A program made the position numbers and the translations under genes. A DNA stretch of 64,000 nucleotides from an uncultured Fidelibacterota bacterium (GTDB lineage: Bacteria; Fidelibacterota; UBA8477; JABMPR01): the NCBI GenBank assembly GCA_937888365.1, contig CALBFA010000042.1:1-64000 (forward strand). The letters run 5' to 3'. The notes beneath the pieces were generated by a model that worked only from the letters and a program-made list of their open reading frames with translations, was not told the DNA's origin and made no database searches. Of the stretch, positions 1 through 64,000 are shown piece by piece (position 1 is the first letter of the stretch; each line of letters begins with the position of its first letter).

Positions 1-78
1 GGCTAAATACCTTTGGAAGTCTTAAACAGAGACCCAGTTATTTTGACACTCCCTTAAATTTAATATGAGGAGTTTTTT

Positions 79-2265
79 ATGAAGAATTTTCAAAAAATAT
101 TGATTCTATTATTAATTAGCATTTTCATAACAAATCAGAATGTCTATGCCTGTCGATTGTTATCTATGATTGCAGATAATGGTGCCAATTTAAGTGGTGA
201 TGTAAATTCTGGCAGAGTAACCCAATATACCGATTATTTGCAAACCCAAAGCAATAGTCATGATGACGGCTGGGGTTTTCTTTACTATCAAGATGAGCAA
301 TTTTTATCAGACGGAAGTGTTGGAAATATTTTTAGAGGTGAAGAGCGGGCTGACGAAGGTGGTGGCTTTGATAACGCACAAACAAATTTACGCTTTACCC
401 CAAATGTAACAACATTAATGTGCCATATAAGAAGAACAAGTTCGGGGGCTAACAGCATAGATAATCCTCATCCTTGGATAATGGAATATAATGGTACTAC
501 ATATTCATTTGCACATAATGGGACAATTAACGATAAAGAAGGGTTAAGAGATATCATTGGTGTAGATTGGATAAATGCTCATGGCGGTTTAAACACTTTT
601 GGGCTTGGTGACTGGGAAGGTGTTGGTTGGCCAAATGTTGTAGATTCCGAACTTTATTTCTTCTGGCTTATGAAAAATATTGAAGAAGAAGGTGATATCC
701 TACAAGGACTAAAAAAGGCTCTGTCAAATGATACTTTTCAAACTATTACAAATGGTAATAGTTTGAATTTCACTTTTTCGAACGGTGAGGCAATTTGGGC
801 TTATAAGAGAGCAAGTTCAAGCGAAAGCGGTGATCCTAATTTTGCTCATAGCCTTTATTGGGTAGAAAATAATGCGGAATTTTTAGAATCTGGCATGTTT
901 TTTAATTATAAAGCTGTTATGTCACAACCAAATACAGTTTGGGCAAATAATTGGGGTGAAGATTGGCATAATATGATAAATGACCAATTAGTATATTTAC
1001 CACGAAACAGTAGTGCTGTGACTTTTAACAATTTTGGTCTTGAGTTGGCGGTAGTAGAAGTGAAAATACTTAAACAAAAATGGAACTGGGTGGGTTTTCC
1101 AGTTATGGACGATTTGGATGGCACCTCAATTGAGCCATTACTAGCTCCTATCTCTTCCTTCGCGGAGCAATCCATTGGACTAGATATAAACTCGTTTTTT
1201 TTGAATGGCTTCTGGGATCCTATTATTGATATTTTTCCAAGAAACGGCTATAAGTTGTTAACTGCCACGGATGAAGAAAATTACTCCCTTCCAATAACGG
1301 GCTCGAGATTAAAATCAATTGCACCGGTTTCATTAACGAGTGGAGAAAACTGGGTAACTTACTTTGTTGACGAGGAGCAAGAGCCCTTACATGCTTTACC
1401 ACCCGAGGTTATAGAACGCTTAGTTTCCATAAAAGCACAGGACTGGTATATGTTTAAAAGTGGTAACCATTGGATAAAGAAAAGTCCTCCAATATGCCCA
1501 GCAGAACCAGGTGCACCTTGTATTACCTTTAAATATGGTGAAATGTATATTTTGACCTTGAGTTCAGGCGAAAATATAAACATGATTTATGAAACAGGGA
1601 ATGGAACACCTCCTGGTGGTAATGTCGTTTTAAAAACCACATCTTTTGATGTACAGGTAAAAGAAGATTATACAGCTCTCTCAATTGAAGGGATTGAGGA
1701 CCCCGCCTCGGTAAAGGAGGTGGCAATATTTTTAGCAGATAACTGTATTGCTGCTGAGCCCGTAGATGAGTTCCCTCTCTATATGCAGGCTTATAATGGC
1801 GATGAATCTATGAATGATATCTCGATTCAAGTTGTAAGAGATGCTGGTTTAGCCAAAAGTATTCCTGACCATGCAACCCAAATAGGGCATGATAATATGT
1901 TTAAAGAGCACTATAAGCTTGCTAAAATGGATAAAGAAATAACCGAGGGTGGTTTTGTAGTGTATAAGGCTACAATCGAAAAGAGTGACGAGATTATGGT
2001 GATGGAAACATCTCTACTTTCAGTTTATCCAAATCCATTTAATCCTAGCACGACTTTGCAGTATGAGCTAGCCAAACATGAACATGTTTCAGTTGTCATT
2101 TATGACATGAGTGGTCGAGTCGTTGAAAATCTATATCAAGGTCAACAAGATAGAGGTCAATATGAACTCACATGGAACGGTAGCGATGTGGCGTCAGGGA
2201 TGTATTTTGTCGTATTTAAAACCTCTGACTATCAGTCCACACAGAAAGTGATGCTGCTTAAATAA
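79..2265 (+). CDS. Secreted class-II glutamine amidotransferase-like (Ntn hydrolase) protein with C-terminal type IX-like sorting domain
   Basis: Signal peptide ending VYA|CRLLSM, then motifs CHIRRTSSG, NPHPW and FAHNGTIND typical of GATase type 2; C-term SVYPNPFNPSTTLQYEL...YDMSGRVV...GMYFVVFKT..QKVMLLK. Confidence 0.85.
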   Translation: MKNFQKILILLLISIFITNQNVYACRLLSMIADNGANLSGDVNSGRVTQYTDYLQTQSNSHDDGWGFLYYQDEQFLSDGSVGNIFRGEERADEGGGFDNAQTNLRFTPNVTTLMCHIRRTSSGANSIDNPHPWIMEYNGTTYSFAHNGTINDKEGLRDIIGVDWINAHGGLNTFGLGDWEGVGWPNVVDSELYFFWLMKNIEEEGDILQGLKKALSNDTFQTITNGNSLNFTFSNGEAIWAYKRASSSESGDPNFAHSLYWVENNAEFLESGMFFNYKAVMSQPNTVWANNWGEDWHNMINDQLVYLPRNSSAVTFNNFGLELAVVEVKILKQKWNWVGFPVMDDLDGTSIEPLLAPISSFAEQSIGLDINSFFLNGFWDPIIDIFPRNGYKLLTATDEENYSLPITGSRLKSIAPVSLTSGENWVTYFVDEEQEPLHALPPEVIERLVSIKAQDWYMFKSGNHWIKKSPPICPAEPGAPCITFKYGEMYILTLSSGENINMIYETGNGTPPGGNVVLKTTSFDVQVKEDYTALSIEGIEDPASVKEVAIFLADNCIAAEPVDEFPLYMQAYNGDESMNDISIQVVRDAGLAKSIPDHATQIGHDNMFKEHYKLAKMDKEITEGGFVVYKATIEKSDEIMVMETSLLSVYPNPFNPSTTLQYELAKHEHVSVVIYDMSGRVVENLYQGQQDRGQYELTWNGSDVASGMYFVVFKTSDYQSTQKVMLLK

Positions 2266-2329
2266 AAAACACATGGGTATAAATGATAACATAAGAGATA
2301 AAATCAAAACATGAAAATGCGAATCAATT

Positions 2330-2375
2330 CCCCTCCTTTTTTAAGGAGGGGTGTCCCGACGCTATGGGTCGGGAC
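2330..2375. repeat. Double-hairpin, dispersed-repeat-like element (CCCCTCCTT-TTTT-AAGGAGGGG followed by GTCCCGAC-N7-GTCGGGAC)
   Basis: Two adjacent perfect inverted repeats at 2330-2351 and 2353-2375, followed by ggggtggttt; intergenic if the downstream start is 2419. Confidence 0.65.
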
Positions 2376-2418
2376 GGGGTGGTTTAAAGGCTACAAAACT
2401 ACAAAGGTGCTAAGAATA

Positions 2419-4686
2419 ATGGGATTTAAACGTTGTAAGCTCAATTGTCATGCTCTGTATTTAATCCTAATCATGATGTTTCCTTTCTCAATCCAAGCCA
2501 CCACTTGGATAGTCCAACCCGAAGCTGGGGGTCATTTTGTACGGATTCAAGACGCTATAGATGGCTCCAGTCAGGGTGATACGATTCTGGTAGAACCTGG
2601 GACTTATTATGAGAATATCAACTTTAATGGAAAGAATGTGGTTTTAACTTCTCGCTATCTTTATACAGAAGATGAGAATGATATCAATACAACCATCATA
2701 GATGGAAATCGTGATGGGCGAGTGGTGACCATTGAAAGTGGCGAAAACCGCTCTTGTCAATTGATTGGATTTATAATAACCCATGGGCTATTGAATTCTG
2801 GGCCCTATGACTATAACTCGACGCGTTATGGCGCTGGTCTTTTTATACAAGAGAGCAGTCCTCGAATTGTGCACGCCATTATCAGAGATAATCAAATTTC
2901 AGGAATGACAGGTGGCGGTGGTGTTGCTGTTAAAGACAACTCCTCTCCCTTTTTCAGTAAAGTTTCTATTTATAATAATAACTCGGGTTTCACAGGGGGC
3001 GGCCTTGTAGTATTTAATACTTCCACCCCTGAATTTGACTCTATCAACAAATGTAGTATTTATAATAATATTTCAGGCGCTCAGAATGATATTTGGCTAA
3101 ATGAGAACTATCCAAATGAAATATCAATACCTTTAGATACTTTTTCGCTTAGCGAGGCTAATGAACATTTTATTGGTTTGCCACCGACTCTAAACTTAAC
3201 AGCAGAGCATGCCTACTTTGAACCTATAGCAAATGATTTGTATGTGAGTCCAGGTGGTGATGACAATAACTCGGGTTTGTCCTTTAACTCGCCCCTCAAA
3301 ACCATTCAATATGCCTTAAGTATAATTGAGAGTGATAGTTTAAACCCACACACGATATACTTAGATGAAGGTGTCTTCTCACCATCAGGTGGACAACATT
3401 TTCCTCTCAATGCAAAGAGTTTTATTAATATTCAAGGTGCTGGAAAAGATCTGACCATTTTGGATGGTGAGAATCTAGCAACACACATTTTTGCACGCTA
3501 TGATAATCACTATACAGTATCTAGTTTAGGCCTTACTCGCGCTCCATATTTAGGACCGGCAAGGTCAATAAAGCTGTGTGAAAATATTGGTGCAGAATAT
3601 TCAAATATTCGCTTTTGGAATAATAGTGGTGGATCATTAATTCTGGGTCAAATTAGTACAGAAAGCCCGCCACACCCACAAACTGATTTTGTCACATTAG
3701 ATAGTTTAGAAATAATAAACAACTCTTGTTTGAGAAATATATATTTTAGTGGTCATAGCAAAATAGTTTTAAAAAATAGTATCATAAGAAATACAATCCC
3801 TGTTTATGATGAAATATGGGAGACTTTTATGGGGCAACCTTTATTTGCGACATCAAATTCTCCAGAAACGAATAGCCTTGTTCTTCAAAATGTAGAAATT
3901 ACACAGAATAATAACCCTACACCTTGGTATGATAGTTTTTCCGCAGTTAGTGTTAATAATATTTCAACCGCCTTGATTAACTGTACTATAGGCGATAATG
4001 AAAGCCAGTACGGTGCTGCTTTAGTTATGTATGATGCCGACGTTACGGTTGTAAATAGCATTTTGTATGGCAATAGTCCTACGCAAATATTACTGGATAA
4101 CCTCTATGGGAATTCAAGAAATACGCTTACGGTGCAGAACTCACTGATAGAAGGGGGTCAATGGAACGTGATGGGCATGGGAGCCAATACACTTAATTGG
4201 CTAGAGGGCAATATTGACGAAGACCCATTGTTTCAAGGAGGAGATGTTAATCCCTACTATTTAACAGCGAATTCTCCAGCAATTGATGCGGGAACGGACT
4301 TTTTTGTTTGGGAGGGTGATACTCTTTTAAATTTAAGCCCTGATGATTACCGAGGACTAGCACCTGATATCGGTGCGTATGAGTATGATGAAACCAATGA
4401 TGTTGTTGAAATGGTAGTTCCTACATCATTCAAATTGTATGGCAATTACCCGAATCCGTTTAATGGCGTGACGCATTTATCTTTTTATGTACCGCAAGCA
4501 GGTGATGTAAAATTGACAGTTTATAATATTCAAGGTCAAGAAATTGAAAAGAAAGTCCTCACATATTTAAGCTCAGGTTCTCAAACAATCGCTTGGGATG
4601 CGAAAGATTTACCTTCAGGACTTTATATATACCGGTTTACATATCTAGGTGTTAGCTTTTATGGCAAAGCGTTGTTGGTGAAATAG
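2419..4686 (+). CDS. Secreted right-handed parallel beta-helix (pectate-lyase-like/DUF1565-like) protein with C-terminal sorting domain
   Basis: ORF 2311-4686; ATG at 2419 chosen because the upstream residues translate the palindromic repeat. IQDAIDGSSQGDTILVEPGTYYENINFNGKNV motif, LYVSPGGDDNNSGLSFNSPLKTIQYAL; C-term KLYGNYPNPFNG...GLYIYRFTYLG. Confidence 0.8.
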   Translation: MGFKRCKLNCHALYLILIMMFPFSIQATTWIVQPEAGGHFVRIQDAIDGSSQGDTILVEPGTYYENINFNGKNVVLTSRYLYTEDENDINTTIIDGNRDGRVVTIESGENRSCQLIGFIITHGLLNSGPYDYNSTRYGAGLFIQESSPRIVHAIIRDNQISGMTGGGGVAVKDNSSPFFSKVSIYNNNSGFTGGGLVVFNTSTPEFDSINKCSIYNNISGAQNDIWLNENYPNEISIPLDTFSLSEANEHFIGLPPTLNLTAEHAYFEPIANDLYVSPGGDDNNSGLSFNSPLKTIQYALSIIESDSLNPHTIYLDEGVFSPSGGQHFPLNAKSFINIQGAGKDLTILDGENLATHIFARYDNHYTVSSLGLTRAPYLGPARSIKLCENIGAEYSNIRFWNNSGGSLILGQISTESPPHPQTDFVTLDSLEIINNSCLRNIYFSGHSKIVLKNSIIRNTIPVYDEIWETFMGQPLFATSNSPETNSLVLQNVEITQNNNPTPWYDSFSAVSVNNISTALINCTIGDNESQYGAALVMYDADVTVVNSILYGNSPTQILLDNLYGNSRNTLTVQNSLIEGGQWNVMGMGANTLNWLEGNIDEDPLFQGGDVNPYYLTANSPAIDAGTDFFVWEGDTLLNLSPDDYRGLAPDIGAYEYDETNDVVEMVVPTSFKLYGNYPNPFNGVTHLSFYVPQAGDVKLTVYNIQGQEIEKKVLTYLSSGSQTIAWDAKDLPSGLYIYRFTYLGVSFYGKALLVK

Positions 4687-4733
4687 AGATATATTTTACT
4701 TCACCGCAACGTTTCATTATTATAAACGACAAA

Positions 4734-4762
4734 AAAAAGGCTCAACACCGTTGAGCCTTTTT
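4734..4762. terminator. Bidirectional intrinsic terminator between convergent genes
   Basis: AAAAAGGCTCAAC-ACC-GTTGAGCCTTTTT perfect hairpin. Confidence 0.85.
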
Positions 4763-4783
4763 AAAATCAGTGCGTGATTAAGA

Positions 4784-6328
4784 TTAAAATGTAAATCCGG
4801 TTTCGATACTGGTAATAGCGATAACTTCATCCGAATTTTTGGATGTATCGATTTCACCGTCACCGTTTACGTCACGGTAAGATTGTTTGAAGTCATACGC
4901 TAAAATGACGCCGCCACCCAGTTCAAATGCTGCGCGATAACCTAAGATTGAACCTTCAGCAACAAAGTTGAAGGGATCTTCGCGATTCATTCTTTCGAAA
5001 TAAGCTTTTGCTTCTTTGAGTTTAGGAAGTGAGTTTTCAGCAAGCCCGATACTAGCCGTCACACCCTTTACAGCGATTGTATCTTGACGCATATCCAAAT
5101 AAGAACCCGTAATCGTTAAGAAATTAGCGATATTTGCACTTAATCCACCGTAAATACCTTTAAGTGCTGGGGTTTCTAAATAACCCATATCTTTGGTATA
5201 GGCTAATGGGTCGCCATTGGAATCTTCACGAACCATTACACGCTGTAAATCATAGTTACGATCGAAAAAGCCAAAGGCAAAGTTTTCGCTCGATTGGCGA
5301 TATTCCAAATCATAATGAACCATTTTCATAATTTTACCATGGATTCCTGGAGCAAAACCCCATCCATGAGAAATCGTGTCATTTGATAAAACATTGACAT
5401 GGTCGCCTAAGAATTTTGAAAACTCAACAGCAGCCATCATCGTAAAAGGACCTTTTTCAATAACCGGGTAGCCGACATCAAAACTTATTGCAGAGATTGA
5501 CTTTTTGGTGTCGTTAATATTTAATGGTTCGCCTTTAAGAAGAACTGAAGGGTCTAGTAAAATATCCCCACCTGTCCAACCTGGAATTTCGTTCGCATAA
5601 ATAACGTCTGTAATATTATCGCCATCGGCATCGCGGTCATCAGCATCAGTTATACCATCGCCATCAGAGTCAATATAAAGGGAGTCAGCATCAGGAAAGT
5701 CATCAGCAAAATCAGGATATCCATCGCCGTCGCGATCAGAAAGTCCTAAATATTGATTGCCGTCTGTTGCATAAGTTGCACCAAATTTAAGTTTTCCTAA
5801 GTTTGTTGTAGCACGAACACTCATTAATCCTGGTCCGCCATTAAATTCCTTAATATTTGCAGCGAAGCCTTCAAATCCAACTCCAAGTGGTCCCATGGGT
5901 AATGTTGCACCAAAATGCGCTCCAACTTGGCGGACAGCAGGGAATTCTTCCATGTTGGAATAATTTTTAATTAAAATTCCGTAGCCTATCGTAACATTAT
6001 CGAGTGTTCCATAACGAGCAAATAATTTGTCGCCAGGCTGACCCCAACGTAAATATAAAATTTTGTCTAAAATATCTTGAGCTTCATTCCATTCGTCAGC
6101 TCTAATGTCACCTTGAGCGTTCAAATAAATGACCAAATCTAGACCCACGCCAAGTTTGCCTAACGCAACTTCAGGTCGTAATGCGATTTGATTATAAATT
6201 TCTCCGTCAATTGTAACGGCACCCAGCCCCATGCCCATTCCGTAATCGGGACCCGATCCTGCGCCTTGTGCAAATAAAAGGGTCGTAAAAGCTGCTATGC
6301 TTATTAACATCAATTTCATGTGTTTCAT
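4784..6328 (-). CDS. Outer-membrane beta-barrel-like protein with internal DxDxDG (thrombospondin-3/EF-hand-like) calcium-binding repeats
   Basis: Signal peptide; alternating barrel-like C-terminal part ending ETGFTF; DRDGDGYPDFADDFPDADSLYIDSDGDGITDADDRDADGDNITD; second motif DVNGDGEID. Confidence 0.65.
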   Translation of the reverse strand: MKHMKLMLISIAAFTTLLFAQGAGSGPDYGMGMGLGAVTIDGEIYNQIALRPEVALGKLGVGLDLVIYLNAQGDIRADEWNEAQDILDKILYLRWGQPGDKLFARYGTLDNVTIGYGILIKNYSNMEEFPAVRQVGAHFGATLPMGPLGVGFEGFAANIKEFNGGPGLMSVRATTNLGKLKFGATYATDGNQYLGLSDRDGDGYPDFADDFPDADSLYIDSDGDGITDADDRDADGDNITDVIYANEIPGWTGGDILLDPSVLLKGEPLNINDTKKSISAISFDVGYPVIEKGPFTMMAAVEFSKFLGDHVNVLSNDTISHGWGFAPGIHGKIMKMVHYDLEYRQSSENFAFGFFDRNYDLQRVMVREDSNGDPLAYTKDMGYLETPALKGIYGGLSANIANFLTITGSYLDMRQDTIAVKGVTASIGLAENSLPKLKEAKAYFERMNREDPFNFVAEGSILGYRAAFELGGGVILAYDFKQSYRDVNGDGEIDTSKNSDEVIAITSIETGFTF

Positions 6329-6433
6329 ATAATTCTCCTGTTCATTTTGGGTGTGAATATAATGGTATTTATGGGCTTAACCATTGGAAACAATGGTTAA
6401 TTTAAATTTGTGAGTGATATCAAAACTCTTCGA

Positions 6434-7204
6434 TTAGAATTCATCAAAACTTAAATTCCAATTTTTTAATGCATCATTTGCAGCATTTTGGCTCGCTTCT
6501 TTTTTGCTAAAGCCTTCACCAAAACCGATAATTTTGTCCTGAATTTGTGTTTGCATGATAAAAATGCGTGAATGATCAGGTCCGCTTTCTTCAGATACAA
6601 GATAAATGGGTGTTCCTAATCCAAGGCGTTGACACTTTTCGGCAAGTTGACCTTTGTAATTGAAAGTTTGTAAGTCCTCGCTGTAATTGGGCTTTAATTT
6701 GAGAATAAAATGATGAATAAAATTTTTAGCATCCTCGTATGAGCCATCAATATAAATAGCTCCAATAACGGATTCAACAATATCGGCCCGAATAGATTCT
6801 TGCTCTCTATCATTGCGGGATAAAATGGCGTTTGATGCTCTAAGAAAATTATGAAGCCCAAGATCTGTACTACAACTTGTGAGAAAGTTCCCGTTTACTA
6901 GAATGGTTCGATATTTTGTTAACGTGCCTTCATTAAGATGAGGATGTTGCTCAAAAATAAAATCAGTTGCTACTAGTTGAAGAACGGCGTCTCCTAAAAA
7001 CTCCAACCTTTCATAATGATCTTCATAAATTGTATGGCCCAAAGAATAGCTGCTATGTGTCAAAGCCTCGGCTAAAAGAGACGGATTTTTAAAAGTATAT
7101 TGGATGCATTTTTCGACGTCTTTGATGGGGAAATCAGGTATTACAATTTGAGCTTCGGTTTTTGAGGAAAATAGTTTGGTAAAATTATCAATGAAGCGTT
7201 TCAT
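6434..7204 (-). CDS. rnc: Ribonuclease III
   Basis: ERLEFLGDAVLQL signature, N-terminal endonuclease domain, C-terminal dsRBD. Confidence 0.95.
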   Translation of the reverse strand: MKRFIDNFTKLFSSKTEAQIVIPDFPIKDVEKCIQYTFKNPSLLAEALTHSSYSLGHTIYEDHYERLEFLGDAVLQLVATDFIFEQHPHLNEGTLTKYRTILVNGNFLTSCSTDLGLHNFLRASNAILSRNDREQESIRADIVESVIGAIYIDGSYEDAKNFIHHFILKLKPNYSEDLQTFNYKGQLAEKCQRLGLGTPIYLVSEESGPDHSRIFIMQTQIQDKIIGFGEGFSKKEASQNAANDALKNWNLSFDEF

Positions 7205-7311
7205 ACGGCATCACCTTTTGAGAGACAATGGCGATTGATGAGTTCCAATAATTTTAGTGATATCAAACTAAAGGCGATTCTTTATGTTTTATGCCATTCG
7301 TATAGAAGCGT

Positions 7312-8547
7312 TTATACTTTTTTAACCACTAATACCGCGTTATGCCCACCAAATCCAAAAGAGTTACTCATGGCAATATGAAGATCTGCTTCTTTTGCTT
7401 TATTTGGTGTATAATTCAAATCGCACTCTTCATCTTTATTTTGGTAATTTATCGTTGGAGGGACAATATTATCATTTAGCGCCATAATCGTTGCTGCTAA
7501 TTCAATTCCACCTGAGGCGCCTAATAAATGACCTGTCATTGATTTCGTTGAACTAATATTAACTTGATAAGCATAATCACCAAAAACGTCTTTGATAGCT
7601 TTTGTCTCATTTTTATCGTTTGCGGGTGTGGATGTTCCATGTGCATTGATATAATCAATATCTGTCGGCTCGACATCAGCATCTTTTAATGCTTGTTTGA
7701 TGGCTCGAACGGCACCTTCGCCACCTGGAGCGGGGCTGGTGATATGATAGGCATCGCCTGTCATCCCAAATCCACTGAGTTCGGCCAAAATCTTTGCGCC
7801 TCTGGCCTCGGCATGTTCTAAAGTTTCCAAGACAAAAACCCCAGAGCCTTCGCCCATGACAAAACCGCTTCGTTCAGCATCAAAAGGTCGAGAAGCGGTG
7901 GCGGGATTAGGATTTTGCGATAAGGCTTTCATATTGGCGAATCCTGCAAAAGCGATGGGTGTAATGGTTGCATCCGCCGCGCCGGCGATAACGACATCCG
8001 CATCACCATAACGAAGGGAACGAAGCGCCAAGCCAATAGCATGGTTTGCTGTAGCACAAGCTGATGAAACTGAGAAATTAAGTCCTTTAAGTCCCCAAAT
8101 AATAGAAACATATCCTGCAGCTATGTCTGGAATCATCATCGGAATAAAGAATGGCGAAACGCGCCGATGGCCTTTTTGTAAAAGCTTTGTGTGTTCTTCT
8201 GAAAAAACTTGTAATCCACCGATTCCAGATCCAATAATAACACCAACACGTTCGCGATCCGTTTTGTCAAAATCGATTCCGCTTTGTTTGATGGCTTCAT
8301 CAGCAGCATGAATAGCATATCGTGCATACGGATCCATACGTCGTGATTCCTTCGGTTCCACAAGATGATCAATGTTGATATCTTCTTTAATTAAGCCGCC
8401 AACTGTTGCATTCGAACCCGCTTCTACTAGCCAATCAATGGTTTGAATACCACTTTTCCCGGTTTTCATGCCATCCCATAATTCGGAGACCGTATTTCCT
8501 AAAGGTGAAACGACACCCATACCTGTAATGACGACACGTTTTTTCAT
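7312..8547 (-). CDS. fabF: 3-oxoacyl-ACP synthase II
   Basis: VVITGMGVVSPLGN, SSACATANHAIG, INAHGTSTPANDKNE, SMTGHLLGASGGIE; ATG start at 8547. Confidence 0.96.
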   Translation of the reverse strand: MKKRVVITGMGVVSPLGNTVSELWDGMKTGKSGIQTIDWLVEAGSNATVGGLIKEDINIDHLVEPKESRRMDPYARYAIHAADEAIKQSGIDFDKTDRERVGVIIGSGIGGLQVFSEEHTKLLQKGHRRVSPFFIPMMIPDIAAGYVSIIWGLKGLNFSVSSACATANHAIGLALRSLRYGDADVVIAGAADATITPIAFAGFANMKALSQNPNPATASRPFDAERSGFVMGEGSGVFVLETLEHAEARGAKILAELSGFGMTGDAYHITSPAPGGEGAVRAIKQALKDADVEPTDIDYINAHGTSTPANDKNETKAIKDVFGDYAYQVNISSTKSMTGHLLGASGGIELAATIMALNDNIVPPTINYQNKDEECDLNYTPNKAKEADLHIAMSNSFGFGGHNAVLVVKKV

Positions 8548-8564
8548 CAAAATCTTAACTCCTC

Positions 8565-8614
8565 AAAAAAATAATTCACCATTGGATTCGCATAAATACG
8601 AAATAATGGTGAAT
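8565..8614 (-). terminator. Hairpin plus U-tract between acpP and fabF (attenuator candidate)
   Basis: On the minus strand ATTCACCATT...(inner CG-rich stem)...AATGGTGAAT is followed directly by TATTTTTTT and then GAGGAG (fabF SD). Confidence 0.65.
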
Positions 8615-8645
8615 CATAATCGACTACTATAATTATTTAATAGGC

Positions 8646-8879
8646 TTAGTTAAGCTTTCCGTCAATATAGTCTACGGCAGCTTTAACCGTTAAAATGCTT
8701 TCAGCATCTTCGTCTGGGATTTCAATATCAAAAACCTCTTCGAACTGCATAATAAGCTCAACTGTATCAAGTGAGTCGGCACCTAAATCATCAATAAATG
8801 AAGCATTTTCAGTTACTTTAGATACATCCACACCCAGTTTTTCCACAACTGCTTCGATTACTTTTTCTAATGTTGACAT
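8646..8879 (-). CDS. acpP: Acyl carrier protein
   Basis: 77 aa, [33 protein letters not shown]. Confidence 0.97.
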
Positions 8880-8917
8880 ATTATTCGTCTCCTTTTTCTT
8901 AAAACTAAATGATTATT

Positions 8918-9667
8918 TTATCCTTGCATCACTAAGCCGCCATCAACATTGACGACTTGACCCGTAATATAACTGGCCAAATCTGATGCTAAAAAAGCGC
9001 TTAAATGTGCAACATCTTCACCGCTACCAATTCGTCCCAAAGGGATCTGAAGGGTAAGGGTTTCTTTTGCAGTTTCACTCATTGCTTGGGTCATATCGGT
9101 TTCAATATAACCAGGAGCAATGGCATTCACAGTAATTCCACGTGAGGATATCTCTCGTGCGAGTGACTTCGTAAAACCGAGTATTCCTGCCTTTGCAGCG
9201 GAATAATTTATTTGTCCAGCGTTGCCCATTTGGCCAACAATAGACGATATATTGATAATGCGTCCATAACGGTTTTTCATCATAGGACGTAATATTGCCT
9301 GACACATATTAAAAATGCCTGTAAGATTAACATGCAGAACTTCATCCCAATCTTCAACTTTCATTCTCATTAATAAGCCATCTTTTGTGATGCCTGCATT
9401 GTTGATTAAAATATCAACTTTTCCATATTTCTCGACGGCAAAATTGACCAATGCTTTTGCTTCGTCGATGTTCGAAATATCAGCAGCATATCCAGAGACT
9501 TGATACCCCAATGATTTTAGCTCATTAACCGTCGATTGAACGGCTTCATTGTTACGACTCGAAATGACGACACTACAATCATTTTTTGCAAGCGTTTCAG
9601 CAATAGCGCGACCGATACCACGGGTTGAACCTGTTACAATCGCAATTTTTCCTTGAAAATTTATCAT
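8918..9667 (-). CDS. fabG: 3-oxoacyl-ACP reductase
   Basis: SDR fold: VTGSTRGIGRAIAE, NNAG, YSAAKAG, IAPGYIETDMT; operon context. Confidence 0.95.
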   Translation of the reverse strand: MINFQGKIAIVTGSTRGIGRAIAETLAKNDCSVVISSRNNEAVQSTVNELKSLGYQVSGYAADISNIDEAKALVNFAVEKYGKVDILINNAGITKDGLLMRMKVEDWDEVLHVNLTGIFNMCQAILRPMMKNRYGRIINISSIVGQMGNAGQINYSAAKAGILGFTKSLAREISSRGITVNAIAPGYIETDMTQAMSETAKETLTLQIPLGRIGSGEDVAHLSAFLASDLASYITGQVVNVDGGLVMQG

Positions 9668-10581
9668 AATAAGGCCTCCAAATCTTCAATCTTATTTACA
9701 CCGCCTGTTTTGGCATTTCGATCGATGCGTCGATTAAGTCCTTGCAAAACTTTACCAGGTCCTACTTCGACAAATTCTTGAATCCCATCACTAACCATGG
9801 ACAAAATACTGTCTTCCCAAAGAACAGGATTTTCGAGTTGTTGAATGAGATTTCCGGAAATTTCTTTAGGATTTGTGGTTCGTTTTGCCGTAAAATTGCA
9901 GTAAACGGGGACGGTTGCCTCATTAAACTTCGCTTTTTCAATGGCTTTAATAAGACCCGCTTTTGCAGAAGACATAAGAGGCGAATGAAATGCACCACTC
10001 ACCTTTAATTCAATAGTTTTGAGCGCTCCCACTCGCTTGCAAACTTCCATTGCGTAACGAACGGCATCAACTTCACCGGATATTACAATTTGCCCGGGGC
10101 AATTAAAATTAGCGACGTTTACGATACCTCGAAGATTCGCATGATCTAAAGCTTTGTCTAATTCTTCGCGGCCTAAATTCAGAATAGCAGCCATCGTACC
10201 AGGATTTTGAAGTCCCGCTTCTTGCATGCCTTCGGCTCTTTCTTTTACAATGCGCAAGGCATCTTCAAAGGAAAGAACACCTGAAGCAAATAAGGCTGAA
10301 AACTCGCCTAAGCTATGACCTGCGACAGTATGAAATTTATAAGTTTCAGGAAGAACAGAAAAATAAGCCGCCGAAGCGACGAAAATAGCAGGTTGTGTAA
10401 TCTTTGTTTCTGTAAGTTTTTCGATGGGTCCGTCAAAGGTTATTTCAGATAAATCATATTTTAAAATATCTTTGGCTTTGCGATACAATTTTTGTACGGC
10501 TGGAAATTCATCATAGATGTCTTTCGCCATTCCGACTTCTTGTGAAGCCTGGCCAGGGAAAAGTAATGCACGTCTCATCAT
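9664..10581 (-). CDS. fabD: Malonyl-CoA:ACP transacylase
   Basis: LFPGQASQEVGMAKD, AGHSLGEFSAL, GAFHSPLM. Confidence 0.95.
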   Translation of the reverse strand: MMRRALLFPGQASQEVGMAKDIYDEFPAVQKLYRKAKDILKYDLSEITFDGPIEKLTETKITQPAIFVASAAYFSVLPETYKFHTVAGHSLGEFSALFASGVLSFEDALRIVKERAEGMQEAGLQNPGTMAAILNLGREELDKALDHANLRGIVNVANFNCPGQIVISGEVDAVRYAMEVCKRVGALKTIELKVSGAFHSPLMSSAKAGLIKAIEKAKFNEATVPVYCNFTAKRTTNPKEISGNLIQQLENPVLWEDSILSMVSDGIQEFVEVGPGKVLQGLNRRIDRNAKTGGVNKIEDLEALL

Positions 10582-11582
10582 ACAGTTGCTTTCCTCTCAG
10601 GGCCATACTTTAATAATGTTGCGCCCCAGGTATATCCGGCACCAAACGCCGCGAGTAGAACCAAGTCACCATCGCCAATTCGACCTTCTTCAACAGCTTC
10701 TGTTAATCCGATTGGGATAGTACCTGCCGTTGTGTTACCATATTTTTCGATATTCAAAAAAACTTGATCGTCGCGTAATCCAGCTCGTTTCGCAGCCATA
10801 TCAATAATGCGCTTGTTGGCTTGATGGGGAATAAAGAGTTTAACATCTTCTGATTTAAAGCCGTTTTTGTCAACGATTTCTTTGGAAACAGCACCCATAT
10901 CAGCGCTTGCCCGTTTAAAAACCGAACGACCGTCTTGATAAATAAAGTGTTCTTTCGCGTCAACAGTTTCGTGCGTAGCGGGTTTACGAGACCCACCTGC
11001 AGCCATAAAAAGAGCTTCTTTACCCGTGCCATCGATGTGTAATATTTCATCAATAATGCCGTGTGTATTATCTTTTGCGGGCTCTAAAAGTACGGCTCCA
11101 GCTCCATCACCAAATAGAATACACGTATTGCGATCGGTATAATCAAGAATCGAGCTCATTGTATCAGCACCGATAACAATAACCTTTTTGGATCCTGTCG
11201 CAATAAGACCCGCTCCCGCTTTCAAGGCAAATAAAAATCCTGAGCAAGCGCCTGACAAATCATATCCCCACGCTTTATTTGCGCCAATATTTTCTTGAAC
11301 AAGCGCAGCGGTGGAAGGGAAAAGCATGTCTGGCGTTACGGTTGCGACGATAATGACATCAATCTCATTTGCGGAAATGCCAGTGGATTTCAATAGTCTT
11401 TTTACAGCAATGGTACACATATCCGACGTCACTTCGCCATCTGCGCAAATGCGTCTTTCCCGAATACCCGTACGAGAGACAATCCACTCGTCATTGGTGT
11501 CCACCATTGTTTCTAATTCTTTATTAGTGAGGATTCTAGTTGGTAAGTATTTAGATGTACCAGTGATGGCAGCACGAATCAT
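10578..11582 (-). CDS. fabH: 3-oxoacyl-ACP synthase III
   Basis: ITGTSKYLPTRILTN, DLSGACSGFLFAL, FIPHQANKRI, YGNTTAGTIPIGL. Confidence 0.95.
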   Translation of the reverse strand: MIRAAITGTSKYLPTRILTNKELETMVDTNDEWIVSRTGIRERRICADGEVTSDMCTIAVKRLLKSTGISANEIDVIIVATVTPDMLFPSTAALVQENIGANKAWGYDLSGACSGFLFALKAGAGLIATGSKKVIVIGADTMSSILDYTDRNTCILFGDGAGAVLLEPAKDNTHGIIDEILHIDGTGKEALFMAAGGSRKPATHETVDAKEHFIYQDGRSVFKRASADMGAVSKEIVDKNGFKSEDVKLFIPHQANKRIIDMAAKRAGLRDDQVFLNIEKYGNTTAGTIPIGLTEAVEEGRIGDGDLVLLAAFGAGYTWGATLLKYGPERKATV

Positions 11583-11600
11583 ATATTAGGTCCTTAATTA

Positions 11601-12647
11601 TTAATGAGTAATTTCTTCCTCATCTAACTTTGTGAATTTTATAGATTCCAGAGAATGTGCAATTCCTTCTTCTAAATCCTGAACTAGATGAGTATTTATA
11701 AATCGTTGAGCTTCTAAAAGGGCATTTTTGATGCCTTCTGAGTTTGAACTTCCATGACAAATGAGACTGATACCTTTAATCCCGAGAAGAGGAGAACCTC
11801 CGTATGAATTGGGATCTAAATCTTTTTTTAAATCATTAAAAGTGGGTCGCATAAAAAGAGCCGCGAGTTTACGAATGGGTGTATTGACGCGTTTTTTTAT
11901 CATCCTAAAAACGGTACTTGTTACACCTTCAGCGAGCTTTAGGGCAACATTCCCCGTAAATCCGTCCGTTACTACGACATCGAATTTATCGGTAAAAATA
12001 TCGCGCCCTTCTGCAAAACCAGAAAAATTCAGTTGAGCTGATTCGAGTAATCTCTTTGCTTCTCTGACAAGGGATGTCCCTTTTTCAGATTCTTCACCAA
12101 TGCTAAGGAGGCCAACCTTCGGTTCAATTTCTGAGCGATGGAATTTTTTATAAACAAGCGCTCCCATGATGCCAAATTGAAGTAAATTCTTTGGCTTAAC
12201 AACGCTCACAGCGCCTACATCGAGGAGGAATGTTGTCCCTTTGTCGTGGGGCATAAAAGCGCCAACCGCAGGTCTGTCCACACCTTGAATACGTCCAAGT
12301 GTCAAAAGGCTATAAGCCATGACGGCACCCGTGTTCCCGGCAGAAATAAAGGCGTGTCCAGTATTTTTCTTAATAAGGTTGAGGCCCACTTTTATTGAAG
12401 AATCAGGTTTATCTTTGAAAGATTTTGTTGGAGATTCATCCATAGAGATTGTTTGAGAAGCGTGGAAAACTGAAAGTCGATTGTTATCATAGGAAAATTG
12501 CTGGAGCTCCTTATTCAGGATGCCCTCATTACCCACTAAGATAACATTACACTTAGAATTCGGATGTTTGAGATACCGAACTGCGCCTTCTATATTGATG
12601 AAAGGGGCATTATCGCCCCCCATTGCATCAATAACAATGCTTTTCAT
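11601..12647 (-). CDS. plsX: Phosphate acyltransferase PlsX
   Basis: IDAMGGDNAP, SAGNTGAVMA, VTDGFTGNVALK. Confidence 0.95.
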   Translation of the reverse strand: MKSIVIDAMGGDNAPFINIEGAVRYLKHPNSKCNVILVGNEGILNKELQQFSYDNNRLSVFHASQTISMDESPTKSFKDKPDSSIKVGLNLIKKNTGHAFISAGNTGAVMAYSLLTLGRIQGVDRPAVGAFMPHDKGTTFLLDVGAVSVVKPKNLLQFGIMGALVYKKFHRSEIEPKVGLLSIGEESEKGTSLVREAKRLLESAQLNFSGFAEGRDIFTDKFDVVVTDGFTGNVALKLAEGVTSTVFRMIKKRVNTPIRKLAALFMRPTFNDLKKDLDPNSYGGSPLLGIKGISLICHGSSNSEGIKNALLEAQRFINTHLVQDLEEGIAHSLESIKFTKLDEEEITH

Positions 12648-12659
12648 AAAAATTGGGAA

Positions 12660-12842
12660 TTAGGCCTCTTTAGGGATAATTACCTGTTTGCCTTTATAAT
12701 GACCACATGATGGACAAACATGATGGGGCAATTTCATTTCGCCACAATTGTTACAAGCAATTGTAGCAGTTACAACAGCTTTCCAATGTGTTCTTCTCTT
12801 ATCTCGACGGGCTCGGGATGTTTTTCTTTTAGGTACGGCCAC
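12660..12842 (-). CDS. rpmF: 50S ribosomal protein L32
   Basis: MAVPKRKTSRARRDKRRTHWK, CNNCGEMKLPHHVCPSCGHYKGK. Confidence 0.96.
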   Translation of the reverse strand: MAVPKRKTSRARRDKRRTHWKAVVTATIACNNCGEMKLPHHVCPSCGHYKGKQVIIPKEA

Positions 12843-12844
12843 GG

Positions 12845-13339
12845 TTAATTCGTCTCCTCTTTAAACATATTACGTAGGTTTAACCAACGATCATCTATGT
12901 CTTGTTCTGCTCCAACGAGAGCAATTAATTTTTCAAATTCTGGACAATTTTCCTCACAGCAATGAGCAATAGGACGGGATGTGAAAATAGTCTCTCGCAG
13001 GAGGTTGTCTAAGTCAAAAATAACTTCACCCGTTTGCATGAGAAATACATCATCATTATCTATTGAAAATTCCTTTTCATCAAAGGTTACGAGAACATCG
13101 AAATCACTTTTTAATGTGTCTTCAAAGGACTCGAGTCCTTTGCTGCAGATAAAGCGGCCTTTGGTGTTGATGTCACCATGAAGGTAATAATTTGGGTTTT
13201 GATTATTGATCTCTAGTTTTAAAATTAATTCTAGAGGTTCCCAATCCATTCCTTCAGCATTTATCAAAGGTTCCAGTGTGTCAAAAATCTCTTCAGATTT
13301 GCCTTTAGGCAATGTATTTAATAATATCTTCATTGTCAA
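12845..13339 (-). CDS. DUF177/YceD family protein
   Basis: Position directly upstream of rpmF; acidic ~160 aa with ICSKGLESFE...HCCEENCPEF. Confidence 0.8.
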   Translation of the reverse strand: MTMKILLNTLPKGKSEEIFDTLEPLINAEGMDWEPLELILKLEINNQNPNYYLHGDINTKGRFICSKGLESFEDTLKSDFDVLVTFDEKEFSIDNDDVFLMQTGEVIFDLDNLLRETIFTSRPIAHCCEENCPEFEKLIALVGAEQDIDDRWLNLRNMFKEETN

Positions 13340-13466
13340 AGCGGCGCAATATAGAAGACCACTATACCCTTGTCAAACTGAAATAAGGCAAATTATTAAC
13401 ACTATAAATCATTGAAAAACAAGCTCCTATTTAATTTCTTTCATGTATTTTGAATCATTCCAAAAT

Positions 13467-14849
13467 CTAGTGTTTTGAGGCATTATTTTGAACAATTCTC
13501 TCAATATCCTGTATCTCTTTAGGGATCTTTTCGCTTAAAATAATATGCCCTTTCTTCGTTACCAAGATGTCGTCCTCTATTCGTACACCCATACCCCAAT
13601 ACTCCTTCGGGACCGAATTATCTTGACGAAAATACAGTCCTGGCTCAACCGTTAGGACCATTCCTTTTTCGAATTTAATTTCTTCCTTATTATCATCCAA
13701 ATAGCCACCAACATCATGCACATCAAGGCCTAGCCAATGAGATGTTCCATGCAAAAAGTATTTTCGACAAGCATTCGCTTCAAGCAAACTGTCTAAATCG
13801 CCTGATAAAAGTTCGAGTTGAATAAGGCCAATCGTAATAACGCGCTGAGCTTCTCGATGTGTTTCTCGCCATGAAACGCCTGGTTTTATCACGTCAATCG
13901 CTGCCTTTTGTGCCTCAAGAACCAGCTGATAAATCTCTGTTTGTGCTTTCGAAAATTTTCCATTCGATGGAATGGTTCGCGTAATATCGGCAGAATAATT
14001 ATCCCATTCGGCTCCAATATCGGTGACAATAAGACCGTTTGTTGTTAGGGTATCTTGGTTCGTATCGTAATGTAAAATCGTTGCATTAAAACCCGACCCA
14101 ACAATACTCGGGAAACCGTTACGTGCCGACCCTCGTTTACGAAAACCATACTCAATCAAGGCTTCAACTTCGTACTCATAGGCGCAATTCGTAACATCTG
14201 CCCACGCATCAACGAGGCTTTCGCCTGTAATATCAATCGCCTTTTGCAATGATGCGATTTCAGTTGGAGATTTAATAAGTCGCATTTTAGAGGTGATTGC
14301 CGAAGCATTTATGATGGTTTGAGGGCCCCTCATTCCTATTTCAGTGAGTTTATTTGAAATAAGTTCTTTGAATTCTTTGTCACCACCGTCATCCAAAATA
14401 AGTGTGTTTTTGGGATACATAAATCCGTTTAACATGTCGGAAAATTCCGAATATGCATAAGCCGTGTCGATGCCATCTAAGCTCATCGCACTTTCAACGC
14501 CACGTCGTTTTCCTGTCCAAACTTCAATTGTAGGATTTTTCTCCAAAACGAATAATTGCACAATTTTACCATTTTTAGACGAAGGATTAATGACCAAAAT
14601 CGCCTCTGGTTCGTCCCATCCTGTTAAATAGATAAAATTAGAACTTTGTCGATAAAAGTAGTCCACGTCATTATTTCGGTTGCGAATTGGCGCAGAATGA
14701 AAAATTACAAGGCCGTCTTTTTCTTGAGCAATCTCAATGAATGCATTCCGTCTCTGTGTATAACTATCATACATTTTTGTTTTGGACATCGCGAAAAGAA
14801 AATCAAATAATGAGAATGTGAGTATGGAGATTATAATTATTTTTTTCAT
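13467..14849 (-). CDS. Secreted Xaa-Pro aminopeptidase (M24 family)
   Basis: ORF 13467-14885; signal peptide from the internal Met MKKIIIISILTFSLF; metal-site motifs DIGAEWDNYSADITRTIP, HGTSHWLGLDVHDVG, LTVEPGLYF, EDD. Confidence 0.9.
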   Translation of the reverse strand: MKKIIIISILTFSLFDFLFAMSKTKMYDSYTQRRNAFIEIAQEKDGLVIFHSAPIRNRNNDVDYFYRQSSNFIYLTGWDEPEAILVINPSSKNGKIVQLFVLEKNPTIEVWTGKRRGVESAMSLDGIDTAYAYSEFSDMLNGFMYPKNTLILDDGGDKEFKELISNKLTEIGMRGPQTIINASAITSKMRLIKSPTEIASLQKAIDITGESLVDAWADVTNCAYEYEVEALIEYGFRKRGSARNGFPSIVGSGFNATILHYDTNQDTLTTNGLIVTDIGAEWDNYSADITRTIPSNGKFSKAQTEIYQLVLEAQKAAIDVIKPGVSWRETHREAQRVITIGLIQLELLSGDLDSLLEANACRKYFLHGTSHWLGLDVHDVGGYLDDNKEEIKFEKGMVLTVEPGLYFRQDNSVPKEYWGMGVRIEDDILVTKKGHIILSEKIPKEIQDIERIVQNNASKH

Positions 14850-15010
14850 GCCACTCTCCTTTTCTGAGCCCGTGTAGATACGCATAAATTGTGAGGGAAT
14901 CTAGTAGAAATCATGGAAATAATATTTTGGCTATATAAAAAACCAGTTTAATGATTTGTAAAATTAATTCTATAGTTTACATTACAAAGTATAAACAATG
15001 GAGGAAAACC

Positions 15011-15250
15011 ATGATCGCCACAGCCAAAGATTTAAGATTCCATTCAAAGGAATTACTTGATACGGCCAAACGGGGAGAAGAAGTCATCATTACCTATAGA
15101 GGCAAGCCTTATGCAAAGCTAGTATCTGTTGTGAACGAAACTCACAAAACTGAAAAAATCAAACACAATCTCTTTGGCATATGGTCTGAATATCCAGAAA
15201 CGGAAGATGTAAATGAATTTGTAGATACACTTCGAAAAGGTCGCTTCTAG
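15011..15250 (+). CDS. Phd/YefM-type antitoxin
   Basis: SD ggagg then MIATAKDLRFHSKELLDTAKRGEEVIITYRGKPYAKLV; stop overlaps the downstream PIN ORF. Confidence 0.85.
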   Translation: MIATAKDLRFHSKELLDTAKRGEEVIITYRGKPYAKLVSVVNETHKTEKIKHNLFGIWSEYPETEDVNEFVDTLRKGRF

Positions 15251-15630
15251 TGCTCATTGATACCGATGTCTTAATATGGTATTTGCGAGGAAATAAAAAA
15301 GCTCAACAATTAATTGATGGCTTGGGATCGTTCTCCATTTCGGTAATTACGTATATGGAGCTGGTTCAAGGCATGAGAAATAAGCGCGAATTAAATGAAT
15401 TTAGGCGAGCACTCAGCGATTGGAATACCCAACTTATTTATATTAATGAAGAGATATCATCCAAAGCCATGTTTTTAGTTGAACGATATTTTTTAAGCGA
15501 CGCCATACAACTAGCAGATGCGCTTATTGCATCGACGGTATTAACAAGTGGTTTACCAATATGCACAGGAAATGTCAAACATTATAAAGCAATCAAACAG
15601 ATTGAAATCAAAGTTTTTAAACCATGCTGA
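15250..15630 (+). CDS. VapC-like PIN-domain toxin
   Basis: MLIDTDVLIWYLRGN ... VITYMELVQG ... DALIASTVLTSGLPICTGNVKHYKAI; GTG start overlapping the antitoxin stop. Confidence 0.88.
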   Translation: MLIDTDVLIWYLRGNKKAQQLIDGLGSFSISVITYMELVQGMRNKRELNEFRRALSDWNTQLIYINEEISSKAMFLVERYFLSDAIQLADALIASTVLTSGLPICTGNVKHYKAIKQIEIKVFKPC

Positions 15631-15751
15631 TGTGTTACATTCTCATTAATGAGGGAATCCTTTTGAAAATCAATGGTAAAAACTGCCGCCATTCAATTAA
15701 TGTGGGCAAACCTAATATTTTCAGATAATTAGTTAATACGCTAAGCTATAA

Positions 15752-16351
15752 ATGGAAATGACCTATTCTCGCCGCTCCCTCGCCTATATCGCCGTTTTCG
15801 GAAGTGTTTGGGGCGTGGCGGAAGCGACATTTGGCAACATGATTCATCTACTTCATTTGCCATTGTCGGGAGCATTATTAAGCGCAATGAGCCTTGTTTT
15901 TATGTTGACAGCGCGACGACTCAATCCCGTTTCTGGTTCAACATTTTTAATGGCGCTTATTGCCGCATCCATAAAAATGCTGAGTTTTACCGCTGTGAAA
16001 ATAGGTCCCTTCGCAGGGATTGTGATCGAAGGACTCATTGCGGATATTATTTTATCGGTACTTGGAAATCGAAAATCGTCTTGGTTGCTGACAGGTTTTA
16101 TCGTCGGCATTTATCCAATAATCCAGAATCTAGTCACGAAATCGCTCCTGTTTGGTCTTGATTTTATCAATGTCATTTTTGAAATGGCTGAAGGGTTTTC
16201 GGAAAAAGTTGGATTCCAATTGGGATGGTGGCTTATTATTTTCTACATCGGTGTCCATGTCGCTCTGGGTCTTGGTTCTAGTATTTTTACGTGGAAACTC
16301 CAAAACCAGATTGAACAAAAATTAAATAAGAAGAAAACAACGACCTTTTGA
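15752..16351 (+). CDS. Polytopic membrane protein, possibly ECF-transporter S-component-like
   Basis: ~6 hydrophobic segments; pattern KIGPFAGIVIEGLIADIILSVLG reminiscent of S components. Confidence 0.5.
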   Translation: MEMTYSRRSLAYIAVFGSVWGVAEATFGNMIHLLHLPLSGALLSAMSLVFMLTARRLNPVSGSTFLMALIAASIKMLSFTAVKIGPFAGIVIEGLIADIILSVLGNRKSSWLLTGFIVGIYPIIQNLVTKSLLFGLDFINVIFEMAEGFSEKVGFQLGWWLIIFYIGVHVALGLGSSIFTWKLQNQIEQKLNKKKTTTF

Positions 16352-17457
16352 AAAAAATGATGCAAAATAAGCGATTCCTCGTCGTTTTAGCCATCATTAT
16401 TCAATTGATAGGGTTCTTTGTTTTTAAATATGGGTGGCTCATTTTTACGATTTATGTCCTGGTATTTTTAAGTTACCCCCAATCATTGAAACCTCTAAAA
16501 AACCGAAAATTTTGGGTCACTTACATTATACTCTTATTACTCGTTCCCATTTTTGCCCGAGACCCTCAAAGTCAGTTTTTAGGCGTTTCTTATAATGCAG
16601 AAGTCCTTTCACAAATGCTTATGATGTCATTACGCGGATTGATGCTTTTCGCCTTGTTTCAAGTGATGACATTTAATCTTCCCCGGTCAACGATAGAGAC
16701 ATTTATACAGCGAATTAATTTGCCCTATTTGGCAGTGATTTTAGAAATGGCGCAAAAGGCCTCACCCGCTGTTAAAAGTATTTTTATTGCGCGAAAATCA
16801 ATATTTTCAAGAGCTTGGGCAGAGGAAAAATCGCTACACCTCATAATCGAATATTTTACAGATATTATGGTCGATTTTATTGCTTTTGCAGATGACTTAA
16901 CGCGCGACGAAAGTGCACAATCCATGATGTCTCCTCAATCCATTTTTGATGCAATTGACGCCAGCTCAAGGCGTCGCATATTTTTAGTGTCAGGGCATGA
17001 AGCCCAAGGCAAAACGACATGGATAAAAGCATTTATTACTGAGGCGAACAATCGAAAAATCGCGGTTGATGGTTTTATTTCAGAGCAAAAAGCATTTCGC
17101 CAGGATAGATGGGCTCAAGAGCTGGTTCGAATTAAAAATGGCGAGTCTCATTTTCTAAGTACGAGTGACGAAATTGAAAGCGCTTTGCATATTGGCAAAT
17201 ATTATTTTGATGCATCATGCTTTGATTGGGCTTTTGACTCGCGACATAGTATCTCAGATGACTGCTTATACTATATACTTGATGAAGTCGGATTCCTGGA
17301 GCTGGAGGGGAATGGTTTTCACTCATTCATACAATTTTTAATATCGGATCAGCAGGATATAAATTTGATTATAAGTGTTCGTAAAAAATTATTGGCTAGA
17401 GTAGGAGCTTATCTTGCGTCATTGGGACTCGCTGCGGAAAATATTCATATCGTTTAA
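16348..17457 (+). CDS. EcfT-like membrane domain fused to a THEP1-like P-loop NTPase domain
   Basis: N-term TM segments; FLVSGHEAQGKTTWIKAFITEANNRKIAVDGFISEQK Walker A; YYILDEVGFLELEGNGFHSFIQFLI Walker B-like; translationally coupled to the preceding gene. Confidence 0.6.
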   Translation: MKKMMQNKRFLVVLAIIIQLIGFFVFKYGWLIFTIYVLVFLSYPQSLKPLKNRKFWVTYIILLLLVPIFARDPQSQFLGVSYNAEVLSQMLMMSLRGLMLFALFQVMTFNLPRSTIETFIQRINLPYLAVILEMAQKASPAVKSIFIARKSIFSRAWAEEKSLHLIIEYFTDIMVDFIAFADDLTRDESAQSMMSPQSIFDAIDASSRRRIFLVSGHEAQGKTTWIKAFITEANNRKIAVDGFISEQKAFRQDRWAQELVRIKNGESHFLSTSDEIESALHIGKYYFDASCFDWAFDSRHSISDDCLYYILDEVGFLELEGNGFHSFIQFLISDQQDINLIISVRKKLLARVGAYLASLGLAAENIHIV

Positions 17458-17608
17458 GACCCTTTCATTTTCTAAGACGTACAATCTGTCATTCTGCACC
17501 ATGCTGAAGGGAAGGGTTTCCGTACCCTACGCAAATATAAATTGTATCAATGGGAATATTACTGGTTTTAAGAGGATGGTATAGTACGGAAAATACAGTA
17601 GCCGTATC

Positions 17609-17620
17609 AATTCTAGAATT
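17609..17620. promoter_or_regulatory. Perfect 12-bp palindrome AATTCTAGAATT, candidate upstream activator site
   Basis: Lies ~150 bp upstream of the sigma-54-like promoter. Confidence 0.25.
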
Positions 17621-17762
17621 AAATAGTAATATAAATTACTTGATTATTTTGCATTATTACCACAAGGGAAAAATTTTACTTCACTGCAACATACTGTTCA
17701 TAAAAATATCGTACTAGCGCCGATGCTTAAAAATCATTACTCAATAATCGCAAGGAATGTTA

Positions 17763-17779
17763 TTGGCATGCAACTTGCA
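17763..17779 (+). promoter_or_regulatory. Sigma-54 (-24/-12) promoter candidate
   Basis: TTGGCATGCAACTTGCA matches YTGGCACGN4TTGCW with exact 12-bp GG-to-GC spacing; intergenic and upstream of the cytochrome cluster. Confidence 0.7.
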
Positions 17780-17831
17780 AAATCACCGCCTTGAAAAAGA
17801 GAAGTGGAGAAACGCATTTTAACTTACGACA

Positions 17832-17987
17832 GTGAAACAGATTTTAAACGACGCAAGAGCCTTATTTTCTGTCCGTGCTTTCTTGAATTTTCTTGATGTT
17901 TCAACCGAACTCCTTAGACTGTACGAACATGAAAACCGCATACGGAAAAACGATTTTGATGTGTTGTCTCAACCCAATGCAAAATAG
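17832..17987 (+). CDS. Possible small protein (51 aa, GTG start), function unknown
   Basis: VKQILNDARALFSVRAFLNFLDVSTELLRLYEHENRIRKNDFDVLSQPNAK*; directly downstream of the sigma-54 candidate; below the ORF-track cutoff. Confidence 0.35.
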   Translation: MKQILNDARALFSVRAFLNFLDVSTELLRLYEHENRIRKNDFDVLSQPNAK

Positions 17988-18010
17988 AGTTCCACCCAAT
18001 TATAGGGATT

Positions 18011-19654
18011 ATGAAAATCAAGAGATTGAAACAAAATTATCATTTGATTACTAAAGATGAAATACTCGAGGAAAACGTGTTAAGATATAAAATAACTATA
18101 ATTATGCTTGTGGCCACTTCCATGTTTTTTTGGAATTGTGACCCCATTGACCCACCCGTTGATCCAAACGACCTTTCAGAAAATACATGTCAAGGATGCC
18201 ATACGTCAAGGCAAGTGCTAGAAGGCATCATCTCAGAACTTCAACTCGACGATGATAGCAGCGCGGTGCATGTCCCTGGCGATGGTTCGGCTGCGACATC
18301 TTTAGCGCTTGTTGAGAAAATTTTAATTCGACTCGACCCAGATAATAATATTCACATGTTCTCAGATATTGACTCGATTCATGCGCGTATTGCGTGCTCA
18401 GGTTGCCATGGCGGTGCCTCGCCTGTTGATGCGGCAGACGATGCATCAACCTTTCGTCTTGCCCATGAAGGATTGAGACGAGATCCATCAGCAGATCCAG
18501 AACAAAGTTGCGGCGGAGCGCTTTGCCACGAAAGTATTGTCCAAAAGCATCAAACAAGTATGCATAGTAATTTGTGGGGACAAAAAGCGCAGGTCGCGTT
18601 AAGAGCCGGATACGAAACGTTTGAAGAATGTCCTTCTGAAATTAAGGATGGCTTTACAAAAGATTGTGCCAGCTGCCATGCGACATGCGGGCAATGTCAC
18701 GTTAGTCTCCCTAATGCTGCAAAAGGTGGATTTATCAATCAAAACCCTGGAATGAGTCATAAGTTTATCAAAACCCCCGACGAAGCAAATGTATGTACGG
18801 CTTGCCATCGTTCTCGAATCGGTGATGAATGGAATGCAAATCAAGAGCGCGTTCCCGGCAATTTTCCCGATTTACATAATAATGCTGGCATGACCTGCTT
18901 AGATTGCCATATCGAAGATTTACATGGTGAAGGCGGCGAAGAAGCCACTTACACGTCGCGTTCTCAAGTTCAAAGCATTCCAAAATGTACTGAGTTTTGC
19001 CATGTAAACGACCGCGACGACAATTTATATCATGCACAGCATTGGCCCAATGGTGACAAAACGGACGGTGCTGATTTGAGTTGTTTCGTCTGTCATTCTC
19101 AAGAATATACCAATTGCAATACCTGCCATGCAGGATCTTGGCAAGATGAATATGCAGCCAATAACACAGGCGATTACCGCGTCTATCCTCAGTTTAAAAT
19201 TGGCATGAACCCTCATTATAAAGAAGCCAATCATCCCCATACAGATTCTCGGTTTATTACGGTTCGACACGTACCTGCTTCTCGCGATATGTTTAGCAAT
19301 GAACCCTGGGGGATAGCCGAATTGTCAGCATTTGACAGTCTGGAAACCTGGAAATATTCGAGCTCTCACTCCCTCCAACGCTGGACAGACCGAACGCTAG
19401 TGCAGTCCAATTGGGCAGAATCGGATACAATCGCTTACACAACTGAAACCTGTTCACAGAGTTGTCACTTCCATTCAGGTGGGGCTTATTCTAATCCTGT
19501 AAATAAAGGTCTATATTTGTTACTTCAAGATTTTACGAGTGATGCCACTGGCGAAGATTTATCTGACGAAATTACAGCAAATCAAAGTACGATGCTCTAT
19601 GTTCCAACAAGTGGTTGTAGCTCTTCGAGTAGTTGTCACGCAGATGATCATTAG
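18011..19654 (+). CDS. Multiheme c-type cytochrome, possible lipoprotein (8 CXXCH plus 4 candidate expanded motifs)
   Basis: CQGCH, CSGCH, CASCH, CGQCH, CTACH, CLDCH, CFVCH, CNTCH; plus CGGALCH, CTEFCH, CSQSCH, CSSSSSCH; exact start uncertain. Confidence 0.9.
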   Translation: MKIKRLKQNYHLITKDEILEENVLRYKITIIMLVATSMFFWNCDPIDPPVDPNDLSENTCQGCHTSRQVLEGIISELQLDDDSSAVHVPGDGSAATSLALVEKILIRLDPDNNIHMFSDIDSIHARIACSGCHGGASPVDAADDASTFRLAHEGLRRDPSADPEQSCGGALCHESIVQKHQTSMHSNLWGQKAQVALRAGYETFEECPSEIKDGFTKDCASCHATCGQCHVSLPNAAKGGFINQNPGMSHKFIKTPDEANVCTACHRSRIGDEWNANQERVPGNFPDLHNNAGMTCLDCHIEDLHGEGGEEATYTSRSQVQSIPKCTEFCHVNDRDDNLYHAQHWPNGDKTDGADLSCFVCHSQEYTNCNTCHAGSWQDEYAANNTGDYRVYPQFKIGMNPHYKEANHPHTDSRFITVRHVPASRDMFSNEPWGIAELSAFDSLETWKYSSSHSLQRWTDRTLVQSNWAESDTIAYTTETCSQSCHFHSGGAYSNPVNKGLYLLLQDFTSDATGEDLSDEITANQSTMLYVPTSGCSSSSSCHADDH

Positions 19655-19770
19655 CATTAATCCAGACTTGAAATTACAACGATTCATATTTTTTAATCAA
19701 CTGAATAGTGATGTAAGCATCATTTCTTTTATAATGAAAAGCAGTAAAGGCTAAACGTACCGCAATTTTT

Positions 19771-20625
19771 ATGAATCGTTTGTTTCTACGCCACATAATA
19801 ATCCAATTGTCTACCATAACGTTTGTTATGACATCTGGATTATGGGCACAGGTAACGTTGCCACGCGTTGAAAATCCTCATTTAGGCGGTGACAATTGTC
19901 TGGTTTGTCATAGGGGTGAGGGTGAGCCATCGACGAAAAATTTAATACCCAATGCTTGCGCCAAATGCCATTCCACTAAAAGTATCAATCAACAAATTCA
20001 TATTTTATCCCCAGTAAATCTTGATAGTAAAAAGAGGGGCGTTTCAATTCCAAAGTTATTCCCACTTGAGAGTAATGACAGTTTAAGTTGTTCGACGTGT
20101 CATCAGGCATCATGCAAACCTCAGCGGTCGAACTCGTCATATCTTCGAGGTGCGCCTTATGCATCAGAATTGGATTTTTGTTACGCTTGCCATAACGAGA
20201 AATCTTTCGTGAGAGTCAATCCACATCAACAGATTAATAAATCAGGCAAAATTATTGAATCGACCTGTTTAAATTGCCATAAAGTAGTACCAGATATTCA
20301 TAAAGAAGAAACCGAAATGCTCCAAATGAGTATCGTTGAAACATGCAATAAATGCCACGCCATGCCCAATCATGAAGTCAATCACATGGGCAAAGCCATC
20401 AACAATTTTAAAAATATTAAAATGGTATTTGAAACGCAGGCTAAGAAAACAGGTATTTCTTTGCCTTTAACAGATGAAAAAACACTTTCGTGTACAAGCT
20501 GTCATAATGTTCATAATAGGAATGTTTTGATAAAAGCAGACGATACAAAGCATCAACCCAAAGTAAATCAACATTTTTTACAATTACCGAAAGCACAATT
20601 GTGCAAAGCTTGTCATGGCTATTAA
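19771..20625 (+). CDS. Octaheme c-type cytochrome
   Basis: Signal peptide; CLVCH, CAKCH, CSTCH, CYACH, CLNCH, CNKCH, CTSCH, CKACH. Confidence 0.92.
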   Translation: MNRLFLRHIIIQLSTITFVMTSGLWAQVTLPRVENPHLGGDNCLVCHRGEGEPSTKNLIPNACAKCHSTKSINQQIHILSPVNLDSKKRGVSIPKLFPLESNDSLSCSTCHQASCKPQRSNSSYLRGAPYASELDFCYACHNEKSFVRVNPHQQINKSGKIIESTCLNCHKVVPDIHKEETEMLQMSIVETCNKCHAMPNHEVNHMGKAINNFKNIKMVFETQAKKTGISLPLTDEKTLSCTSCHNVHNRNVLIKADDTKHQPKVNQHFLQLPKAQLCKACHGY

Positions 20626-20651
20626 TGCAAAGATTACGTGAGAATTGAGTT

Positions 20652-22388
20652 ATGAGAAAAAATTACTTTATCCAGACAAAAAACTCAGCAAATAATCCAA
20701 TAATGCAAAATAATCGTATGATTTCCTCGTTTCGATTATTGGTTCTATGTTTCATTCTCTTGTTTGTAACATCACCCATTTTTGCAGAAGATGATGCCAA
20801 ATGCATGAGCTGTCATCAATATGAGAATTTTGGGCGCATTGATGAAAATGGCGTCTTCCACAATTATTATATCGATGCAGAGAAATTTCAAAATTCAATT
20901 CATGGTACATTAACCTGTACCGCTTGTCATGGTGACATAACCAATATTCCCCATAATCCAAAACCTGTCCCTGTTGATTGCGGACAAGCCTGCCATTTAG
21001 AAGAGCCTTTTAGTCAAAAACCTTTCAGTCATAGCGGTATTGCTAAATCGATTAATAATTCAATCCATGGCAAAAAAGGTAACGATAATGACAAAGACAA
21101 GCCTGTTTGCAAAAGTTGTCATGTTAATCACGTCTTTAAAGAATATCATGAAAATATCGTTGCCCAAAAAGCCGAAAATTGTATGGCTTGCCATGAAGGA
21201 GAACAATTTTCAGTAGCCTTACGTCATATTGAGGTTTTCGGCGGTGATCTTTCCTATTGGAATCAAAAAAATAAAATATCGATATGTGTAAACTGTCACG
21301 CGAATGCCGACATCCAAAGAAAAACACAAGAAGTTGGTGAAATTGACGAAGTTGCGTCCTTTCTAAAAACCTTTCATGGCGTTGGATATTCGTTTGGCGA
21401 CGAAGCAGTGCCTGTATGTTCAGATTGTCATTCGTATCATAATGTTTTTCCGCAATCCGACGTTCGCTCAAAAATTCATCCATTACAGTTAAGCAAAACA
21501 TGTACAAGTAGCGGATGTCATGAAGGCGCTTCCGATAGTTTTATTTCGGGTTCGATGCATTTTCGCTATACGGGCTATCAAGCGAAAATCTTAAAATATA
21601 TTCGATTAATTTGGACGTCTCTTATTATCGGTGTCATAGGATTTATGATTTTGCATAATTTCGCCGATTTCTTTCGAAGTAGAGAGCATATTAAAAAACA
21701 TGGTTATCCAAAAGCAGCTCGTGCAGGAAAAGCCTATCTTCGACTGACTAAAGCAGAGCGCGTTAGCCATATCATTATGTTCGTAACCTTCACACTATTG
21801 GCAATATCGGGTGCGATGCTGTGGTTACCACGAGAAAGAATGCTTTGGTTGCCGCAATGGTTTTTCCAAAATGAACTACGAAATTGGATCCATCGTATCG
21901 CAGCCATCGGCATGTTCCTCGTATCTTTTTATCATATTGGCTATGCCATATTTACAAAACGCGGACGATTCTTGCTCTTTCAAATGTTCCCTAAACTCAT
22001 CGATGCAACGACATTTATGCAAAATATGATGTTTCTCTTTAGACTTAGAAGTACACCGCCAAAATTCGGTCACTTCAATTATTCCGAAAAGATGGAATAC
22101 TGGGCCTTTGCCTGGGGCTCATTTGTAATGGGCGGTACAGGTATTATTCTTTGGTTCGAAAATCTGGGCCCAAAATTTTGGGTTGATGTCTCGCGACTTA
22201 TTCATTCCCTTGAGGCAATATTAGCCGTCTTGGCGATTGTGGTATGGCATTTTTATCTCGTCCATTGGAAACCGGGAAAATGGCCCATGAGTAACGCTTG
22301 GATTACAGGTGTCATTTCAGAAGATGAAATGAAAGAGGAACACTTGGCTCGTTGGGAAGAACTCGAAAAAGAAGGAGAGGAATCATGA
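20652..22388 (+). CDS. Multiheme cytochrome c / cytochrome b561-like membrane fusion (CbcL-like quinone-linked oxidoreductase candidate)
   Basis: CMSCH, CTACH, CKSCH, CMACH, CVNCH, CSDCH plus CGQACH, CTSSGCH; C-terminal TM region VSHIIMFVTFTLLAISGAML...NWIHRIAAIGMFLVSFYHIGYAIF...LIHSLEAILAVLAIVVWHFYLVHW with paired His. Confidence 0.88.
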   Translation: MRKNYFIQTKNSANNPIMQNNRMISSFRLLVLCFILLFVTSPIFAEDDAKCMSCHQYENFGRIDENGVFHNYYIDAEKFQNSIHGTLTCTACHGDITNIPHNPKPVPVDCGQACHLEEPFSQKPFSHSGIAKSINNSIHGKKGNDNDKDKPVCKSCHVNHVFKEYHENIVAQKAENCMACHEGEQFSVALRHIEVFGGDLSYWNQKNKISICVNCHANADIQRKTQEVGEIDEVASFLKTFHGVGYSFGDEAVPVCSDCHSYHNVFPQSDVRSKIHPLQLSKTCTSSGCHEGASDSFISGSMHFRYTGYQAKILKYIRLIWTSLIIGVIGFMILHNFADFFRSREHIKKHGYPKAARAGKAYLRLTKAERVSHIIMFVTFTLLAISGAMLWLPRERMLWLPQWFFQNELRNWIHRIAAIGMFLVSFYHIGYAIFTKRGRFLLFQMFPKLIDATTFMQNMMFLFRLRSTPPKFGHFNYSEKMEYWAFAWGSFVMGGTGIILWFENLGPKFWVDVSRLIHSLEAILAVLAIVVWHFYLVHWKPGKWPMSNAWITGVISEDEMKEEHLARWEELEKEGEES

Positions 22389-23146
22389 AAAAAAGATATC
22401 GTGGTTTAGGCTACTTATTTTTCGGACTTATCACTATCACATCGGTTATTATGATTTATAGTTTTGCGAGAGGTTTAGTTGGCAAAGCAACCCGTTCGTC
22501 TGATAATCTCATTCCAGAGTCATCCATAACGCAAGAATTATTAAATACCAACCCAGGTGATGTTCTTAAGCAATTTGGTAGTGATTATAACGCAGCACAT
22601 GACAATTTTCATTATTTCCCTTCTGTCGAAATGGTGGATGCAAAAAATCGCTCAGCTTGTCTATTTTGTCATACACCAATGCCTCACAATAGAGAAATCA
22701 AACATCGGGCATTTTTAAATATGCATACAAGCTATCTCGCTTGCGAAAGTTGCCATTACGAGTATAGCGAGTTTTCATGGATGGATATGGAATCGATGAA
22801 AAAACTTTCGGGCAAACCACCTGTCAAATCTAAAATGCGCCGATTTCTCATTGTACCTTTGGTAAATGGTGAAGTCCAATTTCAAAAGCAATCCAACACC
22901 CAATTTCAAGAATTAGCGCAAACGAAAAATTTTGCTGATCGTCGCAATAATACGGAGACCCGAAAAGCGGTGGAAGGCAATATTCTCACCAATCCATTGG
23001 ACTGTCTCACTTGTCATAAAAGCGAACAAACCTACCTCGATTTAAAAAGTCTGGGCTATGATGCCGAGAGGGAAAAAACCCTTGAAAGCTTAAGTATTCC
23101 TTCTGTTTTTGAATCGTATCAGGAATTTTTCTTACCCGAATTATAA
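22385..23146 (+). CDS. Membrane-anchored triheme c-type cytochrome
   Basis: ATGA overlap with the upstream gene; N-terminal TM anchor; CLFCH, CESCH, CLTCH. Confidence 0.85.
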   Translation: MKKRYRGLGYLFFGLITITSVIMIYSFARGLVGKATRSSDNLIPESSITQELLNTNPGDVLKQFGSDYNAAHDNFHYFPSVEMVDAKNRSACLFCHTPMPHNREIKHRAFLNMHTSYLACESCHYEYSEFSWMDMESMKKLSGKPPVKSKMRRFLIVPLVNGEVQFQKQSNTQFQELAQTKNFADRRNNTETRKAVEGNILTNPLDCLTCHKSEQTYLDLKSLGYDAEREKTLESLSIPSVFESYQEFFLPEL

Positions 23147-23147
23147 A

Positions 23148-24032
23148 ATGCATAATTTCATAAAACAAATATTCCCGTACCTTCTTTTACTTCTGTTAAG
23201 CATTAGCAGCGTAATAGCTCAAGGCAGCCGTGTCTCGCTTTTGGAAACCTTCAAAGACGAATCAATGAAACTCCCTAGCGATATTGCCATCATTTCTGAC
23301 AATAAAGTTTTAATTGCTGATGGCGTAAACAGTCGTTTGGTCCTTGTGACGATGGGAAATCAAACGCCCAAATATGTGCAATTTCCCGCATTTAAGCGAC
23401 CTCTGGGAATTTGCTCAGACGATGCGGGCGGTGCTTGGATAACGGATACAGAAATTCCAGCACTCTTTCATATTGATGCCAATCTTCAATTGGTCAAAAT
23501 GCTTTATCTTTCACCAGACATTAATCCGACAGACGTACTCTATGACCAGAATTTCCTTTTCGTCGTTGATAATTCAAGCCATTCCATCCTCAAAGTAAAC
23601 TTGGCTGGCGAAATTGTTTCTCAGTTTGGAAGCAAAGGCGACGGTCGTGGTCAAATGTCATACCCCGCCATGATTGCAAAAGATTCCCAAAGTCTACTGT
23701 ATATCACCGATGTTATGAATGCACGCGTCGTTATTTTTGATGTGAATGGAAAGTACTTGGGTCGCTTAGGAAGCTATGGTGTCACGGAGAATAAATTGTA
23801 CAGGCCTAAAGGAATTTGCGTCTCGGATCAAGGCTATGTTTACGTGAGCGACAGTTATTTAAATAGGGTTATTTGCTATGATGCCAAAGGCGTCGGTCAA
23901 ATACTCCATGGCTCGAGTTATAATAATATGACGTTTGATAATCCTCTGGGTGTTGCCGTTTTAGGCGAGTCGATATTTGTGCTGGAAAGTTTCAATGCAA
24001 CACTACGTCATTTGGATATTGAAATACGGTGA
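23148..24032 (+). CDS. Secreted NHL-repeat beta-propeller protein
   Basis: Signal peptide; repeats such as GRGQMSYPAMIAKDSQSLLYITDVMNARVVIFDVNGKYLGRLGSYG / YRPKGICVSDQGYVYVSDSYLNRVICYD. Confidence 0.85.
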   Translation: MHNFIKQIFPYLLLLLLSISSVIAQGSRVSLLETFKDESMKLPSDIAIISDNKVLIADGVNSRLVLVTMGNQTPKYVQFPAFKRPLGICSDDAGGAWITDTEIPALFHIDANLQLVKMLYLSPDINPTDVLYDQNFLFVVDNSSHSILKVNLAGEIVSQFGSKGDGRGQMSYPAMIAKDSQSLLYITDVMNARVVIFDVNGKYLGRLGSYGVTENKLYRPKGICVSDQGYVYVSDSYLNRVICYDAKGVGQILHGSSYNNMTFDNPLGVAVLGESIFVLESFNATLRHLDIEIR

Positions 24033-26098
24033 GTTCGATTTTGAATAATCATATTAGTACTAAAACGAGCATACCAAAATCGCAGATTTCAAAATGTGCG
24101 CGTCTGAAAAGGCTATCGAGTTGTAGTTTGATTCTCGTTATAATGATGCTTTCGACGCAGATGCTTTTTGCCAAGAAAAAAGAATTGAAAGCCAGCCCAA
24201 ATCAGGAATGTACCGTTTGCCACATCAATTGGCATCCTGAAAACCAAAAAGCACAAAAATATATCGTATCGTCCAATACCAATGTCATTATTGACGGCAA
24301 ACCATCCTTGGTTGCGGATAGAAGAATGTGTTTATCCTGTCATGATGGCTACGTCATGGATTCCAGAGAAATATTCTTTAGCGACAATCATCAGCATTTT
24401 GATGAAAAACACATGGACGTATTGGGTTTTCCATTAACAGAAACAGGCGATATCTATTGTGGTACCTGCCACACGCTTCACGCTATTAAAGGCGACAAAG
24501 CTGTTGGTCCAGCGCCTTTTATTCGCGAGGCCGTTTCGAATTCCAAACTTTGTATTGCGTGCCATACGGGTCAGCAAAATATCGTTGGGAATCATCCTTA
24601 CGGTATCAGTTTAGCCGATAAAAAATTCAAATTACCGCCGAAAGCACATCTGGAAAATGAGACGCTGGAGTGCCTTACCTGCCATCAAATGCACGGGCCA
24701 GAGCCAACGCTTTTATCTCAAAATGGCGATTATAGCGAGCTTTGTACCACCTGTCACGCTGAAAAGAAAAATATCTATAATTCACCCCATGATTTGCGTA
24801 AGATGCCTGATTTGAGCCCCAATAATGCCTGCGCTGTTTGCCATTTACCTCATGGCGGGAAAGGCAAATATTTATGGGCGATGGGGAAATCTGATAAAAA
24901 AGAACAAAATGAATATTGTCTCGATTGTCATAATGCAAATGGACTCGCAGCAGAGAAATCGTTTGTCCATAAAGGGCATCCGGTGACGGGAAAAGTTTTT
25001 AAGAAAGACATCGCGGGTCTTCGTATTAAAGCCGGCAACAAAATTTCATGTTTGTCTTGCCATGATGCCCATCAACCTGGGAAACCAACGTATCCGCCAG
25101 CACCAGAAGAACCTTTTTATGCATTTTTGAAAATAGCCAATGATTTTGACGGAGCACTTTGTACAACCTGTCACGAAAATGAAGCTGACATCAAATATTC
25201 AGACCACAGTGTCGCTCGATCCGATTTTGCCGATCATTTAAAATCAAACAATAAAACCGTCTCAACATGTAACTCTTGCCACAATATGCATAATGATGAG
25301 AATTGGAAATATGCATCCGATCCAATTTGCCTAGACTGTCATACGGAGAGTGATTCGCATAAATCTTACGCAAATGGTGGACATCCTTTATCGGTGACAT
25401 TTAAATCAAAAACAGGATTACCTGTTGTCGGCGATACGCGGGATCGCATTGGTTGTGTAACATGCCATAATCCCCATGCCTGGGGAAGTCCAGTCACTGA
25501 TTTAACGTCAAATTTGGACGGCGATGAATCCAACTCATTTTTAAGAATTGCTAATACAAAATCGAACCTTTGTATGGACTGTCACGAATCTAAGGCAGCT
25601 GTTTTTGGGTCGCCTCACGATTTGGGTACCGACGAAGTAAGCACTTGTGCCACCTGTCACGCCATACATCAACCAGCGGACAATACAGCTCTTATCAATC
25701 CTTGGAAAACAGACGTGTCAGAAATACCACACGAAAATCAATGTTTAGACTGTCATTCACAGGGTGGAGCCGGTGAAAAAGCCATCCCCCAAGCTTGGAA
25801 ACATCCAAAACAATATTTATTACAAAGTGCAAAATCTCGTGGCGACAAAGACAAAGTATTCCCATTGTATTTTGATGGCGAACATGGCGACAACATTGGC
25901 GCAATCAATTGCTATACCTGTCATAATCCACACGAATGGTCCTCATATTCCGCAATGACGAAAGCCGATAATCCTCAGGTGAAGACATCATTCTTACGGC
26001 AAAAAAGTAGCGATACTTATTGTGCCGATTGTCATGGAAAGGCGACACTTTGGAAGTATAATTATTTCCACGATCCCGATAAAAGAGGGCGATATTAA
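24029..26098 (+). CDS. 18-heme c-type cytochrome (doubled CXXCH type)
   Basis: 18 CXXCH motifs counted, many with CHNPH/CHAIH/CHQMH context; signal-like N-term hydrophobic segment. Confidence 0.92.
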   Translation: MSSILNNHISTKTSIPKSQISKCARLKRLSSCSLILVIMMLSTQMLFAKKKELKASPNQECTVCHINWHPENQKAQKYIVSSNTNVIIDGKPSLVADRRMCLSCHDGYVMDSREIFFSDNHQHFDEKHMDVLGFPLTETGDIYCGTCHTLHAIKGDKAVGPAPFIREAVSNSKLCIACHTGQQNIVGNHPYGISLADKKFKLPPKAHLENETLECLTCHQMHGPEPTLLSQNGDYSELCTTCHAEKKNIYNSPHDLRKMPDLSPNNACAVCHLPHGGKGKYLWAMGKSDKKEQNEYCLDCHNANGLAAEKSFVHKGHPVTGKVFKKDIAGLRIKAGNKISCLSCHDAHQPGKPTYPPAPEEPFYAFLKIANDFDGALCTTCHENEADIKYSDHSVARSDFADHLKSNNKTVSTCNSCHNMHNDENWKYASDPICLDCHTESDSHKSYANGGHPLSVTFKSKTGLPVVGDTRDRIGCVTCHNPHAWGSPVTDLTSNLDGDESNSFLRIANTKSNLCMDCHESKAAVFGSPHDLGTDEVSTCATCHAIHQPADNTALINPWKTDVSEIPHENQCLDCHSQGGAGEKAIPQAWKHPKQYLLQSAKSRGDKDKVFPLYFDGEHGDNIGAINCYTCHNPHEWSSYSAMTKADNPQVKTSFLRQKSSDTYCADCHGKATLWKYNYFHDPDKRGRY

Positions 26099-27060
26099 TG
26101 CGTAAATCGACTTCTATTATTCTCATTTGTCTGCTGAGTATATCTCTCTACAATTGTGCCAATAATGGCAAAAAAACGACGCCTATAGAAACAAACAATA
26201 AATCTCAATCTTATTTTTCGTGGACGAATCAAGGCATTCAGTTCAAGGCTTCAAAAAATGTATTTTTGGGTAAACTTCTGGGGCACAATCAATTTATTAG
26301 GTTTTCGAATTTATCAGATATCGCCACAATTGAGAACGATGTCTATATTTTAGATGAAAATATTTTATATCAATCCGTTTTAAAAAATGACGCATTGGTA
26401 CTAAAAGCCTCCCATGGGTTCAATGAGTATTCACCGTCAATTCTTGCCGTAACAAAAGAATCCATTTTTCTAATTGACAATACTTCCCACGCACTCATTA
26501 TGTTGGATAAATCCAATTTTAAAGAACTCAATAAGCTGCAACTTCCTGTCAATAAAAGCTGCTCAGATATGTATTGGGATGTTGAAAATAACCAAATATT
26601 GATGACATTTCCCCATGTTCAAAAAATTTACGCCTATGATATTCAAAAGACAACTTTCGCAATATATCCAATCAACACGCCTCTCTATTTACCTGTTGCT
26701 ATTACAAAAGACAATGCAGGTGAAACTTACCTTGTTGATGCCTTGATGCGGGAAATTGTCGTCTCGTCGAAAGATGGAAAAATTAAAACAATATTTGGCT
26801 CTTACGACACCGTTCCTGGCTCATTTACATTTCCCAAAGGGATCGAAATTGCATCGGATGGTATCGTATTTATCACCGACGAAGTAAGTGGAACGATTCA
26901 ATTATTTAATGAAAATGGCGCTCTACTCATTGTCGAATCTCTAGGCGAGCATTTATCCATGCCATCGGCTTGTGCATTTACCGCCGATAGCCATCTTATC
27001 GTTTTGGATAGAGGCCTCAATACTGTCAATGTGTATCATTACGAAGTGATGGAGCCTTAA
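26098..27060 (+). CDS. Beta-propeller (NHL/6-bladed-like) lipoprotein
   Basis: Lipobox-like LLSISLYNC; PGSFTFPKGIEIASDGIVFITDEVSGTIQLFNENGALL; TAATG overlap with the upstream cytochrome. Confidence 0.8.
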   Translation: MRKSTSIILICLLSISLYNCANNGKKTTPIETNNKSQSYFSWTNQGIQFKASKNVFLGKLLGHNQFIRFSNLSDIATIENDVYILDENILYQSVLKNDALVLKASHGFNEYSPSILAVTKESIFLIDNTSHALIMLDKSNFKELNKLQLPVNKSCSDMYWDVENNQILMTFPHVQKIYAYDIQKTTFAIYPINTPLYLPVAITKDNAGETYLVDALMREIVVSSKDGKIKTIFGSYDTVPGSFTFPKGIEIASDGIVFITDEVSGTIQLFNENGALLIVESLGEHLSMPSACAFTADSHLIVLDRGLNTVNVYHYEVMEP

Positions 27061-27062
27061 CC

Positions 27063-28685
27063 ATGAGTGTTCGCATCTTAAACAAAAACTCAACTCGCTC
27101 TTGTTCCCGCATTTCAATGCTGATTGCTTTCCTATTATTGATAATGACCTCCACATTGTTTTCCCAAATGACAGGCAATTTTCAAGGCCGAGTTGGGATG
27201 GATTTAAGTGATACATCGTCTGTAAAAAATGCCCTAACCCATGTCGAACAATTGCAGCTATCATGGCGAGGCAATAGTGCTTTATGGGGAGCATATCGTC
27301 TGCAACTTGGCGGTGTCATGCATGGCAACGGCGCACAAGAAACATTTAATATTTTTCCTGAATATAATATTGCGACGCGTTACAAATTTTGGAAAAATGT
27401 CAACATCGATGTGTATAGTGATTGGCATGTATTGAATCCTCTCACAATTAAGCCAGATGAATTAGTGGGTCGCCAACGCATCAGCGGATTTAAAGTAAAT
27501 ACAACTCTGCCGTGGAATATCCATGTGTCTTTGGGCTTAGGATATCGGACGACGACAGGAGAGTATCAAAAGTACGCAGGTCTCGCCAATGATATTGCGT
27601 TGAGCAAGCACTTTGCTAAAAATACGCTACGTTTTTGGATGCATAATATCTCAGATATTGTGGACAGCAATGTTGTGATGCCAAGTCGTTGGGGTCTTGA
27701 TGGTCGCGGTGAAATTTATGGTGTAAAATGGAGCTCTCGACATGGGAATTATACCTATTCAGGAAAACATTTTGTTCAGAGTTCTCATTTTTTAGAAAAA
27801 GATTTAACACCTAAAATTAAATCTCGTGGCGAAATCAATCTTTACGATTTCGAACAAAAATCGGTTTTTTTTCATCGTCTATCAATGAATTGGACCAACC
27901 GTATGACCGTGTCTAAAAATATAACGGCCATAACGCTCCTCGCTCGTGACCGCGTTACAGAACAAGATAGCTTGGATCGAATTCATTGGCGAAAATATGC
28001 CATAGGCTTGGCATGGAATATTGGAAAAGTAAATCAGTTCAATGGCGAATTTATTATGGGATATAAGCAATCGGCCTCCTATGGACACGGGCTTGATATC
28101 ACCTATAATGAAGATGCGAAATGGAACATCATGCAATCGAAATCCATGAAAATGAGTCTGAAAGATGTATTCTTTGCCGAACTGTTTTCACGAATGGATA
28201 TTCCGAATCAATCAATGATGTACGACATGGATCATCATCTAGAATTCGTTACAGAGTTTCGTCCTCAACAAAAATTCTCGATTCAAAATAGAATTTTCGT
28301 GCAAAATCATTTCGGCTCTGACTTAAATTTTTCTTATGACACGTTGAGAAATCATGTAACGGATCAACTCGCATTTAAAATGACAGGACAATCGCTTCAA
28401 AGTTTTTCCAGCTTTTCAACGATAATGGACATGGATTCCTCAGACGTTAGTTTCCGAGTGGATTCGCGACTTTATCTTAAAACCAGCTCCACAACATCCT
28501 TGCGTTTTTGGGGCGGCTATCGTTTTGGTTCGTCAATATATGATGACTTAGGTCAGGCATCTGCCTTGTTTCGCTTCTCTTATCCACGATGGACATGGGC
28601 GGCAGAATGGCTGTATTTTGGATATCCTGCCCTTGATCAACCCAAGGAATCGCAACTCTGGTTCCGTTTTACGAGGCGTCTATGA
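27063..28685 (+). CDS. Predicted outer-membrane beta-barrel, candidate porin of a porin-cytochrome conduit
   Basis: Signal peptide; alternating amphipathic strands throughout, C-term LWFRFTRRL; coupled to flanking cytochrome genes. Confidence 0.65.
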   Translation: MSVRILNKNSTRSCSRISMLIAFLLLIMTSTLFSQMTGNFQGRVGMDLSDTSSVKNALTHVEQLQLSWRGNSALWGAYRLQLGGVMHGNGAQETFNIFPEYNIATRYKFWKNVNIDVYSDWHVLNPLTIKPDELVGRQRISGFKVNTTLPWNIHVSLGLGYRTTTGEYQKYAGLANDIALSKHFAKNTLRFWMHNISDIVDSNVVMPSRWGLDGRGEIYGVKWSSRHGNYTYSGKHFVQSSHFLEKDLTPKIKSRGEINLYDFEQKSVFFHRLSMNWTNRMTVSKNITAITLLARDRVTEQDSLDRIHWRKYAIGLAWNIGKVNQFNGEFIMGYKQSASYGHGLDITYNEDAKWNIMQSKSMKMSLKDVFFAELFSRMDIPNQSMMYDMDHHLEFVTEFRPQQKFSIQNRIFVQNHFGSDLNFSYDTLRNHVTDQLAFKMTGQSLQSFSSFSTIMDMDSSDVSFRVDSRLYLKTSSTTSLRFWGGYRFGSSIYDDLGQASALFRFSYPRWTWAAEWLYFGYPALDQPKESQLWFRFTRRL

Positions 28686-30265
28686 GATTTATAAAAATGT
28701 TTACGCCCATTAAACGAAGCATACTCTTAATCGGTATCGGATTGCTTTCAATTTCATCTGTTTGGTCACAAGACTCAACGGAAACAATTTCAAAGTTGGC
28801 AAATTCACCTCATGATTTCACGTCATATTTGGATTCATTGCGCATTGCATCAGGCGAAGAAAAGCTAAGCAATATCACCGTGTGTCGCCAATGTCATGCA
28901 CCGAGTTTAAAACCCGGTTTAGAGCCTCTTTGGGATCGTCAAAATCCTGGCACAAATTTTCATGTTGATAAACATAAAAAAGATTTAAGTGAGGGCTTGC
29001 CCACGGATGGCGGAAGTCGTCGATGTTTGGCATGTCATGATGGTGTTATGGCGAAAGGCTTTCCCAAACGTGATGTCGAAAGCCAAGTTTCATTGGAAAA
29101 GGACGTCAATTCGCATCTCTATACACACCTTTTTAATATGACGTCAAGTAATATCGATTCGGCGCTTCATGTGTATAACAGTCGTGTTTCTTGTGGATCA
29201 TGTCATAATCCTCATAACAATGACAATGGCTCGTTTCTAAGAATTTCGACGCAAGATGGCGCATTGTGTTTAGGATGTCACGTCATGCCTAATTGGGAAA
29301 TATCCAGCCATGTTTCGCCGCTAGATGAACGTTACGGCAATCATTTTATGAAAGACGGCTGCCTTCAATGTCATGACATCCATGGAACGCCGGGAACAAC
29401 ATCATTATTAGCCAAAAATGAAGCGGAGCTGTGTTTAGCGTGTCATGATGCATCTATAAATAATGATGACGAAATAACCGCGAAACAGAATCTTAAAGAA
29501 GTTTTTGAAAAACCATACGCCCATCCAATATTTTTTGAATCTGGAAAAGGTGACGATGGCTTAAATCATGAACGCGGAGTTTTGTGCAGTGATTGTCATA
29601 ATCCTCATGAAATAACGCATTTCAATGAACCCATGTTAAATGGTGCTTTAAAAGGTGTTGATGGCGTGGACGAAGACGGAAACGAATTGAGCGCCAGTCA
29701 TTTCGAATACGAAATTTGCGCAAAATGTCATAATGGTAACTCGGAAAAAATGTTGGCAGAAAATATTGACCGACTTTTCTCGCCTATGAATCAAAGTTTC
29801 CATCCTGTCAAAGCGCCTGGAAATAATCCGAATGTTCCCTCATTAAAAAAAGATTTATCTGAACAATCATTGATTACGTGTAGCGATTGCCATGGTAATA
29901 ATGACAAAGCAGGCGCCGCTGGACCTCATGGTTCCGACGTGGCGCATATTTTAAAATTTGATTATTCGGAAAATCCTTTTGCATCACCTGGTTCTGACGA
30001 TTTATGTATGAGTTGTCATAATTTGAGACGCCTAAAATCGGATGTGGGATTTAAATTCCATAGTTTGCATATCAATCAAGGCAATTTCGCCTGCGCCGCC
30101 TGTCATAATCCTCATGGACGAGTCAACGAGCCAGGCTTGGTTGACATCGATTTACCTTGGATACTAGCGGTTAATGGCGAAAAATCAGTAGAGGCGCGCG
30201 AGCCTGGCCATGGAAATTGCACTTTATCTTGCCATGGTGTTGATCACCGTGGACAATCCTATTAA
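28682..30265 (+). CDS. Multiheme c-type cytochrome (11 CXXCH plus 1 CX3CH)
   Basis: CRQCH, CLACH, CGSCH, CLGCH, CLQCH, CLACH, CSDCH, CAKCH, CSDCH, CMSCH, CAACH, CTLSCH; start overlaps the barrel stop. Confidence 0.92.
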   Translation: MRFIKMFTPIKRSILLIGIGLLSISSVWSQDSTETISKLANSPHDFTSYLDSLRIASGEEKLSNITVCRQCHAPSLKPGLEPLWDRQNPGTNFHVDKHKKDLSEGLPTDGGSRRCLACHDGVMAKGFPKRDVESQVSLEKDVNSHLYTHLFNMTSSNIDSALHVYNSRVSCGSCHNPHNNDNGSFLRISTQDGALCLGCHVMPNWEISSHVSPLDERYGNHFMKDGCLQCHDIHGTPGTTSLLAKNEAELCLACHDASINNDDEITAKQNLKEVFEKPYAHPIFFESGKGDDGLNHERGVLCSDCHNPHEITHFNEPMLNGALKGVDGVDEDGNELSASHFEYEICAKCHNGNSEKMLAENIDRLFSPMNQSFHPVKAPGNNPNVPSLKKDLSEQSLITCSDCHGNNDKAGAAGPHGSDVAHILKFDYSENPFASPGSDDLCMSCHNLRRLKSDVGFKFHSLHINQGNFACAACHNPHGRVNEPGLVDIDLPWILAVNGEKSVEAREPGHGNCTLSCHGVDHRGQSY

Positions 30266-30584
30266 GCACTAAAATAGCGCTCCAATAATCGCTGGTTTTT
30301 AGCAAAATAGGCTATGAATTTCAGACAATAAATCAGATAATATCGCATTGATATATGGCTCAAAACGAAGTAAAAAACTCCTGGAATTTATGATGTATCA
30401 TAATGATAATAAAGATGTTATGGTTCTAATAATGAGTGAATATTGTTCATCAAAGTTAATGTTACATAATCGAAATAACTTCCGTGTGCTCACTACTAGC
30501 ATTTCATCGTAATTGTTGTAAGTTCTGCGCACAAAAAATATGAAGTTGTTTAAAGAAATAATTAACCAAATTAAGGATACGATC

Positions 30585-32498
30585 ATGAAAAGAAGCCTTT
30601 TGAGTGTTTTAGTTCTAGCTCTTATTATCAATTTAGTCAGTTGCGGTGGTGGTGAATCCGTACCGATTTCACTTCGGACGAAACCAGTTTCAGTAAAAAT
30701 ATATGATACTCCAAAAGGAGCGGATCCTGCTGTATCAGCAGAGATGGGTGGAAAAGGTTTCGAAGCCCTTGCAGATAAACTAGGATATGAAACTTATATT
30801 GGCGAAAACGAAGCAGACCCTGCCGCTAAAAAAGGTGGTCGTATTACAACGCGCATAACAGAATTCCCTGCATCTTTAAGAACCGTTGGGAAGGATAGTA
30901 ACTATGACGTTCTATCCTCCATAGATGGTTTAGTGTATGAACGATTGATGAGTTATGAATATAAAACAAGCAGCTTTACGCGTGGGCTTGCGACGCATTG
31001 GTATATTTCAGAAGATCAGAAAACATTTCGTTATCGCATTAATCCTGATGCACGCTGGTCCGATGGAAAACCCGTAACAGCAGAAGATGTTGTTGCATCC
31101 TGGAAACTGAATGTCGATGAAGGCATCCTTGAGCCCTATTCAAATATGCTGTATTCAAAATATTCAGAGCCTAAAGCCATTAGCAAATATATTGTTGAAA
31201 CATCTGTTACGGAAGACAACTGGCGTTTGTTTTTCTACTTTTCTGTTTCAATGGGTATTATGCCCGCTCATCATTTAAATGATGTAACCGGTGCTGAATA
31301 TCTCAAAAAATATCAATTCGATATGATGCCCGGTTCAGGTCCTTACGTTGTGGATTCGGCCAAAGTTAAAAAAGGGAAATCATTGACTCTCGTAAGACGT
31401 AACGACTGGTGGGGAGCTAATTTAGCAGAAAGTAAAGGCGCTTATAATTTTGATGAAATCAAATTTATTGTCGTTTCCGATGATCGTTTGACACTTGAAA
31501 AATTCAAAAAAGGCGAAATTGACATTAACTTTGTGACACGTGCACAATGGTGGGTTGAAGAATTTGATGAAACAAGAACAGATTTTGACGCACTCCATCG
31601 TGGACTTATTCAAAAACAAAAAACATTCAACTTTCATTGGAAGGGCATCTCAGGGCTTGCATTTAATATGCGTCGTGCTCCTTTTAATGACATCAAAATT
31701 CGAAAAGCGTTTGCGCGTTTATGGAATAGAGATTTACTCATTGATAAATTATTTTTCAATGAATATGGTAAGTTAAATTCATATTTCCCTGGTGGAATCT
31801 ATCAGAATCAAAATAACCCAATGATTGAATACGATCCTGAAGAAGCGATTGCCCTTTTGGCTGAAGCCGGTTGGAAAGATCGAGATAACGAAGGATGGCT
31901 GGTAAAGGATGGTAAAATCTTTGAACTGGAAATGGGAATTGATCAGTCTCTCGAACGTATTTTTACGCCGTATCAAGAAGAACTTGCAAAAGCAGGGATT
32001 AAACTCAATCTTCGCTATGTGACATCCCAAACGATGTTTAAAAATGTTATGAATGAACGTGATTTTGACATCCATTATCAAGGTTGGACGGGTTTGATGT
32101 TCCCGAACCCAGAAAGTTCATTCCATTCCAATATGGCGGATGTTGGTGGCACAACGAATATTACGGGACTTAAAGATCCACGTGTTGATGCCCTATGCGA
32201 CGAATATAACGAAAGTACAGACGCAAAACGTCGTGTTGACATAATTCGGGAAATGGATGGCATCATCGCTGATATAGAACCTTATGCATTAGGATGGTTC
32301 GCGCCTTATACGCAACGCTACGGATATTGGAATAAATTCGGGATTCCTGCAAATCCATTTGGTTATTCTGGCGATTGGAAATCTTTATTTAGTCTTTGGT
32401 ATATTAAGCCAGACATGGCTGTTCAAGTCGATAAAGCAATGAAAGATCCATCCATGACTTTTCCATATAACAAACATATTGTTACAGCTGAAAAGTAA
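30585..32498 (+). CDS. Peptide ABC transporter substrate-binding lipoprotein (SBP family 5)
   Basis: Lipobox LIINLVSCGGGE; ATHWYISEDQKTFRYRINPDARWSDGKPVTAEDVVASWKL; ORF may start at 30540. Confidence 0.92.
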   Translation: MKRSLLSVLVLALIINLVSCGGGESVPISLRTKPVSVKIYDTPKGADPAVSAEMGGKGFEALADKLGYETYIGENEADPAAKKGGRITTRITEFPASLRTVGKDSNYDVLSSIDGLVYERLMSYEYKTSSFTRGLATHWYISEDQKTFRYRINPDARWSDGKPVTAEDVVASWKLNVDEGILEPYSNMLYSKYSEPKAISKYIVETSVTEDNWRLFFYFSVSMGIMPAHHLNDVTGAEYLKKYQFDMMPGSGPYVVDSAKVKKGKSLTLVRRNDWWGANLAESKGAYNFDEIKFIVVSDDRLTLEKFKKGEIDINFVTRAQWWVEEFDETRTDFDALHRGLIQKQKTFNFHWKGISGLAFNMRRAPFNDIKIRKAFARLWNRDLLIDKLFFNEYGKLNSYFPGGIYQNQNNPMIEYDPEEAIALLAEAGWKDRDNEGWLVKDGKIFELEMGIDQSLERIFTPYQEELAKAGIKLNLRYVTSQTMFKNVMNERDFDIHYQGWTGLMFPNPESSFHSNMADVGGTTNITGLKDPRVDALCDEYNESTDAKRRVDIIREMDGIIADIEPYALGWFAPYTQRYGYWNKFGIPANPFGYSGDWKSLFSLWYIKPDMAVQVDKAMKDPSMTFPYNKHIVTAEK

Positions 32499-32511
32499 CC
32501 AAGGATAAATT

Positions 32512-33768
32512 ATGTTTCAATATATCATCAGAAGATTACTGTTGATGATTCCGACATTTTTCGGCATCACAATACTCGTCTTTTCAATATTACAAATTGT
32601 ACCAGGTGGCCCATTAGAACAAGAACTGTTACGCATTCGCTCTGCCATGATGACGGGTGGCGAAGCTGGCGGCGGTAGCGGTGGCAGCGGGGTCATTATT
32701 GAGATTCCTGAAGAAGCACTCAATCGCCTAAAACAGTATTACGGTTTAGATCAACCAGGTGTCATCCGATATTTAATTTGGCTCGGTGTTTGGCCCAAGG
32801 AAATCAATAATTACGAGTTTTCTATCCCCTTGGGAGAGCTGGCAACGACAAAAGAGTTTAGCACCGGCGATGTTCTAAATATTACTAAGAATGGTGATAA
32901 TATTGAAGTCTCTTCGGGTGATGGCAAGAAATGGCTCGGTACCATTATAGAAGTTGAAGAAGGGACAGGCCTTATAAAAGGCAAGGTTTACCAGAAAAAA
33001 TTTGGTGGGATTTTAACAGGCGATTTGGGCGTTTCTTATACGTATTCCGAGTCCGTATGGAATCTTATCAAAGCACGACTTCATATTTCTGCCTATTTCG
33101 GCATCATCAGTTTTCTACTTTCCTATATTATTTGTATTCCCCTCGGTATTTTTAAAGCCATCAAACATGGCTCTACTTTTGACACGGTTACAAGTGTTAT
33201 CGTGTTCGTGGGCTACTCGATTCCTGGTTTTATTCTTGGCGCTGTTTTACTCGTTTATTTCGGTGGCGGTAGTTTCTGGGATGTCTTTCCTCTCGGTGAA
33301 TTTAGATCCGAAGATTTTGAATATTTCACACTTGGCGAAAAAATAATCGACCAGTTGCAGCATACAGTGCTTCCTGTAATCGCCTATATGGTAGGCGCTT
33401 TTGCCACATTGACCGTGCTTATGAAAAACTCATTATTGGCTAATTTAAGTCAAGATTATGTCAGGACGGCTTTTGCGAAAGGCCTGTCAGAGCGTCGCGT
33501 TATCTTTTTTCATACGGTTCGTAATAGTCTTATTCCAATCGCAACAGGTATTGGTGGATTGTTAGGCGTTTGGCTTGCGGGTTCTTATTTGATTGAGCGC
33601 GTATTTAATATCGATGGCATTGGTATGTTAAGTTACATGGCTGTCATTAAGCGAGACTATCCAATTGTTATGGGATTTCTTGTGATTGCGACATTGATTC
33701 GTTTGCTTGGAAATCTTATTTCTGATATGGCTTACGCCGCCATTGACCCAAGAATTCGATTTAAATAA
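32512..33768 (+). CDS. Peptide ABC transporter permease (DppB/OppB-like)
   Basis: MFQYIIRRLLLMIPTFFGITILVFSILQIVPGGP; YVRTAFAKGLSERRVIFFHTVRNSLIPIATGIGGLLG. Confidence 0.93.
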   Translation: MFQYIIRRLLLMIPTFFGITILVFSILQIVPGGPLEQELLRIRSAMMTGGEAGGGSGGSGVIIEIPEEALNRLKQYYGLDQPGVIRYLIWLGVWPKEINNYEFSIPLGELATTKEFSTGDVLNITKNGDNIEVSSGDGKKWLGTIIEVEEGTGLIKGKVYQKKFGGILTGDLGVSYTYSESVWNLIKARLHISAYFGIISFLLSYIICIPLGIFKAIKHGSTFDTVTSVIVFVGYSIPGFILGAVLLVYFGGGSFWDVFPLGEFRSEDFEYFTLGEKIIDQLQHTVLPVIAYMVGAFATLTVLMKNSLLANLSQDYVRTAFAKGLSERRVIFFHTVRNSLIPIATGIGGLLGVWLAGSYLIERVFNIDGIGMLSYMAVIKRDYPIVMGFLVIATLIRLLGNLISDMAYAAIDPRIRFK

Positions 33769-33861
33769 TACGAAATTAATCTCTACTATGACTGTAATTT
33801 CAAAGTTGTCGATTGGTTGAAGGATTAGACCTATAAATTATCAAAGGAATAGACATCATTA

Positions 33862-34914
33862 ATGATTAAGAAAAAAACAACCTCACAATCCATATTTCAG
33901 AAACGACTGAAAAAATTTAAGGGCATGAAGCGTGGATATTATTCATTTATTATCCTCACGACGCTCTATGCATTGTCTTTTCTCAACCCACTTTTCATTA
34001 ATAGCAAAGCATTGATGGTGAGTTATGAGGACGATTGGTATTTTCCCATATTGCAATTTCACGAAGCCAAAACCTTTGGGCAAACGCACTATGGCGAGGC
34101 CAATTATCGTTCGCTTAAAAAAATGTGCGCAGAAGAAAATACAGGCAATTGGGTATTAATGCCCTTCTACCCCTATCACCCCAATGAATCTCTTTTAAGC
34201 GAAATTGATGGACAACCACCGACACCACCGTCATCTTTGCATTGGTTTGGCACAGATAATAGAGGTCGTGATGTTTTCGCGCGCTTGATTTACGGATTCA
34301 ATCTGTCAATTTCATTTGCGCTTATTGTAACATTATTTTCCTACCTTATCGGTGTTTCTATTGGAGCCGTTTTGGGATATTACGGTGGCAAAATTGATAT
34401 TTTTGGACAGCGATTTATCGAAATATTTGCGTCTGTGCCGTTTCTTTATCTTATGATTATTGTCAGCTCATTGCTTCAACCGCAATTTTTTCTACTTGTG
34501 GGCGTTCTTACGATGTTCGGATGGGTGGGAATGACCTACTACATTCGCGGCGAATTCTATCGTGAAAAAGCCAAGGACTATGTTTCCGCCGCTGTTTCTA
34601 TGGGTGCAAGTAATGCTCGCGTTATGTTTAAGCATATTTTGCCAAATGCATTAACGCCTATTATTACCTTCATGCCCTTTGCTGTTATCGGTTACATAAC
34701 GTCTCTCGTTTCACTTGATTTCTTAGGATTTGGACTCGCGCCACCCACACCGAGTTGGGGAGAATTAGTGAACCAAGGCATTAGTGACATCCGTTATTGG
34801 TGGCTCATTGTGTCGCCACTCGGTGCATCATTTACCACCTTATTACTCATAACTTTTATTGGTGAAGGCGTTAGAGAAGCTTTCGACCCACGTGTTTATT
34901 CACGGTTACGCTAG
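33862..34914 (+). CDS. Peptide ABC transporter permease (DppC/OppC-like)
   Basis: HWFGTDNRGRDVFARLIYGFNLSISFAL; DYVSAAVSMGASNARVMFKHILPNALTPII. Confidence 0.93.
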   Translation: MIKKKTTSQSIFQKRLKKFKGMKRGYYSFIILTTLYALSFLNPLFINSKALMVSYEDDWYFPILQFHEAKTFGQTHYGEANYRSLKKMCAEENTGNWVLMPFYPYHPNESLLSEIDGQPPTPPSSLHWFGTDNRGRDVFARLIYGFNLSISFALIVTLFSYLIGVSIGAVLGYYGGKIDIFGQRFIEIFASVPFLYLMIIVSSLLQPQFFLLVGVLTMFGWVGMTYYIRGEFYREKAKDYVSAAVSMGASNARVMFKHILPNALTPIITFMPFAVIGYITSLVSLDFLGFGLAPPTPSWGELVNQGISDIRYWWLIVSPLGASFTTLLLITFIGEGVREAFDPRVYSRLR

Positions 34915-34923
34915 AGGTATCTC

Positions 34924-35934
34924 ATGACGGAATTACGAAAAAAATTAATCGAAGTTAAGAATTTAAAGACCCATTTTTATACAGAAGCGGGTACAGCAAA
35001 AGCGGTGGATGGCGTTTCGTTTGATATCTATCAAGGGGAGGTTTTAGGCGTTGTCGGCGAGTCGGGTTCGGGCAAATCCGTGACGGCTTTAAGCATCAAT
35101 CGACTTATTCCCATGCCGCCGGGTGAAATCGTTGGTGGCGAAATATTGTACAACGGGAAAAATTTATTGGCGATGACGTTCGAAGAGATTCGGAACTATC
35201 GAGGCAAAGAAATTGCCATGATATTTCAAGAGCCTATGACGTCCCTCAATCCCGTTTTTCGCATTGATGTCCAAATGAACGAAGTCCTCATGAAACACGA
35301 AAATCTTTCATGGGACGAATCGAACAAACGAAGCGTTGAAATGCTTCGAGCCGTTGGAATGCCAGATCCTGAAAAACGCATGCGAGAATATCCGCACCAA
35401 TTCTCAGGTGGCATGCGCCAACGCGTAATGATTGCAATGGCATTGATTGCTAATCCTGCATTGCTCATTGCCGATGAACCAACGACAGCCCTTGATGTGA
35501 CGATTCAAGCTCAAATTCTTGACTTAATGATGAAAGTCAAAGAGTTGCGCGAAGAAGCCGCGATTTTGCTCATTACACACGATTTAGCCGTAGTTGCCGA
35601 AACATGCGATCGCGTCATCGTGATGTACGGTGGAAAAATTCAAGAGATTGCTGAAATTGAAGAGCTTTTCGCCAATCCATTGCATCCATACACGATTGGA
35701 CTTATGGCTTCAATCCCCCGACCCAGTCAAGACGGCGAAAAGATTGAGCGATTGAAAGCCATCAAAGGAATGGTGCCGCCTATTATAGAAATGCCAGTAG
35801 GATGCAAATTTTGTACACGTTGCGACGAAGCCAAAGATAAATGCGAAACGGAGCAGCCCGAATTGATAAATATGGGCAAGGATCATTTTGTCCGTTGCCA
35901 TAAGTATAGCGATGCAAATTTTGCAAACGCGTAA
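34924..35934 (+). CDS. Peptide ABC transporter ATP-binding protein (DppD/OppD-like)
   Basis: GESGSGKSVTALS Walker A; QFSGGMRQRVMIAMAL; ADEPTTALDVTIQAQIL; C-terminal CKFCTRCDEAKDKCE. Confidence 0.95.
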   Translation: MTELRKKLIEVKNLKTHFYTEAGTAKAVDGVSFDIYQGEVLGVVGESGSGKSVTALSINRLIPMPPGEIVGGEILYNGKNLLAMTFEEIRNYRGKEIAMIFQEPMTSLNPVFRIDVQMNEVLMKHENLSWDESNKRSVEMLRAVGMPDPEKRMREYPHQFSGGMRQRVMIAMALIANPALLIADEPTTALDVTIQAQILDLMMKVKELREEAAILLITHDLAVVAETCDRVIVMYGGKIQEIAEIEELFANPLHPYTIGLMASIPRPSQDGEKIERLKAIKGMVPPIIEMPVGCKFCTRCDEAKDKCETEQPELINMGKDHFVRCHKYSDANFANA

Positions 35935-35950
35935 GAGAATGTGATTGAAT

Positions 35951-36979
35951 ATGAATGAAAAATTAGATATAAAACCCTTGTTAAAAGTACGTGAGCTCCA
36001 TGTTCATTTCCCAATATTTGGCGGTATTCTTCAGCGCAAAGTTGCGGAAGTAAAAGCCGTCGATGGTGTGTCGTTTGATGTCTTTCCCGGTGAAACCGTT
36101 GGTGTTGTGGGTGAGTCGGGATGCGGAAAATCAACGCTGGGAAAAGCCATCCTAAATGTGTTGAGAATTACGGCTCCCGATGTACATGTTGCAGGCGAAA
36201 TAAGCATTGAAAAAGACGGCGAATATACGGATTTGAATACATTATCTAAAAAAGACATCATGCCATTTCGTGCTGATATTCAAATGATATTTCAGGATCC
36301 CTTCTCGTCGTTGAATCCGCGCATGATTGTACAAGACATCATTAAAGAACCGTTGGATTTACATACAAAACTTACAACGGATGAGAAAAAAGAAAAAGTT
36401 GCTTGGCTGCTAGATAAAGTCGGTCTTTCTCCCGAACAGGCGACGCGCTATCCTCATGAATTTTCCGGCGGGCAGCGTCAGCGAATTGGCATTGCACGGG
36501 CATTGGCAACGAATCCACGCATGATTATCGCCGATGAACCCGTCTCAGCTTTAGATGTTTCGATTCAAGCGCAAGTCATTAATTTAATGATGGATTTGCA
36601 GCAAGAATTCGATTTGACGAATATTTTCATCGCCCATGACTTGTCTGTCGTTGAGCATATTTCTGACCGAATAATAGTCATGTATTTAGGCTCAATTGTT
36701 GAAGTCGGAAAGTCCGATGATATTTATTACAATCCAAAACATCCCTACAGTAAAGCTCTTTTGTCCTCGGTTCCTGTACCAAACCCTGCTGCGAGAAATA
36801 AGACCCGCGTTGTGCTGACTGGCGATGTCCCGTCACCTCTTGCAAAGCCAAGTGGTTGTGGATTTAGAACACGCTGTCCCATTGCAAAACCAGAATGTGC
36901 CCAATCCATTCCCGAATTGAAAGATATGGGTGATGGTCATTTTATTGCATGTCCTATTGTGACAGAGGCAACTAGTTAA
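35951..36979 (+). CDS. Peptide ABC transporter ATP-binding protein (DppF/OppF-like)
   Basis: GESGCGKSTLGKA; EFSGGQRQRIGIARAL; ADEPVSALDVSIQAQ; RTRCPIAKPECAQ. Confidence 0.95.
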   Translation: MNEKLDIKPLLKVRELHVHFPIFGGILQRKVAEVKAVDGVSFDVFPGETVGVVGESGCGKSTLGKAILNVLRITAPDVHVAGEISIEKDGEYTDLNTLSKKDIMPFRADIQMIFQDPFSSLNPRMIVQDIIKEPLDLHTKLTTDEKKEKVAWLLDKVGLSPEQATRYPHEFSGGQRQRIGIARALATNPRMIIADEPVSALDVSIQAQVINLMMDLQQEFDLTNIFIAHDLSVVEHISDRIIVMYLGSIVEVGKSDDIYYNPKHPYSKALLSSVPVPNPAARNKTRVVLTGDVPSPLAKPSGCGFRTRCPIAKPECAQSIPELKDMGDGHFIACPIVTEATS

Positions 36980-37008
36980 AAAATAAACCTTCGAAAAGAG
37001 GTTAATAT

Positions 37009-37947
37009 ATGCAAACAATATTAGGCTCCGGTGGAACTATCGGAAATGAACTCGCAAAAGCGCTGAAAGAATTTACGAGGGATATTCGACTCGTCAGTCG
37101 TCATCCTAAAAAAATAAATGAAACTGACATTCTTATGTCAGCCGATTTGCTGAATATCGACGACGTATTTAAAGCTGTAGAAGGTTCAGACGTTGTTTAT
37201 GTGACAGTTGGTTTTGAATATAACGCAAAAGTATGGGCAAAAAGTTGGCCTCTTCTAATGACGAATGTGATTGAAGCATGTAAAAAATATAAATGCAAAT
37301 TGGTTTTCTTTGATAATATCTATATGTATGATCCAAATTATTTGAATTTTATGACGGAAGAAACACCGATTAATCCATCAAGCAAAAAAGGAATGATAAG
37401 AACACAAATTGCGCAAATGATTTTGGATGAAATTAAAACGGGAGATTTAACCGCTCTCATCGCACGCTCTGCCGATTTCTACGGTCCCTCTATAAAAAAT
37501 ACGAGTATGTTGACAGAAACCGTTTTTACGCCTTTATCCAAAGGGAAAAAAGCCAATTGGATGAGTGCTCTCACGTACAAACATTCATTTACTTACACGC
37601 CAGATGCTGGTAAAGCCACGGCTTTACTCGGGAATACAGACGATGCCTATAGTCAGGTCTGGCATTTACCAACAGCTGCAAATCCATTGACCGGTCAAGA
37701 ATGGATTGAAACCATCGCGAAGGAATTAGGTGTCGCTACAAAAGTGCAAGTAGCTAACAAATTTATGGTGCGGATATTGGGATTATTTATGCCGATAATG
37801 CGAGAATTAGTCGAAATGATGTATCAATATGATAGAGACTATATTTTTGACAGTAGCAAATATGAGAAACGATTTAATATAAATCCTACATCCTATGCTG
37901 ATGGCATCAAAGCGATTATCAAAAAAGATTATTCTTTAAAAAACTAA
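37009..37947 (+). CDS. NAD-dependent epimerase/dehydratase-like protein
   Basis: MQTILGSGGTIGNELAKAL Rossmann start; FFDNIYMYDPN, RTQIAQMIL, ARSADFYGPS. Confidence 0.8.
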   Translation: MQTILGSGGTIGNELAKALKEFTRDIRLVSRHPKKINETDILMSADLLNIDDVFKAVEGSDVVYVTVGFEYNAKVWAKSWPLLMTNVIEACKKYKCKLVFFDNIYMYDPNYLNFMTEETPINPSSKKGMIRTQIAQMILDEIKTGDLTALIARSADFYGPSIKNTSMLTETVFTPLSKGKKANWMSALTYKHSFTYTPDAGKATALLGNTDDAYSQVWHLPTAANPLTGQEWIETIAKELGVATKVQVANKFMVRILGLFMPIMRELVEMMYQYDRDYIFDSSKYEKRFNINPTSYADGIKAIIKKDYSLKN

Positions 37948-38003
37948 TGACATAGCAGAGAATAAAACTATCATTGCTTCGCAAATGAGAGGAAGGGGAC
38001 ACA

Positions 38004-38363
38004 ATGACTCAACAACAATCAGCACTTAAAATATTTTTCAAACGACTATTTGTAGGACTTGCATTTTTAGTCTTAGCGGCTCACTTCTCTAGAGCGGGCA
38101 ATGGTCTAATGATGTTTTTAACCCTGGCCTTGATGACACTACCGTACTTTAGAAATCCAATTGCCACAAAAATTGCTCAATATGCTCTTTTGCTCGGCGG
38201 TATTGAGTGGTTACGGGCAGGCTATTTTTTAGTGATGGAAAGATTGTCCTTCGGAGGAACCTGGCTAAGACTCGCCTTTATTATGCTTTTTGTCGCCGTT
38301 TTCACAATACTTGCTTCTTTTGCAGTTCCCTCGATTGCTCTTACACGTAAAACCGAAGATTAG
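38004..38363 (+). CDS. Small membrane protein
   Basis: ~4 hydrophobic segments in 119 aa. Confidence 0.55.
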   Translation: MTQQQSALKIFFKRLFVGLAFLVLAAHFSRAGNGLMMFLTLALMTLPYFRNPIATKIAQYALLLGGIEWLRAGYFLVMERLSFGGTWLRLAFIMLFVAVFTILASFAVPSIALTRKTED

Positions 38364-38384
38364 AGTCGTCATTTAGCACCTACG

Positions 38385-38705
38385 ATGCAATCCTGGTCTC
38401 ATATAAATGTCTATCAAATGAATGAAAGAATGAATGATCCGTCTTTAACTATTCTTGATATTCGTGAATCTTTTGAATTGGAATTAGCATCAATTGATTC
38501 AACAGTTCATATACCTATGGGCGATATTCCCAATCAATTGGAAAAATTAGACAAGAGCAAAACCTGGGTGATTATGTGCCACACTGGCGTCCGTTCTCTC
38601 GTTGTGTGTGATTTTTTATCGCAACACGGCTATTCAGTTTTGAATTTTTTAGGCGGGATTCATGCATGGAGTATGCAAATAGACACTTCGATTCCTATTT
38701 ATTAA
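38385..38705 (+). CDS. Rhodanese-domain protein
   Basis: LTILDIRESFELELASIDSTVHIPMGDI...WVIMCHTGVRSLVVCDFLSQHGYSVLNFLGGIHAW. Confidence 0.9.
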   Translation: MQSWSHINVYQMNERMNDPSLTILDIRESFELELASIDSTVHIPMGDIPNQLEKLDKSKTWVIMCHTGVRSLVVCDFLSQHGYSVLNFLGGIHAWSMQIDTSIPIY

Positions 38706-38734
38706 ATATTGTGTAACGGGAAAATAATAATGAT

Positions 38735-38770
38735 AAAAAGAAGGGGCTGAATTTTCAGCCCCTTCTTTTT
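38735..38770. terminator. Bidirectional intrinsic terminator between convergent genes
   Basis: AAAAAGAAGGGGCTGAA/TTCAGCCCCTTCTTTTT hairpin. Confidence 0.88.
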
Positions 38771-38792
38771 AAAGTAAAAAAGTATTTGTTAA

Positions 38793-39179
38793 TTATTCTG
38801 AAACAGCGACTTCTACGAGCGTTGATTCCCAAAGGCCATGCTTGGTACAATAGGCCATTGCTGTCAATTTTAATTTCTTTTTTGTTGGTACGATTTTGAA
38901 ATCAACTTCAACTTGGCCGCCCATATTACCCAATGTACCTGGAGTGAAATTAGCTTGGCCCAATAAAGTCTCGCCATTCCAGAGTTGAACATAGGCAATG
39001 TAATGATCAAAATCATCAGGGTGGACGTATTCATTTCCAACTTTTACTTTAACCGTAAAAGCTTTGTTCATTGTAGCGGAACTGTCACAATGTACAAAGG
39101 GTGAATGTCTATCGATATAGTCTTTTTTGGCTTCTTTTTCGACGCTTGAAATATCTACATATCTATTTACTGTTGGCAT
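38793..39179 (-). CDS. Superoxide reductase (neelaredoxin/desulfoferrodoxin family)
   Basis: DRHSPFV, VHPDDFDHYI, AYCTKHGLWES supply the His4Cys ligands. Confidence 0.85.
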   Translation of the reverse strand: MPTVNRYVDISSVEKEAKKDYIDRHSPFVHCDSSATMNKAFTVKVKVGNEYVHPDDFDHYIAYVQLWNGETLLGQANFTPGTLGNMGGQVEVDFKIVPTKKKLKLTAMAYCTKHGLWESTLVEVAVSE

Positions 39180-39247
39180 TTTAAAACTCCTTTAATTGTT
39201 AAATATCATTTTAAGATAGTAATTATTCCTATTAATAGAAGTGTAAA

Positions 39248-40339
39248 TTATGTATAAATTGAATTTAGTGCTGTAAAAAGAAAATCCATTTCATCCGATG
39301 TACCAATTGTGATGCGGACACATAAGGGTTGATCAAAAGGACCTAGGGGTCGGACAATAACACCAAAATCGAGGAGTTTCATGGCAAATTCCATAGCTTC
39401 ATTTTCTGATTTAAAAACGAGCGTTAAAAAATTAGTCACGGATGGAATGTAGCGAATATTCAAAGCATCCATTTTCTTCATGAGTAAAGATTTGCCTTCG
39501 TTGTTTATTTTTAAGCTTTCGTGCAAATATTCCTCATCGTCTAAAACGGCCAGTGCTGCGGCTGTTGCGGGCACTGATACTTCGAAGGGTAACTTTACTT
39601 TTAGAAGGTTCGAAATAAGCAAATCATGGGCAAAACCATATCCAACACGTAATCCTGCTAAACCGTAAACTTTAGAGAAAGTTCGCAATGTTATAACATT
39701 ATCATAGCGATAGTGCATGGAGTCGGGATAATCAGGCGTGTTTTGAGCATATTCGAAATAGGCTTCATCTAAAATAATTAAAACACGCGAAGGCACATGT
39801 TTCATGAAGGCATCAAATTCAGCCTTTGTAACGTAAGTTCCCGTTGGATTATCAGGATTCGCGATATATATCAGTTTTGTATAATCATTAATTTTTTTGG
39901 CCATTCCCTCAAGGTCGTAATGGAAATTTTTCATGGGAACCCAATAAACCGTATTTCCCGAGGCTTGTGCGAGAACTCTAAATCCTATAAATGAGCCTTT
40001 CGCAGAAATGATTTCATCATCATCAAGAAGAAAAGTCCGCATAATAGTTGACATGATGCCTTCTGAACCAGCGCCCAAGATGACATTATTGACGTGCAAT
40101 TTAAAGATTTGCGTCAGTCGTAAACGAAGCGCAAATCCTGCTGGATCGGGATATCGTGATGCATGCTCCAAACTATTTATAGCTGCATCACGCGCTTCTT
40201 TTGATAGACCTAAGGGGTTTTCATTAGAGGCCAATTTTACAATGCGATCAAGATTCTTTTCCCGCCTAACTTCCTCAATGGGTTTCCCTGCCTTATAGGC
40301 TTGTAATTCGTGAATATTTCGAGGGACGAGAGGCATCAT
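39248..40339 (-). CDS. hisC: Histidinol-phosphate aminotransferase-like class I/II PLP aminotransferase
   Basis: ASNENPLGLSKEA, YIANPDNPTGTYV, LDEAYFEYA, TFSKVYGLAGLRVGYG. Confidence 0.85.
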   Translation of the reverse strand: MMPLVPRNIHELQAYKAGKPIEEVRREKNLDRIVKLASNENPLGLSKEARDAAINSLEHASRYPDPAGFALRLRLTQIFKLHVNNVILGAGSEGIMSTIMRTFLLDDDEIISAKGSFIGFRVLAQASGNTVYWVPMKNFHYDLEGMAKKINDYTKLIYIANPDNPTGTYVTKAEFDAFMKHVPSRVLIILDEAYFEYAQNTPDYPDSMHYRYDNVITLRTFSKVYGLAGLRVGYGFAHDLLISNLLKVKLPFEVSVPATAAALAVLDDEEYLHESLKINNEGKSLLMKKMDALNIRYIPSVTNFLTLVFKSENEAMEFAMKLLDFGVIVRPLGPFDQPLCVRITIGTSDEMDFLFTALNSIYT

Positions 40340-41577
40340 TACACCTTTGCGAGTGCTTGATCAAAATCTGCTATGAGGTCTTCTATATTTTCGAGCCCTA
40401 CAGACAGACGAACAAGTCCATCTGTGATACCTGCTTTTTCACGATGCTCTTTCGGAATGTTGCTATGTGTCAACGACGCAGGATGTTGAATAAGCGTGTC
40501 AATCGCTCCTAAACTCACGGCAAGGGTCATTAATTTCACACTATCCATTAATATAGCGCCGGCTTTTAGCCCGCCTTTGAGTTCGAAAGAAATCATTCCG
40601 CCGTATCGACTCATTTGCTTCTTCGCAATTTCATAATTGGGATGATTTTTGAGCCCTGGAAAAAGAACGAGGCCGACTTTTGGATGGTTCAATAAATAAT
40701 CGACTAAAACTTCAGTATTGTCGCAATGTTTGTCCATACGCAAGGGAAGGGTTTTAACGCCCATATTGATGAGCCAACTGTCCATTGGCCCAGGATTGCC
40801 ACCAATGTGATGTCTATTTTCAATGATTTCAGTATACATTATTTCTGAATGAGGCGATACCACCATGCCGCCAACAGACGTTCCGTGGCCACCAATATAT
40901 TTGGTCATGGAATGAATGACGTAATCAGCGCCTAATTCAAGAGGTCGCTGCAAATAAGGCGTCGCAAATGTATTATCGACGATTAAAACCATGTTATGGT
41001 CATGGGCCAATTTCGCGATGGCTTCAATATCAACAATTGTCAGCATAGGATTTCCAGGCGTTTCGATATAGATAAGTTTTGCTTTAGGATTGTCTTGGAC
41101 GGCTTTTTCGAAAGATGCGACATCGCCATCATTTACCCAAATGGCCGTAAGCTTATATTTAGTAAACGTATTATTAAATAAATCAATGGTGCCACCATAA
41201 AGGGATGTCTGCGCAATAAAAGTATCGCCGGGTTCAAGGAGTCCCATAAGCGTTGATGAGATAGCAGCCATCCCGCTGGAAAATGAAAGACCTACAACTT
41301 GGAAATCCTTATCACCTTCAGCATGCCTTTTTTCGGTGATGCCAGATCCCTCTAATGCTGCAATTTTATTTTCTAAAACCGTCATGTTGGGGTTGCCAAC
41401 GCGCGAATAGATATATCCGAATTCCTCGCCTTTAAATACTTTTCCACCATTCTCAATATTAGGAAAAGAGTATGTAGAAGATTGGAAGATTGGATTGACA
41501 TGTGCATATTCAGAGCCTGGATGGCATTCTCCTGCGTGAATTGATAAGGTGTTGAATCCTGCTTTTGTATGACTCAT
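40339..41577 (-). CDS. Cys/Met metabolism PLP enzyme (methionine gamma-lyase-like)
   Basis: YIYSRVGNPNMTVLENKIAALEG, IVDNTFATPYLQRPLELGADYVIHSMTKYIGGHG, SLGAIDTLIQHPASLTHS. Confidence 0.88.
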   Translation of the reverse strand: MSHTKAGFNTLSIHAGECHPGSEYAHVNPIFQSSTYSFPNIENGGKVFKGEEFGYIYSRVGNPNMTVLENKIAALEGSGITEKRHAEGDKDFQVVGLSFSSGMAAISSTLMGLLEPGDTFIAQTSLYGGTIDLFNNTFTKYKLTAIWVNDGDVASFEKAVQDNPKAKLIYIETPGNPMLTIVDIEAIAKLAHDHNMVLIVDNTFATPYLQRPLELGADYVIHSMTKYIGGHGTSVGGMVVSPHSEIMYTEIIENRHHIGGNPGPMDSWLINMGVKTLPLRMDKHCDNTEVLVDYLLNHPKVGLVLFPGLKNHPNYEIAKKQMSRYGGMISFELKGGLKAGAILMDSVKLMTLAVSLGAIDTLIQHPASLTHSNIPKEHREKAGITDGLVRLSVGLENIEDLIADFDQALAKV

Positions 41578-41580
41578 TGA

Positions 41581-42051
41581 TTAATCCTTTCGGGAAATGG
41601 GCAATTTTGAATTGTTTTTAATAGTAGACATGACAACCATTGTTTCCAAATATTGCACATCCGGCAATTCAGTTAAAGTATGCAAAATAAAATGTTCATA
41701 GGCTTGGATGTCTTTGACACCAACTTTGAGCAAAAAATCCGCATGTCCTGTTGTGTGATAGCATTCTAGAATGGCATCAACGTCTTTGACATTGTCCATA
41801 AAATTTTCGACACTGGCTTTTCCATGACGTGCGAGTGTGACTTGAACAAATGTAAAAATTCCGATACCAACAGAAGCGGGATCAACAAGCGTGGCATATT
41901 TTTTAATAACACCATTCTGTTCAAGCTTTTTAACGCGTTCTAAAGTAGGAGATGCAGAGATTCCCAGTTTTTGAGCAAGCTCCCTATTGGTGATGCGACC
42001 ATTGTCTTGGAGTTCGTTTAAGATTTGTATATCGAGATCATCAATTTTCAT
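41581..42051 (-). CDS. Lrp/AsnC family transcriptional regulator
   Basis: LDIQILNELQDNGRITNRELAQKLGISASPTLERVKKLEQNGVIKKY HTH; C-terminal RAM domain. Confidence 0.92.
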   Translation of the reverse strand: MKIDDLDIQILNELQDNGRITNRELAQKLGISASPTLERVKKLEQNGVIKKYATLVDPASVGIGIFTFVQVTLARHGKASVENFMDNVKDVDAILECYHTTGHADFLLKVGVKDIQAYEHFILHTLTELPDVQYLETMVVMSTIKNNSKLPISRKD

Positions 42052-42206
42052 ACATTCTGCCTTCTCTAGATTTTGCGGTATAATCTATGGAAATATACCT
42101 CAAATACCATAAATAATAGAAGAAGTACTGTTTTTTTGAAAGCTATAATAGCTAGCATTAAATAATTGTTTAAATAGATTATCTACGAAAAAATTAAGGT
42201 AAAAAC

Positions 42207-42989
42207 ATGCGATTGTTAAAAGTATTTCTATTGGGTATTGTTTTAGTTGGTTTGGAAGGGTGTTATACCTATCAATTAGTTTTACCGTTATCGACAAATA
42301 CGGGTCGCAATATTATAGCGGGGCGAAAGAAAAACTCAATTGAATTAGGTGTTGCGGCGCAAAGAATGGTTCCTGTTTTAAAAAATGACAAAATATTTTT
42401 CCCTTTTGCTGACACAACACAGAGTGTTAACAATGATTTTGATGGTTTTTCATCGGTTTTTGTGAATTATCAGCTTAACCCTAACTTTAATATGGGTCTT
42501 GAATATTTCAGCGGTGATAGCCACATAGACGAAGTAAATAATAATAATGGAAGGGAGTTTGGATATATTGACTTTTCGCTGCTCTATTTAACAGAACCTA
42601 AACCAGAAATGCCGTTCTCATTTGGAATACTTGTCAAGCAATCTTTGAGTAAAACTAAGATTTATGAGAAATATGAAGACATCAATTACTATGGCACAGG
42701 ACGTGGAAACTCAACTACTTTTTTCACTTTTATATCAACGCCGTCACTTACAGTATTCAAACCAATACAAGTGCAAGGCCAATTTGGTTATCTAATGGCA
42801 AATAGTATGACTTCTGTAAATCTTATGAATAATCAAATCCAATACGATATTACTGAAGCTCATTCTGGAGGAAAAGTTAAAGGAAGTCTATCACTCAAAG
42901 ATATAATGAGCGTTAGCTGGGAAGGTTTTATCCAAAATAATGGCGAGATTTATGTTGGGTTAAATGCTACTCTTGTTTTAAACTTATAA
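42207..42989 (+). CDS. Lipoprotein of unknown function (tandem copy 1)
   Basis: MRLLKVFLLGIVLVGLEGC lipobox; barrel-like remainder. Confidence 0.65.
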   Translation: MRLLKVFLLGIVLVGLEGCYTYQLVLPLSTNTGRNIIAGRKKNSIELGVAAQRMVPVLKNDKIFFPFADTTQSVNNDFDGFSSVFVNYQLNPNFNMGLEYFSGDSHIDEVNNNNGREFGYIDFSLLYLTEPKPEMPFSFGILVKQSLSKTKIYEKYEDINYYGTGRGNSTTFFTFISTPSLTVFKPIQVQGQFGYLMANSMTSVNLMNNQIQYDITEAHSGGKVKGSLSLKDIMSVSWEGFIQNNGEIYVGLNATLVLNL

Positions 42990-43023
42990 GCTGAATTTAT
43001 TATTAAAAATTTTGAGGAAAAAT

Positions 43024-43830
43024 ATGCGATTATTAAAAATATTATTATTGGGTATCGTTTTAGGTGGTTTGGAAGGGTGTTATACCTATCAATTAGTTTT
43101 ACCGTTATCGACAAATACGGGTCGCAATATTATAGCGGGGCGAAAGCAAAACTCAATTGAATTGGGTGGTATGGTACAAGAAGCAGTTCCTGTTCTAAAA
43201 AAAGACAAAATATTTTTCCCTTTTGCTGACACAACACGTGGTGTTAACAATGATTTTGAAGGTTGGATATCATTTTTTGTCAACTATCAACTTAACACGA
43301 ACCTTAATTTAGGTTTTGAAAATCATAATTATTTTGGAAGATTTAATCTCCCCCCTGATTCCAAAATAGACGAATTAAATAATGATGAGGGAGGGGAATT
43401 TGGATATATTGACTTTTCGGTGCTCTATTTAACAGAGTCTCGACCAGGAATACCACTCTTATTCGGACTACTTGTCAAGCAATCTTTGAGTAAAACCAAG
43501 ATTTATGAGAAATATGAAGACTATAATTACTATAGCACAGGACGTGGAAACTCAACGACTCTTTTCCCCTTTATATCAACACCGCCAATTATAATATTCA
43601 AACCAATACGGGTGCAAGCCCAATTTGGTTATCTAATGGCAAATAGTATGACTTCTGTCAATCTTATAAATAATCAAATCCAATACGATATTAATGAAAT
43701 TACCTCTGGAGTTAAAATTAAAGGAAGTCTATCACTCAAAGATATCATTAGCGTTAGCTACGAAAGTTTTTTCCAAGATAATGGTGAGAGCTATGTTGCG
43801 TATAATGCGACTCTTGTTTTAAACTTATAG
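43024..43830 (+). CDS. Lipoprotein of unknown function (tandem copy 2)
   Basis: MRLLKILLLGIVLGGLEGC; high similarity to the 42207 gene along its full length; ATG at 43024. Confidence 0.65.
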   Translation: MRLLKILLLGIVLGGLEGCYTYQLVLPLSTNTGRNIIAGRKQNSIELGGMVQEAVPVLKKDKIFFPFADTTRGVNNDFEGWISFFVNYQLNTNLNLGFENHNYFGRFNLPPDSKIDELNNDEGGEFGYIDFSVLYLTESRPGIPLLFGLLVKQSLSKTKIYEKYEDYNYYSTGRGNSTTLFPFISTPPIIIFKPIRVQAQFGYLMANSMTSVNLINNQIQYDINEITSGVKIKGSLSLKDIISVSYESFFQDNGESYVAYNATLVLNL

Positions 43831-43897
43831 ATTTATTTATCCCTTGCTCTCCCAAGGTATTTGTTGAAATTCTTTCCTATATGGGAGTTATAAATTC

Positions 43898-44698
43898 ATG
43901 AAATATAAAAGTATCGTAATAACAGGGGCCAGTACCGGGTTGGGTCGTCAATTAGCATTGGAGTTTGCAAAAACAGGCGGGACTTTACATCTTATCGCAC
44001 GTTCCAAAGATGCCTTAAATCAACTGGTTTCAGAAATCGAGAATCAAGGCGGCAAGGCCTTCGCGTATCCAATAGACATTACACAGACGGATGAATTCGT
44101 CGCCCTTCTTAAAAGCATTGATGAGAAAGATCCCGTCGATTTGGCTATTGCCAATGCAGGCTGGGCAGGGAAATTATCCTATCCATCCGAAACAAATATT
44201 GATGTCGCCAAGACGATAGCGGATTTAAATTTTAAAGCCGCTATCATTACACTCGAGACATTGGCTAAGGGAATGGTTGAACGGAAACGCGGTCATCTTG
44301 TGGGTGTTTCAAGTGTTGCTGGCTTTAGAGGATTGCCTGGGAGCGCCATTTATAGCGCTTCAAAAGCGGGCTTTACGACCTATTTAGAAGCCTTGCGTTT
44401 CTCCACAAAACCTCGCCGCGTCTATGTAACAGACATTCGTCCCGGATTTGTTTATACGCCACTCACGGCTAAAAATAACCATCCCATGCCTTTCATAATT
44501 TCTGTTCAATATGCGGGTCATCTCATGTTTAATGCCATAATTCAACGAAAAAGACGCTTCACCTTCCCATGGCAAATGGCTATTGTCGGCGCGATTATGC
44601 GAAATTTACCCTATTTTGTTTGGGATTGGGTCGGCGAACAATTCAGAGAACGAGCCGTATCAGGCATCAAAGGGAAGCCGACATCTCCAAAAACTTAA
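43898..44698 (+). CDS. Short-chain dehydrogenase/reductase
   Basis: ITGASTGLGRQLALE, ANAGWAG, YSASKAGFTTYLEALR. Confidence 0.9.
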   Translation: MKYKSIVITGASTGLGRQLALEFAKTGGTLHLIARSKDALNQLVSEIENQGGKAFAYPIDITQTDEFVALLKSIDEKDPVDLAIANAGWAGKLSYPSETNIDVAKTIADLNFKAAIITLETLAKGMVERKRGHLVGVSSVAGFRGLPGSAIYSASKAGFTTYLEALRFSTKPRRVYVTDIRPGFVYTPLTAKNNHPMPFIISVQYAGHLMFNAIIQRKRRFTFPWQMAIVGAIMRNLPYFVWDWVGEQFRERAVSGIKGKPTSPKT

Positions 44699-44765
44699 TT
44701 ATTCGAACTATTATTTTCATCGAAGCACCCTTATAAATTTTATTCGTTCCGTGTGAAATAGGTAA

Positions 44766-46121
44766 ATGAAAAAACTCGATAGTTACATATTTAAAGCGCT
44801 TCTGGTTCCATTTTCCTATTCGCTTTTTACGCTGATTGTCATTTTTGTCGTCAATTTTCTTATTAAAACCATGGATCGCTTCCTGGGCAAAGGCTTAAGC
44901 ATTTGGGTCATTCTTGAGCTAATCGTCTTAAATTTGGCGTGGATGTTAGCTTTAGCATTGCCCATGTCTGTCCTCATTGCAGTTTTATTGTCCTATGGTC
45001 GGATGGCTTCTGACCATGAAATTACGGCCATGCGATCCAGCGGAATTTCCATGCCACGCATTATGCTCCCTGCATTGGTATTTGCAGGAATGATTGCGTC
45101 TTTTACGATTTACTTTAACAACGAAATTCTCCCTGATGTCAATCATAAGGCTCGATTACTTGGCTCATCGATTTATCGCAAGCGACCCGATTTAGACATC
45201 ACACCTGGTTATTTTATAAGCGATTTGCCCGAATATAATCTCCGTGTGGATGAAGTAAGCGAAACAGGATTAAAGAAAGTCGTCATTTTTTCTAAAAATT
45301 CGAAAGATCGACAAATCGCCATTTTTGCGGAAGAGGGCAATCTTAAAGTTGACGGAAGCCAAATTCTTATAACGCTCTATAATGGCGAGAAACATAGTAT
45401 AGAATTTTCCAAATCTGGCGATTACCAGCGGGAATTTTTTGACTCAACGCGCATTGCTATGACAGTTGATAATCTGGAATTAAAGCGCCGCGATTCTGCC
45501 ACGCGAGGTGACCGCGAAATGTCAAGCGCGATGATGTTTGAAAAAATTAAAGAAACAGAGAAAAAGCTTGCAGGTATTAGATCACGAATGGAAAAAATAT
45601 ATTGGGAAAGTCCCATATTTAAAGGTGATTCGTTGCAAAATCTCTCGGCTTTATTAGACACTGTTACCCGATTTACAGCAAAAGACAAAGTCCCCCAAGG
45701 CTTCGACTGGAAGGGCTGGAATCGAACCATTGATAAGCTGGATTCTCAAGAAAGACTGACGATTTCCTATCGAAAACAAATTAATAAATATGGTGTCGAG
45801 ATTCACAAGAAATACGCCATGCCCATTGCATGTTTTGTGTTTGTCATCATGGGCGTACCTTTAGGTATCATGACGCGTAAAAACTCGGGATCGATTGGTG
45901 TTGCTATCGGTATGTTTTTTATTTATTGGGCGTCTCTTATCGCCGGTGAAGAATTAGCGGATCGCTTATTAATGACGCCCATCATGGCCATGTGGATGCC
46001 GAACCTTGTCTTTGGTCTTATCGGTGTTTGGATTTCGTATCACGCCAGTCGCGAACGTCGCGTTTGGTCGTTTAAAAACTTTATTTCACGCTTTAAAAAG
46101 AATAACTCCGTCGAAGGTTAA
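44766..46121 (+). CDS. LptF/LptG family (YjgP/YjgQ) permease
   Basis: MKKLDSYIFKALLVPFSYSLFTLIVIF; LPMSVLIAVLLSYGRMASDHEITAMRSSGISMPRIM; KKYAMPIACFVFVIMGVPLGIM. Confidence 0.92.
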   Translation: MKKLDSYIFKALLVPFSYSLFTLIVIFVVNFLIKTMDRFLGKGLSIWVILELIVLNLAWMLALALPMSVLIAVLLSYGRMASDHEITAMRSSGISMPRIMLPALVFAGMIASFTIYFNNEILPDVNHKARLLGSSIYRKRPDLDITPGYFISDLPEYNLRVDEVSETGLKKVVIFSKNSKDRQIAIFAEEGNLKVDGSQILITLYNGEKHSIEFSKSGDYQREFFDSTRIAMTVDNLELKRRDSATRGDREMSSAMMFEKIKETEKKLAGIRSRMEKIYWESPIFKGDSLQNLSALLDTVTRFTAKDKVPQGFDWKGWNRTIDKLDSQERLTISYRKQINKYGVEIHKKYAMPIACFVFVIMGVPLGIMTRKNSGSIGVAIGMFFIYWASLIAGEELADRLLMTPIMAMWMPNLVFGLIGVWISYHASRERRVWSFKNFISRFKKNNSVEG

Positions 46122-46159
46122 ACAAAAACTCACTTTTTATCGAGTAGAAAATTATTGCG

Positions 46160-47845
46160 TTAATTTAAATACGGCGCTATATCGACTGTGTCAATTTGGT
46201 TCTCAGCTAAATATTCGTTCGCGTATTGTTCATGGATTCCTGATTTTAGAAAAACTTTGAAAAGCTCATCGTCGATGTGTTGATCTTTTTGGAAAAAGCC
46301 CATGATGCGAATGGCTTCGGAAAGTGTCTTACCTTTTTTATAAGGACGATCCGCCGCTGTTAAAGCTTCAAAAATATCGGCAATTCCCATAATTCTAGCT
46401 TGAATCGACATGTCTTCTTTCTTCAACCCTCTTGGATATCCTGTACCAATCATTGTCTCATGATGTCCGCCAGCAAATTCGGGAACACGTCTTAAATTTT
46501 TAGGGAAAGGTAATTTCTCGAGCATGTCAATTGTTACAGAAATATGCTCTTCGATTTTTTTGCGTTCTACAGGATTGAGAGTACCCTTCGCAATTTTTAA
46601 ATTCGATACCCATTCTTCATCTAAGATTGAACGCGTTTTCCCATCCCAAATGATTTGTCGTAGTGCTATCGTATCAACGCGCTGCTGCTTATCAACACTC
46701 ATAAATTCGCCACCCGTATTTGTAATTTTAATGAAATCCCAATCATCTTCTATCGCAGCTAACGCTGTTTTGTACCATTTTTCTAATGCTTGGAGTTGAC
46801 TTGAGGGCTTATCTTTTAGAACAAGCTTCTTCTTCAGAAATTCGATTTCCAAATCACGCTTTAAGACTTCAAAGCGCATTTGTGCTTCGTTGATACGATC
46901 ATAAATCGTTTCCAGCTTTGTGGATTTGTCAACGACATATTCGGGTGTTGTAATCTTTCCAATATCGTGTAGCCAAGAAGCGATATGTAACTCTCGCATG
47001 TCCTCATCAGAAAATTCAATATTTTCAAAAGGCTTATCTTTTGACTTGTGAACTTCTACAGCTAGCATTTTCGCTATCGTAGGAACTCGTGCACAATGAC
47101 CACCTGTATATTCAGACTTTTTATCAATCGCATCCGCTATCAATTGAATAAATGATTCCAATAAATTTTCAAGGTCTGCCACCAAGCGCATATTAGTGAT
47201 GGCTACTGCTGCTTGTGAAGCCAAAGACTCAATGATTTTTTGCTTTTCAAAATCAAAAGAAATGATTTCATGACTATGGGGTTTTTGCGCATTGAGTAGC
47301 TGTAAAACGCCGATGATGTCATTTTCATGATTCCGCATTGGAATGGTTAAAAACGATTTCGAACGATATCCATTTTTTTCATCAAAAGCTTTGGTTCCGG
47401 AAAAATCAAATTCTTTTGATTCATAAGCATCTTCTAAATTGACGGTTTCGCCAGTCAATCCTACATAGGCGGCAATCATGTGATGGTTAGGTGTACCGTC
47501 TGGTAAATAAAGTTTTACGGGGTAAATAAAGTCAGGCATCGGTTTATCTGATATTCCACCCCAATCCACTCCCATAGAATTTGTCTTCATAATTTCAAAT
47601 CTGAGACGATCGTCTTCCGAACGTAAATAAAGTGTTCCAGCATCACAATTTGTGAGTCGCATGGACTCCATCATAATGGTATTGAGTAGTTTTGGGAGCT
47701 CTTTTGTCGCACCGAGGTTGTAACCAATTTCGGCGAGATTTTCAATTTGTGTCTGCAATTCCTTGATGTGATTCTGTACAATTTCAGGGCTTGATTGCGT
47801 TGCTTTATATAATTCGGTTTTAATTGTTAGATTCTTTTTAGCCAT
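46160..47845 (-). CDS. GAF-domain HD-GYP phosphohydrolase (putative c-di-GMP phosphodiesterase)
   Basis: GAF region; HIASWLHDIGKITTPEYVVDKSTKLETIYDRI; GGHHETMIGTGYPRGLKKEDMSIQARIMGIADIFEALTAADRPYK. Confidence 0.9.
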   Translation of the reverse strand: MAKKNLTIKTELYKATQSSPEIVQNHIKELQTQIENLAEIGYNLGATKELPKLLNTIMMESMRLTNCDAGTLYLRSEDDRLRFEIMKTNSMGVDWGGISDKPMPDFIYPVKLYLPDGTPNHHMIAAYVGLTGETVNLEDAYESKEFDFSGTKAFDEKNGYRSKSFLTIPMRNHENDIIGVLQLLNAQKPHSHEIISFDFEKQKIIESLASQAAVAITNMRLVADLENLLESFIQLIADAIDKKSEYTGGHCARVPTIAKMLAVEVHKSKDKPFENIEFSDEDMRELHIASWLHDIGKITTPEYVVDKSTKLETIYDRINEAQMRFEVLKRDLEIEFLKKKLVLKDKPSSQLQALEKWYKTALAAIEDDWDFIKITNTGGEFMSVDKQQRVDTIALRQIIWDGKTRSILDEEWVSNLKIAKGTLNPVERKKIEEHISVTIDMLEKLPFPKNLRRVPEFAGGHHETMIGTGYPRGLKKEDMSIQARIMGIADIFEALTAADRPYKKGKTLSEAIRIMGFFQKDQHIDDELFKVFLKSGIHEQYANEYLAENQIDTVDIAPYLN

Positions 47846-48075
47846 TATAGCCTCCTTGATATTACATGCAAAATATCTGAAATGGGGTAAGATTCAAAGA
47901 AGGGAAAATGTTTTTATGTCGAAAAAAAACACTGAAAACAGCAATTCAGTTTCTGATTTCATTAATGAATTAATATTTGTCACTAACTAAATAGACTCCT
48001 TGAAATACTATCTGAGGCTTATATATTTGTCTCGCTGTAATGCAATTGAATAGGAGTGATGGCTAGAACCCAATC

Positions 48076-48657
48076 ATGAAAGTTAAAAAAGAAGAATATA
48101 TTGATGGCGCTATTTTTCATTTTTATAATCGTACAGTAGAAAACGAACTTCTTTTTCGGGAAGATCAGGATTACCTATTATTTTTACGTATTTTAAAAAA
48201 AGCTTTAAAGGCAATGCCCGTAAAACTCTATACATACTGTCTTATGCCAAATCATTTTCATTTTTTAATTCAACAAGGTCAGGGCTTGCCCGTTTTTCGA
48301 CTATTTAATGCATTGCTCTCTTCGTATGTCCAAAGGTATAATAAAAAATATAAGCGACGTGGAAGCCTAATGGGTGGTCCATTGCAGAGCAAGTATATTG
48401 AAAATAATGAGTATCTTATTAACGTAAGTCGATATATTCATTTAAATCCCTTAAAAGCGAACCTTGTATCCAAATTAGAAGATTGGAAGTATTCCAATTA
48501 CAGTGAATGGATTGGAAAACGAAGGGGATCGCTTTTTAATCCTAGTTTGCTCATTGAGTATTTTGACACAGGCAAAGAATATGAAAATTCGATACAAGAA
48601 TATATTAATTGGATGGCTGATGAAAAGTTTACAGACATGCTTTTTGATAGCAAATGA
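48076..48657 (+). mobile_element. REP-associated tyrosine transposase (RAYT, Y1_Tnp/HUH family)
   Basis: FHFYNRTVENELLF, YCLMPNHFHFLIQQG, SRYIHLNPLKANLV. Confidence 0.88.
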
Positions 48658-48677
48658 AAATTAGGAATCAAGAAATC

Positions 48678-48719
48678 ACTTGTGACAATTTTTTACGAAA
48701 GTAAAAACTTGTCACAAGT
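48678..48719. repeat. 42-nt near-perfect hairpin with GAAA loop (REP-like)
   Basis: ACTTGTGACAATTTTTTAC-GAAA-GTAAAAACTTGTCACAAGT, 19-bp arms with one mismatch, 20 nt downstream of the RAYT stop. Confidence 0.8.
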
Positions 48720-48755
48720 AAATTTGTCTTCTGCAATTTCTTTTATTAAGAAGAG

Positions 48756-48953
48756 TTAGTTTTCTCTGCTTCGTTGTACCGATTGCATTTTAATAATGCA
48801 CTTCATATCCATGATGAATCCTGCGGGACTAGCTTCTTTATCGATAGATACTATTTGTATATTTTTCGCCAATTCATCTAATTCCCTTTTAATCTTACTT
48901 TCGACAGCTTTTTTTTGTGTTGATGTCTTTTCAATTTCATTTTCTTTAATCAT
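48756..48953 (-). CDS. Hypothetical 65-aa protein between repeat copies
   Basis: ORF with plausible SD-like sequence; charged composition; no recognised family. Confidence 0.4.
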   Translation of the reverse strand: MIKENEIEKTSTQKKAVESKIKRELDELAKNIQIVSIDKEASPAGFIMDMKCIIKMQSVQRSREN

Positions 48954-49101
48954 TATATGATTCCTTATTTAAAATTATGTGCAAGTGACGTCGCTTGCTA
49001 TATCTCTAATAAACACTATTGACTCCGCCCTTGTCAAGGTGTCGGATGCACATAAGTTAAATAATATCAAAAGTATAGTTGATTAAACAAGTAGATGGTT
49101 G

Positions 49102-49132
49102 CGAAAGTAAAAACTTGTCACAAGTAAATTTG
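49102..49132. repeat. Second copy of the 31-nt repeat half (cgaaagtaaaaacttgtcacaagtaaatttg)
   Basis: Identical to 48696-48726. Confidence 0.85.
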
Positions 49133-49161
49133 AAAAAGTTCTTGCATCTAACCCTATTGGT

Positions 49162-49181
49162 GTGTTACTTAACCAGAACAC
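49162..49181. promoter_or_regulatory. Possible GntR operator GTGTT-N10-AACAC
   Basis: Inverted repeat 16 nt upstream of the GntR start. Confidence 0.35.
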
Positions 49182-49196
49182 TAAAAGGGAAAAGAT

Positions 49197-49568
49197 ATGA
49201 GCTTTTCATTTAACAACAACTCACCTATTTACCAGCAGCTCTCCGATATGATGCGTCATGCCATTCTAGCGGAAGATATTCGGGAAGAAGAAGCAATCCC
49301 AAGCGTACGGCACTTATCCGTCGAATATGGTGTGAATCCACAAACCGTTTTAAAAGCGACACAAGATTTAATTCTTGAAGAGCTAATAGAAAAAAGACGC
49401 GGATTAGGAATGTTTGTAAAAAAAGGAGCCGTTAAAGTGCTGCGAGAACAACAAAAAAATGAATTTTTAAAAAAACGATTACCCGAACTGATAAAAATCG
49501 CAAAGGTTTTAGGATTCACGAGAAGTGAGCTTAATAAAGAAATCGACCAATTATTGAAGGGGGAATGA
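49197..49568 (+). CDS. GntR-family regulator (YtrA-like)
   Basis: SPIYQQLSDMMRHAILAEDIREEEAIPSVRHLSVEYGVNPQTVLKATQDLILEELIEKRRGLGMFV. Confidence 0.92.
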   Translation: MSFSFNNNSPIYQQLSDMMRHAILAEDIREEEAIPSVRHLSVEYGVNPQTVLKATQDLILEELIEKRRGLGMFVKKGAVKVLREQQKNEFLKKRLPELIKIAKVLGFTRSELNKEIDQLLKGE

Positions 49569-50455
49569 TGGAAACTATTCTTCAAGTTAGAAATCTAAGT
49601 AAAAATTACGGTACATTGAGAGCACTTGAGAACATAAATCTTGATGTGAAACCAGGGCGAATTGTAGGACTTATTGGGCCAAACGGTGCAGGGAAAACAA
49701 CTTTCTTAAAAGCCATCACGGGACAAATTGCGTTTGAAGGTGATGTCTCTGTCCTTGGATTTTCGCCTGTTACCCACAGAGAAAATGTCATGGAGAAAAC
49801 AGGGATTATACATGATATACCTGTTCTACCACCATGGATGCTAGTGAAAGAAGTTTTGAATTTTTTGTCAAAAGCACACCCTGCGTTTAATATTGAAATT
49901 GCCAAGAAATATCTCGAAAAAACGGATGTAAAACTCAATCAAAAAATTAAAAACTTATCTAAAGGGATGAAAACACAACTCCATTTGGCGACGGTTTTAG
50001 TCACTGATACCAGCTTCCTTGTCCTCGATGAACCAACACATGGGCTAGATATTCTATTTAGAAAACAATTCTATAATTCAATTTTGGAAGACTATTTTGA
50101 AAGCGAGAAATCGATTATTATCTCAACACATCAAATTGAAGAGGTAGAGCATATTTTAACAGATGTCATTTTTATTAAACACGGGAAAATTCTTCTTAAC
50201 TCAACGATGGAAAATTTAAAAGATACGTTTATTCATATTATGGTTGGGCCGAATGATCGAGACACCGTGCTGAAGTACAAAACAATGGGGGAAATGAAGA
50301 TTCTGGGTCGATATTTATTCCTAGTTCAACTCGAAAAGGCTTCACAAAAAGACGAACTTGAAAAGCTAGGAGAGGTCAACACGCCAAGCGTTGCAGACGT
50401 TTTTGTTGCGCTTATGGATGGACAATATTCTGGGTCTTATGGAGGTGCATCATGA
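49565..50455 (+). CDS. ABC transporter ATP-binding protein
   Basis: GLIGPNGAGKTTFLKAITG; LSKGMKTQLHLATVL; LVLDEPTHGLD. Confidence 0.93.
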   Translation: MMETILQVRNLSKNYGTLRALENINLDVKPGRIVGLIGPNGAGKTTFLKAITGQIAFEGDVSVLGFSPVTHRENVMEKTGIIHDIPVLPPWMLVKEVLNFLSKAHPAFNIEIAKKYLEKTDVKLNQKIKNLSKGMKTQLHLATVLVTDTSFLVLDEPTHGLDILFRKQFYNSILEDYFESEKSIIISTHQIEEVEHILTDVIFIKHGKILLNSTMENLKDTFIHIMVGPNDRDTVLKYKTMGEMKILGRYLFLVQLEKASQKDELEKLGEVNTPSVADVFVALMDGQYSGSYGGAS

Positions 50456-51456
50456 GAACATTAGGCGTTTTTATTAAAAGGGAATGGATGGAGTGGAGGC
50501 GTCTTGTTTTAGGTGCCATGCTTGTCGCTATTTTTCTGTTTTCCCTAGGATTGCTTCAAATAAACCGAGGTATTGCCCATTTAAATGAAAAATTTGGAGA
50601 CAGGAAATCTATCGACTTAGATGGTTTTAATTTTAATGATTTTAACATGGATGGCGTTGAAATTCATATTGATGATGAAAATTATAGCATAGAATTTAAA
50701 AACGAGGGTGAAATAGACGGACTTGAGCGTGGCATTGAAGGTTTGGCAATTGCTTATGGGATTATGCTACTTATTGGTTTCTCTCTATTCTTTGGACTAT
50801 CTATGTTTATTGGGATGTTCTATTTTTCTGATTCGATTTATAAGGAAAGAAGTGATAATTCGACGTTATTTTATCGAAGTTTACCTGTGAATGACCATGT
50901 CATTATTTTATCAAAAATTCTATCAGGAGCTTTGGGTGTCTTGATCGTAAGCCTAGGCCTTGGCTTTATCTATTTTGTATTTACTCAATTGACTATTTTT
51001 ATGATAGGAGCGCCACTCTCATCCCTAGCCCAAGACGTATTAAATCGCTTTGCACACCTTGATTTCTTTGTGGATTTAGCGACTATCGAACTATTGATGT
51101 TAGTGTGGCTTCTACCCGTTGCATTATTTTTTATGCTCATTTCATCTGTCGTAAAAAGTCGCCCATTGTTTATCGCCACAGGAGCCCCCATCTTATTCAT
51201 GATTGCTTGGCAAATTATTGTAGGCGATACGACGCTAATTAAGCCAATATTCAAAGTTGCGAGCGAAATAGCGCAGGTCATTCAAGGTGAGTGGACGGCA
51301 AAACCAGGGATGTTTGGATTTTCGAATGATGTTGAGCTTTTAGGGGATTTTACGAAATATCTCTTTTCGTTACGATCGGCGATTTCGCTCCTCGTGTCAG
51401 GCGCATTTTATTACGGTATTGTATCCTTCTATCGTAAAAATATACCAACAAGCTAG
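50452..51456 (+). CDS. ABC transporter permease
   Basis: Multiple TM segments; overlaps the ATPase stop. Confidence 0.8.
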   Translation: MRTLGVFIKREWMEWRRLVLGAMLVAIFLFSLGLLQINRGIAHLNEKFGDRKSIDLDGFNFNDFNMDGVEIHIDDENYSIEFKNEGEIDGLERGIEGLAIAYGIMLLIGFSLFFGLSMFIGMFYFSDSIYKERSDNSTLFYRSLPVNDHVIILSKILSGALGVLIVSLGLGFIYFVFTQLTIFMIGAPLSSLAQDVLNRFAHLDFFVDLATIELLMLVWLLPVALFFMLISSVVKSRPLFIATGAPILFMIAWQIIVGDTTLIKPIFKVASEIAQVIQGEWTAKPGMFGFSNDVELLGDFTKYLFSLRSAISLLVSGAFYYGIVSFYRKNIPTS

Positions 51457-51566
51457 AATCATTTGAGGAATAAAAAGATGGCCTCGTTGACACCATTCAG
51501 TATAAATTATGAAAACGACACGCTGTTCATGACAACAGTCCCTGTCAGCAAGAAAAAGGAGCAAAT

Positions 51567-52307
51567 ATGTTAAAATCTATGCTAATATTATTTGTAGGAA
51601 TCTCAAGTTTTACATTCGCCAATGACGAAATTCATGTCAGTGAACTTTACAAGTTCAAAGTGCCTGTAATTGGCAAAATCGAAGTTAAGCAAAACTCAAT
51701 TTTAAATAATTGCTACTTATCCGACGATATTCAATTAGATGCCAAGACGCTGCTTATTATCGATATTTCAGCCCATTATTCACAAGTATTTGATAATTGT
51801 AATCGTGTTAAATACGAATGGAATGAAACGGATGAGCGGTATGAAACCATATCGTATGATTCACTCGATCATGATAAAGATATCAATATGGATGATGATT
51901 TATCAAAATTAAGGATCGAGAAAGAAAGAGTCTCAAAAAGGACAGATGTGAACGATTTTCAATGTGATGTATATTTGACAAAAGTTTTTGATGGCGACGA
52001 ACTGATTGCAGAACTACGTGAATCTTATTCGAAAAAAGTAAAAAATCTTAATAAATTACACGAGTTTAGAAAGGATTCAGGTCTCATTTCTCCTCTCGAA
52101 TTTTTAAGCGTCTTAGAAGATGAGTTTATGAAGAAAATTGAATCCTTCTCTGTAAAAAGTAGCGGCATTTTAATTAAAAGCGATATAAAGTTTTTTGATT
52201 CAGACGGAGACGAGATAGTCACTTTTTCTTATGAAGTTTTAATGGCTGAAAAGAAGAGTGGAACCTCAGACGTATTCAAAAGCTTGCCTGAAAATCTGGG
52301 CTATTGA
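51567..52307 (+). CDS. Secreted hypothetical protein
   Basis: Signal peptide MLKSMLILFVGISSFTFAND; good SD. Confidence 0.6.
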   Translation: MLKSMLILFVGISSFTFANDEIHVSELYKFKVPVIGKIEVKQNSILNNCYLSDDIQLDAKTLLIIDISAHYSQVFDNCNRVKYEWNETDERYETISYDSLDHDKDINMDDDLSKLRIEKERVSKRTDVNDFQCDVYLTKVFDGDELIAELRESYSKKVKNLNKLHEFRKDSGLISPLEFLSVLEDEFMKKIESFSVKSSGILIKSDIKFFDSDGDEIVTFSYEVLMAEKKSGTSDVFKSLPENLGY

Positions 52308-52677
52308 GTATCTTTTGTCAAGAAATAGTAAGCTTTCTAACTATATCAAACTCATATAGTCTATATCAAATTGACCTCATATTTGCGAAGCTATAATTTT
52401 GAATCAGTGCAAAATTGGAGAGGATTAGGGGATCATGTCTTTATGGGTAATAAATATATAACAAAATGATATTAAGAAAATCGAATTGTAAATATGGATA
52501 AAGAGCTGATAATTAAGCAGATAAGCCTGAAATAATGCAAATAATATCGATTTGTTATTTATTAGATGTAGTTGAATAGAGGTCAAATGATAAAAATGTG
52601 TGTGAAGCAGAAAATGATGAAGAAATATTGGCATACAGATTGTGTAAAGTTATGCGGAAAGAGAAAGGAAGAACTGG

Positions 52678-55128
52678 ATGTTGTATAGAGTTTTGTTAAT
52701 AGTTGGATTGGTGTTGAATCTCGATGCACAAATTTCATGGCCTACTGAATCGGTAGCGCTATCAGAGCATTTTTCAGCAAGTTTTTTAAACCCAGCGGGG
52801 CTTGGTGTTGATAGAGGAACAGAAATTTCTGTCAATTTTATAGGTGATAGCCTCAACGAGTTGGAATATTCTGTCATTGGATTTAGAGGAAACGGTAGTG
52901 GCGCATATTTTCAAAAGAACTTATTGAATCAAAATAAAATTTTTGGTGTGGCCAATGGAACTTATGTCGGGAATGGCCATTACACCGGCTTTAGTTGGGA
53001 AAATACGAAAGACATTCAATTCGGATATTTATTCCGTCCATCGTCCTATTTTTCACTGGGATTGACAGGAAAAATGAACTATGGCACAAAGGGACAGACT
53101 TTTGCTTCAGCGGGACTCGGTGTACGACCCTTTGGATCAAGTTTTCTCACGATTGCAGGTGACGTCCAATATGATATTCATAATGCAACTGTTTTAGCAA
53201 TGCCAATTGTGATGGATGTTTCGTTCAATGATAAATTAAATCTGAATATCGCCTACGACTCAAAAAAAGAGACTATCAGCGCTGGCGTACAGTTTTCATT
53301 TGGAAAAATGAAACCTTCAGTGTATCAAATCCGTAAACCTTCTCATACAAATTTTGTCGCGGGACTCACCTATGTTTCCAAAGCCCCTCGTCAAAAGAAT
53401 GACTTTAATTTTGGCAAAAAATCGGATCCAAATCAATGGGTTTTTCTTTCATTAGAAGGACTCGTAATTGAGGAACCCGTTAAAAAGCGAGAAATATTTG
53501 AGGATTTTACAGATGAGTTGATGCCTTCTTTCGGCGGATTATTTTCCCAAACACCTCATGTTATTCAACTTCGAACATGGATTGCTCGAATGGAAACTCT
53601 GGCAAACGACCCTTCGATTACTGGAATCATTATTCGGCCAGGAAATCTGCAAGCCGGATTTGGCAAACGCCAGGAAATGATAGATGCCTTTAAAAAGTTC
53701 AAAAATGCGGGGAAAAAAATAATCGTTTATACGACGACGGGAATCGGTAATATTGATTACATGTTTTACGCTTTTGCCGACGAAATTTATATGCCATCAA
53801 TGGCAAACGTTGATTTACGAGGCTTAGCCATCGAGATTGACTATTACAAAACGCTCATGGATTCATTGGGCATTATTGGAGAGTTTGAACAAATTTCGCC
53901 TTATAAATCAGCGGCAGATCAATTTTTAAGACAAGATATGTCTGATGAAGTGAAAGAAAATTACAGTACTTTATTTGGGGACATCTATAAACAATTTGCG
54001 TCAACGATTGCAGAGGGCAGGGGATGGTCATTCGAAAAAACAAATGCCATTATTAACGACGGTCCCTACTTGGCGACGGATGCATTGCAGGCTGGATTAA
54101 TCAGCGGATTTAAATATCCTGATGAATTTACGACATTCATAGATTCATTGACCGGGAAACCATTTTCGAAAATGATGCATTTCTCAAACCAAGACGTCGA
54201 GGAAAGTTTTGTTGACGATTGGAAGCCAAGTGAAAATAATACAGCGATTGCTGTTATTTATGCCGTTGGGAGTATTGTAAGTGGCAACAGCAAGCGTGGT
54301 GCTACAGGCTCAAAAACGATGGGCGATAGAACAATCCGAAACGCGATTAAACAAGCACGGGAGAACGACGCCGTGAAAGCGATTGTCCTTCGCATTGATA
54401 GTGGTGGTGGTTCAGCGCTTGCGTCTGATTTGATGTGGAAAGAAGTTTTAAATACCACCGACTCAAGCAATACGAATCATAAGCCGTTGATTGCTTCTAT
54501 GTCAGATGTTGCCGCGTCAGGCGGCTATTATATCGCATGTCAAGCTGACAAAATTGTCGCTGATCCAGGTACTATAACGGGCTCAATTGGTGTGCTGGGA
54601 GGTCGTATTAATTTCAGTGGATTAAAAAGGAAAATAGGTATCAGCAATGATCGACTCACGTTTGGAAAACATTCAGACATGTATTCTAATGGACGCCTTT
54701 GGACAACTGAAGAGCGGAGTCAAATGCGCGATCAAATCGTGTCTATCTATGGCGTATTTTTGAATCGAGTAGCGCAAGGTCGAGACGGATTGGACTCCCT
54801 GGGAGTTGATGCCGTTGGACTCGGTCGCGTTTGGAGTGGAGAGCGTGCAAAAACATTGAATTTAGTCGATGAAGTTGGGGGCTTGACAAAAGCCATCCAA
54901 GTAGCAAAGGAACTGGCTCAAATTCCAGTAGACTGTGATGTTCAAATCATTGAATATCCAAACAGAGATAAGTTTATGAAAAAAAATAATCCATTTAACA
55001 AAACAGTTCTTGAAACAGAACTTGTTCAAAGAATTGCACCAGAACTAAATCAATTTTCCGACGTAATAAGCGTTATGTCAGACGAAAAACATTATTTCAT
55101 TTTGCCATTTCAAATAAGGGTCCAATAA
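52678..55128 (+). CDS. sppA: SppA-type signal peptide peptidase fused to an N-terminal beta-barrel-like domain
   Basis: NPAGLGVDRGTEISVNFIGD and strand-rich first ~270 aa; SppA core VLRIDSGGGSALASDLMWKE, ASMSDVAASGGYYIACQADKIVADPGTITGSIGV. Confidence 0.88.
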   Translation: MLYRVLLIVGLVLNLDAQISWPTESVALSEHFSASFLNPAGLGVDRGTEISVNFIGDSLNELEYSVIGFRGNGSGAYFQKNLLNQNKIFGVANGTYVGNGHYTGFSWENTKDIQFGYLFRPSSYFSLGLTGKMNYGTKGQTFASAGLGVRPFGSSFLTIAGDVQYDIHNATVLAMPIVMDVSFNDKLNLNIAYDSKKETISAGVQFSFGKMKPSVYQIRKPSHTNFVAGLTYVSKAPRQKNDFNFGKKSDPNQWVFLSLEGLVIEEPVKKREIFEDFTDELMPSFGGLFSQTPHVIQLRTWIARMETLANDPSITGIIIRPGNLQAGFGKRQEMIDAFKKFKNAGKKIIVYTTTGIGNIDYMFYAFADEIYMPSMANVDLRGLAIEIDYYKTLMDSLGIIGEFEQISPYKSAADQFLRQDMSDEVKENYSTLFGDIYKQFASTIAEGRGWSFEKTNAIINDGPYLATDALQAGLISGFKYPDEFTTFIDSLTGKPFSKMMHFSNQDVEESFVDDWKPSENNTAIAVIYAVGSIVSGNSKRGATGSKTMGDRTIRNAIKQARENDAVKAIVLRIDSGGGSALASDLMWKEVLNTTDSSNTNHKPLIASMSDVAASGGYYIACQADKIVADPGTITGSIGVLGGRINFSGLKRKIGISNDRLTFGKHSDMYSNGRLWTTEERSQMRDQIVSIYGVFLNRVAQGRDGLDSLGVDAVGLGRVWSGERAKTLNLVDEVGGLTKAIQVAKELAQIPVDCDVQIIEYPNRDKFMKKNNPFNKTVLETELVQRIAPELNQFSDVISVMSDEKHYFILPFQIRVQ

Positions 55129-55261
55129 TGGCCAATGTTAAAAAAAGGCCTTATTCAAAAAGGATGAACAACTAAATAGAAATTGAATGAATTATCTAAA
55201 TTTTCACCATCATGAACGTAGAGATAATTAACGTAATATGGTCCAATAAAAAGGAGGAATC

Positions 55262-56050
55262 ATGCCAGCCTTACTACAAATATTCTTAAATATTATTCTC
55301 TCTCCAGGTCAAGCTTTTACACATCTCATCGAAAAAGCAAGCTGGAAGGATTGGCTTTATCCCCTACTTATTTTTACTGTTATCATAATTTCTCTACCCT
55401 TTACGTATCGTGACATCCGACTCAATGAAGCTGAAGATCAACTTTATGCTCAAATAGATAAAATTGAAGCTCGGACAGATATCTCTGACGAACAAATGGC
55501 GGCTATTTCAGCAAGAATGGAAAAAGCATTGGATCAAGTTGATAATTCTCGAGATAATCCATTTGCCCTCGAAACAAGCTGGGGCTATTTCCTTGTCCCC
55601 GTCATGCTTCTCATTTCCGCATCACTTTTTGCCTTAATATTAATGATGATTGGTAACTTCGGACTGGGAGGAAAATTAAAGTTTACGCAATTGTTGTCGC
55701 TAGTGATACTCTCCTATATCATTGCTGGAGATGGCTCTCTACTCGGTATGCGCGAAGGTGTCGGCATCATTGAATTATTCGTAAAATTACCTCTCATCTT
55801 AGCTAAAGAGGGCACCGATGTCTCATTAGGAATCGGTCTTTTAATGGATAAATCCGATAGCTTCTTGTATTACTTCCTCATGAAATTAGACGTTCTCAGA
55901 ATGTGGAGTATTGCCATTGTTGGGATTGGTTTTGCCCAATTATACAAAAAAACACCTGTTTCAGGAATTATGGCTGTGGGAATATCATGGCTCATACTTA
56001 TGGCTATTGGTGCTGGAATTACCACTTTAATTACTGGAATGACAGGCTAA
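55262..56050 (+). CDS. YIP1-family-like membrane protein
   Basis: ILSPGQAFTHLIEKASWKDWLYPLLIFTVIII; ~5 TM segments. Confidence 0.7.
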   Translation: MPALLQIFLNIILSPGQAFTHLIEKASWKDWLYPLLIFTVIIISLPFTYRDIRLNEAEDQLYAQIDKIEARTDISDEQMAAISARMEKALDQVDNSRDNPFALETSWGYFLVPVMLLISASLFALILMMIGNFGLGGKLKFTQLLSLVILSYIIAGDGSLLGMREGVGIIELFVKLPLILAKEGTDVSLGIGLLMDKSDSFLYYFLMKLDVLRMWSIAIVGIGFAQLYKKTPVSGIMAVGISWLILMAIGAGITTLITGMTG

Positions 56051-56167
56051 TGTAAATGCAGGACCCTACGGATTATTCCATCAATAGACTCAATTTTAAT
56101 ATAAATATATCCCAAGTTGATATGGGGAATTCCGTGAATTCAATATGATAAATACAGGAATATAAAT

Positions 56168-57580
56168 ATGAAAATTAGCATCTTTCCGAACCTTTTTCGA
56201 GTAGGAATCTCAAACGCAAGACATCCTATTATAGTGGTTGTTTTACTATTTGCGTTTGTTGGGGCAAACTCGACAATGGCCTCTTCAATTTTAAGCCTCG
56301 AACAATGTGTAAATCTCGCATTAAAAAATAATCAACTTCTTTCGGTAAAATCCTACGAGAAAGACAGTCGAATTTCCCAAGCTAAAAGTACAAAATCTAT
56401 TATTATGCCCCATGTCAGCGCATCCTTATCGACATCGCATTCGGGTGGTAAGCTAGCAGAATATGACACTACGTATAGTGTTATACCGACTTTATCGGGT
56501 AATGATGCCATCACTTTTCCGTCGTTTTCCGAGACGGGAAATTATGGCAATATGGAATGGAACGGCTACTATGATCTTTCCCTCAATATCAACCAAAATG
56601 TGTATGACGGTGGAAAATGGCAAAATATGTTGAAAAGTGCCGATGTCGCGCAAGAACAAGCAAAGCTCGATTTTCAACAGGCTAGAATTAATACCGTTTT
56701 CAGCGTCAAACAGGCATTCTATCAATATTTAATTGCCGTGCGATTATTGGATGTCTATAAAGAGAGTTTAAATCTTGCGCAAGAGCAACATAAACAAGCC
56801 ATCGAAAGATTCAATCTGGGTGCCTCATCGATTAGTGATACTTTGCGAACACTTGTAAATGTCGAACGGACAAAATTAACAGTGATTAGCGGAACTCAAG
56901 ACGAAAATTCCAAACGAAAAGTACTCAATATTCTTTTGGGCAATGATGTCCAAGCTGCCTTAAGCATCATTGAACCCGAATGGAAAATGATGCCTGTTAC
57001 AGATTTTAACAGGGCAATGGTAGAAGCGTTGCGTATAAATCCAAGAGTCCAAAATTTGAAGTATGGAAAAGAATCAGCCGAATATGGATTAAAAATTTCT
57101 AAAAGTGATTTTTTACCAAAAGTGGGTATAAATCTTGGATATAGTCAATCAAGCAGAGAGGTTGGCAAACTTTTTGGCGAAGGGAATGCATCCCTCTCTG
57201 CAGGCGCAAGTTTATCATGGAGCCTATGGGATGGAGGTGCCGCAAAGCAATCTGTTGAGCAAAAACGAATTGCTATAAAAATTTCTGAGGAAAATGTTTC
57301 TTATTTAGAGAAAACAATTGAGAGTGAAATATCGACGGCCATTGAAAATATTGCACAGCTCACAGAAAATATTCGCATTTCCAACGTTATTTTAAGAGCT
57401 GCTGAGTTGGATCATTTGCTTGTTACAGAGGAATATCAACTGGGTTCGGCGAGTATTTTGGATGTGTTAAAAATCGCCACGGATTTAAAAGACGCCAAAA
57501 CAAAACTTGTCCAAGCAAAATATACACTAAAAATTGCAGAGGCTGCTTTGGAACAAATTATTGGAAGAACTGATTTTTAA
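56168..57580 (+). CDS. TolC-family outer-membrane efflux protein
   Basis: LSLEQCVNLALKNNQLL; LSLNINQNVYDGGKW; LSWSLWDGGAAKQSVEQKRI; repeated alpha-helical halves. Confidence 0.92.
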   Translation: MKISIFPNLFRVGISNARHPIIVVVLLFAFVGANSTMASSILSLEQCVNLALKNNQLLSVKSYEKDSRISQAKSTKSIIMPHVSASLSTSHSGGKLAEYDTTYSVIPTLSGNDAITFPSFSETGNYGNMEWNGYYDLSLNINQNVYDGGKWQNMLKSADVAQEQAKLDFQQARINTVFSVKQAFYQYLIAVRLLDVYKESLNLAQEQHKQAIERFNLGASSISDTLRTLVNVERTKLTVISGTQDENSKRKVLNILLGNDVQAALSIIEPEWKMMPVTDFNRAMVEALRINPRVQNLKYGKESAEYGLKISKSDFLPKVGINLGYSQSSREVGKLFGEGNASLSAGASLSWSLWDGGAAKQSVEQKRIAIKISEENVSYLEKTIESEISTAIENIAQLTENIRISNVILRAAELDHLLVTEEYQLGSASILDVLKIATDLKDAKTKLVQAKYTLKIAEAALEQIIGRTDF

Positions 57581-57650
57581 TCACGTGCTAAAATTAGATC
57601 GTAAAAATTCAATCATTAGAATAAACAGATTTTGAAATATTGAGGAAAAT

Positions 57651-58931
57651 ATGACAACTAAAAAGAAAATCATCATCATTGTAATAGGCATCATTATTGT
57701 TGCGGGGCTTGGAACTTTAGCCATCAAAAAGAATAATAAAGACCTGCCTGAAATTCAAATATCGAAAGTAAAAAAAGGTGAAGTGATTCACAAAGTCGCA
57801 TCGACAGGAAAGATTCAGCCAATGATGGAAGTTGATGTGAGTGCTGATGTCGCGGGTCGCGTTGTAAAAATGGATGTCAAAGAAGGCGAATGGGTGGAAA
57901 AAGGTCAATTTCTCGCTCAACTAGATGCAACACGATATCTCGCTGACGTTGAACGCGCTGAACAATTATTAATGTCCGCTCAGGCGACTCTTGAATTTTC
58001 CGAATTGGAAAAAAATCAACAAGAAGAATTGTGGCAAAAGAAGCTGGTTTCAGAGTTAGTCTATCGCTCAGCCAAAGCTCGATATGAGCAATCATTGTCT
58101 CAGATGCGTCAGGCGAAAGCAAGTTTGATTCAAGCCAAAGACAATTATGACAAAACGAGAATACTAGCGCCTATGTCCGGCATCATTACGCGATTAAACA
58201 AAGAAGAAGGTGAAATTGCACTCGGGTCAGCTTTTCAACGCGACATTATCATGACCGTTGCTGACTTACGTGTCATGGAAGTCCTGGTGGAAGTAAATGA
58301 AAATGATGTCATCGACATCGCATTAAATAATAAAGCGGAAATTGAAATCGACGCCATGCCCGATACAGTATTTTACGGAGTTGTGACAGAAATTGCTCAT
58401 AGTGCCCGATTGTCCAATACAGGCTCTTTGGATCAAGTCACCAATTTTGAAGTTAAAATTCGTTTAGACAATGTACCAAAAGAAATTAGACCTGGGATGT
58501 CTGCTGCTCTCGACATTATTACGAAAACCAAAACAGATGTAACTTTTGTACCGATTCAGTGTGTTACGATTCGTGATATGAACAAAATGAAAAGTGAAGA
58601 AGACCGCAAGGAAAGTCGTAAAAAGAAAAGAGACGCCTTAAAAGATACGAGCTCAACGAAAGAGAACGAACCTGTGCCTGAGTCTTTCAAAGAAAAACTT
58701 GAAGAAGTCGTTTTTGTGGTTGTGGATGGTGAAAAAACGGACAGTAAAAAAGTTGAAATGCGTATCGTAAAGACTGGCATTACAGGAGAAAGCGATTTCG
58801 AGATTATCTCTGGACTCGAAGAAGGAGAAGACGTTGTGAGCGGTCCTTATCGTATGATTAGTCGTGAATTAAAGCCCGATATGGACGTGAAAGTTGGCGA
58901 GAAAAAACGTTTTACGCTAGAAGAAAAATAG
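57651..58931 (+). CDS. MacA-like periplasmic adaptor (HlyD family)
   Basis: VASTGKIQPMMEVDVSADVAGRVVKMDVKEGEWVEKGQFLAQLD; ILAPMSGIITRLNKEEGE. Confidence 0.92.
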   Translation: MTTKKKIIIIVIGIIIVAGLGTLAIKKNNKDLPEIQISKVKKGEVIHKVASTGKIQPMMEVDVSADVAGRVVKMDVKEGEWVEKGQFLAQLDATRYLADVERAEQLLMSAQATLEFSELEKNQQEELWQKKLVSELVYRSAKARYEQSLSQMRQAKASLIQAKDNYDKTRILAPMSGIITRLNKEEGEIALGSAFQRDIIMTVADLRVMEVLVEVNENDVIDIALNNKAEIEIDAMPDTVFYGVVTEIAHSARLSNTGSLDQVTNFEVKIRLDNVPKEIRPGMSAALDIITKTKTDVTFVPIQCVTIRDMNKMKSEEDRKESRKKKRDALKDTSSTKENEPVPESFKEKLEEVVFVVVDGEKTDSKKVEMRIVKTGITGESDFEIISGLEEGEDVVSGPYRMISRELKPDMDVKVGEKKRFTLEEK

Positions 58932-58949
58932 GTTAAGGAGCGTTTTTTA

Positions 58950-59636
58950 ATGACATTAATAAAAGTTAAAGACTTTTACAAAATATATCAAATGGGGCTT
59001 ACAGAAGTCCGAGCGCTTAATGGCGTCACCATGGAAATTCAGGAAAACGAATACCTCGCCATCATGGGACAATCGGGTTCAGGTAAATCAACATTAATGA
59101 ATCTTATTGGGTGCCTCGACACGCCTACGAGTGGCGATTATTATTTAGATGGCGTCAATGTGGCACTCATGTCGGATGACGAATTGGCGATGATTCGCAA
59201 TAAACAAATTGGCTTTGTATTCCAGACATTCAATCTCCTTCCAAAGTCATCGGCTTTGCGCAATGTTGAACTCCCGCTTATTTATTCGGGGATCTATTCT
59301 AAAGAAGAGCGCATGAAAATGGCCCTCATTGCAATAGAAAAAGTGGGACTTGGCGACAGAATGCATCATAAGCCCAATGAACTGTCTGGTGGACAGAGAC
59401 AACGGGTGGCGATTGCTCGAGCCTTGGTTAATAATCCCGCTATTATTCTTGCAGATGAGCCAACGGGAAACCTTGATTCGAAAACAGGTGTCGAAATTAT
59501 GTCTTTATTTGACGAGCTCCATAAAATCGGGCATACAATTATTCTTGTGACACACGAAGATGAAATCGCCAAACATGCCCACCGTACCATTCATCTTGTT
59601 GATGGCAAAATATCAAAGGATGAAAATATTAAATAA
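58950..59636 (+). CDS. MacB/LolD-like ABC ATPase
   Basis: [59 protein letters not shown]. Confidence 0.95.
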
Positions 59637-60853
59637 TGTATTTCTTTCTCGAAAATCTAAGAATTTCTATAACAGAGCTTTGGGGTAATAAAACCCGATC
59701 TTTTTTAACAGCGATTGGTATTGTCATCGGTATCGTTGCCGTAACACTTATGTCAACATTGATTACAGGTGTCGATAATTTATTTGATAAAAGCATGTCC
59801 TTCCTCGGGCGAGACGTCGTTTATGTGGAAAAATATCCTTGGATAATGGGAGACGATTATTGGCTTATGCGCAATCGTCCTCAAATTGATCTTGAGATGG
59901 CTTCAAAAATAAAAGCGCAATCCAATTACGCCCTTGTCGTCGCAAAAGAAAGAGGGCGAAACGGTGATGTTACTTATGGGAAACAATCTGCTGAAAGCAT
60001 TTTTGTGCATGGCGTTTCTACGAATTATCCTCTGGTGTCGCCTATCGAAATTGCGGATGGACGATTTTTTACGGAATCTGAAAATCGCGCTCGTTCTCAG
60101 GTTTTAGTTTTGGGCTATGAGGTCGCTGAGAATTTATTTCCTAATGAAAACCCAATTGGTAAAGAGGTTTTCCTACGATCCCATCGATTTAGAGTGATTG
60201 GAATATTAAAGAAAATGGGGAAGCTTATGGGGGCATTTTCCCTCGATACGCAAGTTATTTTACCCGTTGATTCTTATGAAAAAATATTTCGAACCCAATG
60301 GGGAATGAGACGGATTTCGATTAAAGTACCTGAATCTGAAATGGATAACGCTATCGAAGAATTAACAGGCGTTATTCGCGTATTGAGAGGTCTGAAACCC
60401 AGCGAAAAAACAAATTTTGCCATCAATCAACAAAAAGCATTTGAACAACAATATTCAATGATAAAAATGGCCATCGGCGGCACAGGGCTCGTGATAACAA
60501 TTATGTCGCTTATCGTTGGTGGCATTGGTATTGCGAATATCATGTTTGTAACGGTAAAAGAACGCACGCGAGAAATAGGTGTCCGTAAAGCTTTAGGTGC
60601 AAGGCGGAATATTATTCTTGGCCAATTTTTAATGGAATCTGTTATGATTACAGGCGCAGGCGGAGTGGGTGGCCTGTTGATTGCCTCCATTTTAAGCTAT
60701 GTCATTAATGCTTTTGTATTTCCAGCTCAGATGTCTTTTGCCGTCGGTTTTATGGCGATTGCACTTTCGACTTTTGTGGGTGTTGTTGCTGGATGGACGC
60801 CTGCTCGAAAAGCGGCTGATCTTGACCCCATTGAGGCACTACGCTATGAATAG
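59636..60853 (+). CDS. MacB-like FtsX-family permease 1
   Basis: NKTRSFLTAIGIVIGIVAVTLM; TVKERTREIGVRKALGARRNIILGQFLMES. Confidence 0.93.
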   Translation: MYFFLENLRISITELWGNKTRSFLTAIGIVIGIVAVTLMSTLITGVDNLFDKSMSFLGRDVVYVEKYPWIMGDDYWLMRNRPQIDLEMASKIKAQSNYALVVAKERGRNGDVTYGKQSAESIFVHGVSTNYPLVSPIEIADGRFFTESENRARSQVLVLGYEVAENLFPNENPIGKEVFLRSHRFRVIGILKKMGKLMGAFSLDTQVILPVDSYEKIFRTQWGMRRISIKVPESEMDNAIEELTGVIRVLRGLKPSEKTNFAINQQKAFEQQYSMIKMAIGGTGLVITIMSLIVGGIGIANIMFVTVKERTREIGVRKALGARRNIILGQFLMESVMITGAGGVGGLLIASILSYVINAFVFPAQMSFAVGFMAIALSTFVGVVAGWTPARKAADLDPIEALRYE

Positions 60854-60865
60854 AAAGAGACTTCT

Positions 60866-62113
60866 ATGAAACAAATTGTACAAAGTATTCGTGATGCCTT
60901 TTCGATGGCGATTGAAGCGATTCAAGACAATCGTCTCAGATCAATTCTTACACTGTTTGGTATGATCGTCGGCGTGTTTGCAATTATTGCGGTGATGACG
61001 GCGATACGAACCTTGGAGACATCCATTAATTCAGGATTAAATATTTTTGGATCAAATGTTATTTACATCCAAAAATCACCGGCGATTCAAATGGGAGACC
61101 ATGCTTCCAGACGTAAATATTGGCGACGACCCAACATTACCTACGATATGGGTGAGGAATTAAAATCAAGGATGGTGAGTGCGGAATGGGTCAGTATTGG
61201 CGACGACCGAGGCGGAATTGTTGTTAAAGCAGGAAAATATAAAACGAATCCAAATGTTGTCGTTTCGGGGGTAGATGAATTTGGATTGGAAGTTTCAAAC
61301 GGCAGTTTATCAGCAGGTCGGAATATTATTCACGAAGACGTTGCCTATGGTCGAAGGGTCGTATTGATTGGGAAAACGGTGCTCAACAAAGTATTTCCCT
61401 ATAGCGATCCGATTGATAAAAAAATTCTGATTAATGGAATTTCATACCGTGTAGTAGGCATCATAGAGCCTAAAGGCGAACTCTTTGGAAATGATCAAGA
61501 CAATGTTGTCATTATTCCAATTACGAGCTATTTACAATACTTTTCGCATTCACACACAAGTTTGGGAATTTCAGTCAAAGCACCTTCGGCGGAAGATTTT
61601 GATGCCGTGAAGGAAGAAGCATCGGATCAAATGCGCATTGTAAGGGCTTTGCAACCCAACGAAGAAAATAATTTTGAAATGATTACCAATGATTCCCTCA
61701 TCGAAACGTTTGGTGCTTTTACAGCCGGGATTAAGATGTTCGCCTTTGCCGTATCAATTATTGCTCTCATTGTTGCAGGAATAGGCATCATGAATATTAT
61801 GCTCGTTTCCGTCACTGAACGGATAAAAGAAATCGGCATTCGAAAAGCCATCGGCGCCACACGCAATAACATTCTTTTTCAATTTTTATTAGAAGCTGTT
61901 TTTTTGAGCCTATTAGGCGGCATAATCGGTGTTATACTTGGCGTGTTAGCAGGGAATGGTATCTCTTTAATCATGACAGTAAAACCAGTTGTACCAATGG
62001 ACTGGGTATTTATCGGACTCGGCGTTTGTTCGGCAATCGGTGTCATTTTTGGTATTTATCCCGCTTATAAAGCCGCCAGTCTTGATCCTATCGAATCCTT
62101 AAGATTTGAATAA
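60866..62113 (+). CDS. MacB-like FtsX-family permease 2
   Basis: NRLRSILTLFGMIVGVFAIIAVM; SVTERIKEIGIRKAIGATRNNILFQFLLEA. Confidence 0.93.
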   Translation: MKQIVQSIRDAFSMAIEAIQDNRLRSILTLFGMIVGVFAIIAVMTAIRTLETSINSGLNIFGSNVIYIQKSPAIQMGDHASRRKYWRRPNITYDMGEELKSRMVSAEWVSIGDDRGGIVVKAGKYKTNPNVVVSGVDEFGLEVSNGSLSAGRNIIHEDVAYGRRVVLIGKTVLNKVFPYSDPIDKKILINGISYRVVGIIEPKGELFGNDQDNVVIIPITSYLQYFSHSHTSLGISVKAPSAEDFDAVKEEASDQMRIVRALQPNEENNFEMITNDSLIETFGAFTAGIKMFAFAVSIIALIVAGIGIMNIMLVSVTERIKEIGIRKAIGATRNNILFQFLLEAVFLSLLGGIIGVILGVLAGNGISLIMTVKPVVPMDWVFIGLGVCSAIGVIFGIYPAYKAASLDPIESLRFE

Positions 62114-62252
62114 CGATAGAATCGAATTAAACGATACAATTAGTCATTGTAGGAGCAGAACCTCGAGTATTATTTGGAATTATCATTGATTCAATAAGAA
62201 TCAAACGGCCATGAATTAAACAAAATAATTATCATTTAACCGATTCTGCTGC

Positions 62253-62280
62253 TTGACAGAAGAAAAGTAATCCCTAATAT
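62253..62280 (+). promoter_or_regulatory. Sigma-70-like promoter TTGACA-N16-TAATAT
   Basis: Intergenic consensus-like hexamers just upstream of the kinase gene. Confidence 0.5.
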
Positions 62281-62285
62281 GACGA

Positions 62286-64000
62286 ATGATTAAAAATAGA
62301 ATAAATACAATGAAAGATGATGAGTTATTTTCTAATTTAGCCTCTGAAGGTATCGTCATTCATGTTGAAGGTGTCGCTAAAAAAGTAAACCCTGCATTTT
62401 GTAGATTATTTGGTTATTCGGAAGAGGAACTCATCGGGCAAAATCTCATTCAACTTTTAGTTGAACCAAAAAGTATTGACCTCACAACGGAGCGTGAAAA
62501 AAGAATAAATCCTAAACCCTATTTTGTAAATGGTATAAAAAAAGACGGATCAATTATCCCCGTAAAATTAATTTCTCAGGAAAAATATTTAGAAAATAAT
62601 GAAAAAATACGTGTTGTACTCGTAACCGAGGATCTATTAATACATTCTGAGCGACAAGAAGCGCTTATTCAAAGTGAGAAACGACTTGAAAGTCTTTCCA
62701 ATTTGACAAGCGAAGGTATCATTATACATGAAAACGGTTTCGCCAAGGATGTGAATAAGACACTTCTCAAAATGTTTGGATATACAAGAGAAGAATGTAT
62801 TGGTGTAAACATGATCGAACTTCTAGCTCCTGAAGAATATAGAGAATATGTGTATTCCCGCATGCGAAGTAGCGAATATTTGCCTTATGAAGTGGAAGGT
62901 TTAAAGAAAGATGGTACGCGTTTTCCTGCTGAAATTGAAGCCAAAGAATTTATAAAGGATGGCATAAATTATAGAGCTGTAGCGATTCGAGATCTTAGCG
63001 AACAAAAAAGAAAAGAAACCGAAATGAGTGGCCAAAAACTTCTTTTCGAAACCATGTTTAATGCTATTCAGGATGGAATTATATTTGCAGATTGCGATCG
63101 AAATATTTTACTTGTAAACCGAGCATTTGAAAAAATCTTTGGATATTCTCAATCTGAACTGACTGGGAAAAGTGCAGCTGTAGTATATGCAGATCTAAAA
63201 TGCTTCAACAAAGCGGGAATACAGGTTTATAACGAAAATTCCGAAACGAAAAACTTACTTTTTAAGATGGATTACAAAACTAAATCGGGTCGAACATTTT
63301 TAGGGGAAACATTTGGGACCAAACTATATAATGCCGAGGGAGAATGGATTGGCAATTTTGGTATAATCCGTGATATCTCAGAACGAGAAGAAATGATTGA
63401 GGCTCTCAAAATAGCAAAAGATAGAGCCGAAGAATCGGATATCCTAAAATCACAGTTCTTGGCTAATATGTCTCACGAAATTCGCACGCCGATGAACGGC
63501 ATTGTCGGATTTTCTCAACTATTAAAAAAGGATAATATCGACGAAACAAAAAAGAACAATTATATCGATATTATTGTTAATAGTAGTACACAACTACTTC
63601 GAATTATTGATGATATATTGGAAGTTTCACGTCTGGAGACAAATCAGCTGTCCCTTATTGAAACGGAAGTTTGCATTAATGACGTTCTCGTTGAACAGCT
63701 CAATATTTTTACGGATGCATCACAAAAAAGAGATGTCCAAATATTTCTAAAAAAGGGATTAAATGATGATGAAAGCCGTATTAAAACTGATTCTTCAAAG
63801 CTCCAAAAAATTCTCAGTAATCTCATCGAAAATGCTTTAAAATTTACGAGTGACGGTTTTATTGAAATAGGTTATATTTTAAAAGATAATTTCCTTGAAT
63901 TTTATGTAAAAGATACAGGTATTGGTGTGTTGCCTGCATTACAAGACAAAATCTTTGATCGCTTTTCACAGGCAAATGAAAAAATAGCGTCGATGTATGG
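62286..64000 (+). CDS. PAS-domain hybrid/sensor histidine kinase, 3' truncated by window edge
   Basis: Open frame from ATG 62286 (or 62310); repeated PAS motifs (GIVIHVEGVAKKVNPAFCRLFGYSEEEL, ...); HisKA LANMSHEIRTPMNGIVGFSQLL; HATPase KILSNLIENALKF, VKDTGIGV; absent from the ORF track because no stop falls in the window. Confidence 0.92.
   Translation, partial: MIKNRINTMKDDELFSNLASEGIVIHVEGVAKKVNPAFCRLFGYSEEELIGQNLIQLLVEPKSIDLTTEREKRINPKPYFVNGIKKDGSIIPVKLISQEKYLENNEKIRVVLVTEDLLIHSERQEALIQSEKRLESLSNLTSEGIIIHENGFAKDVNKTLLKMFGYTREECIGVNMIELLAPEEYREYVYSRMRSSEYLPYEVEGLKKDGTRFPAEIEAKEFIKDGINYRAVAIRDLSEQKRKETEMSGQKLLFETMFNAIQDGIIFADCDRNILLVNRAFEKIFGYSQSELTGKSAAVVYADLKCFNKAGIQVYNENSETKNLLFKMDYKTKSGRTFLGETFGTKLYNAEGEWIGNFGIIRDISEREEMIEALKIAKDRAEESDILKSQFLANMSHEIRTPMNGIVGFSQLLKKDNIDETKKNNYIDIIVNSSTQLLRIIDDILEVSRLETNQLSLIETEVCINDVLVEQLNIFTDASQKRDVQIFLKKGLNDDESRIKTDSSKLQKILSNLIENALKFTSDGFIEIGYILKDNFLEFYVKDTGIGVLPALQDKIFDRFSQANEKIASMY

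Follow-up and report, generated by a model that had tools for sequence, protein, structure and literature searches.

Beta-propeller genes within cytochrome clusters are known from Uet (undecaheme electron transfer) of Tenderiales and Gallionella (PMC10734462), from SEEP-SRB1/Desulfofervidus (PMC5539420) and from Desulfovibrio ferrophilus (PMC8322314). Uet comprises UetJ with 11-12 hemes, the two NHL proteins UetHI, the barrel UetC and trihemes, and the operons of SEEP-SRB1/Desulfofervidus and D. ferrophilus contain large cytochromes (16 and 26 hemes) together with six-bladed propeller genes. The ExtHIJKLMNOPQS cluster of Geobacter combines a rhodanese lipoprotein, a barrel, 10-12-heme cytochromes and a cytochrome b (PMC5877670). 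Quinone-reactive proteins of the CbcL/MtoC/MtrH family are defined by an N-terminal multiheme c domain and a HydC/FdnI-like membrane b domain with conserved histidines, and CbcL/MtoC homologues are known to work in both directions (PMC6295460). The heme chain rises 47 A per six hemes in OmcS and 34 A per four hemes in OmcE, and in OmcE the ligation of one heme is shared between subunits (PMC12954529). A literature search for an extracellular electron conduit in Marinimicrobia, with subscription papers mostly outside its reach, found no paper.

Nine genes at positions 18011-30265 of the window (the whole 64,000-nucleotide stretch of DNA that was analysed) probably encode a trans-envelope electron conduit between the quinone pool and the outside. 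The window belongs to a Ca. Marinimicrobia MAG of 2.5 Mb and 95% completeness (G000), and close relatives of its b/c gene (C) were found in MAGs named as Ca. Marinimicrobia (Neomarinimicrobiota). The genes and two elements upstream of them were as follows.

17764..17779, plus strand: sigma54-like promoter element TGGCAT-N5-TTGCA, 5' of the first gene, a consensus match only
17832..17987, plus strand: 51-codon ORF with a MerR-like N-terminal helix-turn-helix, a probable remnant
18011..19654, plus strand: A, multiheme cytochrome (8 CXXCH and 4 CX3-5CH), probable lipoprotein
19771..20625, plus strand: B, octaheme periplasmic cytochrome of the c7/c3/paired-CXXCH type, from family matches and motif counts
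20652..22388, plus strand: C, CbcL/MtoC/MtrH-type quinone-reactive protein with 8 c-hemes and an FdnI/HydC-like b-type cytochrome
22385..23146, plus strand: D, triheme cytochrome with an N-terminal membrane anchor, fused to C in relatives
23148..24032, plus strand: P1, exported NHL beta-propeller
24029..26098, plus strand: E, 18-heme cytochrome with 18/18 CXXCH invariant
26098..27060, plus strand: P2, lipoprotein beta-propeller
27063..28685, plus strand: BAR, predicted outer-membrane beta-barrel of an unnamed family (AF2, Foldseek, hydrophobic alternation)
28682..30265, plus strand: F, 12-heme cytochrome with an OmcE-type head (11 CXXCH and a CX3CH; profile comparison with OmcE)

The positions and counts of the first-pass annotation were reproduced: nine co-directional ORFs, with 8, 8, 6, 3, 18, and 11 CXXCH motifs in the six cytochromes in gene order (54 in total) and seven CX3-5CH candidates, of which four were in A, two in C, and one in F. 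Each of the tight junctions that it had listed from 20652 onward was found again (ATGA at 22385, GTGA at 24029, TAATG at 26098, and ATGA at 28682), with gaps of 1 nt before 23148 and 2 nt before 27063, and the first two genes, A and B, were spaced more loosely, with gaps of 116 and 26 nt, respectively. The ORF-list starts at 22352 and 23109 were upstream TTGs, and the true starts of D and P1 are likely the ATGs at 22385 and 23148. The CXXCH DNA pattern gave 455 matches in the whole genome compared with 104 for the reversed pattern, and the heme motifs were kept position by position in the 16-20 sequences aligned for each cytochrome family; therefore, the abundance of heme motifs exceeded chance. 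No match to F, C, or A was found in the plasmid collection. Directly 3' of the block, positions 30540-37947 of the window read like an oligopeptide/dipeptide-type ABC transport operon, which showed no sign of belonging to the conduit.

A gene-neighbourhood comparison, which the first-pass annotation had proposed, showed conserved synteny in relatives, including those of a second phylum. The order A-(rhodanese)-B-C-D-P1-E-P2-BAR-F was maintained across the Marinimicrobia neighbourhoods examined (L003 and L070 are one contig and were counted once), with occasional losses such as that of B in L003, and it was also found in L006, L007, and L095 of the second phylum, a small phylum represented by five genomes. 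The BAR gene was present in 22 and the E gene in 21 of the 245 genomes of the phylum, all in one order and confined to the same three of its genera; the sole mismatch was G240, whose BAR sits on a 7-kb contig. Wherever the surroundings of BAR were read, F and P2 lay next to it. In L097, C/D-P1-E was present and the barrel and F were not nearby, which suggested that the inner part is able to stand alone. The nine-gene block is thus a real module.

In the inner-membrane part, C matched Ni_hydr_CYTB (1.3e-15) and FdnI (1kqf_C, 7.5e-9), and its eight heme motifs (six CXXCH, one CX3CH, and one CX4CH) were conserved together with 11 other histidines. A multiheme N-terminal c domain followed by an FdnI/HydC-like membrane b domain with conserved histidines is the architecture of the CbcL/MtoC/MtrH family, in agreement with the earlier assignment of the 20652 product as a CbcL-type quinone-reactive protein. 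C differs from that family in having eight hemes that include CX3CH and CX4CH, in partnering or fusing with the triheme D, and in being encoded by two genes in many relatives, one for the heme portion and one for the b portion. All three hemes of D and three histidines were invariant. Whereas the triheme had been taken for a free carrier, D was fused to C in L006, L007, L095, and L097; because this fusion occurs in the second phylum, D was placed in the inner-membrane complex, where it is probably the membrane-anchored subunit of the quinone-reactive complex and the partner of C. In one genus, the genes for a 19-heme cytochrome and then a cytochrome b lay 3' of F (L065:10375-13267, L067:6388-9268, and L070:11999-14932), and these are perhaps a second quinone-reactive pair.

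All 18 CXXCH motifs of E were invariant in 20 of 20 sequences, in which 19 other histidines were conserved, and the 12 heme sites of F were kept together with 14 other conserved histidines. Because the hemes were essentially invariant and about as many other histidines were conserved, E and F fit wires and not an enzyme; judged from the alignments, they are probably wires in which every heme is bis-His ligated and no site is open. An enzymatic role of E was considered and set aside, since each heme can be assigned a conserved partner histidine. E is likely a long wire, and from the rises of OmcS and OmcE its 18 hemes in line would extend over an estimated 140-150 A. The homologues of A, which is probably a lipoprotein, always retained a core of eight hemes and had many invariant residues outside the heme sites. 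No close family of A was found: its profile gave nothing significant against the PDB, and in Pfam/NCBIfam searches A, BAR, and F matched generic heme families at most.

The profile of F matched OmcE (7tfs) over the first ~200 residues of F at 2e-20, and it also matched 9yuq_N over nearly the whole length of the latter at 7.6e-13. When the heme Cys/His were masked, the OmcE fragment scored 21.6 bits compared with a shuffle maximum of 6.5. The masked F profile scored standalone OmcE-like homologues at 10.8-44.0, compared with null maxima of 2.8-7.0, and the other cytochromes of the window at less than 3. An artefact of CXXCH spacing was rejected, since the similarity survived both masked motifs and shuffles. 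By these profile comparisons, the head of F is an OmcE-type tetraheme domain that is homologous beyond heme spacing. His44 was conserved in F, and the early HD/HN histidine of the Geobacter OmcE nanowire was retained; in contrast to OmcE, F is a single protein of 12 hemes that continues into a long C-terminal part. The AF2 model of F, built from four sequences, had a pLDDT of 28.8. An OmcE-like query against the 95% complete G000 matched F alone, and no separate OmcE-like gene was detected.

Both NHL-type propellers that had been noted earlier matched NHL/propeller families, P1 with NHL at 8e-20 and P2 with TEN_NHL at 1.9e-6, and the lipobox cysteine of P2 was conserved among homologues. The propellers had also been regarded as foreign to known conduits and as a possible mark of a distinct architecture; however, they are already described in Uet, SEEP-SRB1/Desulfofervidus, and D. 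ferrophilus, which weakens that point. The AF2 model of BAR, built from four sequences, was of low confidence (pLDDT 53.6, pTM 0.41) and all-beta, with ~25 strands, and outer-membrane barrels ranked first in Foldseek with an E of 1e-5 and TM below 0.35. The strands alternated in hydrophobicity (z 6.9), a test that is supportive only since the strands were taken from the AF2 model itself. BAR and 14 homologues had no relevant Pfam match, including none to the MtrB-type barrel, and no PDB sequence match, and BAR matched none of the known conduit barrels by sequence. The predicted fold, albeit of low model confidence, was in line with the annotation of the 27063 product as a predicted outer-membrane barrel, and the model and its structural matches reasonably support the barrel class, though not its finer features.

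In the proposed chain, electrons would move between the quinone pool, the CbcL-type b/c protein with its triheme subunit, the 18-heme wire, the barrel with the 12-heme protein, and the outside. At the inner membrane, C and D would pass electrons to or from the quinone pool, and E, plus B in most relatives, would carry them across the periplasm. BAR would lie in the outer membrane and hold a cytochrome, for which F is the most likely candidate; three parts would face outside, namely the lipoprotein A, the OmcE-like head of F, and the rhodanese lipoprotein of the relatives. The conserved propellers P1 and P2 may serve as scaffolds or docking sites, keeping E and F in place on either side of the barrel. 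These localisations are inferred, as are the scaffold role of the propellers and the idea that F (or E) threads through BAR. One conserved block would then encode the full chain from the quinone pool to the surface. It joins a domain resembling that of the OmcE nanowire to a barrel and two propellers in one module and offers a concrete candidate for the attachment of cytochrome filaments to the cell.

The first-pass annotation had drawn this chain from quinol to the outside. Its barrel and cytochrome conduit with a CbcL-type protein held; its direction was an assumption, as the CbcL-type homologues run both ways and the genome has two oxygen reductases. G000 encodes two oxidases of the COX1 family, one within an aa3-like gene set and the other within a cbb3-like one, and has a locus with a psrABC-type operon, NrfD, a rhodanese, a sulfur transporter, and a MerR regulator (L112:4668-10632, G000:C73). 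Because of the two oxidases and the polysulfide-reductase-type operon, both directions are possible. An inward conduit, in which electrons from Fe(II), sulfide, a partner cell, or a cathode reach O2 through quinone, would specify the direction of the proposed conduit and overlaps with it. We regard inward flow as quite conceivable, if short of probable: the oxidases and the homologues of C are consistent with it, as is the description of Uet, the nearest named architecture, in cathode- and iron-oxidising bacteria (PMC10734462), but no sequence feature gives the direction, and the psrABC-type operon is consistent with anaerobic respiration. A different reading, in which the cytochromes make up a respiratory complex of the periplasm, A being its catalytic reductase, and the barrel is an ordinary substrate porin, would account for the many invariant residues of A outside its heme sites, for its lack of a close family, and for the occurrence of C/D-P1-E in L097 with no barrel nearby. 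However, the cytochromes of the block contained no CXXCK motif and no known reductase match, the conserved histidines of E and F suffice for full ligation, and BAR keeps its place beside F and P2; we consider this reading unlikely.

The substrate of the conduit may be hinted at by two features of the relatives. Almost every relative with the region, and the second phylum as well, had a gene for a tandem-rhodanese lipoprotein between A and B, and a MerR regulator was found 5' of the cluster; this rhodanese and MerR point to sulfur. The upstream MerR of the relatives was ~41% identical to that at the psrABC, rhodanese, and sulfur-transport locus of G000. In the window, the ORF at 17832..17987 gave local alignment scores of 48-52 with the MerR of four relatives, compared with 41 for the best of 500 shuffles (one MerR), and is by this alignment a probable remnant of the regulator; the sigma54-like element was the single match on the plus strand within 14000-31000. 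The conduit might serve sulfur outside the cell exclusively, in the form of elemental sulfur, polysulfide, or sulfide, with the rhodanese lipoprotein handling surface sulfane sulfur and the wire moving electrons to or from sulfur, which would specify the substrate of the proposed conduit and overlaps with it. In addition to the rhodanese and MerR of the relatives, the rhodanese lipoprotein of Geobacter ExtHIJKL (PMC6148476) favours this assignment, which we regard as conceivable but less likely than not, as the rhodanese gene is absent from the window's own cluster and the regulator is a remnant only, while other roles exist for rhodaneses and ExtI is tied to selenite/tellurite (PMC5877670). 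Elsewhere in the window, positions 38385-38705 hold a small single-domain rhodanese gene (106 aa).

Standalone OmcE-like genes were present in several other Marinimicrobia genera (L132-L137). In their clusters, two propeller genes lay around that of a large protein without hemes; an F homologue with 12 CXXCH (280-317 bits), cytochromes with 13 and 5 hemes, and a pair of a sensor kinase and a sigma54 regulator were encoded there too. The large heme-less protein, a barrel candidate, showed no homology to BAR (hhalign probability 1.7), which indicated that F and two propellers recur with different partners. Both cluster types were on one contig in G237. It is conceivable, though rather doubtful, that F-type proteins are bases seating OmcE-type nanowires, each a cytochrome of the outer membrane that bears an OmcE-like head and is held by two propellers, with interchangeable barrels, and that in the window's lineage the filament was replaced by a fixed wire (the 18-heme E, A, and rhodanese) for extracellular sulfur exchange. 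If this is true, the joining of OmcE nanowires to the cell becomes testable. Two further cytochrome loci were observed in G000. One (L062:1888-12144, G000:C15) encodes cytochromes carrying 23, 39, and 9 CXXCH together with a b-type protein, an Fe-S/FAD oxidoreductase, and a possible barrel of 537 aa, and resembles PCC3-type conduits; the other (L063:2806-9496, G000:C55), which adjoins a chemotaxis receptor, encodes a multiheme bc-like complex made up of a Rieske protein, a cytochrome b, and cytochromes with 14, 9, and 4 hemes.

The block shares with the Mtr/Pcc systems a barrel gene beside multiheme cytochromes, BAR (~25 strands, at low model confidence) lying between the propeller and 12-heme genes, but BAR showed no sequence homology to the known conduit barrel MtrB. 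With Geobacter Ext it has in common a barrel, 10-12-heme cytochromes, and a cytochrome b in one cluster, the rhodanese lipoprotein occurring in the window's relatives only; it differs in having propellers and no Rieske gene. Large cytochromes beside propeller genes are also seen in SEEP-SRB1/Desulfofervidus and D. ferrophilus, whose cytochromes are different and whose core genes include a peptidyl-prolyl isomerase, a family with no match among the nine genes. The nanowire-encoding clusters of L132-L137, which resemble Uet, share the F homologue and a large heme-less protein with two propellers around it, whereas they have an unrelated barrel candidate, 13-/5-heme cytochromes, a kinase, a sigma54 regulator, and an OmcE-like subunit instead of A-E. 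Likened by published gene content, Uet is the closest named architecture, since the block unites an 11-12-heme paired-CXXCH cytochrome (F), two NHL proteins, a barrel, and a triheme. In contrast to Uet, it has neither a tetraheme gene (UetA) nor a peptidyl-prolyl isomerase, and has an 18-heme protein, a CbcL-type protein, and A instead. The combination of a CbcL-type protein, an 18-heme cytochrome, an OmcE-headed 12-heme cytochrome, and an unnamed barrel family is new.
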